Shown: positions 1 to 64,000 of the stretch, piece by piece
How the letters are laid out: each line of letters opens with the position of its first letter
Numbering within the stretch: the stretch's first letter is position 1
DNA from: Agelas oroides
Lineage: Eukaryota > Porifera > Demospongiae > Agelasida > Agelasidae
NCBI GenBank assembly: GCA_949130485.1
Contig: OX422184.1
Coordinates: 3,595,204 to 3,659,203, forward strand
Reading direction: 5' to 3'
Length of the DNA: 64,000 nucleotides
Position numbers and translations under genes: made by a program
Notes under the pieces: generated by a model
Database searches by the model: none
What the model was told of the DNA's origin: nothing
The model's input: only the letters and a program-made list of their open reading frames with translations

Positions 1-3000
1 ATTAGTGCAACTCTTGTTACGTGGTAGGGATTTCAGGGAATTTAACGCGAATTTCCACTGCCAACACTAGGCGGCGATGGTGCAGGAGGAACAATTTGCA
101 AGCTCGTACCGCTTTGTGCGTTGATTGCACAAACGGAGGATTTGCTTTTTTGGCCTCCCCATTCCCACAACTTCTTGCTAATATGTAGTTTACATTAGTG
201 CAACTATTGTTCAGTGCTAGGTATTGCAGAGAATTTACGCGAATTTCCATTTCCGATTCTATGCGGCGATGGTGCAGGAGGAACAATTTGCAAGCTCGTA
301 CCGCTTTGTGCGTTGATTGCACAAACTTAGGGTTTACGTTTTTGGCCTCCCCTTTTCCACAGCTTCTTGCTAATATGTAGTTTGCATTAGTGCAACTATT
401 GTTCCGTGGTAGGGATTGCAGGGAACTTACGCGAATTTCCATTGCCGATACTAGGCGGCGATGGTGCAGAAGGAACAATTTGCAAGCTCGTACCGCTTTG
501 TGCGTTGATTGCACAAACGTAGAGTTTGCCTTTTTGGCTTCTCCATTCCCACAGCTTCTTGCTAATATGCAGTTTGCATTAGTGCAACCATTGTTCCGTG
601 GTAGGGATTGCAGGGAATTTACGCGAACTTCCATTGCCAATACAAGGCGGCGATGGTGCAGGAGGAACAATTTGCAAGCTCGTACCGCTTTGTGCGTTGA
701 TTGCACAAATATAGGGTTTACGTTTTTGGCCTCCCCTTTCCCACAGCTTCTTGCTAGTATGTAGTTTGCATTAGTGCAACTATTGTTCCGTGGTAGGTAT
801 AGCAGGGAATTTACGCGAATTTCCATTGCCGATACTAGGCGGCGATGGTGCAGGAGGAACTATTTGCAAGCTCGTACCGCTTTGTGCGGTGATTGCACAA
901 ACGGAGGATTTGCTTTTTTGGCCTCCCCATTCCCACAGCTTCTTGCTAATATGTAGTTTGCTTTAGTGCAACTATTGTTCCGTGGTAGGAATTGCAGGGA
1001 ATTTACGCGAATTTCCATTGCTGATACTAGGCGGTGTTGGTGCAGGAGGAACAATTTGCAAGCTCGTACCGCTTTGTGCGTTGATTGCACAAACGGAGGA
1101 TTTGCTTTTTTGGCCTCCCCTTTCCCACAGCTTCTTGCAAATATGTAGTTTGCATTAGTGCAACTATTGTTCCGGGCTAGGGTTTGCAGGGAAATTACGC
1201 GAATTTCCATTTTCGATAATATGCGGCGATGGTGCAGGAGGAACAATTTGCAAGCCCGTACCGCTTTGTGCGCTGATTGCACTAACGGAGGGTTTGCGTT
1301 TTTGGCCTCCCAATTCCCACAGCTTCTTGCTAATATGTAGTTTGCATTAGTGCAACTATTGTTCCCGAGGTTGGGTTTGCAGGGAATTTACGCGAATTTC
1401 CATTGCGGATTCTATGCGGCGATGGAGCAGGAGGAACAATTTGCAAGCTCGTACCGCTTTGTGCGCTGATTGCACAAACGGAGGGTTTGCGTTTTTGGCC
1501 TCCCCATTCCCACAGCTTCCTGCTAATATGTAGTTTGCATTAGTGCAACTATTGTTCCGTGGTAGGGTTTGCAGGGAATTTACGCGAATTTCCATTGCCG
1601 ATTCTATGCGGCGATGGTGCAGAAGGAACAATTTGCAAGCTGGTACTGCTTTGTGCGCTGATTGCACTAACGGAGGGTTTGCGTTTTTGGCCTCCCATTC
1701 CCACAGCTTCTTGCTAATATGTAGTTTGCATTAGTGCAACTATTGTTCCCGAGGTTGGTTTTGCAGGGAATTTACGCGAATTTCCATTGCCAATTCTATG
1801 CGGCGATGGAGCAGGAGGAACAATTTGCAAGCTCGTACCGCTTTGTGCGTTGATTGCACAAACGGAGGGTTTACGTTTTTGGCCTCCCCTTTCCCGCAGC
1901 TTCTTGCTAATATGTAGTTTGCATTAGTGCAACTATTGTTCCGTGGTAGGGATTGCAGGGAATTTACGCGAATTTCCATTGCCGATACTATGCGGCGATG
2001 GTGCAGGAGGAACAATTTGCAAGCTCGTACCGCTTTGTGCGTTGATTGCACAAACGGAGGGTTTGCGTTTTTGGCTTCTCCATTCCCACAGCTTCTTGCT
2101 AATATGTAGTTTGCATTAGTGCAACTATTGTTCCGTGCTAGGGTTTGCATGGAATTTACGCGAATTTCTATTGCTGATACCAGGCGGCGATGGTGCAGGA
2201 GGAACAATTTGCAAGCTCGTACCGCTTTGTGCGTTGATTGCACCAACGGAGGATTTGCTTTTTTTGCCTCCCCATTCCCACAGTTTCTTGCTATTATGTA
2301 GTTTGCATTAGTGCAACTATTGTTCCGTGGTAGGGATTGCAGGGAATTTACGCGAATTTCCATTTTCGATAATATGCGGCGATGGTGCAAGAGGAACAAT
2401 TTGCAAGCCCGTACCGCTTTGTGCGCTGATTGCACTAACGGAGGGTTTGCGTTTTTGGCCTCCCAATTCCCACAGCTTCTTGCTAATATGTAGTTTGCAT
2501 TAGTGCAACTATTGTTCCCGAGGTTGGGTTTGCAGGGAATTTACGCGAATTTCCATTGCGGATTCTATGCGGCGATGGAGCAGGAGGAACAATTTGCAAG
2601 CTCGTACCGCTTTGTGCGCTGATTGCACAAACGGAGGGTTTGCGTTTTTGGCCTCCCCATTCCCACAGCTTCCTGCTAATATGTAGTTTGCATTAGTGCA
2701 ACTATTGTTCCGTGGTAGGGTTTGCAGGGAATTTACGCGAATTTCCATTGCCGATTCTATGCGGCGATGGTGCAGAAGGAACAATTTGCAAGCTGGTACT
2801 GCTTTGTGCGCTGATTGCACTAACGGAGGGTTTGCGTTTTTGGCCTCCCATTCCCACAGCTTCTTGCTAATATGTAGTTTGCATTAGTGCAACTATTGTT
2901 CCCGAGGTTGGTTTTGCAGGGAATTTACGCGAATTTCCATTGCCGATTCTATGCGGCGATGGAGCAGGAGGAACAATTTGCAAGCTCGTACCGCTTTGTG

Positions 3001-3840
3001 CGTTGATTGCACAAACGGAGGGTTTACGTTTTTGGCCTCCCCTTTCCCACAGCTTCTTGCTAATATGTAGTTTGCATTAGTGCAACTATTGTTCCGTGGT
3101 AGGGATTGCAGGGAATTTACGCGAATTTCCATTGCCGATACTATGCGGCGATGGTGCAGGAGGAACAATTTGCAAGCTCGTACCGCTTTGTGCGTTGATT
3201 GCACAAACGGAGGGTTTGCGTTTTTGGCTTCTCCATTCCCACAGCTTCTTGCTAATATGTAGTTTGCATTAGTGCAACTATTGTTCCGTGCTAGGGTTTG
3301 CATGGAATTTACGCGAATTTCTATTGCTGATACCAGGCGGCGATGGTGCAGGAGGAACAATTTGCAAGCTCGTACCGCTTTGTGCGTTGATTGCACCAAC
3401 GGAGGATTTGCTTTTTTGGCCTCCCCTTTCCCACAGCTTCTTTCTAATATGTAGTTTGCATTAGTGCAACTATTGTTCCGAGGTAGGGTTTGCAGGGAAT
3501 TTACGCGAATTTCCATTGCCGATTCTATGCGGCGATGGTGCAGGAGGAGCAATTTGCAAGCTCGTACCGCTTTGTGCGCTGATTGCACAAACGGAGGGTT
3601 CGCGTTTTTGGCCTCCCCATTCCGACAGCTTCTTGCTAATATGTACCTTGCATTAGTGCAGCTATTGTTCCGTGGTAGGGCTTGCCGGGAATTTGCGCGA
3701 ATTTCCGTTGCCGGTATTATACGGCGATGGTGCAGGAGGAACAATTTGCAAGCTCGTACCCCTTTGTGCGTTGATTGCACAAACGGAGGGTTTTTGTTTT
3801 TTCGGCCTCCCCATTCCCACAGCTTCTAGCTCATATGTAG
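1..3840. repeat. 192-bp satellite array (core, homogeneous)
   Basis: About 20 head-to-tail monomers of 192 bp (a few 193). The anchor GTGCAACTATTGTTC recurs near 199, 391, 775, 967, 1159, 1544, 1928, 2120, 2312, 2697, 3081, 3273 and 3465. Each monomer holds two short dyads, TTGCA-TTAG-TGCAA and GTGC-GTTGATT-GCAC. Because 192 is divisible by 3, open frames appear on both strands: 60-codon plus-strand frames ended by a TAG in nearly every monomer, and minus-strand frames up to 295 codons. Stops recur at monomer-specific variants and no splice structure or conserved domain is visible, so I read this as non-coding satellite. The array runs off the left edge of the window. Confidence 0.95.
1158..3463. 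repeat. Higher-order repeat: 6-monomer block (1153 bp) duplicated
   Basis: Monomer variants recur at a shift of 1153 bp. The distinctive TTCCCGAGGTTGG variants at about 1362 and 1747 recur at about 2515 and 2900. The GATAATATG variant near 1214 recurs near 2367, and the GCATGGAATTTACG variant near 2147 recurs near 3300. Blocks of about 1158-2310 and 2311-3463 are therefore two copies of a hexamer. The first monomer of each block differs at its 5' half (near 1180 versus 2333), which places a recombination boundary inside that monomer. Confidence 0.85.
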
Positions 3841-4805
3841 TTTACATTAGTGGTCCGTGGTAGTGTTTGCCGGGAATTTATGCGAATTTCCATTGCCGAT
3901 ACTATGCGGCGATGGTGCAGGGGGAACAATTTGCAAGCTCGTACCGCTTTGTGCGTTGATTGCACAAATGGCGGGTTTGCGTTTTTGGCCTCTTCATACC
4001 CTTAGCGTCTTGTTCATATGCTACTTGCATTAGTGCAACTTTTGCTCAGTGGTAGGATTAGTCAAGGATTCGCGTGAATTTTAATTGACGGCATTATACG
4101 GCGCTGAAGGAGACGGACAATCAGCTGGCTCGTACTGGTTTGTGCGCTCTTTGCACGGATGTGGGATTACATATTTATACTATGCATAACCTTAGCTTCT
4201 TGTTCATATGGTACTTGCATTAGTGTAACTTTTACTCTGGGCTAGGGGTACCCGTGAATTTGCGTGAATTTCCATTGACGTCATTATGTGGCGCTGCACG
4301 AAACGGACCAACTAGCAGGCTCGTACTGCTTTGTGGGCTTTATGCACAAACTGTGGGATTACATTTTTACACTCTGCATACCCTTAGCGTCTTGTTCATA
4401 TGCTACTTGCATTAGTGCAACTTTTGCTCAGTGGTAGGATTAGCCAAGGATTCGTGTGAATTTCCATTGACGGCATTATTCGTCGCTGAAGGAGACGGAC
4501 AATCAGCAGGCACGTACTGGTTTGTGCGCTCTTTGCACGGACTGTGAATACATAGGTTTGCTATGCATACCCTTAGCTTCTTGTCCATATGCTACTTGCA
4601 TTAGTGCAACTTTTGTTCTGGGCTAGGGATACCCGTTAATTTGCGTGAATTTTCGTTGACGGCATTATGTGGCGCTGCAGGAAACGGACCAATTAGCAGG
4701 CTAGTACTACTTTGTGCGTTTTCTGCACGGACTGTGGGATTATACTTTCACACTCTGCATACCCTTAGCTTCTTGTTAATATGCTACTTGCATTAGTGCA
4801 GCCTT
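3841..4805. repeat. Diverged satellite edge, dimeric periodicity
   Basis: Monomers of about 190 bp continue past 3840 but are strongly diverged. The anchor becomes GTGCAACTTTTGCTC near 4035 and 4417 (type A) and a CTCTGGGCTAGGG or TTCTGGGCTAGGG form near 4233 and 4615 (type B). The alternation A-B-A-B indicates an older dimeric unit of about 382 bp. The array ends near 4805 after a last TTGCATTAGTGCA. Confidence 0.85.
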
Positions 4806-5982
4806 TGAGGAGTTTGACTGTTTTGTAGCAAAACTCATATTGGGACTCTTGAGCCAATGCCACACAGAGAACCTGTACAAGCAAATATAATCATGAATTG
4901 AATTAGTTACAGCTGCGTACCATGTAAAAACCTCACACTAGCTGCATGTAGCCTCGTTCCCAGTGCTATCGTCGCTTGCAGTACGAATAAGGCGTTGTTC
5001 GTACTGCAAGCGACGATAGCTGTGGTGGCTAGGGTATTAACAGTTAATTGGTAGGTAGCTAGAACAGTTACAGCACTGGCAACAGTAGGTTACCTTTGAG
5101 CATGGAACAAGACCGACAGCAGCAGCTCTCAACAACAATAATGACATTTACACATCTTAGGCCGGCCCAATCTTGCTGTATATAGATGCGACCCCACAAT
5201 GATATGTACTACATAATTTTAATAGGTCATTATGACTCATGTTGTGTACGCTGGATTCCGATTGTAATTGTGACCACAAAATCTAAACGACATTCACGAA
5301 CTATATGAACTATATCTTCCTATAAAAATTAAGGCCTACATAATCATCATATAGCCAGGTCATGAAGCTTTATCTCCATCTGCACTGTACACTTTCTACA
5401 ACCATTCAGTGTAGGTTATAATTTGAAGTGTATACACTATAATAGCTACCTGTGCCAGTATATGCCGATGCTTGGAATTCTAAGTGCCTTGTGCTTCAGT
5501 TGGAAATAAAATGTTATACGAGATAAAAACAGAGAAATACTTGATCAAGCCAGGAGCCCCATGTTCAATTCTCAGTGATGACGACTCACTTTCATCCAAT
5601 ATGAAACCTCATGAGCAATTGTTCAGAATAACAAACTTTCTACCAGTACTATAGCTCCCTCCTCTCTTCAGCTTTTGATGGCATGACACAAGCACTGGTG
5701 GTGAGAGTATACGTACATGCATGGAAGCAAGTCAGTTCCCATAGGTTTGCAATGGGCTTTGACCTTATTTTGATTGCGCAAGACGATTACTGTCTGGAGG
5801 ATTGAAAATATAGTGGTTTAGAGATTGCCAGTATGTCAATTTGTGGTATACATGTGCATGAGATGCAGGACATATAAAAATGTTTCTTTAAGATACATGT
5901 GTGAAGGAAGTTAAGAAATCATTCAAACAGGTTACTAATGTAGAGTGCCGTGAATGATGTGTTATGCTCTCTACACTTGCAT
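4806..5982. other. Intergenic, satellite to kinesin 3' end
   Basis: AT-rich DNA between the satellite and the kinesin stop codon. It contains one foldback element at about 4949-5032. No coding exon is supported. The plus-strand frame starting near 5954 overlaps the last kinesin exon on the opposite strand and has no supporting structure. Confidence 0.6.
4949..5032. mobile_element. Foldback MITE (TAGCCTCG family)
   Basis: The left end TAGCCTCGTTCCCAG is followed by a 23-bp perfect arm, GCTATCGTCGCTTGCAGTAC..., which pairs with the arm ending CGACGATAGC near 5020 across a short loop. The right terminus is degenerate (GGTGGCTAG). The GTCGCTTGCAGTAC core is shared with copies at 12236, 61787 and 62481. 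Confidence 0.7.
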
Positions 5983-8900
5983 TCATTCATCTTTATGCTT
6001 CTCTTTGGTACCTGAAAATAAAGAGGGAAACAAACAAAAAAAAAAACAAGGTAAGAACATACTCCATGCATGTATGCATAATATTATTGTAATGATATCA
6101 ATCATGTACATGATGAAGTTTCAAAACAAAACCTTTGATACTGAATGCTAACAAAATGTTAAATTTTCACCTTTACTTTCCATGTTAGCTTTGTGTGCAA
6201 TCCGATCAGCTATGTCTGAAGCACTGTAAGAATAGCAAGAGTTATTGTGCATGTTCTACATACAGGAGGAAAAAGTGGGACCCTCTTGTCTAATGAGATT
6301 TTTGCGCTCAAGTATACATACTACATTAGATATGTAGTCCAATTTCGAAGGATTAACAGGTTTTTTTTGTACACAGATACAGCGTATGATTTGTTATGAT
6401 CCCTGAACCTGAATGCACAACAACAGTTAGGCTACAGTGGGCTAACTACAGAATGAGGTCTATCAGTACGTATGTAATCACTGTGAATACATGTTCATTT
6501 ACCTCAATTGTCGGAGTTGTTTCTTTGGCTTCTTCACTATCCCATGAGCATAAGACACTTGCCCATCTGCTATTTTGTTTGTTCCTCCAGCAAATTTTTG
6601 CTGCTTAATGGTGACTTCTGTAGAACTGGACCTCTTTTGTGTTTCAGAAGTAGGAGGAGTTGACACTACTACGTCCTGGACTTGGGTGAGACTGTGTGAA
6701 TACTTTGGTTCTATGTCACCGTCAGCCTTCTCGTGATGGACTTTAGCAGTGGCATCACTATACTTCGCTGGTGTTTGTTGTAAACTGTCTCCTTTCATCT
6801 CACCAGACAGTTCCTGAACCTTCTTCCTCAGGTCACGGCTCGTCTTTTTATAGTAGTACAGGTCTTTCTCAACAGCCTTCAGTTTTGCTTCAAGTGCCAC
6901 CACTCTCGTTGACTCCTCCTCTAGTTGTTCCTGCGATGGTCCACTTGAGGTGCTTTCCCCTTCTGCTAGCTGTTGCATCAGAAACTGAACCTGCTGCTGG
7001 TGGTCCTAAATTAGAAAGACGTCACATACATTGGACCAGATGTGAGTCCTACAGAAGTAACTTAATGTGAGATTAAAAATTGCAATTTGCCTCAAATTTG
7101 GGACGATTAAAACATTGCGGTTAAAAGAATGTGAGACAAGCTAAGTTCAAAATCTTGAGAGAGCTATATAAAGAAGAAGCAGGCATAATTACTTAGTACT
7201 TCTATCATAAAGACAAGGACACACCTACTTTACTGCTACTGCCACACACAAGCCTTTTATTATTGCTCCAGGGTTTAATACCGATGTGGAAGGGGGGGGG
7301 GGGGGGGGATGAGCATGCACACATAGAATCAATGCAATGATTTTTATTTCATGCATACTTTCTGTTGTGCAAGAGTATGAAGCTTAGCTAAAAATGCCGA
7401 GTTTTAGTATACTTAGTAGCTAAAAGACACCCAAACATAATCATATATAGCACTTCTATCATGCATGAATAGCAAGACTGCCTCACCTACTGCTTCCACT
7501 ACCAAATTCACTACTACACACCAGCCTTTTGTTATTGTGTGATGCAGCAAGACAGTGCACACATACAAAATCCTTTCATACCTTCTGTTGTGCAAGCAGT
7601 CTTCTTTCCTTCTCCACCTCTGCTTGCTTCAGTGTCCTCCCCAATCTGTGAATTGTTTCTTGCTGTTGTGATAGTTTAACTTCTAACTCTCTCTGCAGTT
7701 GTTGGTGGTGGCTCTCTGACACCCTGAGATGGACTACCTTGTTAAAGTAACGAGCAAGGAGCATTCTTGCATCGTTCAGTGACAGCTGTTCAAATTTCTG
7801 ATCAATTTCAGCAGTGACTCCACTATCGACCATCTCCCTCACATCTAGGTGCTTTGAAGCAATGGAGTCATTCTTGAAGTCTATGGCTGCCTCAAGCACT
7901 TCAATATGTTCCTTCAATACATGGAGCCTACGATAAGACATATGTTAAATTCAAATACAGCATTGAAGTTAGTAATAGGCAAGAGATATTTAACCAAGGA
8001 GAACAAGTTACGCAACCACAGCCAAAGCATACATACTGTCTTCATCATATCCTTCTCTCACACAAACTAAGAAGCTAGTACCTTATTTCCTCTCCTGGAG
8101 GAAGAAGTGTACTCGCTTCAATCTTCTGTTTGAGACTTTCCCTTTGCCGCATAAGTTCATTCCTGAAAATGAATATAATTTCATGCAGTAATTGACAGTG
8201 TAGTGTAATTCATGGCAAAACGTTCAGTATAAAGTACTAACCTTTCCCTTGTGAGCCTAGCAACTTCATCCTGTTTGCTTGTTAACTTGCTTCCATCTTC
8301 AGACCAAAAGAAAAGGGTAGTCACCATGATAAAACCTGGCATACATTCTAGTCACTAGTATTCAGCTCTCTGTCTCCAGTTTGAAAATTGGAGATGAGAG
8401 AGACTGGATGTGGAGCTGCAGAGATGCCATCCTGACAGACAACTTGTGTATTAGTCTCCTTGGGGGCATGCAACTGACCTTTCATCTTGACACTGAGAGC
8501 ACTTTCAATGGAATCAATTTGGAGTGACAGAGTCACAATGTCTCTGGTAGCAGCCTGACTTGAACGCAACTTCCTCCTCTCCAGTACATCTCTCTGAGCA
8601 GTCAGAGCTTCCTTCTCTGTCACAATCCTCTCACGTTCAACTAGGTCCTAAAACACAACAATATAAGAAATGGAAACATATGACTCCATGATTATTGGTT
8701 CTGCAAAGACACATCCAGAGACCATGTAACCTCTGCATGTATGTCAGTCTGAATCTTCCCAGTTTGGAAACCCAAGGACCCTGGGCTATGTATATAGTGT
8801 CCTGAGGATGGTGAGGGTGCTACCAATGGTTTCCTGGTTGAGTAGACCCTTTGGGCCAACATTTTATAAAACCTTGAGCACTTGGACTCAGCATCTAATT

Positions 8901-11900
8901 TCTAATAAACTTACCATAGCTGCAAGGGAGATGCACTTTAAAGCACCTATTTTTATGCATACAAATTAATAGATCTATTAGCCTCACATCCAGGCCACTA
9001 GGAAGATAAAAGTGTCGCATTTTGTTCCTCCTGTGTAGCCTGAGTACGAGGCACGGAATTTGTAAGCGGACTTCATCATACATTACTTTTCACCCCATGC
9101 TCAGACAAATGAAGTTTCAGAAATACTCCTACTATAGTCAAACAAAGCCATGCATGCTTGCTCCGGGTGTTTGGATAACTGAAATGTTCGGATAAGTGAA
9201 ACAATACTATTTAAATACGAGCAGATTACTTTTCCATTTAATGCACATGCAGCAAAATGTCTATCAGTATCATTATTTTGGGGGTTCGGATTCGGATAAC
9301 TGAAGTTCGGATAAGTGACTTCCTACAACTGCTGGGTATGGTTGCTACACAGCTACCATGAAGCACAGGAGGGCACCCGGGTTTATACTATATTTTTGCC
9401 TCAATATTATCATGTTTTACCAGCTGATTCCCACCTACCTTTTCCAGTTCTTCCACTGCTTGCTTCTTCTGGAGAATTTTCTCCATTTCACCATCCAGCC
9501 ATTTCTTGGCCTCAAACTTTGAGCTGCAAACAGAAATGTCATTTGTTAAGCAAGTTCGGGAGGCTTGAATAAACCAGAAAGTTTAAACTAGCAGTGGGCT
9601 CCACGACCAAATTTCAAGGTGTGCACAAAACATTAGCATCATTCCATTTCCAGGTTCCTGTCCAGATTTCTATACTGCATGCAATGAAAGGTAAAACAGG
9701 AGCCTGAGTTGCATATACTGTAAAAAAAGTTTTGACCCATATCAGATCCATACACATCATTATACTGACCACTATAGTTTTGATTATCACCATAGTACAA
9801 AGCTATACCGGAAAATATCGTGAGTTTGTTGCCGTCTGTATTGTTACGAGTGTGCAGTACGAGTAACAATGTCAACGGCAACAAACGAGTGATATTTTTC
9901 TGGTATAGCTTGGTACTATGGTGATAATGATTTTATCATACGAACCTTCAATTTCATTGCACGTTCAGACGCACGCACGTGACTTGTAGTACCTGATACA
10001 GATTCTTGTGAGACTTGTAGTTAAAAAATATAAACTGCGTGCAGCTGCAAGGCTTCCCGATTGACTCCCATACATTAGTGTGAGTGAGATGTATGATTAT
10101 TACATGCCTACATTTCACTCGTGTGGCTGCTGGGTCGACTGCTAAACTGTCTGAGTTTTCTCTGTGCTGCTGCAGCCTGCACACAAAGATGGCAAAAAAA
10201 AAGTCTAATTAAGCAAAGAAAAATATTCCCAATAAGAACTCATACAGACTCAGCAGTCGATCACAGATGTTGGTGCACTAGGGGCGTGTGATCACAGATG
10301 TTGGTGCACTAGTGTATGTACCTCTTCAGTCTTGACCTTTAACACCTTGCTTTGCTGGTCACTGTGAGTCTGCAGCTCCTTCATTCTCTGCTGATACTTC
10401 TGCAGATCACTCTGAGGTAAAAGCAACAGCTCTAGTGGATAACGTTCCTCATTCCTCTCAAAGTGAAGCAAAATCATGAGCCATCCTATTTACCAGCCAG
10501 ATTGATAAACAATTCTGTACCATGTATGCCCTATATATGTACGTAGCATGTCAACACATAGTTGTTCTTTCATTTAAATAGCTCTGCATATACATGTATA
10601 CTGTTAATGGGCAGGTTACACATCTGTTAAACTTGCATACAGGTATAGTTACAAATAGTTCAAAAACAGATGAGATCAAGGACTGAATGAAGGAGACATT
10701 ACCATTCACCTACTAAGATGGAGGATTCAGTGTACCCCCTCCAACAACACTGTGTGCGTGTTTTCAGAAATGTTTTCAGAAAACAAATCCCTGCCCGACC
10801 TTATACCCTACCTGACCCTTGTTTCCGAAACAATGAAGCCATATGAAACTGGTTGAATAATTGTACATTCCCAAATCACACAATATACTCACCTCCAGTT
10901 CGGTCTTCTTCCCACTTTGTTTCTTCAGCTTTCTCTTCAGTATCTCCTGATGGTTTCGCAGTCTCTCTATCCCAGATTCAAGCTCATTAATCCTGTGTAT
11001 ATGTAAGCAGTAGCAATTGCCATGAGGTATGAGGGGGTAGTGGTGGACTAATGTGTATTTAGATCCTTATTTCAGAATGTGATTGCTTCAAATGTAGGAA
11101 AGTTCAGAACATTACCGTTTTTCACTCCTCATTCCAATGTGCATCATCCTCTGTGTTTCCTATAATGAAAATATTATTCCACTCACTTACAAATTTGAAT
11201 AACAACAGGTATGTATTTAAAACTCTCCAATGTGTACTGGGAGGTCTCTGGGAGGTGGGTACGCACTGATAGCTAACACAGGCAGCATTCTATATATCTT
11301 ATACAGTTTACCCTTTGTTTCTTTTGCAGTGCTGCAAGTTTGCTCTCAGTAGCTGCCAGCTTCTTCTTGTGATCTCTACACAAAGATAATGTATTGTTTA
11401 TCATTATTCATGCAGGTACTACATATAGATTAAGGTTACGGGATACGGAAATGGGCGTGGTCAGAAATCCAAATGGAACAACTCGCAGTGGCTGCGTGTG
11501 TTAGACTACAGCTGCAAAATATGGAAGATGAGTCGAGAGGCACTATACACAAACTTGCACAGCGAGAAGCAATGAGAGATCTCTAAGGAGCGGTCGTGCA
11601 TGCGTGGTCAAAGTTTGTGAATTTTCCAGCCAAATTCCGCTTCCGCAAGCAACCGGGAGGGAGGAACGGCAACGCAAATAGACAATCTCCAGCTAAATTC
11701 ATAGATACACATGTCCAGGGCTACTAGGCAGGGGGTAAGTGATTTGACTACTTTCTTTTATAGTATAATGTGTTAGGAAGAGTCCTGGTAGAACAATCAC
11801 ATCTGCAATACATACTCGACTCTCTTCTGCATTTCCCCACTCTCTTGGGCTTTTTCTTGCTGCTTCTGAACAGTTGTGTGTGCTCTCTGCAACTCCTTCT

Positions 11901-14900
11901 GTAGTCCAGAAGCTTCCTACAGTTTGAAAGCACACTCCATCACTAACTCAGGAGACATATGAGCTACTGTTCTGGCATGCATTGACCTCACCCTTTCCAG
12001 TTTTTGTATTTTATTCAGGTAGGATTCATTCAGTCCTTTCATTGTTCTGCTGTTCTTCACCAGTTCCCTTATGAGCTCTTCCTTCAGTCTATACAAGTGG
12101 AGGTACAACGGTAGAGTGAGGTATGGTGCACGTGGGGGGTTGGGGGTGTATGGGGTTGAGTCAACTTGAGTGTGAATCAGGGATGAAGCTAAGCATAGTC
12201 CGAATGGTAGCACAGGCACGCTCTGAACATTATAATGCCTCGTTCCCAGGCCCTCGCCCAGCTTCCCGTCGCTTGTACACTTAAGTGTACTGCAAGCGAC
12301 AGGAACCTGGGTGAGGGCCTGGGAACGAGGCTAGTGAGGTACGGTACACGTGGGTGGGATATATGGGGTTGAGCCAACTTGAGTGTGAATCAGGTATGAA
12401 GCTAAGCATAGTCTGAATGGCACCACAGGCATGCTGTGAACATGCGTAGTAAGTTTAGAAGTGCATAATCAATAAGTTGGAAAACTAGGCTGGATGCCAT
12501 ACCATGCCCATCCTATTACAGCATGGCAAGCAAGTGTTGGAGTACTGTAGTAGGGGTAACACAAAGCATAGTTATACGTAGCTCCTGGTTCATGTCATAC
12601 ATATGTATGGTTCATGATTCATCCTATAGCTATAGTTCAGCTTACGTACTTGATTTTGGTGTTGAGATTCCTCATTTCGTCCTGTGCATCCAAAAGCCTG
12701 CATGTAAGGGATGAAATTCAAAGTAGAATGACCAGCTTGACTGGGAAAACAGGTGCAGGCTGCTGCATGCACAATTATTAAGCACCATCAGTGTTCACAC
12801 CTGAACTGAGTACCAGTGCAGAAGTATAGATATAGACAGACATTCGGGTTGGTTGACCTTGAAACAATGACCCTACATTACCTGCATTTCATGCTGTATT
12901 CAAAACCTCATATTATTAATAAGTGCAAACAGGGCTATCTGAAAACCAAACAGCTTACCAATACAAAACAAATGTACTAAAGAACTCTTAAAAAGAAATA
13001 TATAGGAGGCCTCTTGAAGCTCTCTCAGTTCTCTGGTTGTTTAACAAGGCATCAAGGGCTGAAGTTGAACACCAGGATGTGCCTGACATGTTGGTCTTGA
13101 TGATACTTTGATAATTAATTGATTGGCAATGCAAACACATTGTTGAGGGTATTGGCAGGGCCAATTTGTTGATGCTTATTCAATGTTGTATCAAGGCTTA
13201 CTTACTAGTGTATTTAACAAGAGTATCATGGTGTGCATGTCAGTGACAGTACTATTCTACTCACTTTGTGTCCGCTACCACTAGTTGTTTCTTTGCTTCT
13301 ATTGCACTCTCATTCAGTAGATCCACCTCAGCCATTACAACCTCCTCGTCATCTTCGTCCCCTTGTGCCAGGCCTGGTTGATCAAAAAGAATGACAAGAA
13401 GAAAAACAGCACGCAATATGCATGCAATCTGTACCAAATAACATCTACTGTTTATACCACTGCCCTAGATTATAGGCAGTACCAGCATGATCTGATCATC
13501 AACAAGCTCTTGGGCATCTCCTAGCCTCATTCCCAGGCCTGGGGAGAGCCTGGGAATGAGGCTAGGCATCTCCCACTGTGACTATCACTGCTGTACCAAC
13601 TGTTACATGCAATACCAGGTAGTATGATCACTGAACCACATCTCCCTCTTAAAATAGGCAACCTATAGACGTTATACGCCCACTGTGCAGAACGCGTTTA
13701 GGTCATTCATTAGGCCCCAATTTGTTGATTATTAGTTTCTCATCGGCCGCCCGCACGAATTTTCTGCGTTTGAATTTATCACCATTATCATATTTTCGCA
13801 TGCTAACGATGTATGGACAAACCGGATAAGCATAGCGATGAACGTAACGCTACCAAATGTGTCTGTCTACTGCACAGCATCCAAAAGAACCCTTCTGCAA
13901 TGGCGTATAATGAGCCCTGATCCTCCTGGAATCATGTTTGTCAAGTTCTTTGATGAGAAATATCTGCCGGCTATGGATAAATACATAATGGTAATACCTG
14001 CCTGCCCGCATTGCGCGCAGGTAAAGCACCTGATGAGAAACTAAAAATCAATGAATTGGGGCCTTACCTGTCGGGCTGGTGTGACATATGTAAACTGTAT
14101 TGTACACCTACATTCAACAGCTGTACCAAATATCATTGTGCACATCAATACATACATGTACCTTACCCACCTGTTTCCACTCTTGCATCCTCCATGTACC
14201 ACTGACTCCACCTCTGAAGGTGACCAGCTCGTGATGTGTCTGGCTCTTGTGAACTAGCCTCTAGTGGAGTGGAAGCTCGGAAGGCTTCTGAATTACCACT
14301 TGTGTCATGGTGGGTCTTCTCTCGACTTTGCTCTGGTGTTTCTGTTGACGGCTCTTTGCTGTGAGTTTCTGAACTGGGAGCTGTGCTGAGAGCATCATGA
14401 CCTCCAGATCTTAGGGTTCGTGTTTGACCAAGTTCTGCTGCTTCCCTTTAGAAGTTGAATATATAGGAGTATGTCAATAAAGTTGCTAGCTGTCATAAAG
14501 GTCAAATTCTGATGGCTCAGAACTTACATTTTGACTTATAAAGTAAATATACTACCTGGGTGTGGCTCACTGTAGATATCGATATCTAGTATGGTAGAGT
14601 ACAATCCAGAACAACAACAGAACTTGCATACTAGAGCTACATAATTTACTGTTGTCATATGACTCGATAACAGTCCTATAGCTAGCCCCTCAATTTCATA
14701 CTATTGTCCTATGGTGACACACTTTTGTGCAAGTCCTCAGATGAAGGGTGGGAAGTGAAAATGATAACAAATGCTCTCGGGTACTTACCTAGAGGTTTGT
14801 TCAATTCTCTTGTATCCTTCTCCTAGAAGCAAGGCAACTGGCGGCTGGGAAAGAAACAGTGTGAAACTGTCATAACTATAGCTTGATCGATGCAATGCAT

Positions 14901-17900
14901 GTTCCTCACTTGGTCGTTTTGCTCTTGGTGTTCAACAAGACACTGTGTTAGGATCTGCATTGACTTAAGAACAGCTTCATCTGTAAAGTCCTATGTTTAT
15001 GTTGGTAGACAAACAAGAGCTCTCATGTGTAATGAAACGACTCTAAACATGCATGTCACTGTTTCCAAAGAGTCATGAAATAATTATGGACATAAACAGA
15101 AACAACTACTTTGTATCCTGGTCTTCAGTAGTCTCGATCGTGCCCAGACTCCACCCATAAGGAGAGGGTCTGGTGACATTCGGCTGATTCCTTGGGCTTT
15201 ATTAAAAATCCATAGCTTACTGTATGCATAGTTGAGAACTGATAACTATACATTTATGCAAAAAAAAGTACTGTGTCATCATGCTGTAGTAGCCAAGGAT
15301 TGGTAAATGGAAAATTCTCCCCAGAAAGCAGTCAGCGTTAAAGAAGATTGAGTTATCAGCAGAATGTCACCAGACCCTCTCCTCTCAGGTTGTGTCTAGA
15401 CTTTTCACACATATACGTAGGTCTTCAGCTACCTTCTACACACATATTTATACTGTAATGCTATCTTTCAACTATACTAAAAAATGCCCACAATAGGTCC
15501 TAACCTCCATTCTGCTTGTTTCCACCTTTCCTTCCAAGAGTGATCGGTTTGCCGTAAAGTCGACCAAAGTCTGCTGGAGCAAAGGAACAATCCTACTCTC
15601 CTCTTGAAGTGAATCAACACTATTGTCCTCCTCCATCAACACTTCAGATTGGTGTTCCATTTTGTCAGAGCTAGTCTCTCTGGTTTCTGGCTCTGATTCC
15701 ATGGGTGTAGCTAAAAATGCTTGAACACCAACACTAAGTCTTGTAATGTGTTCTTTTGCAGAAAGAACACCTCCTTTTTCATTCTCCTTCTCCAAAGAGT
15801 CCCTTTGCTGTTGGATAATTGCCTCCTGCTCAGACAGTTCGCTCTCCATGGAGAATAACTTTTCCAGAAGCTGCTGCACTTCTGATTGTAGCCTGGTTTC
15901 TGTCTCCTTTGCTGAAACCCACAACCTTTCAATTCTCTCCTTCTCTTGGAGTAACAGGTTGTAGTTCTTCTGTAGCTCATTCACCTCTTCCACCTTCTCA
16001 GCAAACAGCTCCTCGTCCGTTTCCAGATCAACCTGACATCTCTCCAGCTCTGATCTCAGCAATTCGATTGTTTCCAAAGCTCTTTTGGAGACAGGAGACT
16101 GAGATGCTACTGCCATTTCTGATAGTGCAAATGAGAAAAGTAGCCAAGGCCATAAATGCTTTGACTAAGGCTTTGGTCGATCAGCACAGCAGCCTGACCA
16201 ATCAGTGTACATGTAAAGATGAAGTAAACTATATTGCTTGATTCAAGTAAAATTCATGATATTCATAGCATCACGTGCCAAGGTGGGTGTGACGGTCATC
16301 CACTGGGTAATGTATATACTAGTTAGCAATATACCTCTGCATTTGTAGATGAAGAAAGCCAACTCAACAAGCACTTAAATTGAACATGTTTAGTTACTGT
16401 TGTCCTCCTCCCTGCAGTTTCGGAAGCATGCACTTAACTAGGTAGGTAAAATTCTAACCTCTTGTCTATTAATTGAACTAGACTGGTAATTACCCATTCC
16501 CTAGATAGCACATGCTAAAATACCTATATAGCTATGATTTGAACATGTCCTCTCCCTACTGCAGCTACATGCACATATACTCAACTCTATGTAATTACGA
16601 TGTACACATGAAGGTGCATCCTATTTTCAGGAATTCACCTGCTGGAGTGACTTCTGGTGGCAGTGAACTGAAGTCTGCTTTCTGACCCTGGAGACTCCTC
16701 AGCCATTCCTCTAGCTGGTGCAGCTGGTGGGGATCCAAAGTGTCAGCACTCCTCAGGAGGGAGAGCTGCTCTGCTGCAGACTGGAGGGACGTCTGGTAGT
16801 GTGCACACTGCTGGTGGGACAGTTTTAGTTCCTGTTCAAGCTGCCTCAGTTGTAGTTCAGTATCAGAGAGCTACAAAGGTTGTGTGGAGAGATTGACAAT
16901 GAAAAGAGAAAGAAATTAGTCATAATTATAGAACTGTCATGGGTAATATTACATAGCAGACATTTCAACTCTACATTCTGTCACATATATGAATGTCATT
17001 TATCCTGTATTTGTCATAACTATTTCATCCAAAAATTTGGCACCTGTTATTCTTCGGCACCCCCTAGCCATTGAAGTAAGTAAGGGAATTCCCAAATTTT
17101 CTAGATGCCATCTCTAATAACTGTGTGTGCATTTTCGGCATGAGTTAAACTGTTTCCATACAAAGTTGTTACTGCTGAAAGCCAGCAATAGGAGCATTTG
17201 GTGCTGATTCAAGCTGTAAGTTCCACTGGTAAATGTGCCAAGATCACGCCGGGGTTTTCGTAGTGACAGATAGATAGATAGATAATTTGCATGGCTATCA
17301 TTAACCTTCACCCTCATGTAGCTACAACCAGATTTGGTCTTCATTTTATTCTATACAACTCATATCTAAAATGCTAGCAACCGCAATACACTTATCTGAG
17401 GCCAAAGGGTGTTCAGATAAATGATAAGTGTATTCATTGAAGATGCAACTGTGTACTGTCTATAGTCAATCTGAGGCCAAGATAACTGATAGGAGTATTG
17501 ATTGAAGATGTGACTGCTGTATACCATCTACACCATACCATACCAATGCATACCTCTACCATGACTGAAGAGTCCACTGTCATGACTGTCCTCGCAGTGC
17601 TGGGTTTCGAGGCCTGGTTCTTCAACAGCTCCTCTCTCAAGGCTTGTATCTCATCATGCAGCTCCTGAAACTTACTGGCCTGGGGGTCTTGGTTTATCAC
17701 AGGTCGATTGCAAATGTTACGAGCCTGAATTGAACAGTACAGATAGGGTTATGATTATGAACGAGCTAGTGTAGCATAGAAAAGTAGCGTCATTAATATG
17801 GTGGAACCAGGTCATTTTAGCATGGCTAGGCTATCTTGTACATATGCAGCCTCGTTCCCAGGCCTTCCCACTGTACAGTTTTTGATCGCTTGCAGCAAAA

Positions 17901-20900
17901 CCTGGATGGTGTTTTACACTACACAGTCTAGGCATACTTTAAGTCATACGAAGCTCTCTCTAACAAATTTCCAACCTCTAATCAAAATTTAAATGTACAG
18001 GATGATGCCTCTGTAGTTCTGCAGATTCTTCACTCTTACATAAAGTTTAATTGGCCCTCAACACTTACTCACACTGTGTATGGCAACACACACATCAATC
18101 TAGAATATCACAATGAGTTTACTAGCCTCGTACACAGGCCATCTAGAGGGAAAAGTTCTCCTCCCGTGTGGTACAAGGCTATAGCCCCTAAACCAGGCCA
18201 CAGGGAGCTCTTACGTATGACATTGTTTAAACATGACTCACCCTCTTAGCATACTTTAAGGAGTTGAGATTCTCAGCAAAATTGACTGCAGCAGGACTGA
18301 GGCATGTGATCATTGCCGTGCGAGCATTTCCTCCCAAGGAATCCTTCAACAGTCTGGTGATCTTTGACTCACGATATGGAACATGGGAGGACTTTCGCTT
18401 TGGGTCTCCTAGGGCACTTATGACATTGCCAAGTGCAAGGAGACCACTGTTGATGTGTACCGACTCTGTAGAATATGGAATGATAATGCATGTAGATGAA
18501 GAACTACGGATCTGTGAAATGGAGTGCAATAAACACAATACAGCAATGAGATTGCAATGCCACAAGATTGGATGTAGAACAGTACGTGTGCACAAAGTGG
18601 GTGACAGTCTAAAGGTGTATGGAAGTCCATGAAACAATGTAGATTGTAAATACCGTATTTATTAATAGAACGCATGATCTAATCTGGCGCAAGAAATTCA
18701 ATTCTGAAAATAATTATTTATGGGTAATTTATGGTGGATCCAACTTAGCGCAAGCCACCACTAAATTAATTTTGGGTTGATCCAATTTAGCGCAATACCA
18801 GGAATGAAGCCTCTCAGGTGTCCCAGTCAGTTTATTTTGTGGCAACAAAGGGCAGTCATGTGCGTTTTATTTGAAAAATATGGTATGACTGGTATTTGAG
18901 ATGATGATGAACCAACATCTCAAAGATATACTAAACACAGAGTGATTTAGGCTACAGAGACCTGACACATGTATGAGAGATATAATCAACACTTGATCTA
19001 CAACCCACTGAGAATTGTCAACTAGTTGACAACACCACAATCTTCAGCTGACCTTTGAACCTTTCTCCCCTGTTGCCCGTCTTTCCTGCCTTCTCAGAGC
19101 CAGCTAGATCCACAAAGTGAAACTTGGCAGACAGACACTGCTCCACTGAGGTACCATCACTGTCTTCAGATGCCGGAGCACCTTCCTCTGCTAGTAATTC
19201 ACCAGCCACCTTCCATCTTTGCTCTTAGAGGAGGACACAAAGAGATACCCGGTACATGTGTGTATAAAGTTATGAACTTGCACGTAAAAGTTTCTTACAC
19301 ACAAAACATTAGTATCTAAGCAAGGATAGCCTTGAAGCCAGCTTCATTCCCAGACTTCCTGGCTCCGAAATGTGAATATTGAAGTCGTACAGCAGGGGGA
19401 GCCTAGCCTCATTCCCAGGCCACTCCCAGATTTTATCTCGCAGCTGTTTTTTCTCCACAGCTGTGAGATAAAATCTGGGAGTGGCCTGGGAACGAGGCTA
19501 GGTGTCTTTTCTCATATTAACAACGCCAAGGGTAGAAAGACGTTATGTGGGCGTCAAAAAGAGCAAAGATAGTGGGTGACTTACTACACACATCTAACTA
19601 GCAGGAGGGAAATATCCAAGCATCTCGCGCATGCATTCTTTGTTTCTAACCTGGAGCGGTACGTTTTTCGCTTCACTTCGCGAACGTTCGAAACTCCAGC
19701 GCTTGGGGCAGAAACTACAAGATAAGGCCTCAAGCTCGTTCTTTCAATGGGGGACCCCTCCCCCCATCTGTCTACCTAGGTAGACACTGACGTCATTCAC
19801 GTGATAAATATACCAGGCCTTCCCCCTCCATTCTTGCATACTGCAAGCGAAAAAAAAACTGGACGGTGGGAAGGCCTGGGAACGAGGCTACTATCCCCCC
19901 ACTAAACCATCTTGTGTAGTAAAGGTGTGCTATGAGTTTAAATCAGGCCTACCGATGAGGATGGTGAATACAGCATGTGATCTGCTGGATCTCTGGTTCA
20001 TCTGGGTGGCTCCGGTGATCCTCGCTGTGTTCCCCACCTCCAACCAGCCCAAGGCCTCCTCAGCACTGGACACTGGCTGCTCTGTGGCGCCCACAACAAC
20101 TGTGTAATATATCACACACACACACACATAAGGGGAAGAAAAGTAGCCTTGAATCCAGGCAGATTCTGTCTCACGTACAACTTTTCTCCAAAGCTATGAG
20201 ACAAAAGCTGGAACTGAAAGCCTGGGCTCGAGGGCTAAAAGAAAAGTGGAGGTCCCAGGTTTTAGCAACACAAGCAGCAGATTTTTCTTTTTATTTCACT
20301 TGGTATACTCAGTCTGACTCGATCAGCACTTCACAAGAAGGCCATCTTGGATGGGAGTCAAATTTAATTAACCATCTTCCCCTTGGGAGACCAGCTCCTG
20401 GAGCTGAAAGGACTTGGAGGTTAAATTCCTCACCCTCACCTTTGCATCCTTACGAAGGAACATTCAGCTGTGTGTCCCAGGGACTCCCTTATGTCTAGAT
20501 ACACAATCATGTACTTCCAGTTCTCTACTTTTGCACCTCTTTCCATTATGGTTGAAGTGCAGTAATGTATTTTCGATAGAGGGCGTGCATGTGACGTCAT
20601 CGGCAGGCAATTTTTGCATACTTCCGTATATGTGCCGCCATCTTGAGAGGCAACGAATAGGGAAATTGTATGGTGAGGCCTATTCTACGACCTCACTTTG
20701 AGGTACAGAGTATGCATTTAGCTTCAACTTTATATTATGCAGAGAGCTAGTCATAACAGTTATCATGCCTATACAAGAAAGGAATGCTGCTTGTAGGATC
20801 ATTGCTAGCGTGGAGAGTTCGACGCGCTAGTACATAAGTCCCATTAAAAACCATCCATTTTGCCTATCAAGATGGCGGCGTAGCAAGGGTTGCTACGATG

Positions 20901-23487
20901 CGATGACGTAAATGTACGCCCTCTATTAGCTAGTAAACAAGAAGATGCCAATTAGGGGCAGTATCATTCACTTGCCCCTATATTTCACTTCCTTCCATTC
21001 GCATAAATTGCCTACTCGATCTCAAAATTGACAGGTACGGTCTAGGCAAATTAGTTATATACCTATGTGACTGATAATTCATTATGGTCCACCTCTTTTT
21101 TTTATTCTTTTGGTTTTCATTCACAATATATGGGAGAGGAGTGAATAATGGGAAAAGCCTAGCCTCATTCCCAGGCCACTCCCACCTCCAGTTTTCCCAC
21201 GTACCTGTGCGTCCCTCTTCATCCTCTCTGATGAGGATTTCCCTGGCAGTCATCGTGTTGTCTATGAGGTCTCTCAACTCCTCCTTGTAGATCTCAATGT
21301 ATGACACATGTACACTGAACTCAATCCCTGGTTTGCTCATCTGCACGAGAAATTAAAAATGTTTGACATTATACGATAATGTGTTTATCATACGTTTAAC
21401 TCATGTGAATATACAGGAGTCAATGAGGAATCCTTTCAGCTGTGTGCAGTTTATAAAAACCACTACAATGTGCAATAATCCATGTACAGGGTTTCATAGG
21501 GGGGGACACTGGGATTCTCCCCCCCCCCCCTACCCCAGAAATTTGAAAATTATGATGTCATAATTGCTTCAACAGCTACAATAGGGAGCATAATTATATA
21601 TACTTAATGTATTGTAGCTGAATCGGATGTTTCTTATCCTTAAATATGTCCAGAATTGCATTAAAATCTACAAAACCCTAGTGGGTGCACTAACATGCAC
21701 ATGCACCCTTTGCATGCATCTACATCCCCCCCCCAAGGAAAAAATCGTGTATGAAACCCTGATGTGTGTACCTATACGGCTCACTAATGCTGAGCATAGT
21801 ATTGCAAACCCTAATACACCATTAAATTTCAGAGCACACCAACCTGAATGTGTTGGAAAATATCTTCCAGTGCTCTTGGAATCATTCCACTCCGGTCATG
21901 CCCTGAGTCAAGTAAGTGCTCACTTCCCATGGTGTAAGATTTGCCAGAGCCGGTCTGACCGTAGGCAAACACTGTGGCATTGTACCCCTCCAGACACGAG
22001 GCAACAAGAGGACTGACACTCTTCTCATACACAACAGCCTGAGGGGGAAGAGAATCTCTAATAGTAACTCACCTCCAGGTCCCTACCCAACATTTCATCC
22101 CCTGCAATATTTGTAGTTTTCTTGGGCAAGACCCATTCCCAAACTCTCTCTACAACCTTGGAATGGAACTAAGAGAGCCACGTTCCCAGCCCTTCCTCGG
22201 CTCCAGTTTTTGAATGCTTGCAGTATGCAAAAACGGAGGGGGAAGGCCTGCCAGATTTAGCCATGTGCGATGACCGCGTTCCTTTACCTGGATATTGCAG
22301 TGGCACTAAAAAAAGTACAAAAAACTTTCCCTGTACTCAAGATGGTGGCCTTAGGGACGTGAAGAAGTATGTTTTTTTTTTTGTCTCTAGTTTAGAGGCG
22401 GAAAAGGTCTGTCTGGAATGAATAATTATTTAGTGCTGATATATATCACATAAATGGCCCTCTGTAATACAGGTACCTATGTTGGCCCAAGGTGACCACA
22501 GTATGAAGGATTCTACTGAACTATGGACACGCCTACTTTGATTACCTGTGAGGTGTTAGGTGGGAAGACCCAGTCAAACCGGAATGACCTGTCCTTCCCA
22601 ATCACCAGCTGGTCATGGCTGACAAACTGGACACACATGTCACTGGAGCGGAGTTGCTCCTGTTCCAACATGGGACGAACCTGCCAGGCAAATGTATTTA
22701 GGCATAAGGAATTTACCAATTTGTGCTGACAGGTACGTAGGCAAGTCATCATTAGGTTATACCAAAACTGATTATACACATACAGTTTTCATATCTGGTA
22801 AGTCAAATGTGTCTCATTACATGTACTGTTGAGCAAGCAAGGATGGCTAGTGTGCATAAGGGTAGCAACAAAAACAATTAGGTGCTGTAAGGATATCAGT
22901 GTGTTCTTTATAGTTTTAGATTGTTAACTGGAAGTTAGTTGCAATGTATGAAATCAATTAGGTATGGGTTTAATACCACATCACTGGAGTACAGCTGCTC
23001 TTGTTTCAAGATAGGATGAACCCAACGGGAGACATTCTATGCTAACAGGTGGGCAGGTTGTCATACCAAATTGTTGTCTTCTCATAGACTCATTCCAAGA
23101 AAATAAAAAGTAGTTTGCACATTCCTGACTAAGCCAAAAAATGGGCAGTAAGTGGCTAAGGGTAGGAGCAAAACTGTCCAGGTTTTTGTATGTCTTTGGC
23201 ATAATTTGTTTGACAGAGCTGCCAATAATTAACTTGTCTGAGAATTATGACATCAGTTTTGTGCGGCCTTACTACCTGATCACAAACGACACTCCAGAGT
23301 TGCTACATATGTAGTAAACGGATAACATTATTAGGAAAACGAATGACATTAAATTTCTAATTAATGCCCACACAGGCGCATTGAAATCAGAGTGCAGACT
23401 GCAGTCAGTATAAAGAAACAGGATGCGGATTGACTACATGTAGGGCATACTAACCCGCACAATTACTCTCACAGGGACTTCAGTCAT
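5983..23487 (-). CDS. KIF27/KIF7-like: Kinesin-4-type motor, KIF7/KIF27 (Costal-2) family
   Basis: Thirty exons, in transcript order: 23487-23455, 22680-22546, 22038-21844, 21340-21205, 20099-19953, 19223-19053, 18465-18242, 17724-17554, 16870-16639, 16118-15505, 14990-14910, 14844-14789, 14445-14171, 13373-13265, 12697-12650, 12088-11992, 11916-11816, 11375-11312, 11159-11116, 10992-10893, 10411-10322, 10176-10112, 9523-9439, 8647-8356, 8296-8242, 8162-8082, 7927-7582, 7005-6503, 6223-6171, 6011-5983. They sum to 4632 nt, giving 1543 aa, with GT-AG junctions and matching phases throughout. The motor is residues 5-347: P-loop GQTGSGKS 83-90, switch I NQRSSRSH 201-208, switch II DLAGSE 254-259, and [18 protein letters not shown] in exon 7. 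The rest is long coiled coil. Blocks typical of KIF7/KIF27 are [10 protein letters not shown] (exon 16), the [12 protein letters not shown] block (exon 23), ARYFNKVV (exon 27), and [20 protein letters not shown] with KKQLRQLS near the C-terminus. Family members act at the cilium tip and in Hedgehog signalling (KIF7) or ciliary motility (KIF27). Which paralogue this matches, or whether it predates their split, cannot be decided here. Length compares with about 1340-1400 aa in vertebrates. Confidence 0.94.
7292..7308. repeat. Poly-G run (17 G)
   Basis: Homopolymer of 17 G on the plus strand in a kinesin intron between the exons at 7582-7927 and 6503-7005. It is a likely site of length polymorphism or sequencing slippage. 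Confidence 0.95.
9160..9332. mobile_element. Partial pogo-like MITE
   Basis: The motifs TTCGGATAAGTG and TTCGGATAACTGAAG recur, and the block ends with ATAAGTGACTTCCTAC. This matches the right terminus of the full element at 32973-33482. The left terminus is not recognisable. It lies in a kinesin intron. Confidence 0.6.
9783..9929. repeat. Intronic inverted repeat (hairpin)
   Basis: Arms of about 66 bp, 9783-9848 and 9864-9929, separated by 15 bp. ATTATCACCATAGTAC at the left pairs with GTACTATGGTGATAAT at the right. It sits in a kinesin intron and has the form of a small foldback element. Confidence 0.85.
12116..12440. repeat. 115-bp direct duplication flanking a foldback MITE
   Basis: About 115 bp at 12116-12230 are repeated with modest divergence at 12334-12440; both contain GGGGTTGAG and AAGCTAAGCATAGTC. 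A 98-bp foldback element at 12236-12333 separates the copies. It ends CCTGGGAACGAGGCTA, and its arms meet at TACACTTAAGTGTA. The whole block is in a kinesin intron. Confidence 0.8.
13522..13564. mobile_element. Minimal foldback MITE with 9-bp TSD
   Basis: A 43-bp element that is almost only terminal inverted repeat, TAGCCTCATTCCCAGGC at the left and GCCTGGGAATGAGGCTA at the right. It is flanked by perfect 9-bp direct repeats GGCATCTCC at 13513-13521 and 13565-13573. It lies in a kinesin intron. Confidence 0.9.
13713..14062. mobile_element. Harbinger-like MITE (TTA target duplication)
   Basis: Terminal inverted repeats of about 32 bp: GGCCCCAATTTGTTGATTAT at the left, mirrored at the right end (14031-14062, ending GAATTGGGGCC). 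TTA on both sides (13710-13712 and 14063-14065) fits a PIF/Harbinger-type 3-bp duplication. A 68-codon open frame inside shows no recognisable domain. It lies in a kinesin intron. Confidence 0.7.
15143..15388. mobile_element. Degenerate foldback element
   Basis: CCCAGACTCCACCCATAAGG and GAGAGGGTCTGGTGACATTC near 15143-15182 are mirrored near 15363-15388 by GAATGTCACCAGACCCTCTC. The termini resemble the TAGTCTCG family but are eroded. It lies in a kinesin intron. Confidence 0.5.
19404..19500. mobile_element. Foldback MITE (TAGCCTCG family)
   Basis: Near-perfect hairpin of 97 bp: TAGCCTCATTCCCAGGCC at the left, GGCCTGGGAACGAGGCTA at the right, with inner arms CAGATTTTATCTC and GAGATAAAATCTG. 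It lies in a kinesin intron. Related fragments lie at 17849-17893, 19816-19891, 21160-21200 and 22180-22250. Confidence 0.85.
20576..20926. mobile_element. MITE with TAGAGGGCG termini
   Basis: The terminal inverted repeat TAGAGGGCGTGCATGTGACG at the left is mirrored by the right end ACGTAAATGTACGCCCTCTA. A second internal dyad has ATCTTGAGAGGC against GATGGCGGCG-type arms. The ends are TA, consistent with a TA target. It lies in a kinesin intron. Confidence 0.7.
22976..23180 (-). pseudogene. Relic duplicate of kinesin exon 2 inside intron 1
   Basis: Read on the minus strand, 23022-22976 gives a peptide close to the start of exon 2 ([14 protein letters not shown] against [14 protein letters not shown]). 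The adjoining intron also matches: TGCTAACAGGTGGGCAGGTTG against TGCTGACAGGTACGTAGGCA, and the GGGTAG-CAAAA stretches. There is no AG acceptor before the copy and homology fades after about 15 codons, so this is a dead tandem duplicate of roughly 340 bp spacing. It is excluded from the gene model. Confidence 0.75.
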
Positions 23488-23594
23488 TCTATCCCACAAG
23501 ACAACTCATCTGCAGCGCTGATTGATTGGGTGGGGCTGACACATGCGCGCGCGCGCGCGCTTTGGGCGCGCGCCGTTGCGAACTCGCACGAAAG
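23488..23594. promoter_or_regulatory. Divergent promoter between kinesin and SDR
   Basis: Only 107 bp separate the start codon of the kinesin (minus, 23487) from that of the dehydrogenase (plus, 23595). The interval holds an inverted CCAAT box (ATTGG, 23525-23529), a GGGTGGGG GC-box-like motif, an alternating TGCGCGCGCGCGCGCGC tract at 23544-23560 and a second GCGCGCGCC block. AAGATGGCCG, a YY1-like motif, overlaps the dehydrogenase start. No TATA box is seen. A shared bidirectional promoter is inferred from spacing and composition. Confidence 0.75.
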
Positions 23595-25618
23595 ATGGCC
23601 GAGATGACTTCCCCCGAGCCAAAGAAACGTCGCACTGGAGACGACCTTCCCTCTACTGCAGCCACCAACCGGTTTTCTGGGAAAATCGCCATCGTCACTG
23701 GAGGAGCATCGGGTAGGTCACAGCTTCCAGTTTCCCTTCTCTTCTGTGTTCATCCTCCATATGGGCTAGTCTCGCGGAGCCAGACTCTCACTGAAAAAGG
23801 GCTCCCACTTTTCGTGTGAGAGTCTGGCTCCGCGAGACTAATATGGGCGGAGTCCCACTTACTATAGACCTAGGCCTGGCTGGCAACAACGAAATGTCGT
23901 GGGTGCCTCCTTAATGCACACAGAATCTGCTGCATTTCTTTTAGCTCGTATGTAATATTTGCATAGCCCAGATTCTTCTAGTCGGGTGAGGTCAGCCATA
24001 AGAGTCTGGGTAGGCATAGTCTCGTTCCCAGACCACATTTTTCGCGCCCGCTGGAAAAAAGGATCTGGTGAACTGCCTATAAAATATTGACACCAAAACA
24101 GTATAGGCAGTTCACCAGACTATTATTCCCGCTCGGCGAAAAGTAGTCTGGGCACGAGACTAGGGTAGGCAGTGTGTATCTTCAGAAACATATTCTGTTG
24201 CCACTTGTTTAATTAGTCTGGCAAAGCGAAGCCAGACCAGAGCGCGCAGTGTGAGGGTCTGGTATAATGCCTATGCCACATGTGTGCATCCTGGAATGTG
24301 TAATAACTGGTTATTATAAGTTTGTTAATAATATGAAGTCATAACGTGGGAATTGATGTACAGCCTTTCTGTCTGCATCTGAAACGCACTATTGACAAGC
24401 AGTACGATGTTATCTTGGCCGTGTAGGGCTGAGCTTACCAAACGGAAGGGGAAGGAAGCCAGGCAGAGACACTTCCCTTAGCCCGTGGGAAGAACAGTGA
24501 TGCCATCACACTGTTAAATAATCTCATAGGCCATACTCTTGCAGGCTTTATTTTCACAGGGAAAGATGCTGGTCAAGTTTCTGTTATGGTTCATGTTGCA
24601 CAATCAGAATGTAAATGAGATGTGTACAGTCAATCAGATCTTGTCGTCGAAATTTCACAAATTGAACTTTTACAATCCATGGCAGTGCACATTTGTTGAT
24701 CAAATGTTGTAGTACCTGCCTTGGTATCTTAGTCCAGAAACCACTTGGGAACTTGCGTTTAACAAAAGAGTAAGCTCTCACTGAATACAATATCTAGGTT
24801 CACATGACCAACCAGCTCCTATTACAATGCTAATTATCAACCTCCAGCACTTATTATCAGCTACCCTCCTCTTATTAAATGTCACTAATGATGCTAAGTT
24901 TGAAAGGTTTTATTTGGAGATAACCCCTAACATGGAAATGTGTCTGATTGTGTCTACCTCCTTTACGCACATATCTGCAAGTGTAGGGTGAGAAAATTTT
25001 AAGTCGCTACTTCTTTTTTTTTGGTTTGTTTATCGAGCATAACCGCACCTCAAGTGGAAAGAAAACGGTGACTTGAATGGAAGTGACTTGAATTTAGTCT
25101 CATGGGCTAGACTCTCATGGGCTATATTTTCACAGTGAGAGTGTCTGATCAAATTCGTGTCATGCTTTCATGTTACACAATCGGAACATTTCAACATCGT
25201 GTGTTCCACATACCTCTGTGGAATTTTAATGGCAGGATCTGATTGGCTGCACACATCCCAAAACTGCAATTCATTGTAGCACACGATGTCAATTGTCTTA
25301 TCAAAAGTTGTACCTGTCTTGGTACAAGTATCTCAATCAGCGTAGATACCACATAGCAAGTTAGTTATTGTACCAAATGAGAGAGTAGCCTCCCGCTAAA
25401 TAGAACCAGGTTATGGTACACATTCATGCATGAGCAATGTACTAGGAAATTATAGGGGCAGCTGATAATTGGTAATGGTGGTCGATAATTGGCATGGTGA
25501 TAGGAACTGGGAAATTTCTTGTTAACCAGCAGCAAGATTCCAAACTGGTAGCTTGAATAGGGTTAAACATCACCATGCATAACACGAGAGTGGAGTCAAA
25601 TAAATAGAAATAAATAGG

Positions 25619-25655
<37 letters not shown>

Positions 25656-28429
25656 TATATGCCCCTGTCCTGCAGACATATCACTCAGCACAAACTCATC
25701 TTCATGACTGCACAATGCATGGACCAGAAGTTAAAAGGCCAGTGACTTACTACACATTCACATCAACACTACCCAATATTTGTGTGAAATTTTACTGTAT
25801 TCTAGTCAAACAAGTAACATTCAAACACAAACCATGGTACAGAAAGGCAACACGCATGTCTTGATGTCATATTTGCATCCCAAGAAATTCTTCAGTTGTT
25901 AGCTGTAAAATAATCATGGGAATTTGACCAGTTACTTCTCAGGTTTCTGGCCAACCTCTACATTTTACCCAGTAGTAGTTATTACTACTGACCACACAAG
26001 CTACACGCTTCTGATAGAGAGGAAGGAGTCTGGTCGTCCTGTTGCAAAGGAACACTTATTGCACTGTTACCGAGGAACACTTTAAGCTTATTGCACGTAT
26101 TGTGAGGTTAGATAATGACACACTGACATCTGCCAAATGTAGTCTTATCCTCAGGCCCCTGCCCAGATATCTGTCACTTGCAGATAGTTAGAGGATCCAA
26201 TCATTTTAGGCCAGCCTGAGCAAGTATCTGTAAACAGAGAAATTTTGTCTATTTTTAAGTAGTGAACAAATTGCTCGCGTGTTAGGTAAACAAATGTTCA
26301 GTTCTAGGTTGGCTATTATAGTTGCCTGCCAAGAGACCAAGTTGTAGCCATCCATGGTTGGACGCTATACACTGTCCAGTTTCAACCACCCAAAGGCGGC
26401 ATCCACCAGCCCACTTTGTGACCTTTCACTTCCAACCATAGCTTGACTCAGCCTTTGGACAAAAAATTTCAACTGAAGCACATGGACGATTGATCACTGC
26501 AGAATCAAATTGGTGGTTACCTTGGAAAGTGAAGAGACAGTGGTTATGCCAAGTTTCAGTTTGGTAATAGACTGAAACTAAATGCAAGCCAAATCAGCCA
26601 CAAGGATCTCATCACACATGTAAAAACAAGTTGGTTGTTTTAACTACACAGCTGTTATCCTGGTTGGTAACACTGTAGTGGTTATGGTCATTTGAGACTA
26701 ATTGCATAAGAGAAGAAGCCTGCATCCACAATCTGCAGATCTAAACCACAGTGACGTCTGAACACCTGTGTGTAGTTGGAGTCTATGATATTGCAAAGTA
26801 TATTCCCACATGTTCTGATAACTGCATGTTAGGGAGTTTAGGTTGTAAGATAATAGTCTGGTTGATTTACACAATCTTTTTATGCTACAGAAACTATAAC
26901 ATGCACCAGTCTCTTCAAATTTGTCTGCAACCAAATTGTCTGCAACTACTGTAACCTGCATAGCTGAAACAACCAATTTCATGTACAGAAAGCCCCACTG
27001 TACAATATTCCCATTCACTTAATTCCAAGACTGGCTATACATATTCCAGTAATAGTGTCAAATCGAAATTCTCTATTCTGTTTTGGTAGCACATGTTCTG
27101 CATGTCCATAATGCAGCTGGGTTTCCAACATTCACTGTTCCATAATAAGCTCCATCCACCCCACCTTTTTGTTGCATACTACAGTAGCTCCTCTATAGCG
27201 GACACCATCAGGACCAACAATTTTGTCTCTAATTAGGCTGTTGAGCACAACATGGCTACGTTTTCAGAGCTTTCCCTTGCTGTTCGCTGGCAGGGAAGGT
27301 TAAGCAGAAGCTAGTGCTATGAGTAACAGCGCTAATCTAATGTCAAGTTGTTAACTCCAACAGCGATGGTGGACAGTCTTGCTGAAAAGGTCGACGAGTG
27401 TCCACTAAATTGGGGTCGTTAAGTATTGTTTGCATACAATTGGGACCGTGAAAACTGTCCGTTATGCGGAGTAGCTGGGTGTCCGCTGTTCAGGGGTTGC
27501 TTAAGTGTTGAAGTGAATGGAAGGACAGTTGGGACTTTCGGAATTGTCCATTATATCGTGAGTGTCCGCTGTTGAGGGATGTCCGTTAACCGGGGTTCCA
27601 CTGTATATACATTATACAAAGGTAAAAAATGGGAAAACATTCTTGAATTAGTGGTTTTACTGTTACAGGTATTGGCAAAGCCACTGTGGAGAGACTAGCG
27701 AGTGAGGGTGCCACTGTTGCCATCTTTGACATCAACAAAGTGGCAGGTGAACAAGTTGCAGCTGACTTCTGCTCCAAGAATTTTGATGTAAAGTTCTTTG
27801 AGGTTGACGTTTCCAACAAAGAACTCTGCAATGAAGTCACAAAGCAGTTTGCAGAAATGAACAATGGCAAGCTCCACTTCCTAGTCAACTGTGCTGTGTA
27901 CTTTGGCTCAAAGGGCTTGAACGCAGAAAAAAAGGACTGGGAGAAAAGCTTTAGCGTGAATGTGGTTGGGTACGCAAACATGGTTCAATCATGTTATGAG
28001 CACATGAAAGGGGTTCCAGGTGACAAGTCTATCGTGAATATTGCAAGCATATCAGGCCACAGGTGCCAGCCAAATCGGTGGACATATGCTGCCACAAAAG
28101 GTGCCATTCTCACCATGACCAAATGCATGGCACTAGATCTCTCGAAGGACAGTATTCGGGTGAATTCAGTCAGTCCTGCGTGGGTGTGGGGGCCAGAAGT
28201 CGCTAAAGCAGCAGTTGGGGGCCGAGAGAAATGGGAACCCATTTGGGGACCATTCCACATGCCAAGACACTTGTCCGAGTGCTCTGAAATAGCCAGTGCA
28301 GTTTGTTTCTTGCTTTCAGAAGATGCGTCATTTGTAACAGCCACCGATTTGCCTGTTGACGGTGGCTACCTGAGTATGGGGCCTGAGGGTCTTGGTGAAC
28401 ACTCCTCATTTGCAGGCAGTGATTATTAG
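23595..28429 (+). CDS. Short-chain dehydrogenase/reductase (classical SDR)
   Basis: Two exons, 23595-23712 and 27669-28429, joined in phase 1 inside the nucleotide-binding motif, give 292 aa. TGGASGIG at residues 35-42 is the Rossmann glycine motif. Asp60 at the end of beta-2 (IFDIN) suggests NAD(H) preference. Ser166, Tyr179 and Lys183 (SISG...YAATK) form the classical catalytic triad. The usual NNAG motif reads NCAV here (from residue 113), which is unusual. Residues 1-26 are a hydrophilic leader (PKKRR) with no signal peptide. The start at 23595 is the first ATG in frame and has a good context (AAAG before, G after). The substrate is unknown; the family oxidises or reduces small alcohols, ketones and sugars in the cytosol. 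The 3.96-kb intron is full of foldback elements. It shares its promoter with the kinesin. Confidence 0.93.
23767..23840. mobile_element. Foldback MITE (TAGTCTCG family), 8-bp TSD
   Basis: A 74-bp hairpin, TAGTCTCGCGGAGCCAGACT at the left mirrored at the right. It is flanked by ATATGGGC at 23759-23766 and 23841-23848. It lies in the SDR intron. Confidence 0.9.
24017..24162. mobile_element. Foldback MITE (TAGTCTCG family), 9-bp TSD
   Basis: A 146-bp element with left end TAGTCTCGTTCCCAGACC and right end GTCTGGGCACGAGACTA, and an inner palindrome around CTGGTGAACTGCCTATA. It is flanked by a perfect 9-bp duplication GGGTAGGCA at 24008-24016 and 24163-24171. It lies in the SDR intron. Confidence 0.92.
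25619..25656. repeat. (GATA)n microsatellite
   Basis: About nine tandem GATA units in the SDR intron. A shorter GATA run lies at about 17266-17283 in a kinesin intron. Confidence 0.95.
27182..27603. mobile_element. pogo/mariner-like MITE (TA target), copy 1
   Basis: A 422-bp element bounded by TA dinucleotides with termini CAGTAGCTCCTC... and ...GGGGTTCCACTG. It carries internal repeats of the form GTCCGTTA / GTCCGCTGTT. A reverse-orientation copy occupies 30367 to about 30838. It ends 65 bp before SDR exon 2. Confidence 0.8.
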
Positions 28430-28505
28430 TGGAAATGTTATTTTATACTGCTATGTAAAATAATTGTAATGCAATCGACCGCTGCATGAGCTGCATGGGT
28501 CACAG

Positions 28506-28742
28506 TAGTCTCGCGTGGCCACACCCTAGTTTGGTCCCCAGACCCTTCCTGTATGGGCGGGGCGAGAGCAGCTGCTTGTGGTTTCACAGTTGATATACGC
28601 CTTGTAATTTCCTATTGAAGTTGTGATAACAGCACTCATGTGACAGAATACTGCACTGTGATTGGTCCCGTACTCCACAGTGCGTAAGAAGTACCAGACC
28701 CCTTCCCTCTCTTGCGGAACGGGGTGTGGCCACGCGAGACTA
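28506..28742. mobile_element. Foldback MITE (TAGTCTCG family)
   Basis: A 237-bp element with TAGTCTCGCGTGGCCACACC at the left and GTGTGGCCACGCGAGACTA at the right. The inner sequence CCCAGACCC / GACCCCTTCCC is less symmetric. The flanks (GGGTCACAG / GGGCTCCAT) do not form a clear duplication. Confidence 0.85.
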
Positions 28743-28763
28743 GGGCTCCATCTAGGGATTGCA

Positions 28764-28796
28764 TAGTCTCGCAGGCCAGACTCGCCCGCGAGACTA
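28764..28796. mobile_element. Minimal foldback MITE with 9-bp TSD
   Basis: A 33-bp element, TAGTCTCGCAGG to CGCGAGACTA, flanked by a perfect 9-bp duplication GGGATTGCA at 28755-28763 and 28797-28805. Confidence 0.9.
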
Positions 28797-29082
28797 GGGA
28801 TTGCAACTGTCATTGTGCTTTCACATATAAACTCAATTCCTGACTTATACCAACAATTTGGAGAGGGGGACAGAAATGTGCTTCAATACATACTGTATGA
28901 CTAAAGGCATCTGTCATGAAGCTGCTAAACAGAACTTATTTTGGGGGTCCAAGGGTGTCCCATGATGGGCTGGGTGATTTCACTGTACATACAGTGCTCC
29001 AAGCAAAGAGAGTAGCTAAACAATCACTCTACTATCAAAATATCTCATGCACAATCCCCAGGTAAATACGACCCAAATAATA

Positions 29083-29146
29083 TAGTCTCGTGCCCAGACT
29101 ACTTTTTTCCGGTGGGCGCGAAAAATGCGTTCTGGGAACGAGACTA
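29083..29146. mobile_element. Foldback MITE (TAGTCTCG family), 9-bp TSD
   Basis: A 64-bp element with left end TAGTCTCGTGCCCAGAC and right end GTTCTGGGAACGAGACTA. ACCCAAATA at 29071-29079 and 29147-29155 flanks it, with three extra bases (ATA) between the left copy and the terminus. It lies about 100 bp upstream of the gene A start. Confidence 0.85.
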
Positions 29147-29251
29147 ACCCAAATAGGGGCGGGTCCGGTGTTGCATCTAAAGCAGATACCCTACCTGTAC
29201 AGCAATACAGTAGCAGTCTAGCAGAGTCTGGTGCCTTGATATAAAAATAGG

Positions 29252-32200
29252 ATGGCCGAATCAACAGCCAGGCAAAAAGCATATTGCAGGAGATCCGCCA
29301 GCGACGATCGGAGCTCATCAGTTTTTGTGCTTGCACCCAGCCACGGTCGAAAAACGAAAGCCGACGACCACATCTGTGACATCACCAGGGTGCTTTTGTT
29401 CTGCTGTTTCTTGCAAAATTGTAAAACCGATGGCCGCGGTTTTATAGTTAAGCTTGAAGGTCTTAAGATTGCTGAACTGCTTTCACTACATTGGAAAAAG
29501 CGGGAGAAAGATGGAGAGCTCCAAACAGAATACGCCCTCATCACATCTCATGACACGATTCCTGGCTTGTCCCTTGCTGAATTGAAAAATGAACGTTGGA
29601 CGATTTCGTGTCAAGGCATCCAGGGCGGTGAAGAGCAGACACTGTGCGATCTCATTTGTGGAGTTATTTCATGCTGTGGACCTGAAAGCTTATTTGCGGG
29701 ACACAGTGATGATGCCAAAGTATTTCTTGCACACCGTGGACATGTAAGTTGTGATATTCAACTCAATATCACGATTCTATTCCTCAATCATGAATTTGAG
29801 AAGAAGCTGCTGCAAGGAGTGCAAGGAAGTAATGATGCTAATGTTGTCTTCCTTCCAATGACAGTCTCAGTTGAAGAATGCTTAGATCAAAAGGCATATA
29901 CTCGGAAATACGAACAGATCATTACTGGTGGTTCTACACCTGTTCAACTTTATTATTGTGATGGGATCCAAAGTGTCAGTAGCAAACCAATCTCAATAGT
30001 TGAGCAGCAGGGCACAGCAGGACAAAGCACCACAGAAGTCTCACTTGAGCAGCCAAATACATCAGAGCACGAGCAAGCACTTGCCTTGAACATTTCTGAT
30101 TTTGAGAAGCTTAAGAAGGTTAAATTGAACAGTTTAGTGGAAACTGAGTACCATGGCTCTCCTGTGGTGTATATCAACCCAGACACCAATGAATCCTCTG
30201 TGATTGGGGTGCATGTTGGTGACACTGATCAGAAGGGTCGGGATGTTGTGATCACCTGGCATGGAATCCTGAAGATGTTACAAGGTTTGGTGTACATAAA
30301 TATAGCTATGTATATTGAGTTTCACCTACGGAGGGGGGGGAAGCTTCCCCCCAAAGAAATTGACTACAGTGGAACCCCGCTTAACAGACACCCCTCAATA
30401 GCAGACGCCCACGATATAACGGACAATTCTGAAAGTCCCGACTGTCCTTTCATTCACTCCAATACTTAAGCAACCCCTGAACAGCGGACACCCCGCTACT
30501 CCGTATAACGGACAGTATTCGCGGTCCCAATTGTGTGCAAACAATACTAGCTCAATGACCCCGATTTAGCGGACACTCATCGAACTTTTCAGCAAGATTG
30601 TCCACTATCACTGCTGTAGTTAACAACATGACATTAGATTAGCACTGTTACTCATAGAACTAGCCTCTGCTTAGCCTTTCCTGCCAGCGTACAGCAAAGG
30701 AAAGCTCTGAAAACACAGCCATGTTGTGGTCAACAGCACAATTATGCATACCACGCCTACCGGAAATATACCGGAAACCCCTGAGGTAGGGACACCTCAC
30801 TATAAGGGACAAAATGTTGGTTCCCAGTGGTGTCCGTATATCATTACATCATAGATAGGATATGTAATTTCAAGACTGAGTACCCCCCAAACAGTCGAGC
30901 TTCTCCCCAAAGAGATTGACTATATCATTACATCATACATAGGCAGGACTGAGTACATGGGGAAAAATACCAAAAGTAGCACAAAATGTTGCACAAGCAT
31001 GGCGCGAGGGTTCACTAATTAGAATTGTGCAGAAGGCCACACCCCAAAAAATTTCGTTTTTTAAAATACTTCCCTCCCCCAAACTTTTTTTCTAGATGAA
31101 ACCCTGACTATACACTGTTAAAAAAGGGTGTTCACCATGCACAGCAGCTGTTATCTCCGTATATCATAATTATAAGATAGATTAGTTCCTTTGTTCCTTC
31201 CTTTGTTAAAGGTTCAAGTAAGGCATGAATACTAATGTAAGAATACTGCCCAGATTTTAACCCTACAGACATGAATATTTTCTGCGTCCAGCCAATATAC
31301 TGCCCAGATTTTAACCCTACAGACATGAATATTTTCTGTGTCCAGCCAATATACTGCCCAGAATTTAACCCTACAGACATGAATATTTTCTGTGTCCAGC
31401 CAATATACTACCCAGAGTTTAACCCTACAGACATGAATATTTTCTGTGTCCAGCCAATATACTGCCCAGATTTTAACCCTACAGACATGAATATTTTCTG
31501 CGTCCAGCCAATATACTGCCCAGATTTTAACCCTACAGACATGAATATTTTCTGTGTCCAGCCAATATACTGCCCAGAGTTTAACCCTACAGACATGAAT
31601 ATTTTCTGTGTCCAGCCAATATACTACCCAGAGTTTAACCCTACAGACATGAATATTTTCTGTGTCCAGCCAATATACTGCCCAGATTTTAACCCTACAG
31701 ACATGAATATTTTCTGTGTCCAGCCAATATACTGCCCAGAGTTTAACCCTACAGACATGAATATTTTCTGTGTCCAGCCAATATACTGCCCAGATTTTAA
31801 CCCTACAGACATGAATATTTTCTGTATTCAGCCAATATACTGCCCAGAGTTTAACCCTACAGACATGAATATTTTGATTATTTTCCTGTGTCCAGCTAAC
31901 ATTACATGTATATAGCCCCTTGTCTGGTGGAAACACAAACTATGAATACTATATAATTATATCGCAGTAAAAAACAGAAATGTTGTTATGACCAAAAGTA
32001 TGTTGTTAGCCTCGTTCTCAGGCCTCGTTCTCAGGCCCCCCCGCTCCTGAACATGATTACGCAGGGGGAGCCTGGTATCTTTTCTCACATGAACATGATG
32101 TAATTGAAAGGGCCAGAATTTTCAGAACAGAAAGGCAACATTTTACACACTGTTCATCCAACTATACGCTCAATGCTCAGTGTGTAGGATATTCGCTCCT

Positions 32201-35200
32201 TCCTAGCTAGATATATGAAGTATGTCACCCACTACCTTCGCTGTTTCTGCTGTTCTGAGTCTTCGGGTATGCCCATGCACAATTAAGGTCTTTCTATCTC
32301 CTTTCTACTTTTGACACTGCTCATGTTAGGAAAAAATACCAGGCTCTCCTGCACAACTTTCATGTTCACGTCCTGGAGCAGCAGCCTGGGAAGCCAACAT
32401 TCAACTGAAACAACATATTATTACCATTGTTCCCAGTGGGAACAATGGTAATAATAGGTTGTTTCAGTTGAATGTTGGACACAGAAATGTTACTGTGGAC
32501 TAAATTAGTTACAAATGTTGTTTATGATAACTTCTAAACTCCCAAAGTACAAGTGTTTAGTGAACGCAAAATCCCCACAGCATGGATTAAAAATATTCAT
32601 TTACCACAGATACACTGGTCCCTGGGAGCTACAGTGCTCTAGGGAATACAAGAAATTCATTGAGAGTATCTCCATATACATTTCAACTGTTCATCCATGC
32701 AACTAAAACAAACCTCTGGTCACAACAACATTTCTCTTCTTGCTATGTGACTAACTTTGCCACTCTAAGAAGAGATGATGTTGTTGTGACCAAAAATTTA
32801 GTTATCAGTTTAAATGTGCAGATATATAGAAGAAGTATAGTATTTATTGCAGGAGGTGGATATCTAAAGATGTGGCAATCTCAGGACGTTTTCACAGTTA
32901 GCTGACATGATCAATAGCTTTGAATATCATCAAACGTTCCTTCATACCTCGTTATGTATATAGACAGAAGTACAGTAGGAAGTCACTTATCCGAACACGT
33001 TGGGACTGGAGGGTATTCGGATAACTGAAACGTTCGGATAACTGAAGTATGACAGAAGGCGCCATTATAATACTAGCCCACGTGACAGAAACTGTATGCG
33101 GAATGAGCTGCAGCACTAGCGCTGAGCTGCTGACATGCTGCTGTCACCGGTGTGCGATATATCTCCTGTCTGAAAGTGAACTTCTGGACACTGCGTATGT
33201 AGCAAACGCTACAATGCGCACAACCATAAGCTGTTGCTTGGTTTCCATTTCCACTGGGCGCTTCCGGTAGGCTAGCACGGTACCCAGTGGCTGACTTTGA
33301 CAGTTGCTTTTACCTTTCTTGAGAAGCCTAGCACTGAAACCCTTGATATAGGGCATTTGAACAACTACAACCAGCTTCCCGTCGAAGAAAGTAGCCGGAA
33401 ATAGTGGGTGTGGCTTTGCTAAATGCATTTGGATAACTGACGTGTTCGGATAACTGAAGTTTGAATAAGTGACTTCCTACTGTATTTAAGAAAAATTGGC
33501 TCCACAATAAGCCACCTGACTGAGGCATTAAAATTATTCCAACTGACATGGTTGCTCATATGCCATGTAAGGAAGGTAGCTAGAAGAACATTCTATCCAT
33601 TTCATGGATTTCATGGTGTAAATTTCAGTCGCTATATGGCATAGGCAGTTTGAACTGGAGGGCTTGCAGTGCTATGATGTCACACATTGTATCAATCGTG
33701 CACCAACATTTATATCCATGTAGACCTACAGCCATGATGATTTGATGTGATATGTTGTGAATGTGTATATCTACCGGTATATTATGTACAAATAGGTGGG
33801 GTTATACCTGTGCTGTCAGCTCTACGTTGTTTGGAAACTCCAAAAGCCTGGGTTTCAAGATGGGCCTACCTTGTCACTCCACATATAGGTAGGTGCTACT
33901 CTACTTGTACCATATGGAAGATATAGATTAATTTTGTGGGATTAAGTTGATCAGCATTGGTTCACCATATAGGCTCATCCCACAATTATATAGCATGTGT
34001 AGTACGTATTGCATCCTTGTTGGGGTGAGCCTGAGTGAGCCCGCACAGTAGCGTGACTGCATTGCGCACGCGTGTGTGTATCTCTATCTATGCTTGGACC
34101 GACCACTTACCGTAAATTTCAAATGAGCGCATTCAAATATTTCACGAAGATCGATATTGTGCATGTGAAGCATGTGAAAGCCATGCAGTGGAAGGCTACT
34201 GCTAGAGTGCAGCGTCGGTGACCAGGAGCGAAGACGACTGAAGTTGAAGCACGCGTGGCAACTTAATTCTGGTTTGTGCTTCTACCGACGACGGCAGACT
34301 GTTCACAGACGGTACAAATTTAATATGGACGGTGGTTGACTGGATCGCTTCAGGTAAGGGCCATGCATAAACGGCACCCAGCAATTTAGCTCATGATTTC
34401 GGTGTAAAGCTTAGTCCATGCATGTGTAGCCACATTAGCTGCCCTGGCTGGAGAGATCTGGTGAGGACTTAAGCTACTTATGCGTTTATCAAATTTGGCT
34501 TAAACAGTCGACAGTGACAAATCCTGCTGCGCCATGATAAATTAGTAAATCAGCAGTTTGCTGCTTGCTCAGGCTTGCCCCATGATGATGAATCATCTCA
34601 CTAGTTATATACAGATTGGTGAGTATACTACATGTGGTTTACAAATAATCCAAGTGTTGACAATTATTCAGCTCCCAATAGTCATGGTGGTACAATGATA
34701 GACTGGTATATGTGCGATAGAAAGCTGGATTGGTGTTTGGGAATGAGGCTAGACTTGTAGATTACAAATCACTGACAAAATCATTACTCCAGACCAGATG
34801 GAAAAGATGGAGCGGGGCTACCTTTGTGAAGTTCTGCAATTCTTACTGAATTCGGACCAGTATGGGACACCATTTGTCAAGATGCCTGTTGACCTAGTGG
34901 ACAAGGATAACGAGGCATCATTGGACCTACTGTGTGCTCTATTTAAGCACTGTGAGTATCATGAGAATTTGCCAGATGCCGTATCGTTGGTAATTTACAA
35001 TATAAGCCAACATTTGGTTTACACGATTTTGTGTTCTTAAAAAAAAATTTTTGGGAATGTTTGAATCTATGGTTGTATTACGTGGTATGATTGTACATGC
35101 CCATAGAGTACGTTAGCAATCATTACACGACAGATAATCATCGGACAACAGATATAATCGGACATTCAATTGTGCAGAGAAATACTAGGCGATACTGCAA

Positions 35201-38200
35201 GACTGTAGTGGAGGTACACGGTGCTTGGTGTACTGAAAATGATGCCCGCACCTTGTTGCCTGTTGATGCTAGAATTGGTAAAACGACTGTCAACAGAGAA
35301 CAATGTGTGGGCGTCATTTTCTGTACACCAGGTACTGTGTACCTCCACTACAGTCTTGCAGTATCACAAAGTGTTTACGCAGTTTTCTCTCTGTGTTTGA
35401 ATGTCCAATTATACCTGTCATCTGGTGATCACCAATGTACTCTACATGGTTTAATCAATAATGTATTCCTTTCCCAACAGTCAAGGATGCAGACTCTATC
35501 ACCAAATTGGAACTTATAAACATAATCGATAGTCATGTTACACAGCTTTGTAGAGATTTGATTGGTCAGTTGAGATTATGTGCTACTGAGGAATCGGCAA
35601 CAACAAATCGAACAAGTCTGGCTGAAAAGTGCTGCATATTCTACAAAATGCTACTTGACATCAAGTATGCACACACAGGTAATTAATTGCATGGTGATTT
35701 ATTGGCAATGCATACATAACAGGGTTGTCTTAGTAACTGGTGGAGCAGGAGCTTGAATCACTCCTGAGCATGTTTTTTCTTTTGACTGTTTATGAGCACA
35801 TGCATGAAGTATAAATGGAACCTGGTCATGTTTGCATTTGTATCTTTAATTATTTCAATAATATTTCAATGAAATGTAACTAAGGTCTGAATTCTACTTG
35901 ATGCATTTACGTTTGATGTAGTGCAGCTGAGATTAGAACATTCAACCTGGGTAGCATAATTATATGTATTTGTGCACGCGCAAGTGAGGTTGCAGTCCAT
36001 CTGTCTGCCCAGTAAACTGTCTGTGTTTAATCTAAACACAAAGAAATCCAATGTATGTGTATCTGATAGTGTTGTCTAAATTTCCAGCTCTTTCCAATTA
36101 TACCAACATTTTCAACTACTCAAATACCGTATAGTGGGAAACTTTTGTATGCTGCAAAATTTGCATATCTTACATGAAGTTTCAAAATGCAAAAAAAAAA
36201 AAGAATATTAAATTTTTTCTGCAAAATTTCCACTGTGCTCTAACTGGTGATTCTTTATGACCAGACCTTGAAATAACAGTTGGACATTTTACGACCATTT
36301 CTTGACTTTGTCCAAGCAAACTTTACTCTGGTTGGCCAAACTGTCCCAACATGCCGATGTCACCGACGGCAATGTGTGATTGCGAATAAAATAATCATCA
36401 ACAAAAAGATCGAGATGATAATATGTTGTGTATTTCGTGTTATATGTCCAGTTGCAAAACAGCTACAGAGTTCTAGGAAAAAGCAGTGGGGTTTAACAGG
36501 CTTTGCCCAGCTTCGCTGTAGTTTTGAAGCTTATCACTATACCAAAAGCTGTGAAATAAACTGGAAGTTTTCTTAACAGAAGTTGATACTTTCAATCTGT
36601 TTTGGTACTTGGCAGTCCAATTTCTGTCTCGTTTTGAAATCTGTCGGATACTCTATCAACCATAAAATTGGTGTAAGATTTTAACAGTGGTTAAAGCAAA
36701 TTAACAACAGAGGGGCATGTGCACCTGGTTAATTAACCTTTGATTACTGCTGTCTGTTTGGTCACTAAGTATATATAAGTATTCTCATGCAGTAATGTTC
36801 TCACATGTAACTAAAGTACGTTTACTTTTGAAGTATGGCTCTTATTTCACATCCTCAGGAATACATGTGACAGAGAAAACGCTCTGCACATCTCAGAATT
36901 TTGATCTTCTGATGCGTATTCGTCGGAAATACCCACACTCTGGTGTTGTTCAGAAAAATACCTGTGATATCAGTTGGAAGTGTTTTCATAGCTTGGAGAG
37001 TAAGTGATCACCTCTTCATTACTACGACTTACCAGTGATTGTTTTTTTTTACTCTTGTGTTACACATTATACTGGCCTACATCTTAATTGTTTTGCTCTT
37101 GTATTTCACACTACATAAATGTATTCCTACATACAGATCGGTACAAAGAATCAATGACACAACTGGAAGCACTCCGAGATATAGCTGAGGAAAAAAGACA
37201 GATTGAACTGGAACTGCAGGCTGCACACAAGAAACTAGCTGAGGAGAAGGAGCAGCATGAACTTTGTAGAAGAAAACTTTGGGAATCTCACCGGGAAGTC
37301 ATATGTAAATATTAACACCATACAGTCCTTATTACCCGGTACTCACAACACCTGAGTAAAGAAGAATATCCAAGTGAACTTTTTCAAACTGCTTTCTATA
37401 GATAGGTATAACATTTCTCCTGTGTTTTTATCCTTGTGTGTAGGTTTGAGAAAGACACAACCTCCAGAAAAAGGCCAATGCAATTGGAAAAGACGAACAG
37501 GTATTGTTTCAATATAGTGGTAACTAAATAAGTGACAGCTCACTCTTTCATGCATTATACATTTTTTCAAACTGAACTCAATCATAAGACGCAAGGCTTC
37601 CATAGTTCAAATTTGAGTTATGTAAATTGTCATAATTGCAGTAACATAATTAATGGTTACCAATTTTGTAGCCATGTCCTTACGGATTAGTGGCGTAGGT
37701 GGCGGAACCTGGGAGCACGTGCCCCCCCCCTTGAGGAGATTTTGCTGCATAGTGCCCCCCCTTCAAGCTGTTAGGCGTGGTGACCTTTGTGACTGCTTTT
37801 GCAGTGAGTGATTACTGAACTAGTTTCGAAGTGAAGTACAAAGTAGAAACTGTTCTTGTCCAGGTTGTCAATTCCTCTATAAGATGCCCACCTCATCAGG
37901 CCGTATAAGGTCGACTATAGTAACTGAAACGCCTTGTGACGACTGATGTGTATCGTGGCGAATGGCTATATTACTCCTGCCATGTACTCTAGTTGGACTA
38001 GTGGCATTTGGGTACAAATATGGCCTCACAAGCAATCTCAGAGCACCAAAAAATTTTCTGGGGGAGCATGCCCCCAGGCCCCCCTAGTGTGTGCATGCAC
38101 CATCATCGGTGCCCCCCGATCTCAAGTACCTTCCGCTGCCTCTGAGTGATACGTATAGATATGTGATCCTCTCCATACTTTATATACTGACCTTACACCT

Positions 38201-38709
38201 CCATTCTTAATCATTATGGTTAGTGTTTTTCTGATTGGTTGCAGTATCTGAATCTAGTTTCTTGGCCCAAACACCCAAGTGGATTCATCTAGCTGCCAAG
38301 GAGACCCCAGTAGAGGAACCCCAATCTGAACTGAGTACGTATAAATATTAATATAACCATATTAGCAACTGTCTATGGAGCAGATCTATGGTCTGTTTGC
38401 TGCATCTTTTGCACACTTATACATACAGCCATTGATGATCTATATGAAGTCACAGACTACCTGCTAAACCTTGGCCAGACTGACACCTACAATTTGGGGC
38501 TAACCCTTGGACTGAACCAGCCTCATATAAAGAAAATGAAAGACTCAGAGACATTCAGAGATGACATGATAGCTGCATGGCTGCAGAAAGAAGACCAAGT
38601 GACCAGGAGGGGAGTGCCAACATGGGAAACCTTAGTGAAGGCCCTGAGAGATCGTAGAGTAAACCAAACTGGACTTGCTGAGACAATTGAAACTGAAAAA
38701 TGTTACTAA
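29252..38709 (+). CDS. Gene A: trypsin-like peptidase fold + helical region + Death domain
   Basis: Nine exons: 29252-30284, 33796-33888, 34793-34951, 35481-35678, 36859-36999, 37137-37304, 37444-37500, 38245-38334, 38429-38709. All eight introns are GT-AG and phase 1, summing to 2220 nt (739 aa). Residues about 60-345 look like a chymotrypsin-fold domain: GRGFIVKL strand, His100 in TSHDTIPG, Asp168 in CDIQLNI, Ser303 in HGSPVV followed by VIGVHVG. The usual GDSGGP is replaced by HGSP, so activity is uncertain. Residues 346-541 are helix-rich, possibly solenoid-like. Exon 6 (542-597) is charged coiled coil (LEALRDIAEEKRQIELELQA). The last exon is a Death domain: LGLTLGLNQPHIKKMK, AAWLQKED, PTWETLVKALRD, GLAETIE. 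No signal peptide or membrane segment. The product is probably a cytosolic adaptor or protease in Death-fold signalling. The first five exons are paralogous to gene B. The first ATG in frame is taken as start; the N-terminal 45 residues have no match in B. Confidence 0.85.
30367..30838. mobile_element. pogo/mariner-like MITE, copy 2 (inverted)
   Basis: Begins TA-CAGTGGAACCCCGCTTAACA and follows the sequence of the 27182-27603 element in reverse complement, including ATGACATTAGATTAGC and the ACAGCGGACACC repeats. The far terminus is lost after GTGTCCGTA. It lies in intron 1 of gene A, starting 82 bp after exon 1. Further fragments of this family lie at 38982 and 55020-55142. Confidence 0.8.
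31243..31875. repeat. 54-bp minisatellite, about 11.7 copies
   Basis: Tandem unit of 54 bp (18 codons) containing CAGACATGAATATTTTCTG and CCAGCCAATATACTGCCCAG. Both strands are open because the unit is a multiple of 3. Variant positions (GATTTT, GAATTT/GAGTTT, TACTACCC; TGCGTCC at 31281 and 31497) show a 4-unit, 216-bp higher-order period. It lies in intron 1 of gene A. Confidence 0.95.
32394..32478. repeat. Near-perfect 85-bp palindrome
   Basis: Two 42-bp arms with one mismatch and a single central base (CCCA-G-TGGG). The left arm starts CCAACATTCAACTGAAACAA and the right arm ends TTGTTTCAGTTGAATGTTGG. It lies in intron 1 of gene A. A second, weaker hairpin follows at 32718-32790 (GGTCACAACAACAT / ATGTTGTTGTGACC). 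Confidence 0.92.
32973..33482. mobile_element. pogo-like MITE, TA target duplication
   Basis: TA at 32971-32972 and 33483-33484 bound a 510-bp element with termini CAGTAGGAAGTCACTTATCC and GTGACTTCCTACTG. Subterminal repeats TTCGGATAACTGAA occur at both ends. No transposase frame is seen. It lies in intron 1 of gene A. Confidence 0.85.
35133..35430. repeat. Long foldback element in gene A intron 3
   Basis: Arms of about 135 bp, 35133-35266 and 35289-35430, pair with moderate divergence. The best-conserved part is GATACTGCAAGACTGTAGTG with AGGTACAC, mirrored at about 35338-35365. It ends 50 bp before exon 4. Confidence 0.85.
37688..38148. mobile_element. Probable GC-rich non-autonomous element
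   Basis: Starts near TAGTGGCGTAGGTGGCGGAA and ends near TTCCGCTGCCTCTGAGTGA. It contains GGGGGAGCATGCCCCCAGG. Fragments with the same terminal motif (GGTTCCGCCGCCTATG) and the same C-run block occur at 44890-44985 and 47570-47700. It lies between exons 7 and 8 of gene A. Confidence 0.5.
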
Positions 38710-41700
38710 TCAACTGTGAATAGCATGGCTTTATTTGTGTCTTCCTTGATGTACAGGCAGTGGGTATAGTAGCTTCCTAAAACTAAGTCCCAAGATACTC
38801 ACAGTAATTTACAGCAACCTTACCATTGTTATTTGTGCCATACTTTCCAATATGTCATGACTTTACTAGCCTAGCTCACACCCAGCTAAATGAGGCCACG
38901 GTTTTACCTACTATAACATTTCTGTTGTATGCAAGAAGAGTGAGATTTTTCCAGCCATAACTTTGTATCTACCCAAATATGCAGTGGAACCTCACTAATG
39001 CAGAATCACTGCTATAAATAGAATTGGAGGTTTGGAGTGCAATGCCATGCTTTCAATACCATGGAATAAGCACAGCTGCATGACTGGAATTATTGTAGCT
39101 ATATATATCACTTCATACAGAAAACTATGGCAGTACTTGGAGTTTTACTATACTAACCTAGTTCCCGCAGGTTTTAATTTGATTGCTTGCAGTTTTACAT
39201 ACTGCAAAGTGAGGTGGACAAGGGCTGGGAACAAGGCTAGTTATTTATACAGTTGGAACATGTTCTCTTACAGACCATCAGGAACAAACACATATATAAG
39301 TTTTTAGGGAGTTACATAATCCTTGTGTATGTGCATGAAATTGAAAACATCTGTATTTGAATTCTTTGTACGCTATATGGGGGGCCTCATTTAAATTTGG
39401 CAGGCATGCCTAGTAACAGTGCATAATTGTTTTTGATTTAGTTTGGAAGAACTTTGAACTTTGAACCATCCTGGAAGATTGGCTGTGTAAGCCCACGGAG
39501 ATGATGTCTAAGTCCACTTTTGATCTGAAAACTGCTTAGCTAGCTACATGCCAAGAGTGCGTAAGAGCGGGTGGCTTGAGTAAGAGCGTGTAACTCATGA
39601 ACTCCGTAGAATTTGAAACCAGTCGGAATTTATCACCAGTATAAAAAATAGCACATAATTATAAGCCATGGTTGCTAAGTACGTGACCTGGTGTTCTATT
39701 TTTAGTACGGTTCATGACTGGACTATGGGTCCGGGCTTCTATTGGAGTTACGTACACGCTATTGCTCGAGCCCCCCGGCCTTATGAGCTCTTACTACATG
39801 CATATAGCTAGTCTGACGACAATTGTGGTACACGCCAGAAGTATAGGCATTTAAAAGTAGGCACCTCCCTTCCAGGAGCTGAAATGGGTTACTTTCTTCA
39901 CCTGTGAATCTACTCACCCATGACCTGTTTTTCCTGCTCTAATAACAAGTGCCTATTATAGCTTTGTAGAAGTGAACGATTTTCATCACTTACATAAGTG
40001 AAAAAAGCTGCACTCTCTCATTGAAATCCAGTATTCATGGGATAACTACTAGCTACGTTTGAAAAACTGCTTAGTCATGTGCAACAAAATAGTTATTCAT
40101 ACTGTGTGTAAACATGTACAGAACTACATAACACATGACATCTTTAACCAATCCTAACACTTCACTAAATACGTACTTGGTAGTTAATTTTAATGTACTG
40201 TTTTCCTGTATGGTTCCAAGCTTTTGCGTTGTTACCAGGCTGCTTGTCAAACCACTATGGAAACAATCACGGGCTCCATACCTTCAAAAACAAATTCATG
40301 CACAGAGCTACACAGTGATTATGTAACTTGATGCATAAATTATTCTGTGTGTGTCCCAGATGGTCTGGACTGACCAGAAGCATACATTTGATGCTCTGTA
40401 TTAGGTCACATTCCCAATGTACCATTCCTCAGTTCTGACATCTGTTATATAGCTCAGTAGCCAATGATATGGTGGAATTGTGCATGGTGGCAGTATCCCC
40501 CTATTTGGTAACTGCAATCTTGCTCAGTGAAGACTTTGTCTCAGACACATCCTGCCTTTTGTCGTTCATAATATACCTCAGTGTTCATAATACAATACAT
40601 GTACATGTACAGAAAACAGGTTTAAGTACAGGAAACTTGAGATAGCACCAAGAAAACTCTTTTGTGTTTATCAATGTATTTGAATGACCTTCTGCAGGTA
40701 TGACCCCCCAAGGCATGTGGCATCCATTGACACAATTAATGTCACAATCATGAATATATCAACCTGTATCTATAGGCTGCAATATTTTTCTGATGACACA
40801 ATGCATGAATACTGTTTATATCATGCATGAGTTCAAAATTCCTTGTTGGGTGTGATCATGTGATAAATGAATGTTGTACTGGAAGCATGATTAGTTTGCC
40901 TGAGTTCCACTTCTTGTCAATGCATATCCCATAGATACAGATTCAATGGTCTCTAAATTTATGTTCATGTCCAATGAGAGTTAGCCCATCCTGGTTCTGA
41001 GCCCTTCTGAATTGTGAAGAGCTCAAAACCCATTGACAATAGCGCACTAGCCAACAAACAGTGGAAGCACACAGAGCTATAAACATGTCTGTTAGTGTAG
41101 ACAGTATACTAGACACAATGGCTCTAATCTCAATACCCCATGCAGCCCAAGGACATTAACATAAAATTAATTACAGAGGTGTGTATGCACTAACTATGGG
41201 ATTATGTATTTGTGAAAAAACTATTGACAGACAAGAAGTGGAGGCAAACTAATCATGCTTCCAGTTCAACATTCATTTATCACATGATCACACTCAACAA
41301 GGAATTTTGAACTCATGTAAACAGTATTCATGCATTGTGCCATCAAAAAATATTGCAGCCTATAGATACAGGTTGATATATTCATGATTGTGACATTAAT
41401 TGTGTCAATGGATGCCACATGCCTTGGGGAGGCATACCTGCAGAAGGTCATTCAAATACATTCTTGGTGCTATCTCAAGTTTCCTGTACTTAAACCTGTT
41501 TTCTGTACATGTACATGTATTGTATTATGAACACTGAGGTGTAGTATACTCTTGACAAAGTGCTATCTTACTGGCAGTGTGATCCACAGTTTCAGTTAGA
41601 TTTGGCCCATACTATACTGTTTTAGAAAACCTAATCAAGTTTTGGGGTACTTTGTACTGCTCCCTGGTCTCGCTCCCAGACCACATTTTATTGGTATTGG

Positions 41701-42571
41701 AGTAATAGATTTTAGCAAACACACTTCTAGCAAACCCTTATTTACGTTGATTGATGCAACTTGCTCAGAATCACACTGTAAAGTATATAGCAGGTGTCAG
41801 AACTGAAGAATAGGCCAGTCTAGCATCGTACCCAGAGAGGAGTCTGCATGGGTACGAGCTAGTTTTGAGCTCTTCACAGTGAAAGGGAATGATCAACCAG
41901 ACAATGGATTTGCAGATAAACAACATGAAAATACAGAGCAGCTAGTAAATTGCTAGGCCTACATGTGTAAAAGCAGTCCCCATCTCCCGGTAGCCCCACC
42001 GCAGCTGACGAGGCCTGGTATTAGCCGAAACGTGTCCTGCGCAGTGGCTTTACATACCATCTAGGCCTATTTTTGTCGTTTAAGGGACATGTGGTTCGTT
42101 GATTGTTCATGCCTTTAGAGTTTGCTTAACTACAGACTTTCCAGAGTGTTAATGCTAGTAGTGGGAATGAAATTCTTGACACTTTGGATGGCTAATAAAC
42201 TGTCAATGGTGCAGAAAATGGTATGACATTAAACCACAACTATAGGCTACTTCCTAGCTGAGCTATGAGCGTTTATATGCATGGTTGCACATGACTTAGT
42301 ACTCAAGTTGTCAAAGTATGCACCTGGAGTGTTTTCATGAAGCAATATTATCTTGTGATGAATATAGCTAGCTACACAGTTTTGTATAACATCTATTGCT
42401 AGATTTTGTAGTTTGACAAACAGAAAATTTCGTCACGGTAGACTAGCTAGTAAATCTGCAGGCTGAGACAGTGTCAATTCACTGGCTGTCAAAAAGTAAC
42501 TCCTATCAAGAGTACATCCATACCGTGAACTTACCGATCAGCTCAGTCTAGCGCTTATATAAAAAACGCAC
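38710..42571. other. Intergenic, gene A to gene B
   Basis: No exon is supported. It holds a degenerate TAACCTAGTTCCC...GGGAACAAGGCTA foldback near 39160-39240, the long inverted repeat at 40575-41540 and a one-sided TCTCGCTCCCAGACC end near 41668. The 530 bp before gene B carry no element I recognise. Confidence 0.6.
40575..41540. mobile_element. Long inverted-repeat element (about 310-bp arms)
   Basis: Left arm 40575-40918 and right arm 41231-41540 are inverted copies around a 310-bp non-repeated centre. The termini are ACCTCAGTGTTCATAATACA and its complement. The left arm carries a short extra segment (AACTCTTTTGTGTTTATC) absent from the right. It lies in the A-B intergenic region, and no transposase frame is present. 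Confidence 0.9.
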
Positions 42572-45500
42572 ATGGCGAGCCGAAGTCATGCCGACTGCAT
42601 CGCTAATTACTGCTGCTTCCTGCAGTCAGTGGACGCTGGGGCCAATGGCAGCGGTTTTATTGTTCAGCTTAAAGATCTTCAGAGTGCCAATCTACTTGCA
42701 CTTAATTGGAAAAAGCGAGGCAAAACCGGAGAGCTTCAAACAGATTACGCCCTCGTCACATCTCACGACACAATTCCTGGCCTGTCCCTTTCCCAACTGA
42801 GATTGAACCGCTGGACAATTTCGTGTCAAGGCATCAAGAACGGTTGCGAGCAGACACTAGGCGACTTCGTTTGTGGAGTTATTTCCTGTTGCGGTCCTGA
42901 AAGTTTGCTTGCAGGACACACTGCAGAGGTCGCTGTGACAGTATTTCGTCAGCACCTCGCTAAGGCAAGTTGCGATATCCAACTCAATATCGCAATTCTC
43001 TTCCTCAACAAATCGTTTGAGAATCTGCTGCAAGGGAGTACAGTCTTCCCACCAGTGATACCAGTCAAAGAATATTTAGACCAAAATGCATATACTCAGA
43101 AACATCAAATGATCATTAGAAACTCGCGCGTTTCCTATTGTGATGGAATCCAAAGTGTCAAAACATGCTCAGTAGCTGAGCAGCAACGCACATTAGAACA
43201 TGGACAAGTACTTACCCAGGAAATCATTGAATTTGAGAGGTTTCAGAAACTTGAGTCAAATACTACAATGGAAATATGCCATGGCTCACCTGTGTATCTC
43301 AACCCAGATACCAATGAACCCTTGATGATTGGGGTGTATGTTGGTAGAACTCGCCAGAAAGGAGAGCAACTTGTGGTCACCTTCCATGGGATCCTAAGGC
43401 TCCTACAAGGTATTGGTTTTTGTATTTTTTATGTGGCCTGCTGCTTTTTGGTCTAAAGTAGGCGAAACGGGAGTAGGTGAACAGGGAATATCCCAAAGGA
43501 TGGAGGGGAGGGGGAGTAAGGAAGCAGCCATGTTTTTATTCCTTGGTTTGCATTGACAATAATACATGGAAGCAGAGGAACAGCAAAGAAGCATATCCAT
43601 CTATCAATCAGCCTATGAGATAATTAATTGTATGTACTACAACAAAATATAAAGGTGGGGAGAAAGGAATTGGGGAAGGGCCATATAATATATATGTTTA
43701 TGTGAGTAGAATATATATACAGTAACATTTTAGAGTGAGTGAGAGACGGTGGTGTCATATGAAAATGAGAACAAACCTAAAATGGGGACGTCAGGTCGCC
43801 ATATTGCCGGGAAAATGGGGACCCAAATCTCCATATTACAGGGACAATAGGGAGCCGGGGTCCCCATTTTCGCAGAAATATGGGGATCCCTTTACGAAAA
43901 TGACTCCCTGTATGGCTGACCGTTTTCCCAAGAGTATATGTCTGTATGGCAGACCATAATCACAGGAATATGGGGATCATTCGTGAAAATGGGGATCCCC
44001 TGTATGGCTGACCATTGCAGATCTTCAATAACCAGCCTCTTACTGACCTGAGCAGCATTGTCAGATTATACATGTGAACAATCATGCATGCTAGTCAGAA
44101 GAGATGTTGTCAGTAGTTCAGTGCTCCTCAAGTAGCCCATAAGCTCCTAGCTACACAAGGACGATTTGATTTATTTCACTTAGAGGGTTGGCGGGTTGTT
44201 ATAGTACATGATGATAAACTGTTCCTCTGTTGTTGTGTTTCTAGGTGGGCTTATACCTGTGCTGTCAGTTCTCCAGTGTTTGGATATTCCTAAAGCCTGG
44301 GCAGGAAGATGGGGCTACCTTGTCACTCCACATATCGGTACGTAAGTGCTAGTCTACTTTAATATACCACTTTTGGTAAGCCCAAGCAGTATCACAGTAG
44401 GAAAAGTCTTACAATATCAATGGTGACATTAAGGGTGCATTGACCATGGCTCAATAAGCACTTGGCAGCAGAAGACATTCGAGATTGGGAGGGCACATGA
44501 CTACAACCATGTAGCAGCTAGGGGGTCTGGGGGCATCCCCCCCAGAAAAAAATTTCAGAATTAGATGCTCTGAGATCGCTTATAAGGCTATTTTTGGACC
44601 AAAACTAGCTACTACTCTGACGAGAACATCTATATAGTTCATACCATGCTTGATAGCTTGGGGCATCAATTGGGTCAAGGTATCAGCCTCGTTCCCAGGG
44701 GTTCCGTTTCTTTCGTTCTCGCTCACCTCGCCTATATTGTCACTGTCTGAATCTAGACTAAAGACAAGACACTCATTCATCTTGGTTCGCTTGCTAGCTA
44801 GTGTGGACTTAGTGAAGCTGACTAGGTCATGTACATAGCCTCTTCACTGATTGGACAACCACCAACACCTGAATAAAGTGCCTGCTGCTGTAGGATTTTG
44901 TGGGGACACTGACCCCCCGCATAAAACTTTGCAGGGGCACATGCCCCCAGTGCCCCCCTGGTTCCGCCGCCTATGCTCGGTACTATGTATGCGAGTGGTT
45001 CAAATTCAAACCTTTTGTCACGGTTCTGTTAAAATTGAGGTTTACAGCAATGGAAGGCCTTACAGGCTATTAAAATGGGTTAGTAGATGATGATGTCAAG
45101 CTGTAAGCAATCAAAAACTAATGTCTGGGAACGAGGCTACTATATGTACTGTGTATTGCTGGCAAATTTTTGTGAGCAATGACATGATCATCATCATCAT
45201 CTACAGTATAGGACACTGTCATCAGCCCCAAAAAAGTAAACTGTTTGGCTGCTTGCTCAATGCTGGGGATTGAACAAACACTAGTAATAAGACCACCATC
45301 CAAAATCCCTTTATCAAATGAAGTTATGGCAAAGGGATCTTCTTCTCACTTGAAAATACGCCCACCTATTTTGCTATAGTACATGCCATTATGTCAATCA
45401 GGAAAGCATTGGAGAAGCAGTACTGTGAATTAAAGAGGTGGAACTAACAAATGTATAGGCAGACACCTTTTGGTGCTACTGTACTGGTGCATGACAAGAG

Positions 45501-48500
45501 AGACTGCATGCAACAGTGCTGAGTCATTGCACATGTAAGATATAGGAGCTGGAATACTTGTGGATGGGTGGGCATATTCTCAAAAACTTGCTCCTCCTCC
45601 TCTTTGAAGATCAGGGCCTAAAATGGGGGGTAACACTGCCCATTTGTGCAGTGATTAAGCTAGAGTGGGCAGTGATAAAATCTAAGTGTTAAAAATTAAT
45701 CGTAAAAATGAGTAAGCATATTCAACCAATATCCCATTATCCTCCACATGAAAGACATTTCAGATAAAAAGAAGATACTGAAACGACAGTCACTCAAATC
45801 TAACAGAAGGTAGTGCTGGGTTCACACGTTTAGAAGCTGTACCGAAAAACGATGTTACATGGTTATTGTATTAAACCTGAAACCTCTGAAATGTAACGAA
45901 AGCGTTTCCATGCCATTGTTTTTACCGCGTTTCCTGTGGGAGCTTCGGCAGTGTTAATATTTTAGGCCCTGTTGAAGATCCACTAAATTTCATTTACCAG
46001 TGGGCATACTTTCAGGAGATTACAATGAGGTTATGTTTATAGTTGTGTACTGTCATTGTAAATCAGCTACTGACAACCTTTTTTTTAATACGTACTGTAC
46101 TGTAGACAAGATGAAAAGGATGGAGTGCAGCTATGTTTGTGAGGTTCTGCACTTCTTACTGAAGAAAAGACATGGGACACCATTCCTCAAGATTCCTGTT
46201 GACCTAGTGAATGTGGATAATGAGGCATCTTTGGACCTACTGTGTGCTCTGTTCAAACACTGTGAGTGTCATGAGAATTACTTATACTGCTGTCTTTGAG
46301 CAGCCTGGCTTGTCTGTTTTGCACAGGCTGTAGCTACTTAAGGTAGCTTACAGTAAACCATGTGGCCAGACCAGAAACTGGTCTAAGCAGACTAAGCTGC
46401 CTTAACTAGATTTATGCATACGTAAACAACTAGCTAGGCTGTGTGCTCATAAGTTTCAGAGACTACCCTGCTATATACCTTCATGGTTTGAGTGTGAAGT
46501 TTATTTCAGGTGTAAAGCACTTTTTAATCGGAATAGCTGCCCTGACCAAATAAATGGCTGCATTGTCATGCATGTGTGTTCACTTGGTGAGGACTGCCTT
46601 TTTTCTACATGCTTCACTGTTTGAAGCTGTCAGTTGGCATCAGCGCTAGTGCTGAGAACCACATATTAAGTTAAAATTGAAGAAGCACCCCGGGCTACTT
46701 TACAACAAACACATGCCTAAAGCTTCAGACATTGCAGCTTACGTACTCAGGCTCACCCCATGAAGGGTTTAGATTAGAAACCTTTACCAGTAAACTTGGA
46801 TCAAAATATCATACTTGTTGTAAACGTTGGTACTACAAAAGTTTAAGCTCAATACGTAGGAAATAGAGTCTAGGGTTTGCCAAGGCAGCACTTCAGTCTT
46901 CCCACCCCAATTCATTTTTAGCCAAAAAATTAGAGTATCAACTGCCTGTGTAGTCGGTCATAGTTATAGTGCTAAAAGATGCTAAAAGATAGTGAAGCAG
47001 GATCAGGGTAGCTTTATTTCCAGGCTACTTCCTATAACTTCTCATTACTTAAAAGGAGAAATAAACCCTGGCTTGGTTGTTGTACTAGGAGCTGAGTGCT
47101 AACCCACAATGTCACAAGGGTGCCAGAACCACGGGGCTAGCGGGGCTATAGCCCCCCTAAAGCTCTGGTCAAGGGGCTAAGCCGCCCTTTCACGAGTGTT
47201 GGGTACGAGAAAAATCCATGTGCCTACATTAGACGTCCAGTTGAAATTTGTGTATTTTTCTATGAATTACCCTTGTCCTGATCTGTCGTTCTAAATGTCG
47301 GCGCTATCTCACTTGAACTGCCTGAGTGACCACGGGGAGTGGTGATGGCTGATACTTTTTGCACATGTGTAATCCAGCCAGCATAGCCCGTAGGTATATA
47401 TTATCTATGCAGCCAGGATAATATATTATATGATATCCCTGATCCAGCCTACGGGGGTACACGTGTATGTGTAGTCGCAATTAACCTCAATGTGGCCTTG
47501 ATTGGTTGCAGAATACTGCACAACAGTTATTACAGGTAAGACTGCATATTCTTGTTTTGGGCCAAAAATGGTCTCAGAAGCAATCTCAGAGCCTCCAATT
47601 GTAAATGTTTTCTGGGGAAGCATACCCCCAAGATCCTGCATGGTTATGCAAGCATTCATCATTTAGGCCCCCTAACCTGAAGTATCTTGCACCACCACTG
47701 CAATGTCATAATATCAATAATTTTTTTTCACTTTTAATATTGCACTCATGTGTAGTTATTTCAACAACAGTAATGTCTTCCAACAGTTGAGAGTGCTGAC
47801 AATGCTGATTTGAATGAAGCAGTCACCAAATTGAACCTCGAGAATGAGATTAATGCCTACATTACACGGCTTTGCAACAATGTGATTAATTTGTTGGAAT
47901 CAGGTAATATCTTGGTAGCAGATAGAACAACTCTTGTTGAGAAGTGCCTCATCTTCTACAATAGGCTACTTGACTTCAAGTATGCAGGTAAGTGGTCATC
48001 CATTTGGCTAGGCATTGTGTAACAGGGCTGTTATGTTTCAAATAATTGCCTAAGTTAGCCCTATAGTGTCATGCATACACATATTGAATGTTGAGCACTT
48101 GATGTTGTAGATATGTGTTCTTGTATCACGCACACGTACAGTAAAGTTCTCACGTGTTATACAATGTAAATGTATAACCTTGTGTATGGCTGTTTCATAT
48201 ACAATGTAATTATACGTTATGCATCTGCAGGAATAACGGAGCAAATTCTTCGCACACCTCAGAATCTTGAACTTCTGAAACACATTCAACAGGGATACAA
48301 ACACTCTGATGTTGTTCAGAAAAATGTCATTGATATCATTTTGAAGAGTAAGTGCATACATACATCATGAGTTAGTCTAGTGCCTATCTTTCTTTAATCA
48401 GTTGGAGGGAAACAAGAAAGCAAGTCTAAGGGAACAGCACAAATTTTAGTACCTGATAATTACTGTGGTTCACACCAAGCTTAATGAGATTCATACTCAG

Positions 48501-51500
48501 CTGTAGCTGTATAGCTTTATTCACCACACTTCCTTTTACTTTCTCTCCGGTAAGTATATGAAAAAAGTTGTATGCATGGGTGGATCAAAGAAGCTGCATT
48601 TAAGGAAGCAAGATCCTGTCTTTCATATGAGCTGTGCGTTAAACAGGGCTTGTATGAAGAGTTCTTTACTGGATGTGAAAAGCACTTTAGCTGGTTAATG
48701 TATTAGTATATATGAACAGCTATTCTAAGGATACAAACAAATCCAACAGGTAATGAGTCACTCCCAATAACAACAATTCTGCATGGTTAGTGGACTTCCC
48801 AGGAGTTTCACATTAAGATCACATGCTCTTTTAGGCTGAAGAGTAACAACACTTGAACCATAAATGCACTACCAACAATAGTCCCTAAAGTATCAACACT
48901 CAAAATGAAGTCATTTGCTTAGTGAAATGTCACACAAATATGTATATAACCATATGGGATTGTAATTAATGTTATAGTAAGTGTGCATCAATATTCTAGT
49001 ATGAAAGCAATGCAGCTCTACATACCAGTAATATACATCACTGTAGACACTAAGCTGTTGTTTTAACTGTTGCTCTGTTACCTGAGTACAGCACAGGCAT
49101 TAATTGTGTAATGTACCATCACTTGTGATCATGCTATCATCTCTCTTAACTCACCCTGTTTTTTTATTGTTTATCTTGTACTAGCATTTGATATTTACGT
49201 TCATTGCTGTTGGTGTTGTCAAAAATGGCATGAGACTTTGTGCCATGCAGTACAAACAACAACTCTTATGTTAAATGTATATCTATTACCTAACTAGGTG
49301 TATTATTCAACTGTGGTAGCAAGGCATGCATTTAGTCTTGCTTTCAGAATGTAGTGTGCAAGCTCAAAAAGTCTTTTTCTTTCATACTGATTAATTTATC
49401 CCTAATAGGGCATCATCTCAGTGGTAAAGAACTCCTTGCACTAAAAGACGACGTATTGCCGGAAGATGTGATTGATGGCTTGCAACAGATTGGGTTGGAT
49501 CTAAAGACTACTGGAGTTGCACAGACAACACTTGAAGAAGTGCAAAGCCTGCTACATTCATTAGAACAACATGAAACTGCATCCAACCTGAGACAACTCC
49601 TCGACTTAGGTAAGCTATTTGACGGTATAGCTATTGTACACTAAAGGAGGAATTGTTGATAAATCCATAATTATACCCTTGGAATTGTAATCACTCATGT
49701 ATACCAATTGTGTAAAGAAGAATAAGTGTATGTCTTGAAATTTGTACATGTTGGTGGACCACAGTTTGGTGATTTTAGGCTCAAGGCCCTATTTAACCCT
49801 TTAACCACCAATGACCCTTTTTGGTAGTGATGGGCGATACCAGTGAATACTAAACCGATACAATACCGACTATTTGATGCAGGTATCGAGAATATCGATA
49901 CGTAATCGATACGATACCGGATGTAGAAATACAGGAAGCCACACCTTAATAATCAATGACAACACTCCTCTTTCGCTTACTCATAGCCGTTCTCAACTTC
50001 TCACTTCTAACCAGTTACAAGGATTAGTGCTAGATCAGTAGACTGTACTCAGTCTCAGCGACGATCACATGCACAGGAAGTGGCCGTGTGCCGGGCGCAT
50101 GTGACATGTCACGTGAAGTATCATTACAAACCGATACTAATTCAATTAGTCTCGTGCCCAGACCCTCCTGAAAAGCAGAAAGAGGGTCTGATGTTCTGAA
50201 TGACTTCTTGTCACATGGGGCGGGGTCGAACGGCATAAAGAATGTAATTATTGCATTCCCCATGCATACTAGGTCTCGTGCTCGATTGCTACGTCATCGC
50301 TAGGCTTGTGGCGATTATGCCAGCATAATTTCTGGAATAATAGGAAGTTTCTGGAAGCAGGCATTATGCAGGAATAAACGGTGGAAAACGGGAGAATAAT
50401 GCCATGTTGCATGGCTTTTCTAAATAACGCCCACTACATGTAACAGGATGGCAGAGTCTAGCAGTGCTGAGACTGGCACTAGTAGTAATTTTAGTGGTGG
50501 CAGTCACAGTACAAATTTCAATGCCTAAACAAGTAGAATCTGATTCTGAGGCGAACTCGGGTGAAGCTGGCCCGAGCTCACAAGTGGTCTCTTTGTTGGA
50601 TCGTCTGAAGTCTCCCACATTATGTGGAATAATGACTTTTTTGAAAGAATAATCGGAATAAATCTAAAGAATTATCAGAACACTTTTTAGGAATTGCGGA
50701 ATAGAATAATGGGCAAAATTTTGAGCACAATTGCCTCAAGCCTAGTCATCGCATATAATTACGCGTTCTGCAATCTGATTCGAGCTCTCAGATCGGGGAG
50801 CTGTGACAAGAAAAGTTGCTCAGAGCACCAGACCTCTCTCTCACACATGCTTGGAGGGTCTGGGCATGAGACTAAGTATCGATACCAGTAGCAGTGATGG
50901 CAGTATTGGAAATATCAATATTTTGGTATCGCCCATCACTACCAGTGCCTGATTGAGTTTTTGGCGTCGTCTGACTTTGGCCGCATGTTGACTATTGAAC
51001 GCATGTTGACTATTGAACGCTCGCTAATGAGTGGGTGTGGCTAATGCCATGAACCACAGAGAATGTAGCTTTGACTCAAGTTTCCAGTGCTAGCTCCAAG
51101 CAGAAGTGGAAATACGGACCAAGGAAGGTATCCGTAGCCTAATAAAGACTTCCAGTAAATAGCCTATGGTAGTTAAAGAGTTAATTCCAGATTTCAAAGT
51201 GGGATTTCTTTTTTGACACTTTGGCTGTGTTATAACTCTTGCCTGTAGTGAATTCATGCTAACTATATGTCGCTTTCATGCAGTGGCGTAGCCAGGTCAC
51301 AGACGACGCCCGGGCACTGCATTTGGTCGGGGGGTGGGCTGGGGGCATGCTCCCCTAGTAAATTTTTGCATCTTAGAGGTAGCTACTCGGATTGTTCTTG
51401 AGACTATTTTTGAAATGCCGTCGGTCTTGAATCAGGAGTAGTTCTGACCCATGACTTCGGCATATGTGCGCGCATGCAGTACAGGTCTTCACCAACGCCA

Positions 51501-54500
51501 AATGTGCGAACAGTGAGGTTAAGAGAGCATAGGAAACTGCGTCATTGCAACATGATAGCTATACTACGAAAGTACGATGTTCAACTGTTTTCCGGACGCT
51601 GACGCCCGGGCCCAGGCCCGGGTGGGCCCGGGTTTGGCTACGCCACTGCTTTCATGAGATAGAAGCCACTTACCATCTTGCTCTGCATCATCAATTGAAT
51701 TGAGTGGGTATGATAATGATCATGTGTACTAAATTTGTTTCTTTCCATTGCACAAGTTTTAAACATAGTATGTACTTAGCTTTTGAAAGGGAAAACACCA
51801 ATGGCTTTATTTTCTTATCCTCCTCCCTGATGGATATAATAATCTGTTGTCTTGCTTCAGCACATACAGTGACATACTCTGAGTTCCAGTCTCACTAGTT
51901 GTTGCATTTTCTTTTTATCACAGCCCTGGAAAACCAGTTGCATTATGAAGCTTATCAACAGGCATTACAGGAAGGCAAAAAAATACTACTGAAGTATCTG
52001 AAACTCCTCTTTTTCGGTCCTCCGCGAACAGGAAAGACATCCATGAGACGTCGCTTAGTTAGAGAGATTGAAAACCTTGCAAATGAACCTGTTCAAGCAA
52101 GTACTGGTACAGCAGAACATTATGATGTCATCGTTAAGCTAATCAAGGACAAGATTACCACTTCAACATCTGTCATCACAAAGTCCGAGTGGTCAAGTGT
52201 AAAAACATTGTTTGGTCAACAAAAAAGCACCGATGAGACAGACTTGGATGATGAATTACGGCTTCTTTTCCGGTTTACTTATAAAACTGATCCTACGACT
52301 GGAGAGAAGTCTCCTGTTTCTAAACCAGTTAAGGAAGAAGCCGAGAAAAAAAGCCAGGATGAAGGACAAAGTCCAGCTGTATTGCAAACAGATAATGTTA
52401 CAGGTCCCACTGTATCACCCAAAACTATAGATCCTGACACCCCTAAACTTCAGGAAGTCTCCCCAGAGTATGAACTTAGTGCTGAACAAACGGAAGAAAT
52501 TGAAAAGGCATTTGAAGCTTTTAATAAGATATTGCATACAGCTGGAGAGGAAAAGCTTCAGGTTTTGCTGGAAGGAACTATTCTTATGAACATGGTTGAC
52601 ACAGGTGGTCATCCAGCATTCCTTGAGATGCTTCCAGCCCTGACAATGGGCCCAGCACTCTATCTCATCTTCTTCAGGCTCAACCAAGAGCTGAAAAAGA
52701 CATACCAGATACAGTATGTCAGTAAAGACAGTGAAAACATCCCATTGGGTGATTCTTCGTACACTGTTGAAGAAGTTATCTTTCAAGCCCTATCAAGCAT
52801 AGCATGCTTTGGCTGCACTGCACCCAAGAAAGACATGCCCAATCCATCTCATGCTGCTATGCTCATAGGCACACACAAGGATCTGCTTAAAAGTGATCCA
52901 GAAACTAAAATTGAAGGTAAGGATAAAGCACTTAAAGACAGTCTTCAAGAGATTTTGGAAACTGATATTTTTGAATCGGACAAGGAGTTGCTTCAGCATG
53001 CTCGTGATGATCAGCTCATGTTTGCAATTGATAACATGACCGGAGATGAAGGAGAGCTGGCAGAAGTTCGTGAACGGCTTAGAGATATAATAAACCAAGA
53101 GTTTGATAACTTTGCTATTCCTGCTTCTTGGCTTATGTTCGGCATTTTCCTTCGTAAGATGGGAAAGCGTACCTTGAGTTTGTCGCAATGTCATGAGATA
53201 GGGGCAAGACTTAAAATGCGAGACACGGATGAAGCGCTATGGTTCCTACACCACCATGTTGGAACCCTGATGCACTTTCCTCATGTAGAAGAGATTAAAG
53301 ATGTTGTGATCTGTGATCCTCAAGTTGTCTTTGACAGTGTTACAGATCTGATTTTGAACAGCTTCAACCTCAAGCGAGTAAGCAAGTCAGTTTGTGACAA
53401 GTTCAAAGAGACTGGCCAGTTCAGAATAAAGGACATTCAGAACATTGCACAAAAATGCAGTGACAACCTCCCCCTGCATAAACTTGTCAAGCTCCTTGAA
53501 TACCTTAACATCATAGCACCTATACGCCCTTCATTTTGTGTTCACTCGCTAAGTACCAGCCTTCCACTCAGCCCTGAACCAAGCCCTCAATCAGATGCAA
53601 ACCAAGGGGAGAAGCTAGTGTATTTCATGCCTGCTGTACTCAAACATGCCACAGAAAAAGAGCTACACATGGAGCAAAGCCCCACAGATCCAGTGCCTCT
53701 CATGATTCACTTCAAGTGTGGCTTTGTACCTATTGGAGTGTTCTGTGCAATGATAGCTAGCCTTGTTGCCCAAAAGGACACTCTTGGGTGAATTCTTCAG
53801 GAACCACACAGGCATCACTCCAAACATATTTTGTGCAAGAACAGAATCACATTTCGAGTCCTTGATGCTTATGATATCACCCTGATTTCAAAACCTAAGT
53901 GGTATGAAATTCACATTGCTCGCATCTCAACTACAGACAGGGCATTGCAAGAGGTCTGCCAACATGTTCTAGAAACAGTTTGTGACACTCTTGACCAAGT
54001 GATCTTCAAGATGAAGTACAAAAAGTATCAGATTTCTTCCCATACTGAGGAAACATGCTATGAGCTGGGTTTCAAATGCCCAGAACATCCAAATGGTGAT
54101 CACGTGGTCATTAACAAACTAAAGAAGGGTGTAAGTACTCCATCACAATCTGCAAAGTTTCTCTGGTTAAACTACCTTGAGAAAAAGTCAACAATGTTTT
54201 GTCTCGAAGAGGAGAGAGAGATTGTTTTTGCAACTTTTTCTCAACAGAGCCTTCTCTGGTTTACAGAAGTAGGTTAATTCAGCTCGTTAGCAATAAATTG
54301 CCTATGCATAATATGTCTTTTTCTATATTTGTAGAGTATTGTGTCATCTGACTCAATACTTGGCAAGGACACTTCCAACAGGATACAAAGTACTGGTATG
54401 ATGAAAATGCACAAATTGACTTTAGTTTGCACTACAACCAGTTTTGCCTGATTTGTGATATTTCTGCAGAATTTTCCCCACCCGTCACCTCACCTGCTAA

Positions 54501-57500
54501 CAGCTTGCAGCCAACTGGTCGGTTTGTTTATCCCATGGGACTTCAGTATTTATCTCGATAGCAGCTGTACAGTGTGAATATTATATTCATGTGCTATTTT
54601 TCTTTATTTCTATACATACAGGTTTGGAACTAGATGTGAAGAATGTTTTGAATGTCCTTCGTGAGGCTGGGTTTGCTGATGCAGGTTGGGCAGAACTTGG
54701 CCTCCAGTTGATAAATCACTTTGAATTAGTAACAGTCAAAGCAGATCATAGTCAAGCTAACCTCTGCATGATAGAGACAATATCCCAGTGGCTAAAGAGC
54801 GACCCTAAAGCATCCTGGGAGAAGCTTGCTGAAGCTATACCTAAAGTGGGAGGATATGGAGAAGCCATTGCAGCCAGTGTTCGGGAAAAGGCAGGAATAG
54901 CCCACACAGGTATGTCTAACAACCCTATAATTACTATGGATTAGAAGACTCTGTCTGCTATTTGGCTAACTACCTTCTAAAGGGACATATACTTAAAGTC
55001 ATAATGCCAATGCACATATTACAGTGGAACTTCTCTATTACAGACCCAACAATTTGTCCTGATTGGCCTTATTTTAGGGGCATAATTGATATAAAGTTGA
55101 GACTCTATCTGGTGTCCTGATTAACCAAGGTGTCCTTATATCATGGTGATCTTTATTCCTAATGTCAACTTTTGTTGACATCAGACTGCTCAGTGCACAG
55201 AAAAGATTCTTCACATACCAGGAATTTCTGCATGTATTTTTGTCATATAAAATGCATGCATGAAAGCCTGTATTGGACACTTCATTCGCATTGAGCTGTA
55301 TCCCTGGAAATAGTAGTCATCTTCATGCGTAAATAATACTTATTAAAATTCCACAAACATTGAGTTGGCCCCCCTAACTTGTTACAATCCCATACAGAAA
55401 TAACAAGCTTGTACAAGGATGCTACAACTTTGTCAACAAGGTTGTGACATGGATGTAACAGGGTTGTGGACATGCTTGTCACAACCATGTCACAACCATG
55501 TCACAACCTTGCCAGTACTTTGTATATGAAACTGTAAACAGACCTAGACAACCATGTAATAAGTATGTACAACCTTGTCACAATGTTGTTACAAGGCTGC
55601 CGAATTTCGTTCTGACAAGGTTGTACAACTTAATTTCAAATTCAAAAATCCAATACTCTGATTGATCCAATGATCAACAATTATCATGGCGTACGGTAGT
55701 ACGCCATATGTAGGGATGACCCCGAAAAAAAATGGCGGCCACATTCAAAGTGCACAAATGACACGCTCGAAATGTCCGCGTTAGATAAGTCAACGGCCTC
55801 CATGAGCCATATCAGACATTATCGAGTGCTTCCATGGGCAACAGGATCGTTAAATTTGCTGGAAAGCATCGCTAAGTATACCTGACATCAAGTCTCTAAA
55901 AAAGGCAAATCGTCTATCTTCTGACTTCTTCTTCTTTTGCTCACCACGATAGCACGACAACGGCTGAAGCTATTACAACGATTCAAACGCGAAAGATCAG
56001 CATAAATTACTGGGTATTGTACCCACCACTCATCGTTCTCAAAGAAAGAAGTCGAATTAATCGGCGATTCTCAGGTAACCCCACGCTTATGCTTGCTGCT
56101 ATACGCCATTTTGTTAGAATAGAATATTCATAGCGATTACGTCAACAGAAGTTCAACAGCTACAGCACGTGAAGTTGGCATGCAGCTGCGGTTATTCTAC
56201 TTCCGTAGAGAACTTGACGATCGATTGATTCCCAAACGATTGCATATGTTGCTACTTTCATACAGCAGTTGACGTACTTGTGCTGGATTTGACAAGGAAC
56301 GCAGTATGCGTAACGTCCACAAGAAACGGGCGCGGGATAAGCAGAACTATCTGCGAAACAAAGAAAGCAAAAGGCAAGCGTCCCGTAACAAGTACTGGAA
56401 GAACCCGGAAAAACAAAGGGCATCTTCCCGGGCGTACTCTCTTACTAGTTATTGGAAGAACCCTGAAAAGAAAAGGGCATCTTCCCATACCCGTTATTGG
56501 GAGGACCCCAAGACCAAGAGGGCGTCCTCCCATACCCGTTATTGGGAGGACCCCGAGACCACAGTGCCTTAGAACAACCACTCACACACACATGCACATA
56601 CCCAATTAGACAACAGTTACACCCATGATTCCATTGTCAAGTGGATAAGTGCAAACAGCTAACATCCTCCAGAAATCCATCAACATCAACAATAAACTAC
56701 ATAACAAGTCATTTCACTTGGGGTGTGGTTACACAACAACAAAAAAACAAAAACAGAAACAAGTCACAAAAAAGTTTGCCAAACGCAAACAAGCACATGT
56801 AGGGATGAAATCCTCAAAAACCAACCAAACAAGACGGGAACGACACCACAATACTTTTACACCATCCCTACATCTTGTGCCATTTTGCCACCTGTACACA
56901 ACACAAAACCCTCTACATTTGTACTTATTAGCCCACACCAACCACAAACAAACATAGTACTTCACTCCATTCAACTATCTCACAAAATAACCCATCCTTC
57001 ACAAAGCATTACAAAATTACCACTACTCACTTCACAGCCACCTGTATACAAGACAACCCATATCTATCATGCTAAACAGGCATAAAACTTAACAACATAA
57101 TGCACATTCCAACATACCACACACACTCACCACTCCTCACTCACTCCACACCTTCTACACACAACTTGGACCATACCTGCTACACTCAGTAGCAACCACC
57201 AACAACACAACATACTCACTATGCACAACACACCCACGCCACACCCTTCCATCTACAAGACAACCCTCTTCTACACACAACTAAAAAACAAATACAAACA
57301 CACAGTTTTGGCAAAATGGCACAAGATGTAGGGATGGTGTAAAAGTATTGTGGTATCGTTCCCGTCTTGTTTGGTTGGTTTTTGAGGATTTCATCCCTAC
57401 ATGTGCTTGTTTGCGTTTGGCAAACTTTTTTGTGACTTTAGTGTTACAACACGTACACATAATATGCATACTGACTCAAGTTCAGAAAGTCTAAGACAAC

Positions 57501-60500
57501 AACACTAGCTGTGTTCATTAGGTTAGAATTCCATGAAGCAGCTATAATTAAGTGGTTATAACATTCAGTATTCTTCATCACACTTGCTGGTAAGCTGGTT
57601 TCGTTTCAGCTTGACCCTTAGATGGCCAACTTCTTTGACAACTCTGAAAGAAAGTATTTGGCACAACATGTCACCATAATGGACACTGTCCTGAAGCATG
57701 CTTGCGTATATGTAATGAGTAACGAGACTCAAACTGCATCTTTGTTGCTGTACCTTGAGTTAACTCATTGCACGCGGGAGGCCACTTTAGTGGCCCAATA
57801 ATTGCCAGTTAGCCCACTCGAAGGCCACTAAAGTGGCCCGTAAAGTAGAACTCACCGTTTACCATGAAGCTAAGAAGCTTAGCGAAACTCGGGGGTAGGC
57901 CCCTTTATATTTAGTAGTAATGAGGCTAGACCACACCTTTTGGCTGACATCATCACTCTGGGAAGGCAGGAAGACACGGTGCTAGTTCAGGTGATTGCGA
58001 GTTTAGCCGAGGTAGTCAGATATGAAGCTTTTACTCAAACATAGCAACCACTTAGATAAACTAGTCCAGCCTAGTTACGCGCTATGTACACAATTCAAGC
58101 CACTGCCCAGGGCTTGCTAGCACGCTTGTCGACTTTGACCTTCAGACCTGACAACACTGATTATGGGTAATTTCCGCTTTGCTAAACTGAACGTGTAAAT
58201 TATTTGCGTGTGCAATGAGTTAAGATAGCTAGCTAGATGTTTAGCTGATACAGAGTAGCCTCGTTTCCAGGCTAATTGCACATGTCATAACAAGAGAAAA
58301 GGAACAGCCAGCTGTGAGATAAGATCACATGATGAGTAGTTCCCAAAATTGGTTCGAGCCAGTAGAGGCATGTGCCAAACTTACTTTGATTAGCCTAAGA
58401 TGGTAACAGAGTGACCCACTGTATACATACAGCCTATATAATGATACTGCACAGGCTCATTGCTATGTCTGAATATAATAATCCACTTACATAGCCTATA
58501 TAGGTCACGCACAATGTAGCTGGTACGACAGCTTGCAGCATATGCAATAAAAAAAATCACAATGGTAGGCAGCTGTACCTGAAACAGCAAAGATGAAATC
58601 TTGACTTGCTCCCAGAAGCATACCCTCTTCACTAGTAGGGCAGCACTGGGCGTGTAGGCTCAAGCCATTATGAGCAAAGTATGGTGGACACTCTGTATTC
58701 TTCCAGCCACTGCACGCATATCATTTTCAAACCCGTCTTTACGCAGCTGCTTTAGTACACGGACTTTGCATGCGCATTGCGCAATTCTATTTGAAGCACA
58801 CTCTAAGTCGGTCTGTTCTACGTGGCTTGGTTCCTATCAAAATTTCACGCGTTTGTGGGACCGTGCGTTGTTTGATAAAGGCTTTTTGAAGAAACCATAA
58901 AACGTGGCTGTCAGTCTTTGTAGCCCTTGAGTAGTATGAAGCCACTGATTGACCAGGTAAACCACGTTTACTCAGCAACACAGTGCTGCAGGTGATAAAA
59001 AACCCCAGGGAAGCTAGAGTAAACAGGGAAGCTGGGTACAAGACTACCAGCTCGCTGCATGCAGCTTGATTCTCTCCCACTCCCTGAATGTGGCAAGACG
59101 GTCCCCGTGTTCTGAGCATCACACAGGGCAGGCCCTTGTCATAAAAATGTTATAGTTGTAGGGAAGAGCATAACAGATAGCCACATGAATGAGCAACTCA
59201 TATACTACGTGCATGCAACATGCACGTAACATACAACAGCATGTAGCACACAGTGTGCATGTTGCATGTCGATACTGCCCAGGAAACATGTTGCCAAAAA
59301 TGCAACATGCATGTCACAACAACAACAGCAAAAAAAACAAAAACAGGTTTTGCAGCAGTTTATCTCAAACTTGTGTAGGGTCTTGTGACAGCTTGTCACA
59401 ACCTTGTACAAAGATACCAGTTTGTGACAAGGTTTTACCAGATTGTCATAACCTGGAAACAAGGTTGTTGATAGCATGTTTCTTGTATACAAGCTTGTTA
59501 CAACCATGTCACATGCTTGTGCAACCTTGTCATTTTTGTATGGGATGTGTTTCAGGAGCTGCAGAAAATTCAAGAATTTCACATTTTCAGCCATGTTTTG
59601 GTAGGTTATGCATATTTATTTTGTGCAATTCATGTAATTTCCAGTAATATGTACTCTGGCTCTCAGCCCTTTAATTAATGCCTTTAGCATGTTCTTTTTT
59701 AAGTACAAGCATGAGTGCAAATTGGTTGTTTGATTCACTTACAAAGAATGCCATGCATGGTTGGCTTCACAGGCAACCAGATTTGTTACATACACAATGT
59801 GTATTAGTTGTATACTGGGCATAGTTAATTTGGTTGCATGAATGAAGAGAGTATTCAGCAAACTCTCATGAAATTACTGTGTTCACTGCAGCTGGCTTGG
59901 AAAAGGTAGAGGTAAAGCACCAGAATGTACAGACAGAATCTGTGGAGATCAAACATCAACAAATACAGACAGAAACTATAATAGCACAGGAGAAAGGTAT
60001 GTTATCAAGACTGAATCAGTGACTGTTTTGGTTTACATAACACATTCAGTGGTATGCATGAAAAGTTCTATTCACAACCAGAGGTGTAGCATACATTGAG
60101 CTGTTGTTGAGAGTGGCGAATGTTTGAGCTGCATCCGACGATACTTGCGCTGAATCTGGCCTGCTATCCCTGTTGGTGAGTAACCCTGGCTCAAAGAGAC
60201 GGTCTTCCTCCGCTTGGATGGTGCTTCCTAAGCACTACTGATATCGTTGTCTTGCTTTATGAAACTATTTATACATAGACTATGGAAGTTGCATGCCAGC
60301 TTGCCGCCTTTGGCAGCTTGAAGCACCCTTTCTCTAACTTGTGACCACTTACATTGAGAAAAGGACAGCCCCCATACAAAGTACATTTTAATTATTGTAA
60401 TCTTCATTGTGCTTTGGCTGAAGATGCACTCGATGTTCATCGCCTCCAAACATATTTTATATGGTGCAGCCAAATGGCTGAAGATGTATTCAATGTTCAT

Positions 60501-63078
60501 CCCCTCCATACATGTTTTGTATGGTGCAGCCAAATAAGCCAAGGGCGGGTGTTACAGCTAACCATTGTAAATACCTTAATGTTTCCTTCAATCCAGCATC
60601 TTATATGAGATCACACATGTCATTGCCACCTTTGTGGATCCTATTTCTGCTACTGGCTGTTGTTAGTGGAATTGCTGGACTTTGGTGGTTTGGTAAGTTT
60701 TCAGCTTATTGTGTCCCTACATTAATATGAAAAACAGTTCTCTAGATCTGTTATACCAACTTTAATCCTAAAACTTTGCCGATGTTAAACTTAGATGGAT
60801 AAACTTGACATCTGCTATACGTTTATCAATATCAATTCTACCCATGAGGTGTTTTCCACCTGGAGTGTTACTCCATCTATATAAATATAAGTCAGCATTC
60901 CTTATACAGGCTATCCCAGTATTGCTGTAGCTATTTTGACTGGGGTTGAGAACTCTCTCACCAATTTATTAGCATCAATGTGAAGAACAAACTAAAACTT
61001 TTTGCCACATATCTCACTAAAGCAAACTTCCAAGGCTTTAGGAATCTTGGAACTTGGACATTCACTTACCGTAAATTGAGAAAAGTTCACTGTTGAAACA
61101 TTTTCGTTGACAACGAAAATTAACCTCACGAAAATTTTGATGTGCACACAAAGACAGCCGTTTCGAATGCTCTGCTCTTGACTTTGTACACTGCTAGTCC
61201 TCATTCGCGATGTCAATTCGAAGCTACTTCAAGCCGAAGGGTGGTCTTCTGGATTCCGAAGGATCATTTTCAACATGTCTGCCAACGCAAGCGATCGCCC
61301 TGCAAACAAGGCAATGGAGAAGGCTATGAAGGTAAAAACGGGGGAGGCCTGGAAATGAGGCTAAGGCTTGGGCATATTATGCTCTAATTTTTCTCAATTA
61401 TGCTATGCTTCAAGACAACTATTTTATGCTTTTTCAACTGTGTCATTATCCTTAAATTATGCCCACTCAAAAGTTCATGATCATGCATCCATGCAAGCAT
61501 GATTGTTGTTTATCAATGGTTGTTTATTGTAGTCATAAATTGATGAAGACTGTAAATTGAGAGAAGACTCTCTTTGCATGTCTCAGAATATGCTTAGATC
61601 TACTCATGAATAAAGACAACTTCATAACTGTTCGTGAATATTGTTAACAACTCGTGAATAATGATAAGTTGCTGTTGCACAAGGCTCTAGTGTGCTTACG
61701 TTCGCAATTATGCTCGAATTACTAGTGCTGATTATGCTCAATTTTATGCCTAATATGCGCAAGCCTACCTGGCAACCATCTTCCTGTAGCCTCATTCCCA
61801 GGCTCTCCCCGTGCGAATGATAGCCCTCTTCCGCTTTTCCGTACTGCAAGTGACGGAAAGCTGGGCGGGGCCTGGGAACGAGGCTAATCTTCCTGTACTG
61901 GCAGTTTTGTGTGGGTTAGCTGGTCATTGCTAGTACTTGTACATTGCATCAAGTTTCACACCCAGTCACATGGAATAAGATGTCGTACCTGATGACTTTT
62001 TTGAGCCGGGACATATCTAGCACACAATTTTTGTGCATTATGCCTAATCTGCACATCAACTGGTCAACTGTGCCAATATGTGTTTATTGGTACTGTCTGT
62101 TGTGCCAGAATCTCATTTATTAGTGCCTTTATTTTAAGTGTCTTATCAGTGATGCCACATTACATTTGCCACAGGGCCATAGTCTAATCCATCACTGATG
62201 CACCACTCATCAACAACCTCTCCTCCAACCGGTAGGTATCTTGCATAACCTGTGTCCTGGAATGTACATACAAAAACTTAGAAACTCTTGAAGCACTTTA
62301 TGCACTGCACAGTAATGAGAAACCCTAAGAGCAATGAAAGAGTGTTAAACAACTTTAAGTACTCGGTGAGTAAACACCATTCCCTTCTTCTAGCCCCAAC
62401 TGCAAGTTCCTAAAAGGGTAATTTTATTTTCACTGGTTGAAGGACCCGTGATGAGTGTTTTCTACAATGTACTGTTCTCTTAGCCTCGTTCCCAGGCCCC
62501 ACCCAGCTTTCCGTCGCTTGCAGTATGCGCGCGGGGAGAGCCTGGGAACGAGGCTACAACTTTTTAGCCCTTAATTTTAACATTCCTGACCCAATTGTTT
62601 GTTGATGCACCATGCTTGAGCAGCACAGACCTAGCTATGTGGCTCGTCAGTGTTGCAAACACTCTTTGGAAATCTTTGCAGCATACAGATACCACTGCAC
62701 TGGTGTAAAACCATATTTTGCAGGCCTTACGTTTGTTTTTTGTTTGTTGTTGTAGTTGATGTTTTGTCTTTGTTTGTTTGTTTGTTTGTTTTACAGACCA
62801 TCACATAGCAAGTAAGCAGGATCTCTACACGATGCTTGCAAACATTGGAAACTGGCACTGGGCAGTCTCTCTGTACATATTTGGAGGTGCCAGAAGCAGC
62901 ACTTAGTAATCTAGTACATGAGGACCTGGAGAACAATGCTAGAAAAGGGAAGTGTTTAGCTGCATACATTGATCAGGGAAAAGCTTGCTGGGAGAAAGTC
63001 ATTGAGGTTGTTGCTGGTTATCCTTTTTATAAGAAGAAACTTGCTACACAGATTGCTCAGAAGTTTGGTGTTAATTGA
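42572..63078 (+). CDS. Gene B: peptidase fold + ROC/COR-like GTPase + Death + TM + Death
   Basis: Fourteen exons: 42572-43409, 44245-44337, 46106-46261, 47787-47987, 48231-48347, 49409-49609, 51924-54268, 54335-54395, 54470-54517, 54622-54909, 59556-59600, 59892-59996, 60597-60692, 62797-63078. All introns are GT-AG and phase 1 except one (54268, phase 0). Length is about 1624 aa. Residues 25-280 are the gene A peptidase fold (His65, Asp135, Ser239 in CHGSPV). A helical region follows (exons 2-6). Exon 7 is a GTPase: P-loop GPPRTGKTS 567-575, DTGGH 761-765, GTHKD with Thr852, then a COR-like region (VVICDPQVVFDSVTDLI). Exon 10 holds a Death-like domain (VLREAGFADAGWAELGLQLI, ASWEKLAEAI). Exon 13 is a membrane helix about 1509-1531 (LWILFLLLAVVSGIAGLWWF). 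Exon 14 is a second Death-like domain (YLEVPEAALSNLV, CWEKVIEVVAG). Two lesions: an in-frame TGA at 53789-53791 and one extra base near 62860-62863. ATTAAA near 63100 could be its poly(A) signal. The role is inferred as membrane-linked cell-death or immune signalling. Confidence 0.8.
49825..50941. mobile_element. TAGTGATGGGCGATACC element with nested foldback insert
   Basis: Outer terminal inverted repeats of 17 bp, TAGTGATGGGCGATACC and its complement, bound 1117 bp. Inside, CGATACCG/TATCGATA repeats recur near both ends. A second element, 50147-50874, with TAGTCTCGTGCCCAGACC and GGGTCTGGGCATGAGACTA ends, is inserted within it. It lies in intron 6 of gene B. The termini suggest a hAT-type origin, but no 8-bp duplication is seen. 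Confidence 0.7.
51281..51648. mobile_element. hAT-like MITE with 8-bp TSD
   Basis: Termini CAGTGGCGTAGCCA and TGGCTACGCCACTG. A perfect 8-bp duplication CTTTCATG lies at 51273-51280 and 51649-51656. The inner part is GC-rich with GCCCGGGC repeats. It lies in intron 6 of gene B, about 270 bp before the GTPase exon. Confidence 0.9.
56306..56572 (+). CDS. Small repetitive basic protein in the TIR element (hypothetical)
   Basis: Single open frame of 88 aa starting ATG, rich in Lys and Arg. It consists of about five imperfect repeats of 14-19 residues built on YWKNPEKKRASS, with variants YLRNKESKRQAS and YWEDPKTKRASS. Tandem NPEKKRA-type repeats of this kind occur in many uncharacterised sponge and cnidarian proteins, some attached to transposon-encoded proteins (recollection, not checked). 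It lies in an intron of gene B, on the same strand. It could be a cargo frame, a fragment of a longer transposon protein, or not translated. Confidence 0.4.
   Translation: MRNVHKKRARDKQNYLRNKESKRQASRNKYWKNPEKQRASSRAYSLTSYWKNPEKKRASSHTRYWEDPKTKRASSHTRYWEDPETTVP
56746..57442. repeat. Inverted repeat with A/C-skewed spacer
   Basis: About 140-bp arms, 56746-56890 and 57306-57442, are near-identical in inverse orientation; AAAGTTTGCCAAACGCAAAC pairs with GTTTGCGTTTGGCAAACTTT. The 400-bp spacer and left flank are extremely A/C-rich on the plus strand with very little G. It lies within the 4.16-kb element. The open frames on each arm are mirror images and probably not genes. Confidence 0.88.
57760..58223. 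mobile_element. piggyBac-like MITE (TTAA ends)
   Basis: TTAA at 57760-57763 and 58220-58223 flank termini CTCATTGCAC(GCG) and GTGCAATGAG. Two copies of a GGCCACTTTAGTGGCC-type hairpin lie in inverse orientation near 57781 and 57824. No coding frame. It lies in the 4.16-kb intronic element. Confidence 0.75.
60421..60540. repeat. 60-bp tandem duplication
   Basis: Two adjacent 60-bp units, 60421-60480 and 60481-60540, differ at about nine positions and share ATGGTGCAGCCAAAT. They end 56 bp before the transmembrane exon of gene B. Confidence 0.9.
61364..61768. mobile_element. AT-rich TIR element (TTATGC-rich)
   Basis: The left end GGCTTGGGCATATTATGC is mirrored at the right by GCCTAATATGCGCAAGCC. 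ATTATGC-type motifs recur through the element. It lies in the last intron of gene B. Confidence 0.55.
61787..61886. mobile_element. Foldback MITE (TAGCCTCG family), 9-bp TSD
   Basis: A 100-bp element with termini TAGCCTCATTCCCAGGC and GCCTGGGAACGAGGCTA, flanked by a perfect 9-bp duplication ATCTTCCTG at 61778-61786 and 61887-61895. It lies in the last intron of gene B. Confidence 0.93.
62481..62556. mobile_element. Foldback MITE (TAGCCTCG family)
   Basis: A 76-bp element, TAGCCTCGTTCCCAGGCC to GCCTGGGAACGAGGCTA, with the family core GTCGCTTGCAGTATGC. The flanks show no clear duplication. It lies in the last intron of gene B, 240 bp before the final exon. Confidence 0.85.
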
Positions 63079-64000
63079 TATTCCGAAGACAAATACATTA
63101 TTAAAGAATTTTTTTGTAGAGAACCATGCAGTCTATATTTACTTGAAGGTTGGGGCTGAAAGCTTGCCCCATGTGGGAACTGCTCTTGTCCTTTAATTTA
63201 CGCCAACTAGAGGCAGCTTTAGCAATTACCTGATTGTGAGGTGAGAGAAACTTAGGCCTTCATAACTCCTAGTGAGAGCAAGCTTGCAGCCCTTAAAACG
63301 TTTTATGGACACAAGAATCATGTCACTGTTGTACATAACAACATACCATGTATTGGAACTATCACTTATCTGATGACATTTGTGCCTACAGCATGCACTC
63401 ATGTGCTACAGTTGTGATTGTGCAGTTCCTATAGAACTAGACCCAAGATGTGGAAGAAAATAAAAACAACAACATTTTAGGAAAGTTACACCCCCTTAGG
63501 AGTGATGGTCTCAATTATTGCTCTGCAAACTGTCATCTTACCAACAGTCCTTGCAATTGCCTCCCACGCACTAACAGCATTCACCAGCAGATTGTTATTA
63601 TATAGGGTTCGCAACTTGGAATACGAAAGCACTGCAATGAACGATTTCATGCGCTCGGTGAAACACTGTGCTCAAGTCCTAATCGTGGGTGCACATTGCG
63701 TTGACTGGAGCTGTACGTTTTCCGACAGTGACGTAATGAAAAATTTTCGTTTCCGGTCAAATTTTGGTCACGAAACTTTTCAAGGCTCACATGTTTCTCT
63801 AAGCTGTAGCTAGTCAAAGCGTAGAAAGTTGCTGTTGTTTAGTCAACTTTAGAGAACGTTTGTGATGATATTTCAAGAGTGAAAGTGACTGCCGACCTAC
63901 TGCGTCAATTTCCGGAGCTGTGGTGGTTCCTACGGGATTCCAAGCCCAAGTGAGTTTGATCCTGCGCTACTTTGATATTAACTGTAGCCAGCCTAAGCTT
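63079..64000. other. 3' flank of gene B, nothing supported
   Basis: Contains ATTAAA near 63100 and AATAAA near 63458. The stretch 63570-63950 is richer in CpG and might be the promoter of a gene beyond the window. Open frames here lack recognisable domains or convincing splice structure. Confidence 0.5.

What the first reader, a model, noticed from the sequence alone, without database searches (positions are those of the whole stretch)
42572..63078. Gene B: protease-like fold, GTPase/COR, Death, membrane helix and Death in one protein
The frame-consistent exon chain joins a trypsin-like domain, a helical region, a P-loop GTPase with DTGGH and THKD motifs plus a COR-like segment, a Death-like domain, a 23-residue membrane helix and a second Death-like domain. 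I know of ROCO-type proteins with Death domains. A peptidase module at the N-terminus together with a membrane anchor between two Death-type domains is not an architecture I recognise. It suggests a GTP-gated, membrane-tethered cell-death or immune sensor whose effector could be the protease module.
Basis: partly seen in the sequence, partly recalled or inferred. Interest (0 to 1): 0.82.

Follow-up and report, generated by a model that had tools for sequence, protein, structure and literature searches.

The report
Broken exon-shuffled ROCO Death-domain gene
This is one copy of a large family of switch-like (ROCO) genes with cell-death adaptor domains in one animal genome; its unusual front part looks at most like a dead protease, and this copy carries two disabling changes, so it is more likely a recently broken relative than a working new immune sensor.

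Summary
The exon chain is real. I placed 11 exons (42572-63078), all junctions phase 1: a novel N-terminal module, Roc-COR, Death 1, a hydrophobic helix, Death 2. Gene C, about 180 kb away, repeats exons 1-6, Roc-COR and Death 1 in the same order, so N-terminus and GTPase belong to one gene. Roc-COR is solid; the Death folds have indirect support.

Three points fail. (1) The chain is not open: an in-frame TGA (53789-53791) stands where 16 of 16 compared paralogues read TGG, and Death 2 carries a 7-base frameshifting insertion. (2) The 'protease' has no Pfam, NCBIfam or PDB match and no usable model; by motif it would be dead: Ser position His/His/Tyr, Asp position Asn, in its three copies. (3) Helix and Death 2 are joined only by phase and adjacency; one helix would put the Death domains on opposite sides of a membrane.

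Best reading: a recently disabled member of an exon-shuffled ROCO-Death family. The genome has 132 COR-A places; the largest published count I found is 47 genes.

The parts
42572..43409 (+). exon 1: protease-like (unproven) N-terminal module; motif Ser position is His, Asp position Asn
   Evidence: open frame, copies in genes A and C only; motif comparison; no Pfam/NCBIfam/PDB match
44245..44337 (+). exon 2
   Evidence: phase 1 both ends; copies in genes A and C
46106..46261 (+). exon 3 (helical by eye)
47787..47987 (+). exon 4 (helical by eye)
   Evidence: three genomic matches at E<=0.01: A, B, C
48231..48347 (+). exon 5
   Evidence: also upstream of the next paralogue's Roc-COR at 97.5% identity (L046:5843-5962)
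49409..49609 (+). exon 6, also found just upstream of Roc-COR in gene C, L028 and L021
51924..54272 (+). exon 7: Roc-COR GTPase; its weak donor (GTTAAT) makes the 3' end the least certain boundary
53789..53791 (+). in-frame TGA inside COR-B where paralogues have TGG
   Evidence: 16 of 16 compared paralogues TGG; two fragmentary ones (L031, L032) not compared
54622..54909 (+). exon 8: Death-like domain 1
   Evidence: 12 of 86 homologous places coincide with Pfam Death places; no direct Pfam hit in 11 members
59892..59996 (+). exon 9: short linker, homologue after Death 1 in the next paralogue
60597..60692 (+). exon 10: predicted membrane helix
   Evidence: best 19-residue mean hydropathy 2.23; one other genomic match, C2:903083, E 0.0019; linkage by phase only
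62797..63078 (+). exon 11: Death-like domain 2, frameshifted by about 7 extra bases near 62854-62860
   Evidence: intact homologues L049 and L050 read through; modelled fold of L049
29252..38709 (+). gene A: tandem relative with exons 1-5, coiled coil and Death-like domain (both by eye), no Roc-COR found; exons open
   Evidence: no Pfam hit for its Death-like domain

Best explanation
Gene B is a recently disabled member (pseudogene or defective allele) of a greatly expanded, exon-shuffled family of ROCO-Death genes. In intact relatives, GTP-dependent switching of Roc-COR would expose or cluster Death-fold domains that recruit other Death proteins. The N-terminal exon 1-5 module, found only in genes A, B and C, would act as a binding, sensing or decoy module and not as an active protease. 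Shown here: the exon chain, the conserved order in gene C, Roc-COR, the two lesions, the missing catalytic residues on the motif reading. Inferred: the PA-clan fold, the signalling role, the linkage of exons 10-11, and that inactivation is recent.
For: Phase-1 chain; colinear gene C and gene A; COR-A in 19 of 19 and Roc in 18 of 19 members; TGA against TGG in 16 of 16 compared paralogues; 7-base insertion in Death 2 against L049, with L050 also open; decay elsewhere in the family: a 2-base insertion in gene C exon 1 and a TGA in L025. Constraint before the loss: dN/dS 0.32-0.47 exon 1, 0.31-0.42 Roc-COR B pairs, 0.25-0.32 Death 2 B pairs. 132 COR-A places.
Against: No reads or transcripts: both lesions could be assembly errors, one haplotype, or be bypassed by splicing. 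Branch counts are mixed: against L015, B has no excess of amino-acid changes (21 against 31), against gene C it has more (37 against 21), which would fit a longer relaxation; COR-B beyond the stop has dN/dS 0.49-0.64 in B pairs against 0.30-0.56 in pairs without B, and Death 1 is near neutral in B pairs (0.54-1.15). A 1157-residue product with exons 1-6, Roc and COR-A could still work.
Confidence: 0.6

Rival explanations
1. The gene is intact and functional; the TGA and the 7-base insertion are assembly errors or belong to one defective haplotype, and the product is a working ROCO-Death protein.
For: Low dN/dS over exon 1, Roc-COR and Death 2 and no excess of amino-acid changes on B against L015; all splice sites and phases preserved.
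Against: Two independent lesions of different kinds in one gene; other copies are broken too; more amino-acid changes on B than on gene C.
Confidence: 0.22
2. The locus is two or three genes: for instance exons 1-8 (module, Roc-COR, Death 1) and a separate short gene with the helix and Death 2.
For: Intron 8 is 5 kb; exons 10-11 were not found after Death 1 in the fetched parts of gene C or in the next paralogue, which goes on to ZU5; the helix exon has one other genomic match.
Against: All junctions are phase 1, including 8-9, 9-10 and 10-11; an exon 9 homologue follows Death 1 in the next paralogue. A split between exons 6 and 7 is unlikely: gene C repeats the order and exon 6 precedes Roc-COR in four genes.
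Confidence: 0.15
3. One reading: a working GTP-gated, membrane-tethered sensor whose protease domain is the effector.
For: His of the motif kept in A, B and C; Roc-COR motifs intact; bacterial and brown-algal ROCO proteins with trypsin-type or peptidase domains exist (PMC8195603 section 15; PMC11378527 section 10).
Against: Ser position His, His, Tyr and Asp position Asn; no fold support; frame broken; helix linkage unproven.
Confidence: 0.03

Closest known systems
DAPK1 and other animal ROCO proteins (LRRK1/2, MFHAS1)
   Same: Central Roc-COR; a Death domain follows it in DAPK1 (recalled)
   Different: No kinase, ankyrin or LRR match in the gene B exons scanned; has a private exon 1-5 module, a second Death-like domain and a possible membrane helix
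Bacterial AP-GTPase-COR conflict proteins (PMC8195603, section 15 read)
   Same: GTPase-COR core joined to changing partner domains, among them trypsin and caspase domains
   Different: There the variable effectors are C-terminal and LRRs N-terminal; here the protease-like module is N-terminal and lacks the catalytic residues by motif
Brown-algal and other SAR ROCOs with a C-terminal peptidase domain (IPR009003; PMC11378527, section 10 and passages read)
   Same: ROCO joined to a peptidase domain (IPR009003 is the trypsin-type PA fold, recalled); large exon-shuffled gene sets proposed as immune receptors
   Different: Peptidase at the C-terminus, LRRs at the N-terminus; in this sponge-like gene N-terminal, with Death domains
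FLIP(L), the pseudo-caspase (PMC7586951, outline and abstract seen)
   Same: A dead protease-type domain tied to a Death-superfamily module acts as regulator
   Different: Caspase fold, not trypsin-like; no GTPase
Sponge NLRs of Dysidea avara (PMC12909245, passages seen)
   Same: Expanded immune NTPase genes, some with N-terminal Death domains, some reported with transmembrane domains
   Different: NACHT+LRR, not Roc-COR

Membership tests
ROCO (Roc-COR) family | Roc GTPase with G1, G3 and G4 motifs | tested here: met
   GPPRTGKT, DTGGH, THKD; Roc in 18 of 19 members, the exception being B itself at E 0.021
ROCO (Roc-COR) family | COR domain directly after Roc in the same exon | tested here: met
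   COR-A in 19 of 19 members; B E 9.6e-7, under the curated cut-off
ROCO (Roc-COR) family | Uninterrupted Roc-COR reading frame in this copy | tested here: not met
   TGA at 53789-53791 in COR-B
DAPK (kinase-ankyrin-ROCO-Death) | N-terminal kinase and ankyrin repeats | tested here: not met
   No such match in the exons scanned; the next downstream paralogue does have both nearby
Death-domain superfamily (Death 1) | Homology to Pfam Death | tested here: met
   Indirect: 12 of 86 homologous places are also PF00531 places; no direct Pfam or PDB-sequence hit
Death-domain superfamily (Death 2) | Six-helix Death fold | tested here: met
   On homologue L049: six helices, pLDDT 74.7, top Foldseek hits FADD/Fas Death domains, probability 1.00, TM 0.66, but E 0.16; hhalign to Death 1 inconclusive
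Trypsin-like (PA clan) proteases | His-Asp-Ser triad | tested here: not met
   On a by-eye motif alignment: His kept, Asn for Asp, His/His/Tyr for Ser in A, B, C
Trypsin-like (PA clan) proteases | Double beta-barrel fold | tested here: inconclusive
   pLDDT 30.7; no Pfam, NCBIfam or PDB sequence match
Membrane-tethered receptor | Membrane helix in the same transcript | not testable with these tools
   Hydrophobic exon in phase; no RNA data

The most novel reading that the evidence does not exclude
A new animal ROCO subfamily in which a degenerate trypsin-like N-terminal module is fused to Roc-COR-Death and serves as a decoy or bait (for example for invader proteases or their inhibitors), with gene A (same module, Death-like domain, no GTPase) as its partner; B and C are decaying copies of a birth-and-death immune gene set, and working copies are gene A here and intact orthologues elsewhere.
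Probability: 0.2. Interest if true: 0.6.

Novelty: new variant of a known kind. Interest (0 to 1): 0.4.

Why it matters
With 132 COR-A places in one genome, against four human ROCO genes and 47 in the richest brown alga (PMC11378527), ROCO proteins may fill an NLR-like role there. A dead protease-type module on a Roc-COR-Death protein would be a new decoy design, but that is not shown.

Tried and rejected
Active protease: rejected on the motif reading. Recoded TGA: rejected, because the TGA stands for Trp in B but for Arg in L025. An exon junction at the TGA: rejected, because the frame runs straight across that place in 16 of 16 compared paralogues. Relatives of exon 1 or Roc-COR on bacterial plasmids: no match. 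Trypsin-like proteins of the same genome as a bridge (10 matches to PF00089, 3 to PF13365, none at A, B or C): two of them compared by hhalign gave probability 0.1. Structure of exon 1: mean pLDDT 30.7, not used. Death 2 against Death 1 by hhalign: probability 17.8, inconclusive. PDB profile searches with both Death alignments: no Death-domain hit. Pfam on gene A's Death-like domain: none. Other species: no animal collection was at hand, so the architecture elsewhere is untested. Selection: Death 1 gives dN/dS 0.54-1.15 in B pairs, so it lends no support from constraint.

Full report
Setting. The window lies at G000:C2:3595204-3659203 in an unnamed 259-Mb genome of 141 contigs.

Gene model. 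From the sequence I placed 11 exons: 42572-43409, 44245-44337, 46106-46261, 47787-47987, 48231-48347, 49409-49609, 51924-54272, 54622-54909, 59892-59996, 60597-60692, 62797-63078. All introns are GT/AG and every junction is phase 1; every exon after the first is a multiple of three, so modules can be added, swapped or skipped. The exon 7 donor (GTTAAT) is weak, so that end is the least certain.

One gene or several. tblastn against fetched loci found gene C on the minus strand of the same contig (exon 1 at C2:3464326-3465221; Roc-COR at C2:3456417-3458312), about 180 kb from gene B. It holds exons 1-6, Roc-COR and Death 1 in the same order. Gene A in the window (29252-38709) holds exons 1-5, then a coiled coil and a Death-like domain (both by eye; no Pfam hit for the latter) and no Roc-COR that I found. 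Exon 6 also lies just upstream of Roc-COR in L028 and L021. Exon 1 has five matches at three places and exon 4 three matches: A, B and C. So exons 1-5 are a private module, and it is truly joined to Roc-COR in B and C. For exons 9-11 the link is weaker: an exon 9 homologue follows Death 1 in the next gene downstream, but that gene goes on to ZU5; the helix exon has one other match in the genome; Death 2 has 15 matches including itself, elsewhere.

Lesions. Exon 7 stops at TGA 53789-53791. In an alignment with 16 close paralogues (L015-L030; the fragmentary L031 and L032 were left out) 16 of 16 have TGG there. Death 2 needs two frames: L049 and L050 read straight through, and a DNA alignment with L049 shows 7 extra bases in the window. 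As assembled the protein would end at residue 1157 (computed from the coordinates). Decay is not unique to B: gene C has 2 extra bases in exon 1; L025, a near copy of L024, has a TGA for Arg; 2 of the 80 Roc-COR matches contain a stop.

Selection. dN/dS is 0.32-0.47 for exon 1 (three pairs), 0.31-0.42 for Roc-COR (eight B pairs) and 0.25-0.32 for the later part of Death 2 (two B pairs). Against this, COR-B beyond the stop gives 0.49-0.64 in B pairs and 0.30-0.56 in pairs without B, and Death 1 gives 0.54-1.15 in B pairs. Branch counts of amino-acid changes are 21 on B against 31 on L015, but 37 on B against 21 on gene C. So B was constrained for most of its history, with some sign of relaxation. 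Recent inactivation, a defective allele, or assembly error fit; without reads I cannot separate them. I favour inactivation because two lesions of different kinds occur.

Domains. Roc-COR: COR-A in 19 of 19 and Roc in 18 of 19 aligned members; the exception is B itself (Roc E 0.021). The best PDB profile match is 4wnr, E 3.2e-7, listed as a leucine-rich-repeat protein (a Roco protein, recalled), then LRRK2. Death 1: no direct Pfam hit in 11 members, but 12 of its 86 places in the genome, itself included, are also Pfam Death places (compared by eye). Death 2: the intact homologue L049 models as six helices (pLDDT 74.7, pTM 0.59); its nearest solved folds are FADD and Fas Death domains (probability 1.00, TM 0.66, E 0.16; none of 44 matches has E<=0.001); sequence searches gave no Death hit. 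Helix: best 19-residue mean hydropathy 2.23. With one pass and no other membrane segment recognised, Death 1 and Death 2 would lie on opposite sides, which speaks against both acting in one complex.

The 'protease'. Exon 1 has no match in Pfam even at E 10, one irrelevant weak hit in NCBIfam (E 0.037), and none of meaning among PDB sequences. The model from four alignment rows is unusable. What remains is a motif reading by eye: GSGFIV, then LVTSHDTI, then LNIAILFL, then HGSPVY with MIGV after it. On that reading the His is kept in A, B and C, the Asp position is Asn in all three, and the Ser position is His, His and Tyr. If it is a PA-clan fold it is a pseudoprotease; if not, the label falls. 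Either way an active protease effector is not supported.

Family setting. The genome has 132 COR-A places at E<=0.001 (144 candidates, all scored), 98 of them over the curated cut-off by my count of the table; gene B's own place is under it. It has at least 150 Pfam Death places, the number scored out of 870 candidates. Some may be haplotype duplicates or pseudogenes, and places are not proven genes. The DNA around the nearest downstream paralogue carries an ankyrin exon, two similar kinase exons, Roc-COR, Death 1 and ZU5; that these form one gene is not shown. [quoted passage not shown]). My literature searches (listings of the best hits only, open-licence PMC papers) showed no paper on a sponge ROCO expansion or on this architecture; that is weak evidence of absence.

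Mechanism. Most likely for intact relatives: the N-terminal module senses or binds, Roc-COR switches with GTP, and the Death domains nucleate assembly with other Death proteins. This is drawn from DAPK1 and other ROCO proteins (recalled) and not shown here. FLIP(L) (abstract) is a precedent for a dead protease-type domain tied to Death-superfamily domains.

Verdict. The architecture is largely real; an open reading frame is refuted for this assembly; an active protease is not supported; the membrane link is unproven. New variant of a known kind, of moderate interest, more for the family than for this copy.

Noticed in passing
whole genome G000: 132 COR-A places in one animal genome, 98 over the curated cut-off by my count, many in arrays on C1, C3 and C20: a very large ROCO expansion.
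   Followed up: partly
whole genome G000: At least 150 Pfam Death places; only 150 of 870 candidates were scored.
   Followed up: no
L046:861-1889, 4002-5117, 6363-7340; L047:5929-6588: Around the nearest downstream Roc-COR paralogue lie an ankyrin exon, two similar kinase exons and a ZU5 exon: DAPK-like parts in another order.
   Followed up: partly
29252-38709: Gene A: same N-terminal exons 1-5 with coiled coil and Death-like domain but no Roc-COR; its exons are open.
   Followed up: partly
L045:6115-6528 (-): Gene C has an extra weak Death match (E 0.041) between Roc-COR and Death 1.
   Followed up: partly
L024 and L025: Two Roc-COR exons 84 kb apart with near-identical translations, one with a TGA for Arg: another stop in the family.
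   Followed up: partly
1-4807: Satellite array with a 192-base unit, about 21 copies at 91% plus a diverged tail.
   Followed up: no
31243-31875: Minisatellite with a 54-base unit, 11.7 copies at 97%, inside gene A's first intron.
   Followed up: no
27647-28429: Open frame of 260 aa that looks like a short-chain dehydrogenase by eye; not scanned.
   Followed up: no
C8:8999959-9262116: A cluster of Death 1 homologues on contig C8.
   Followed up: no
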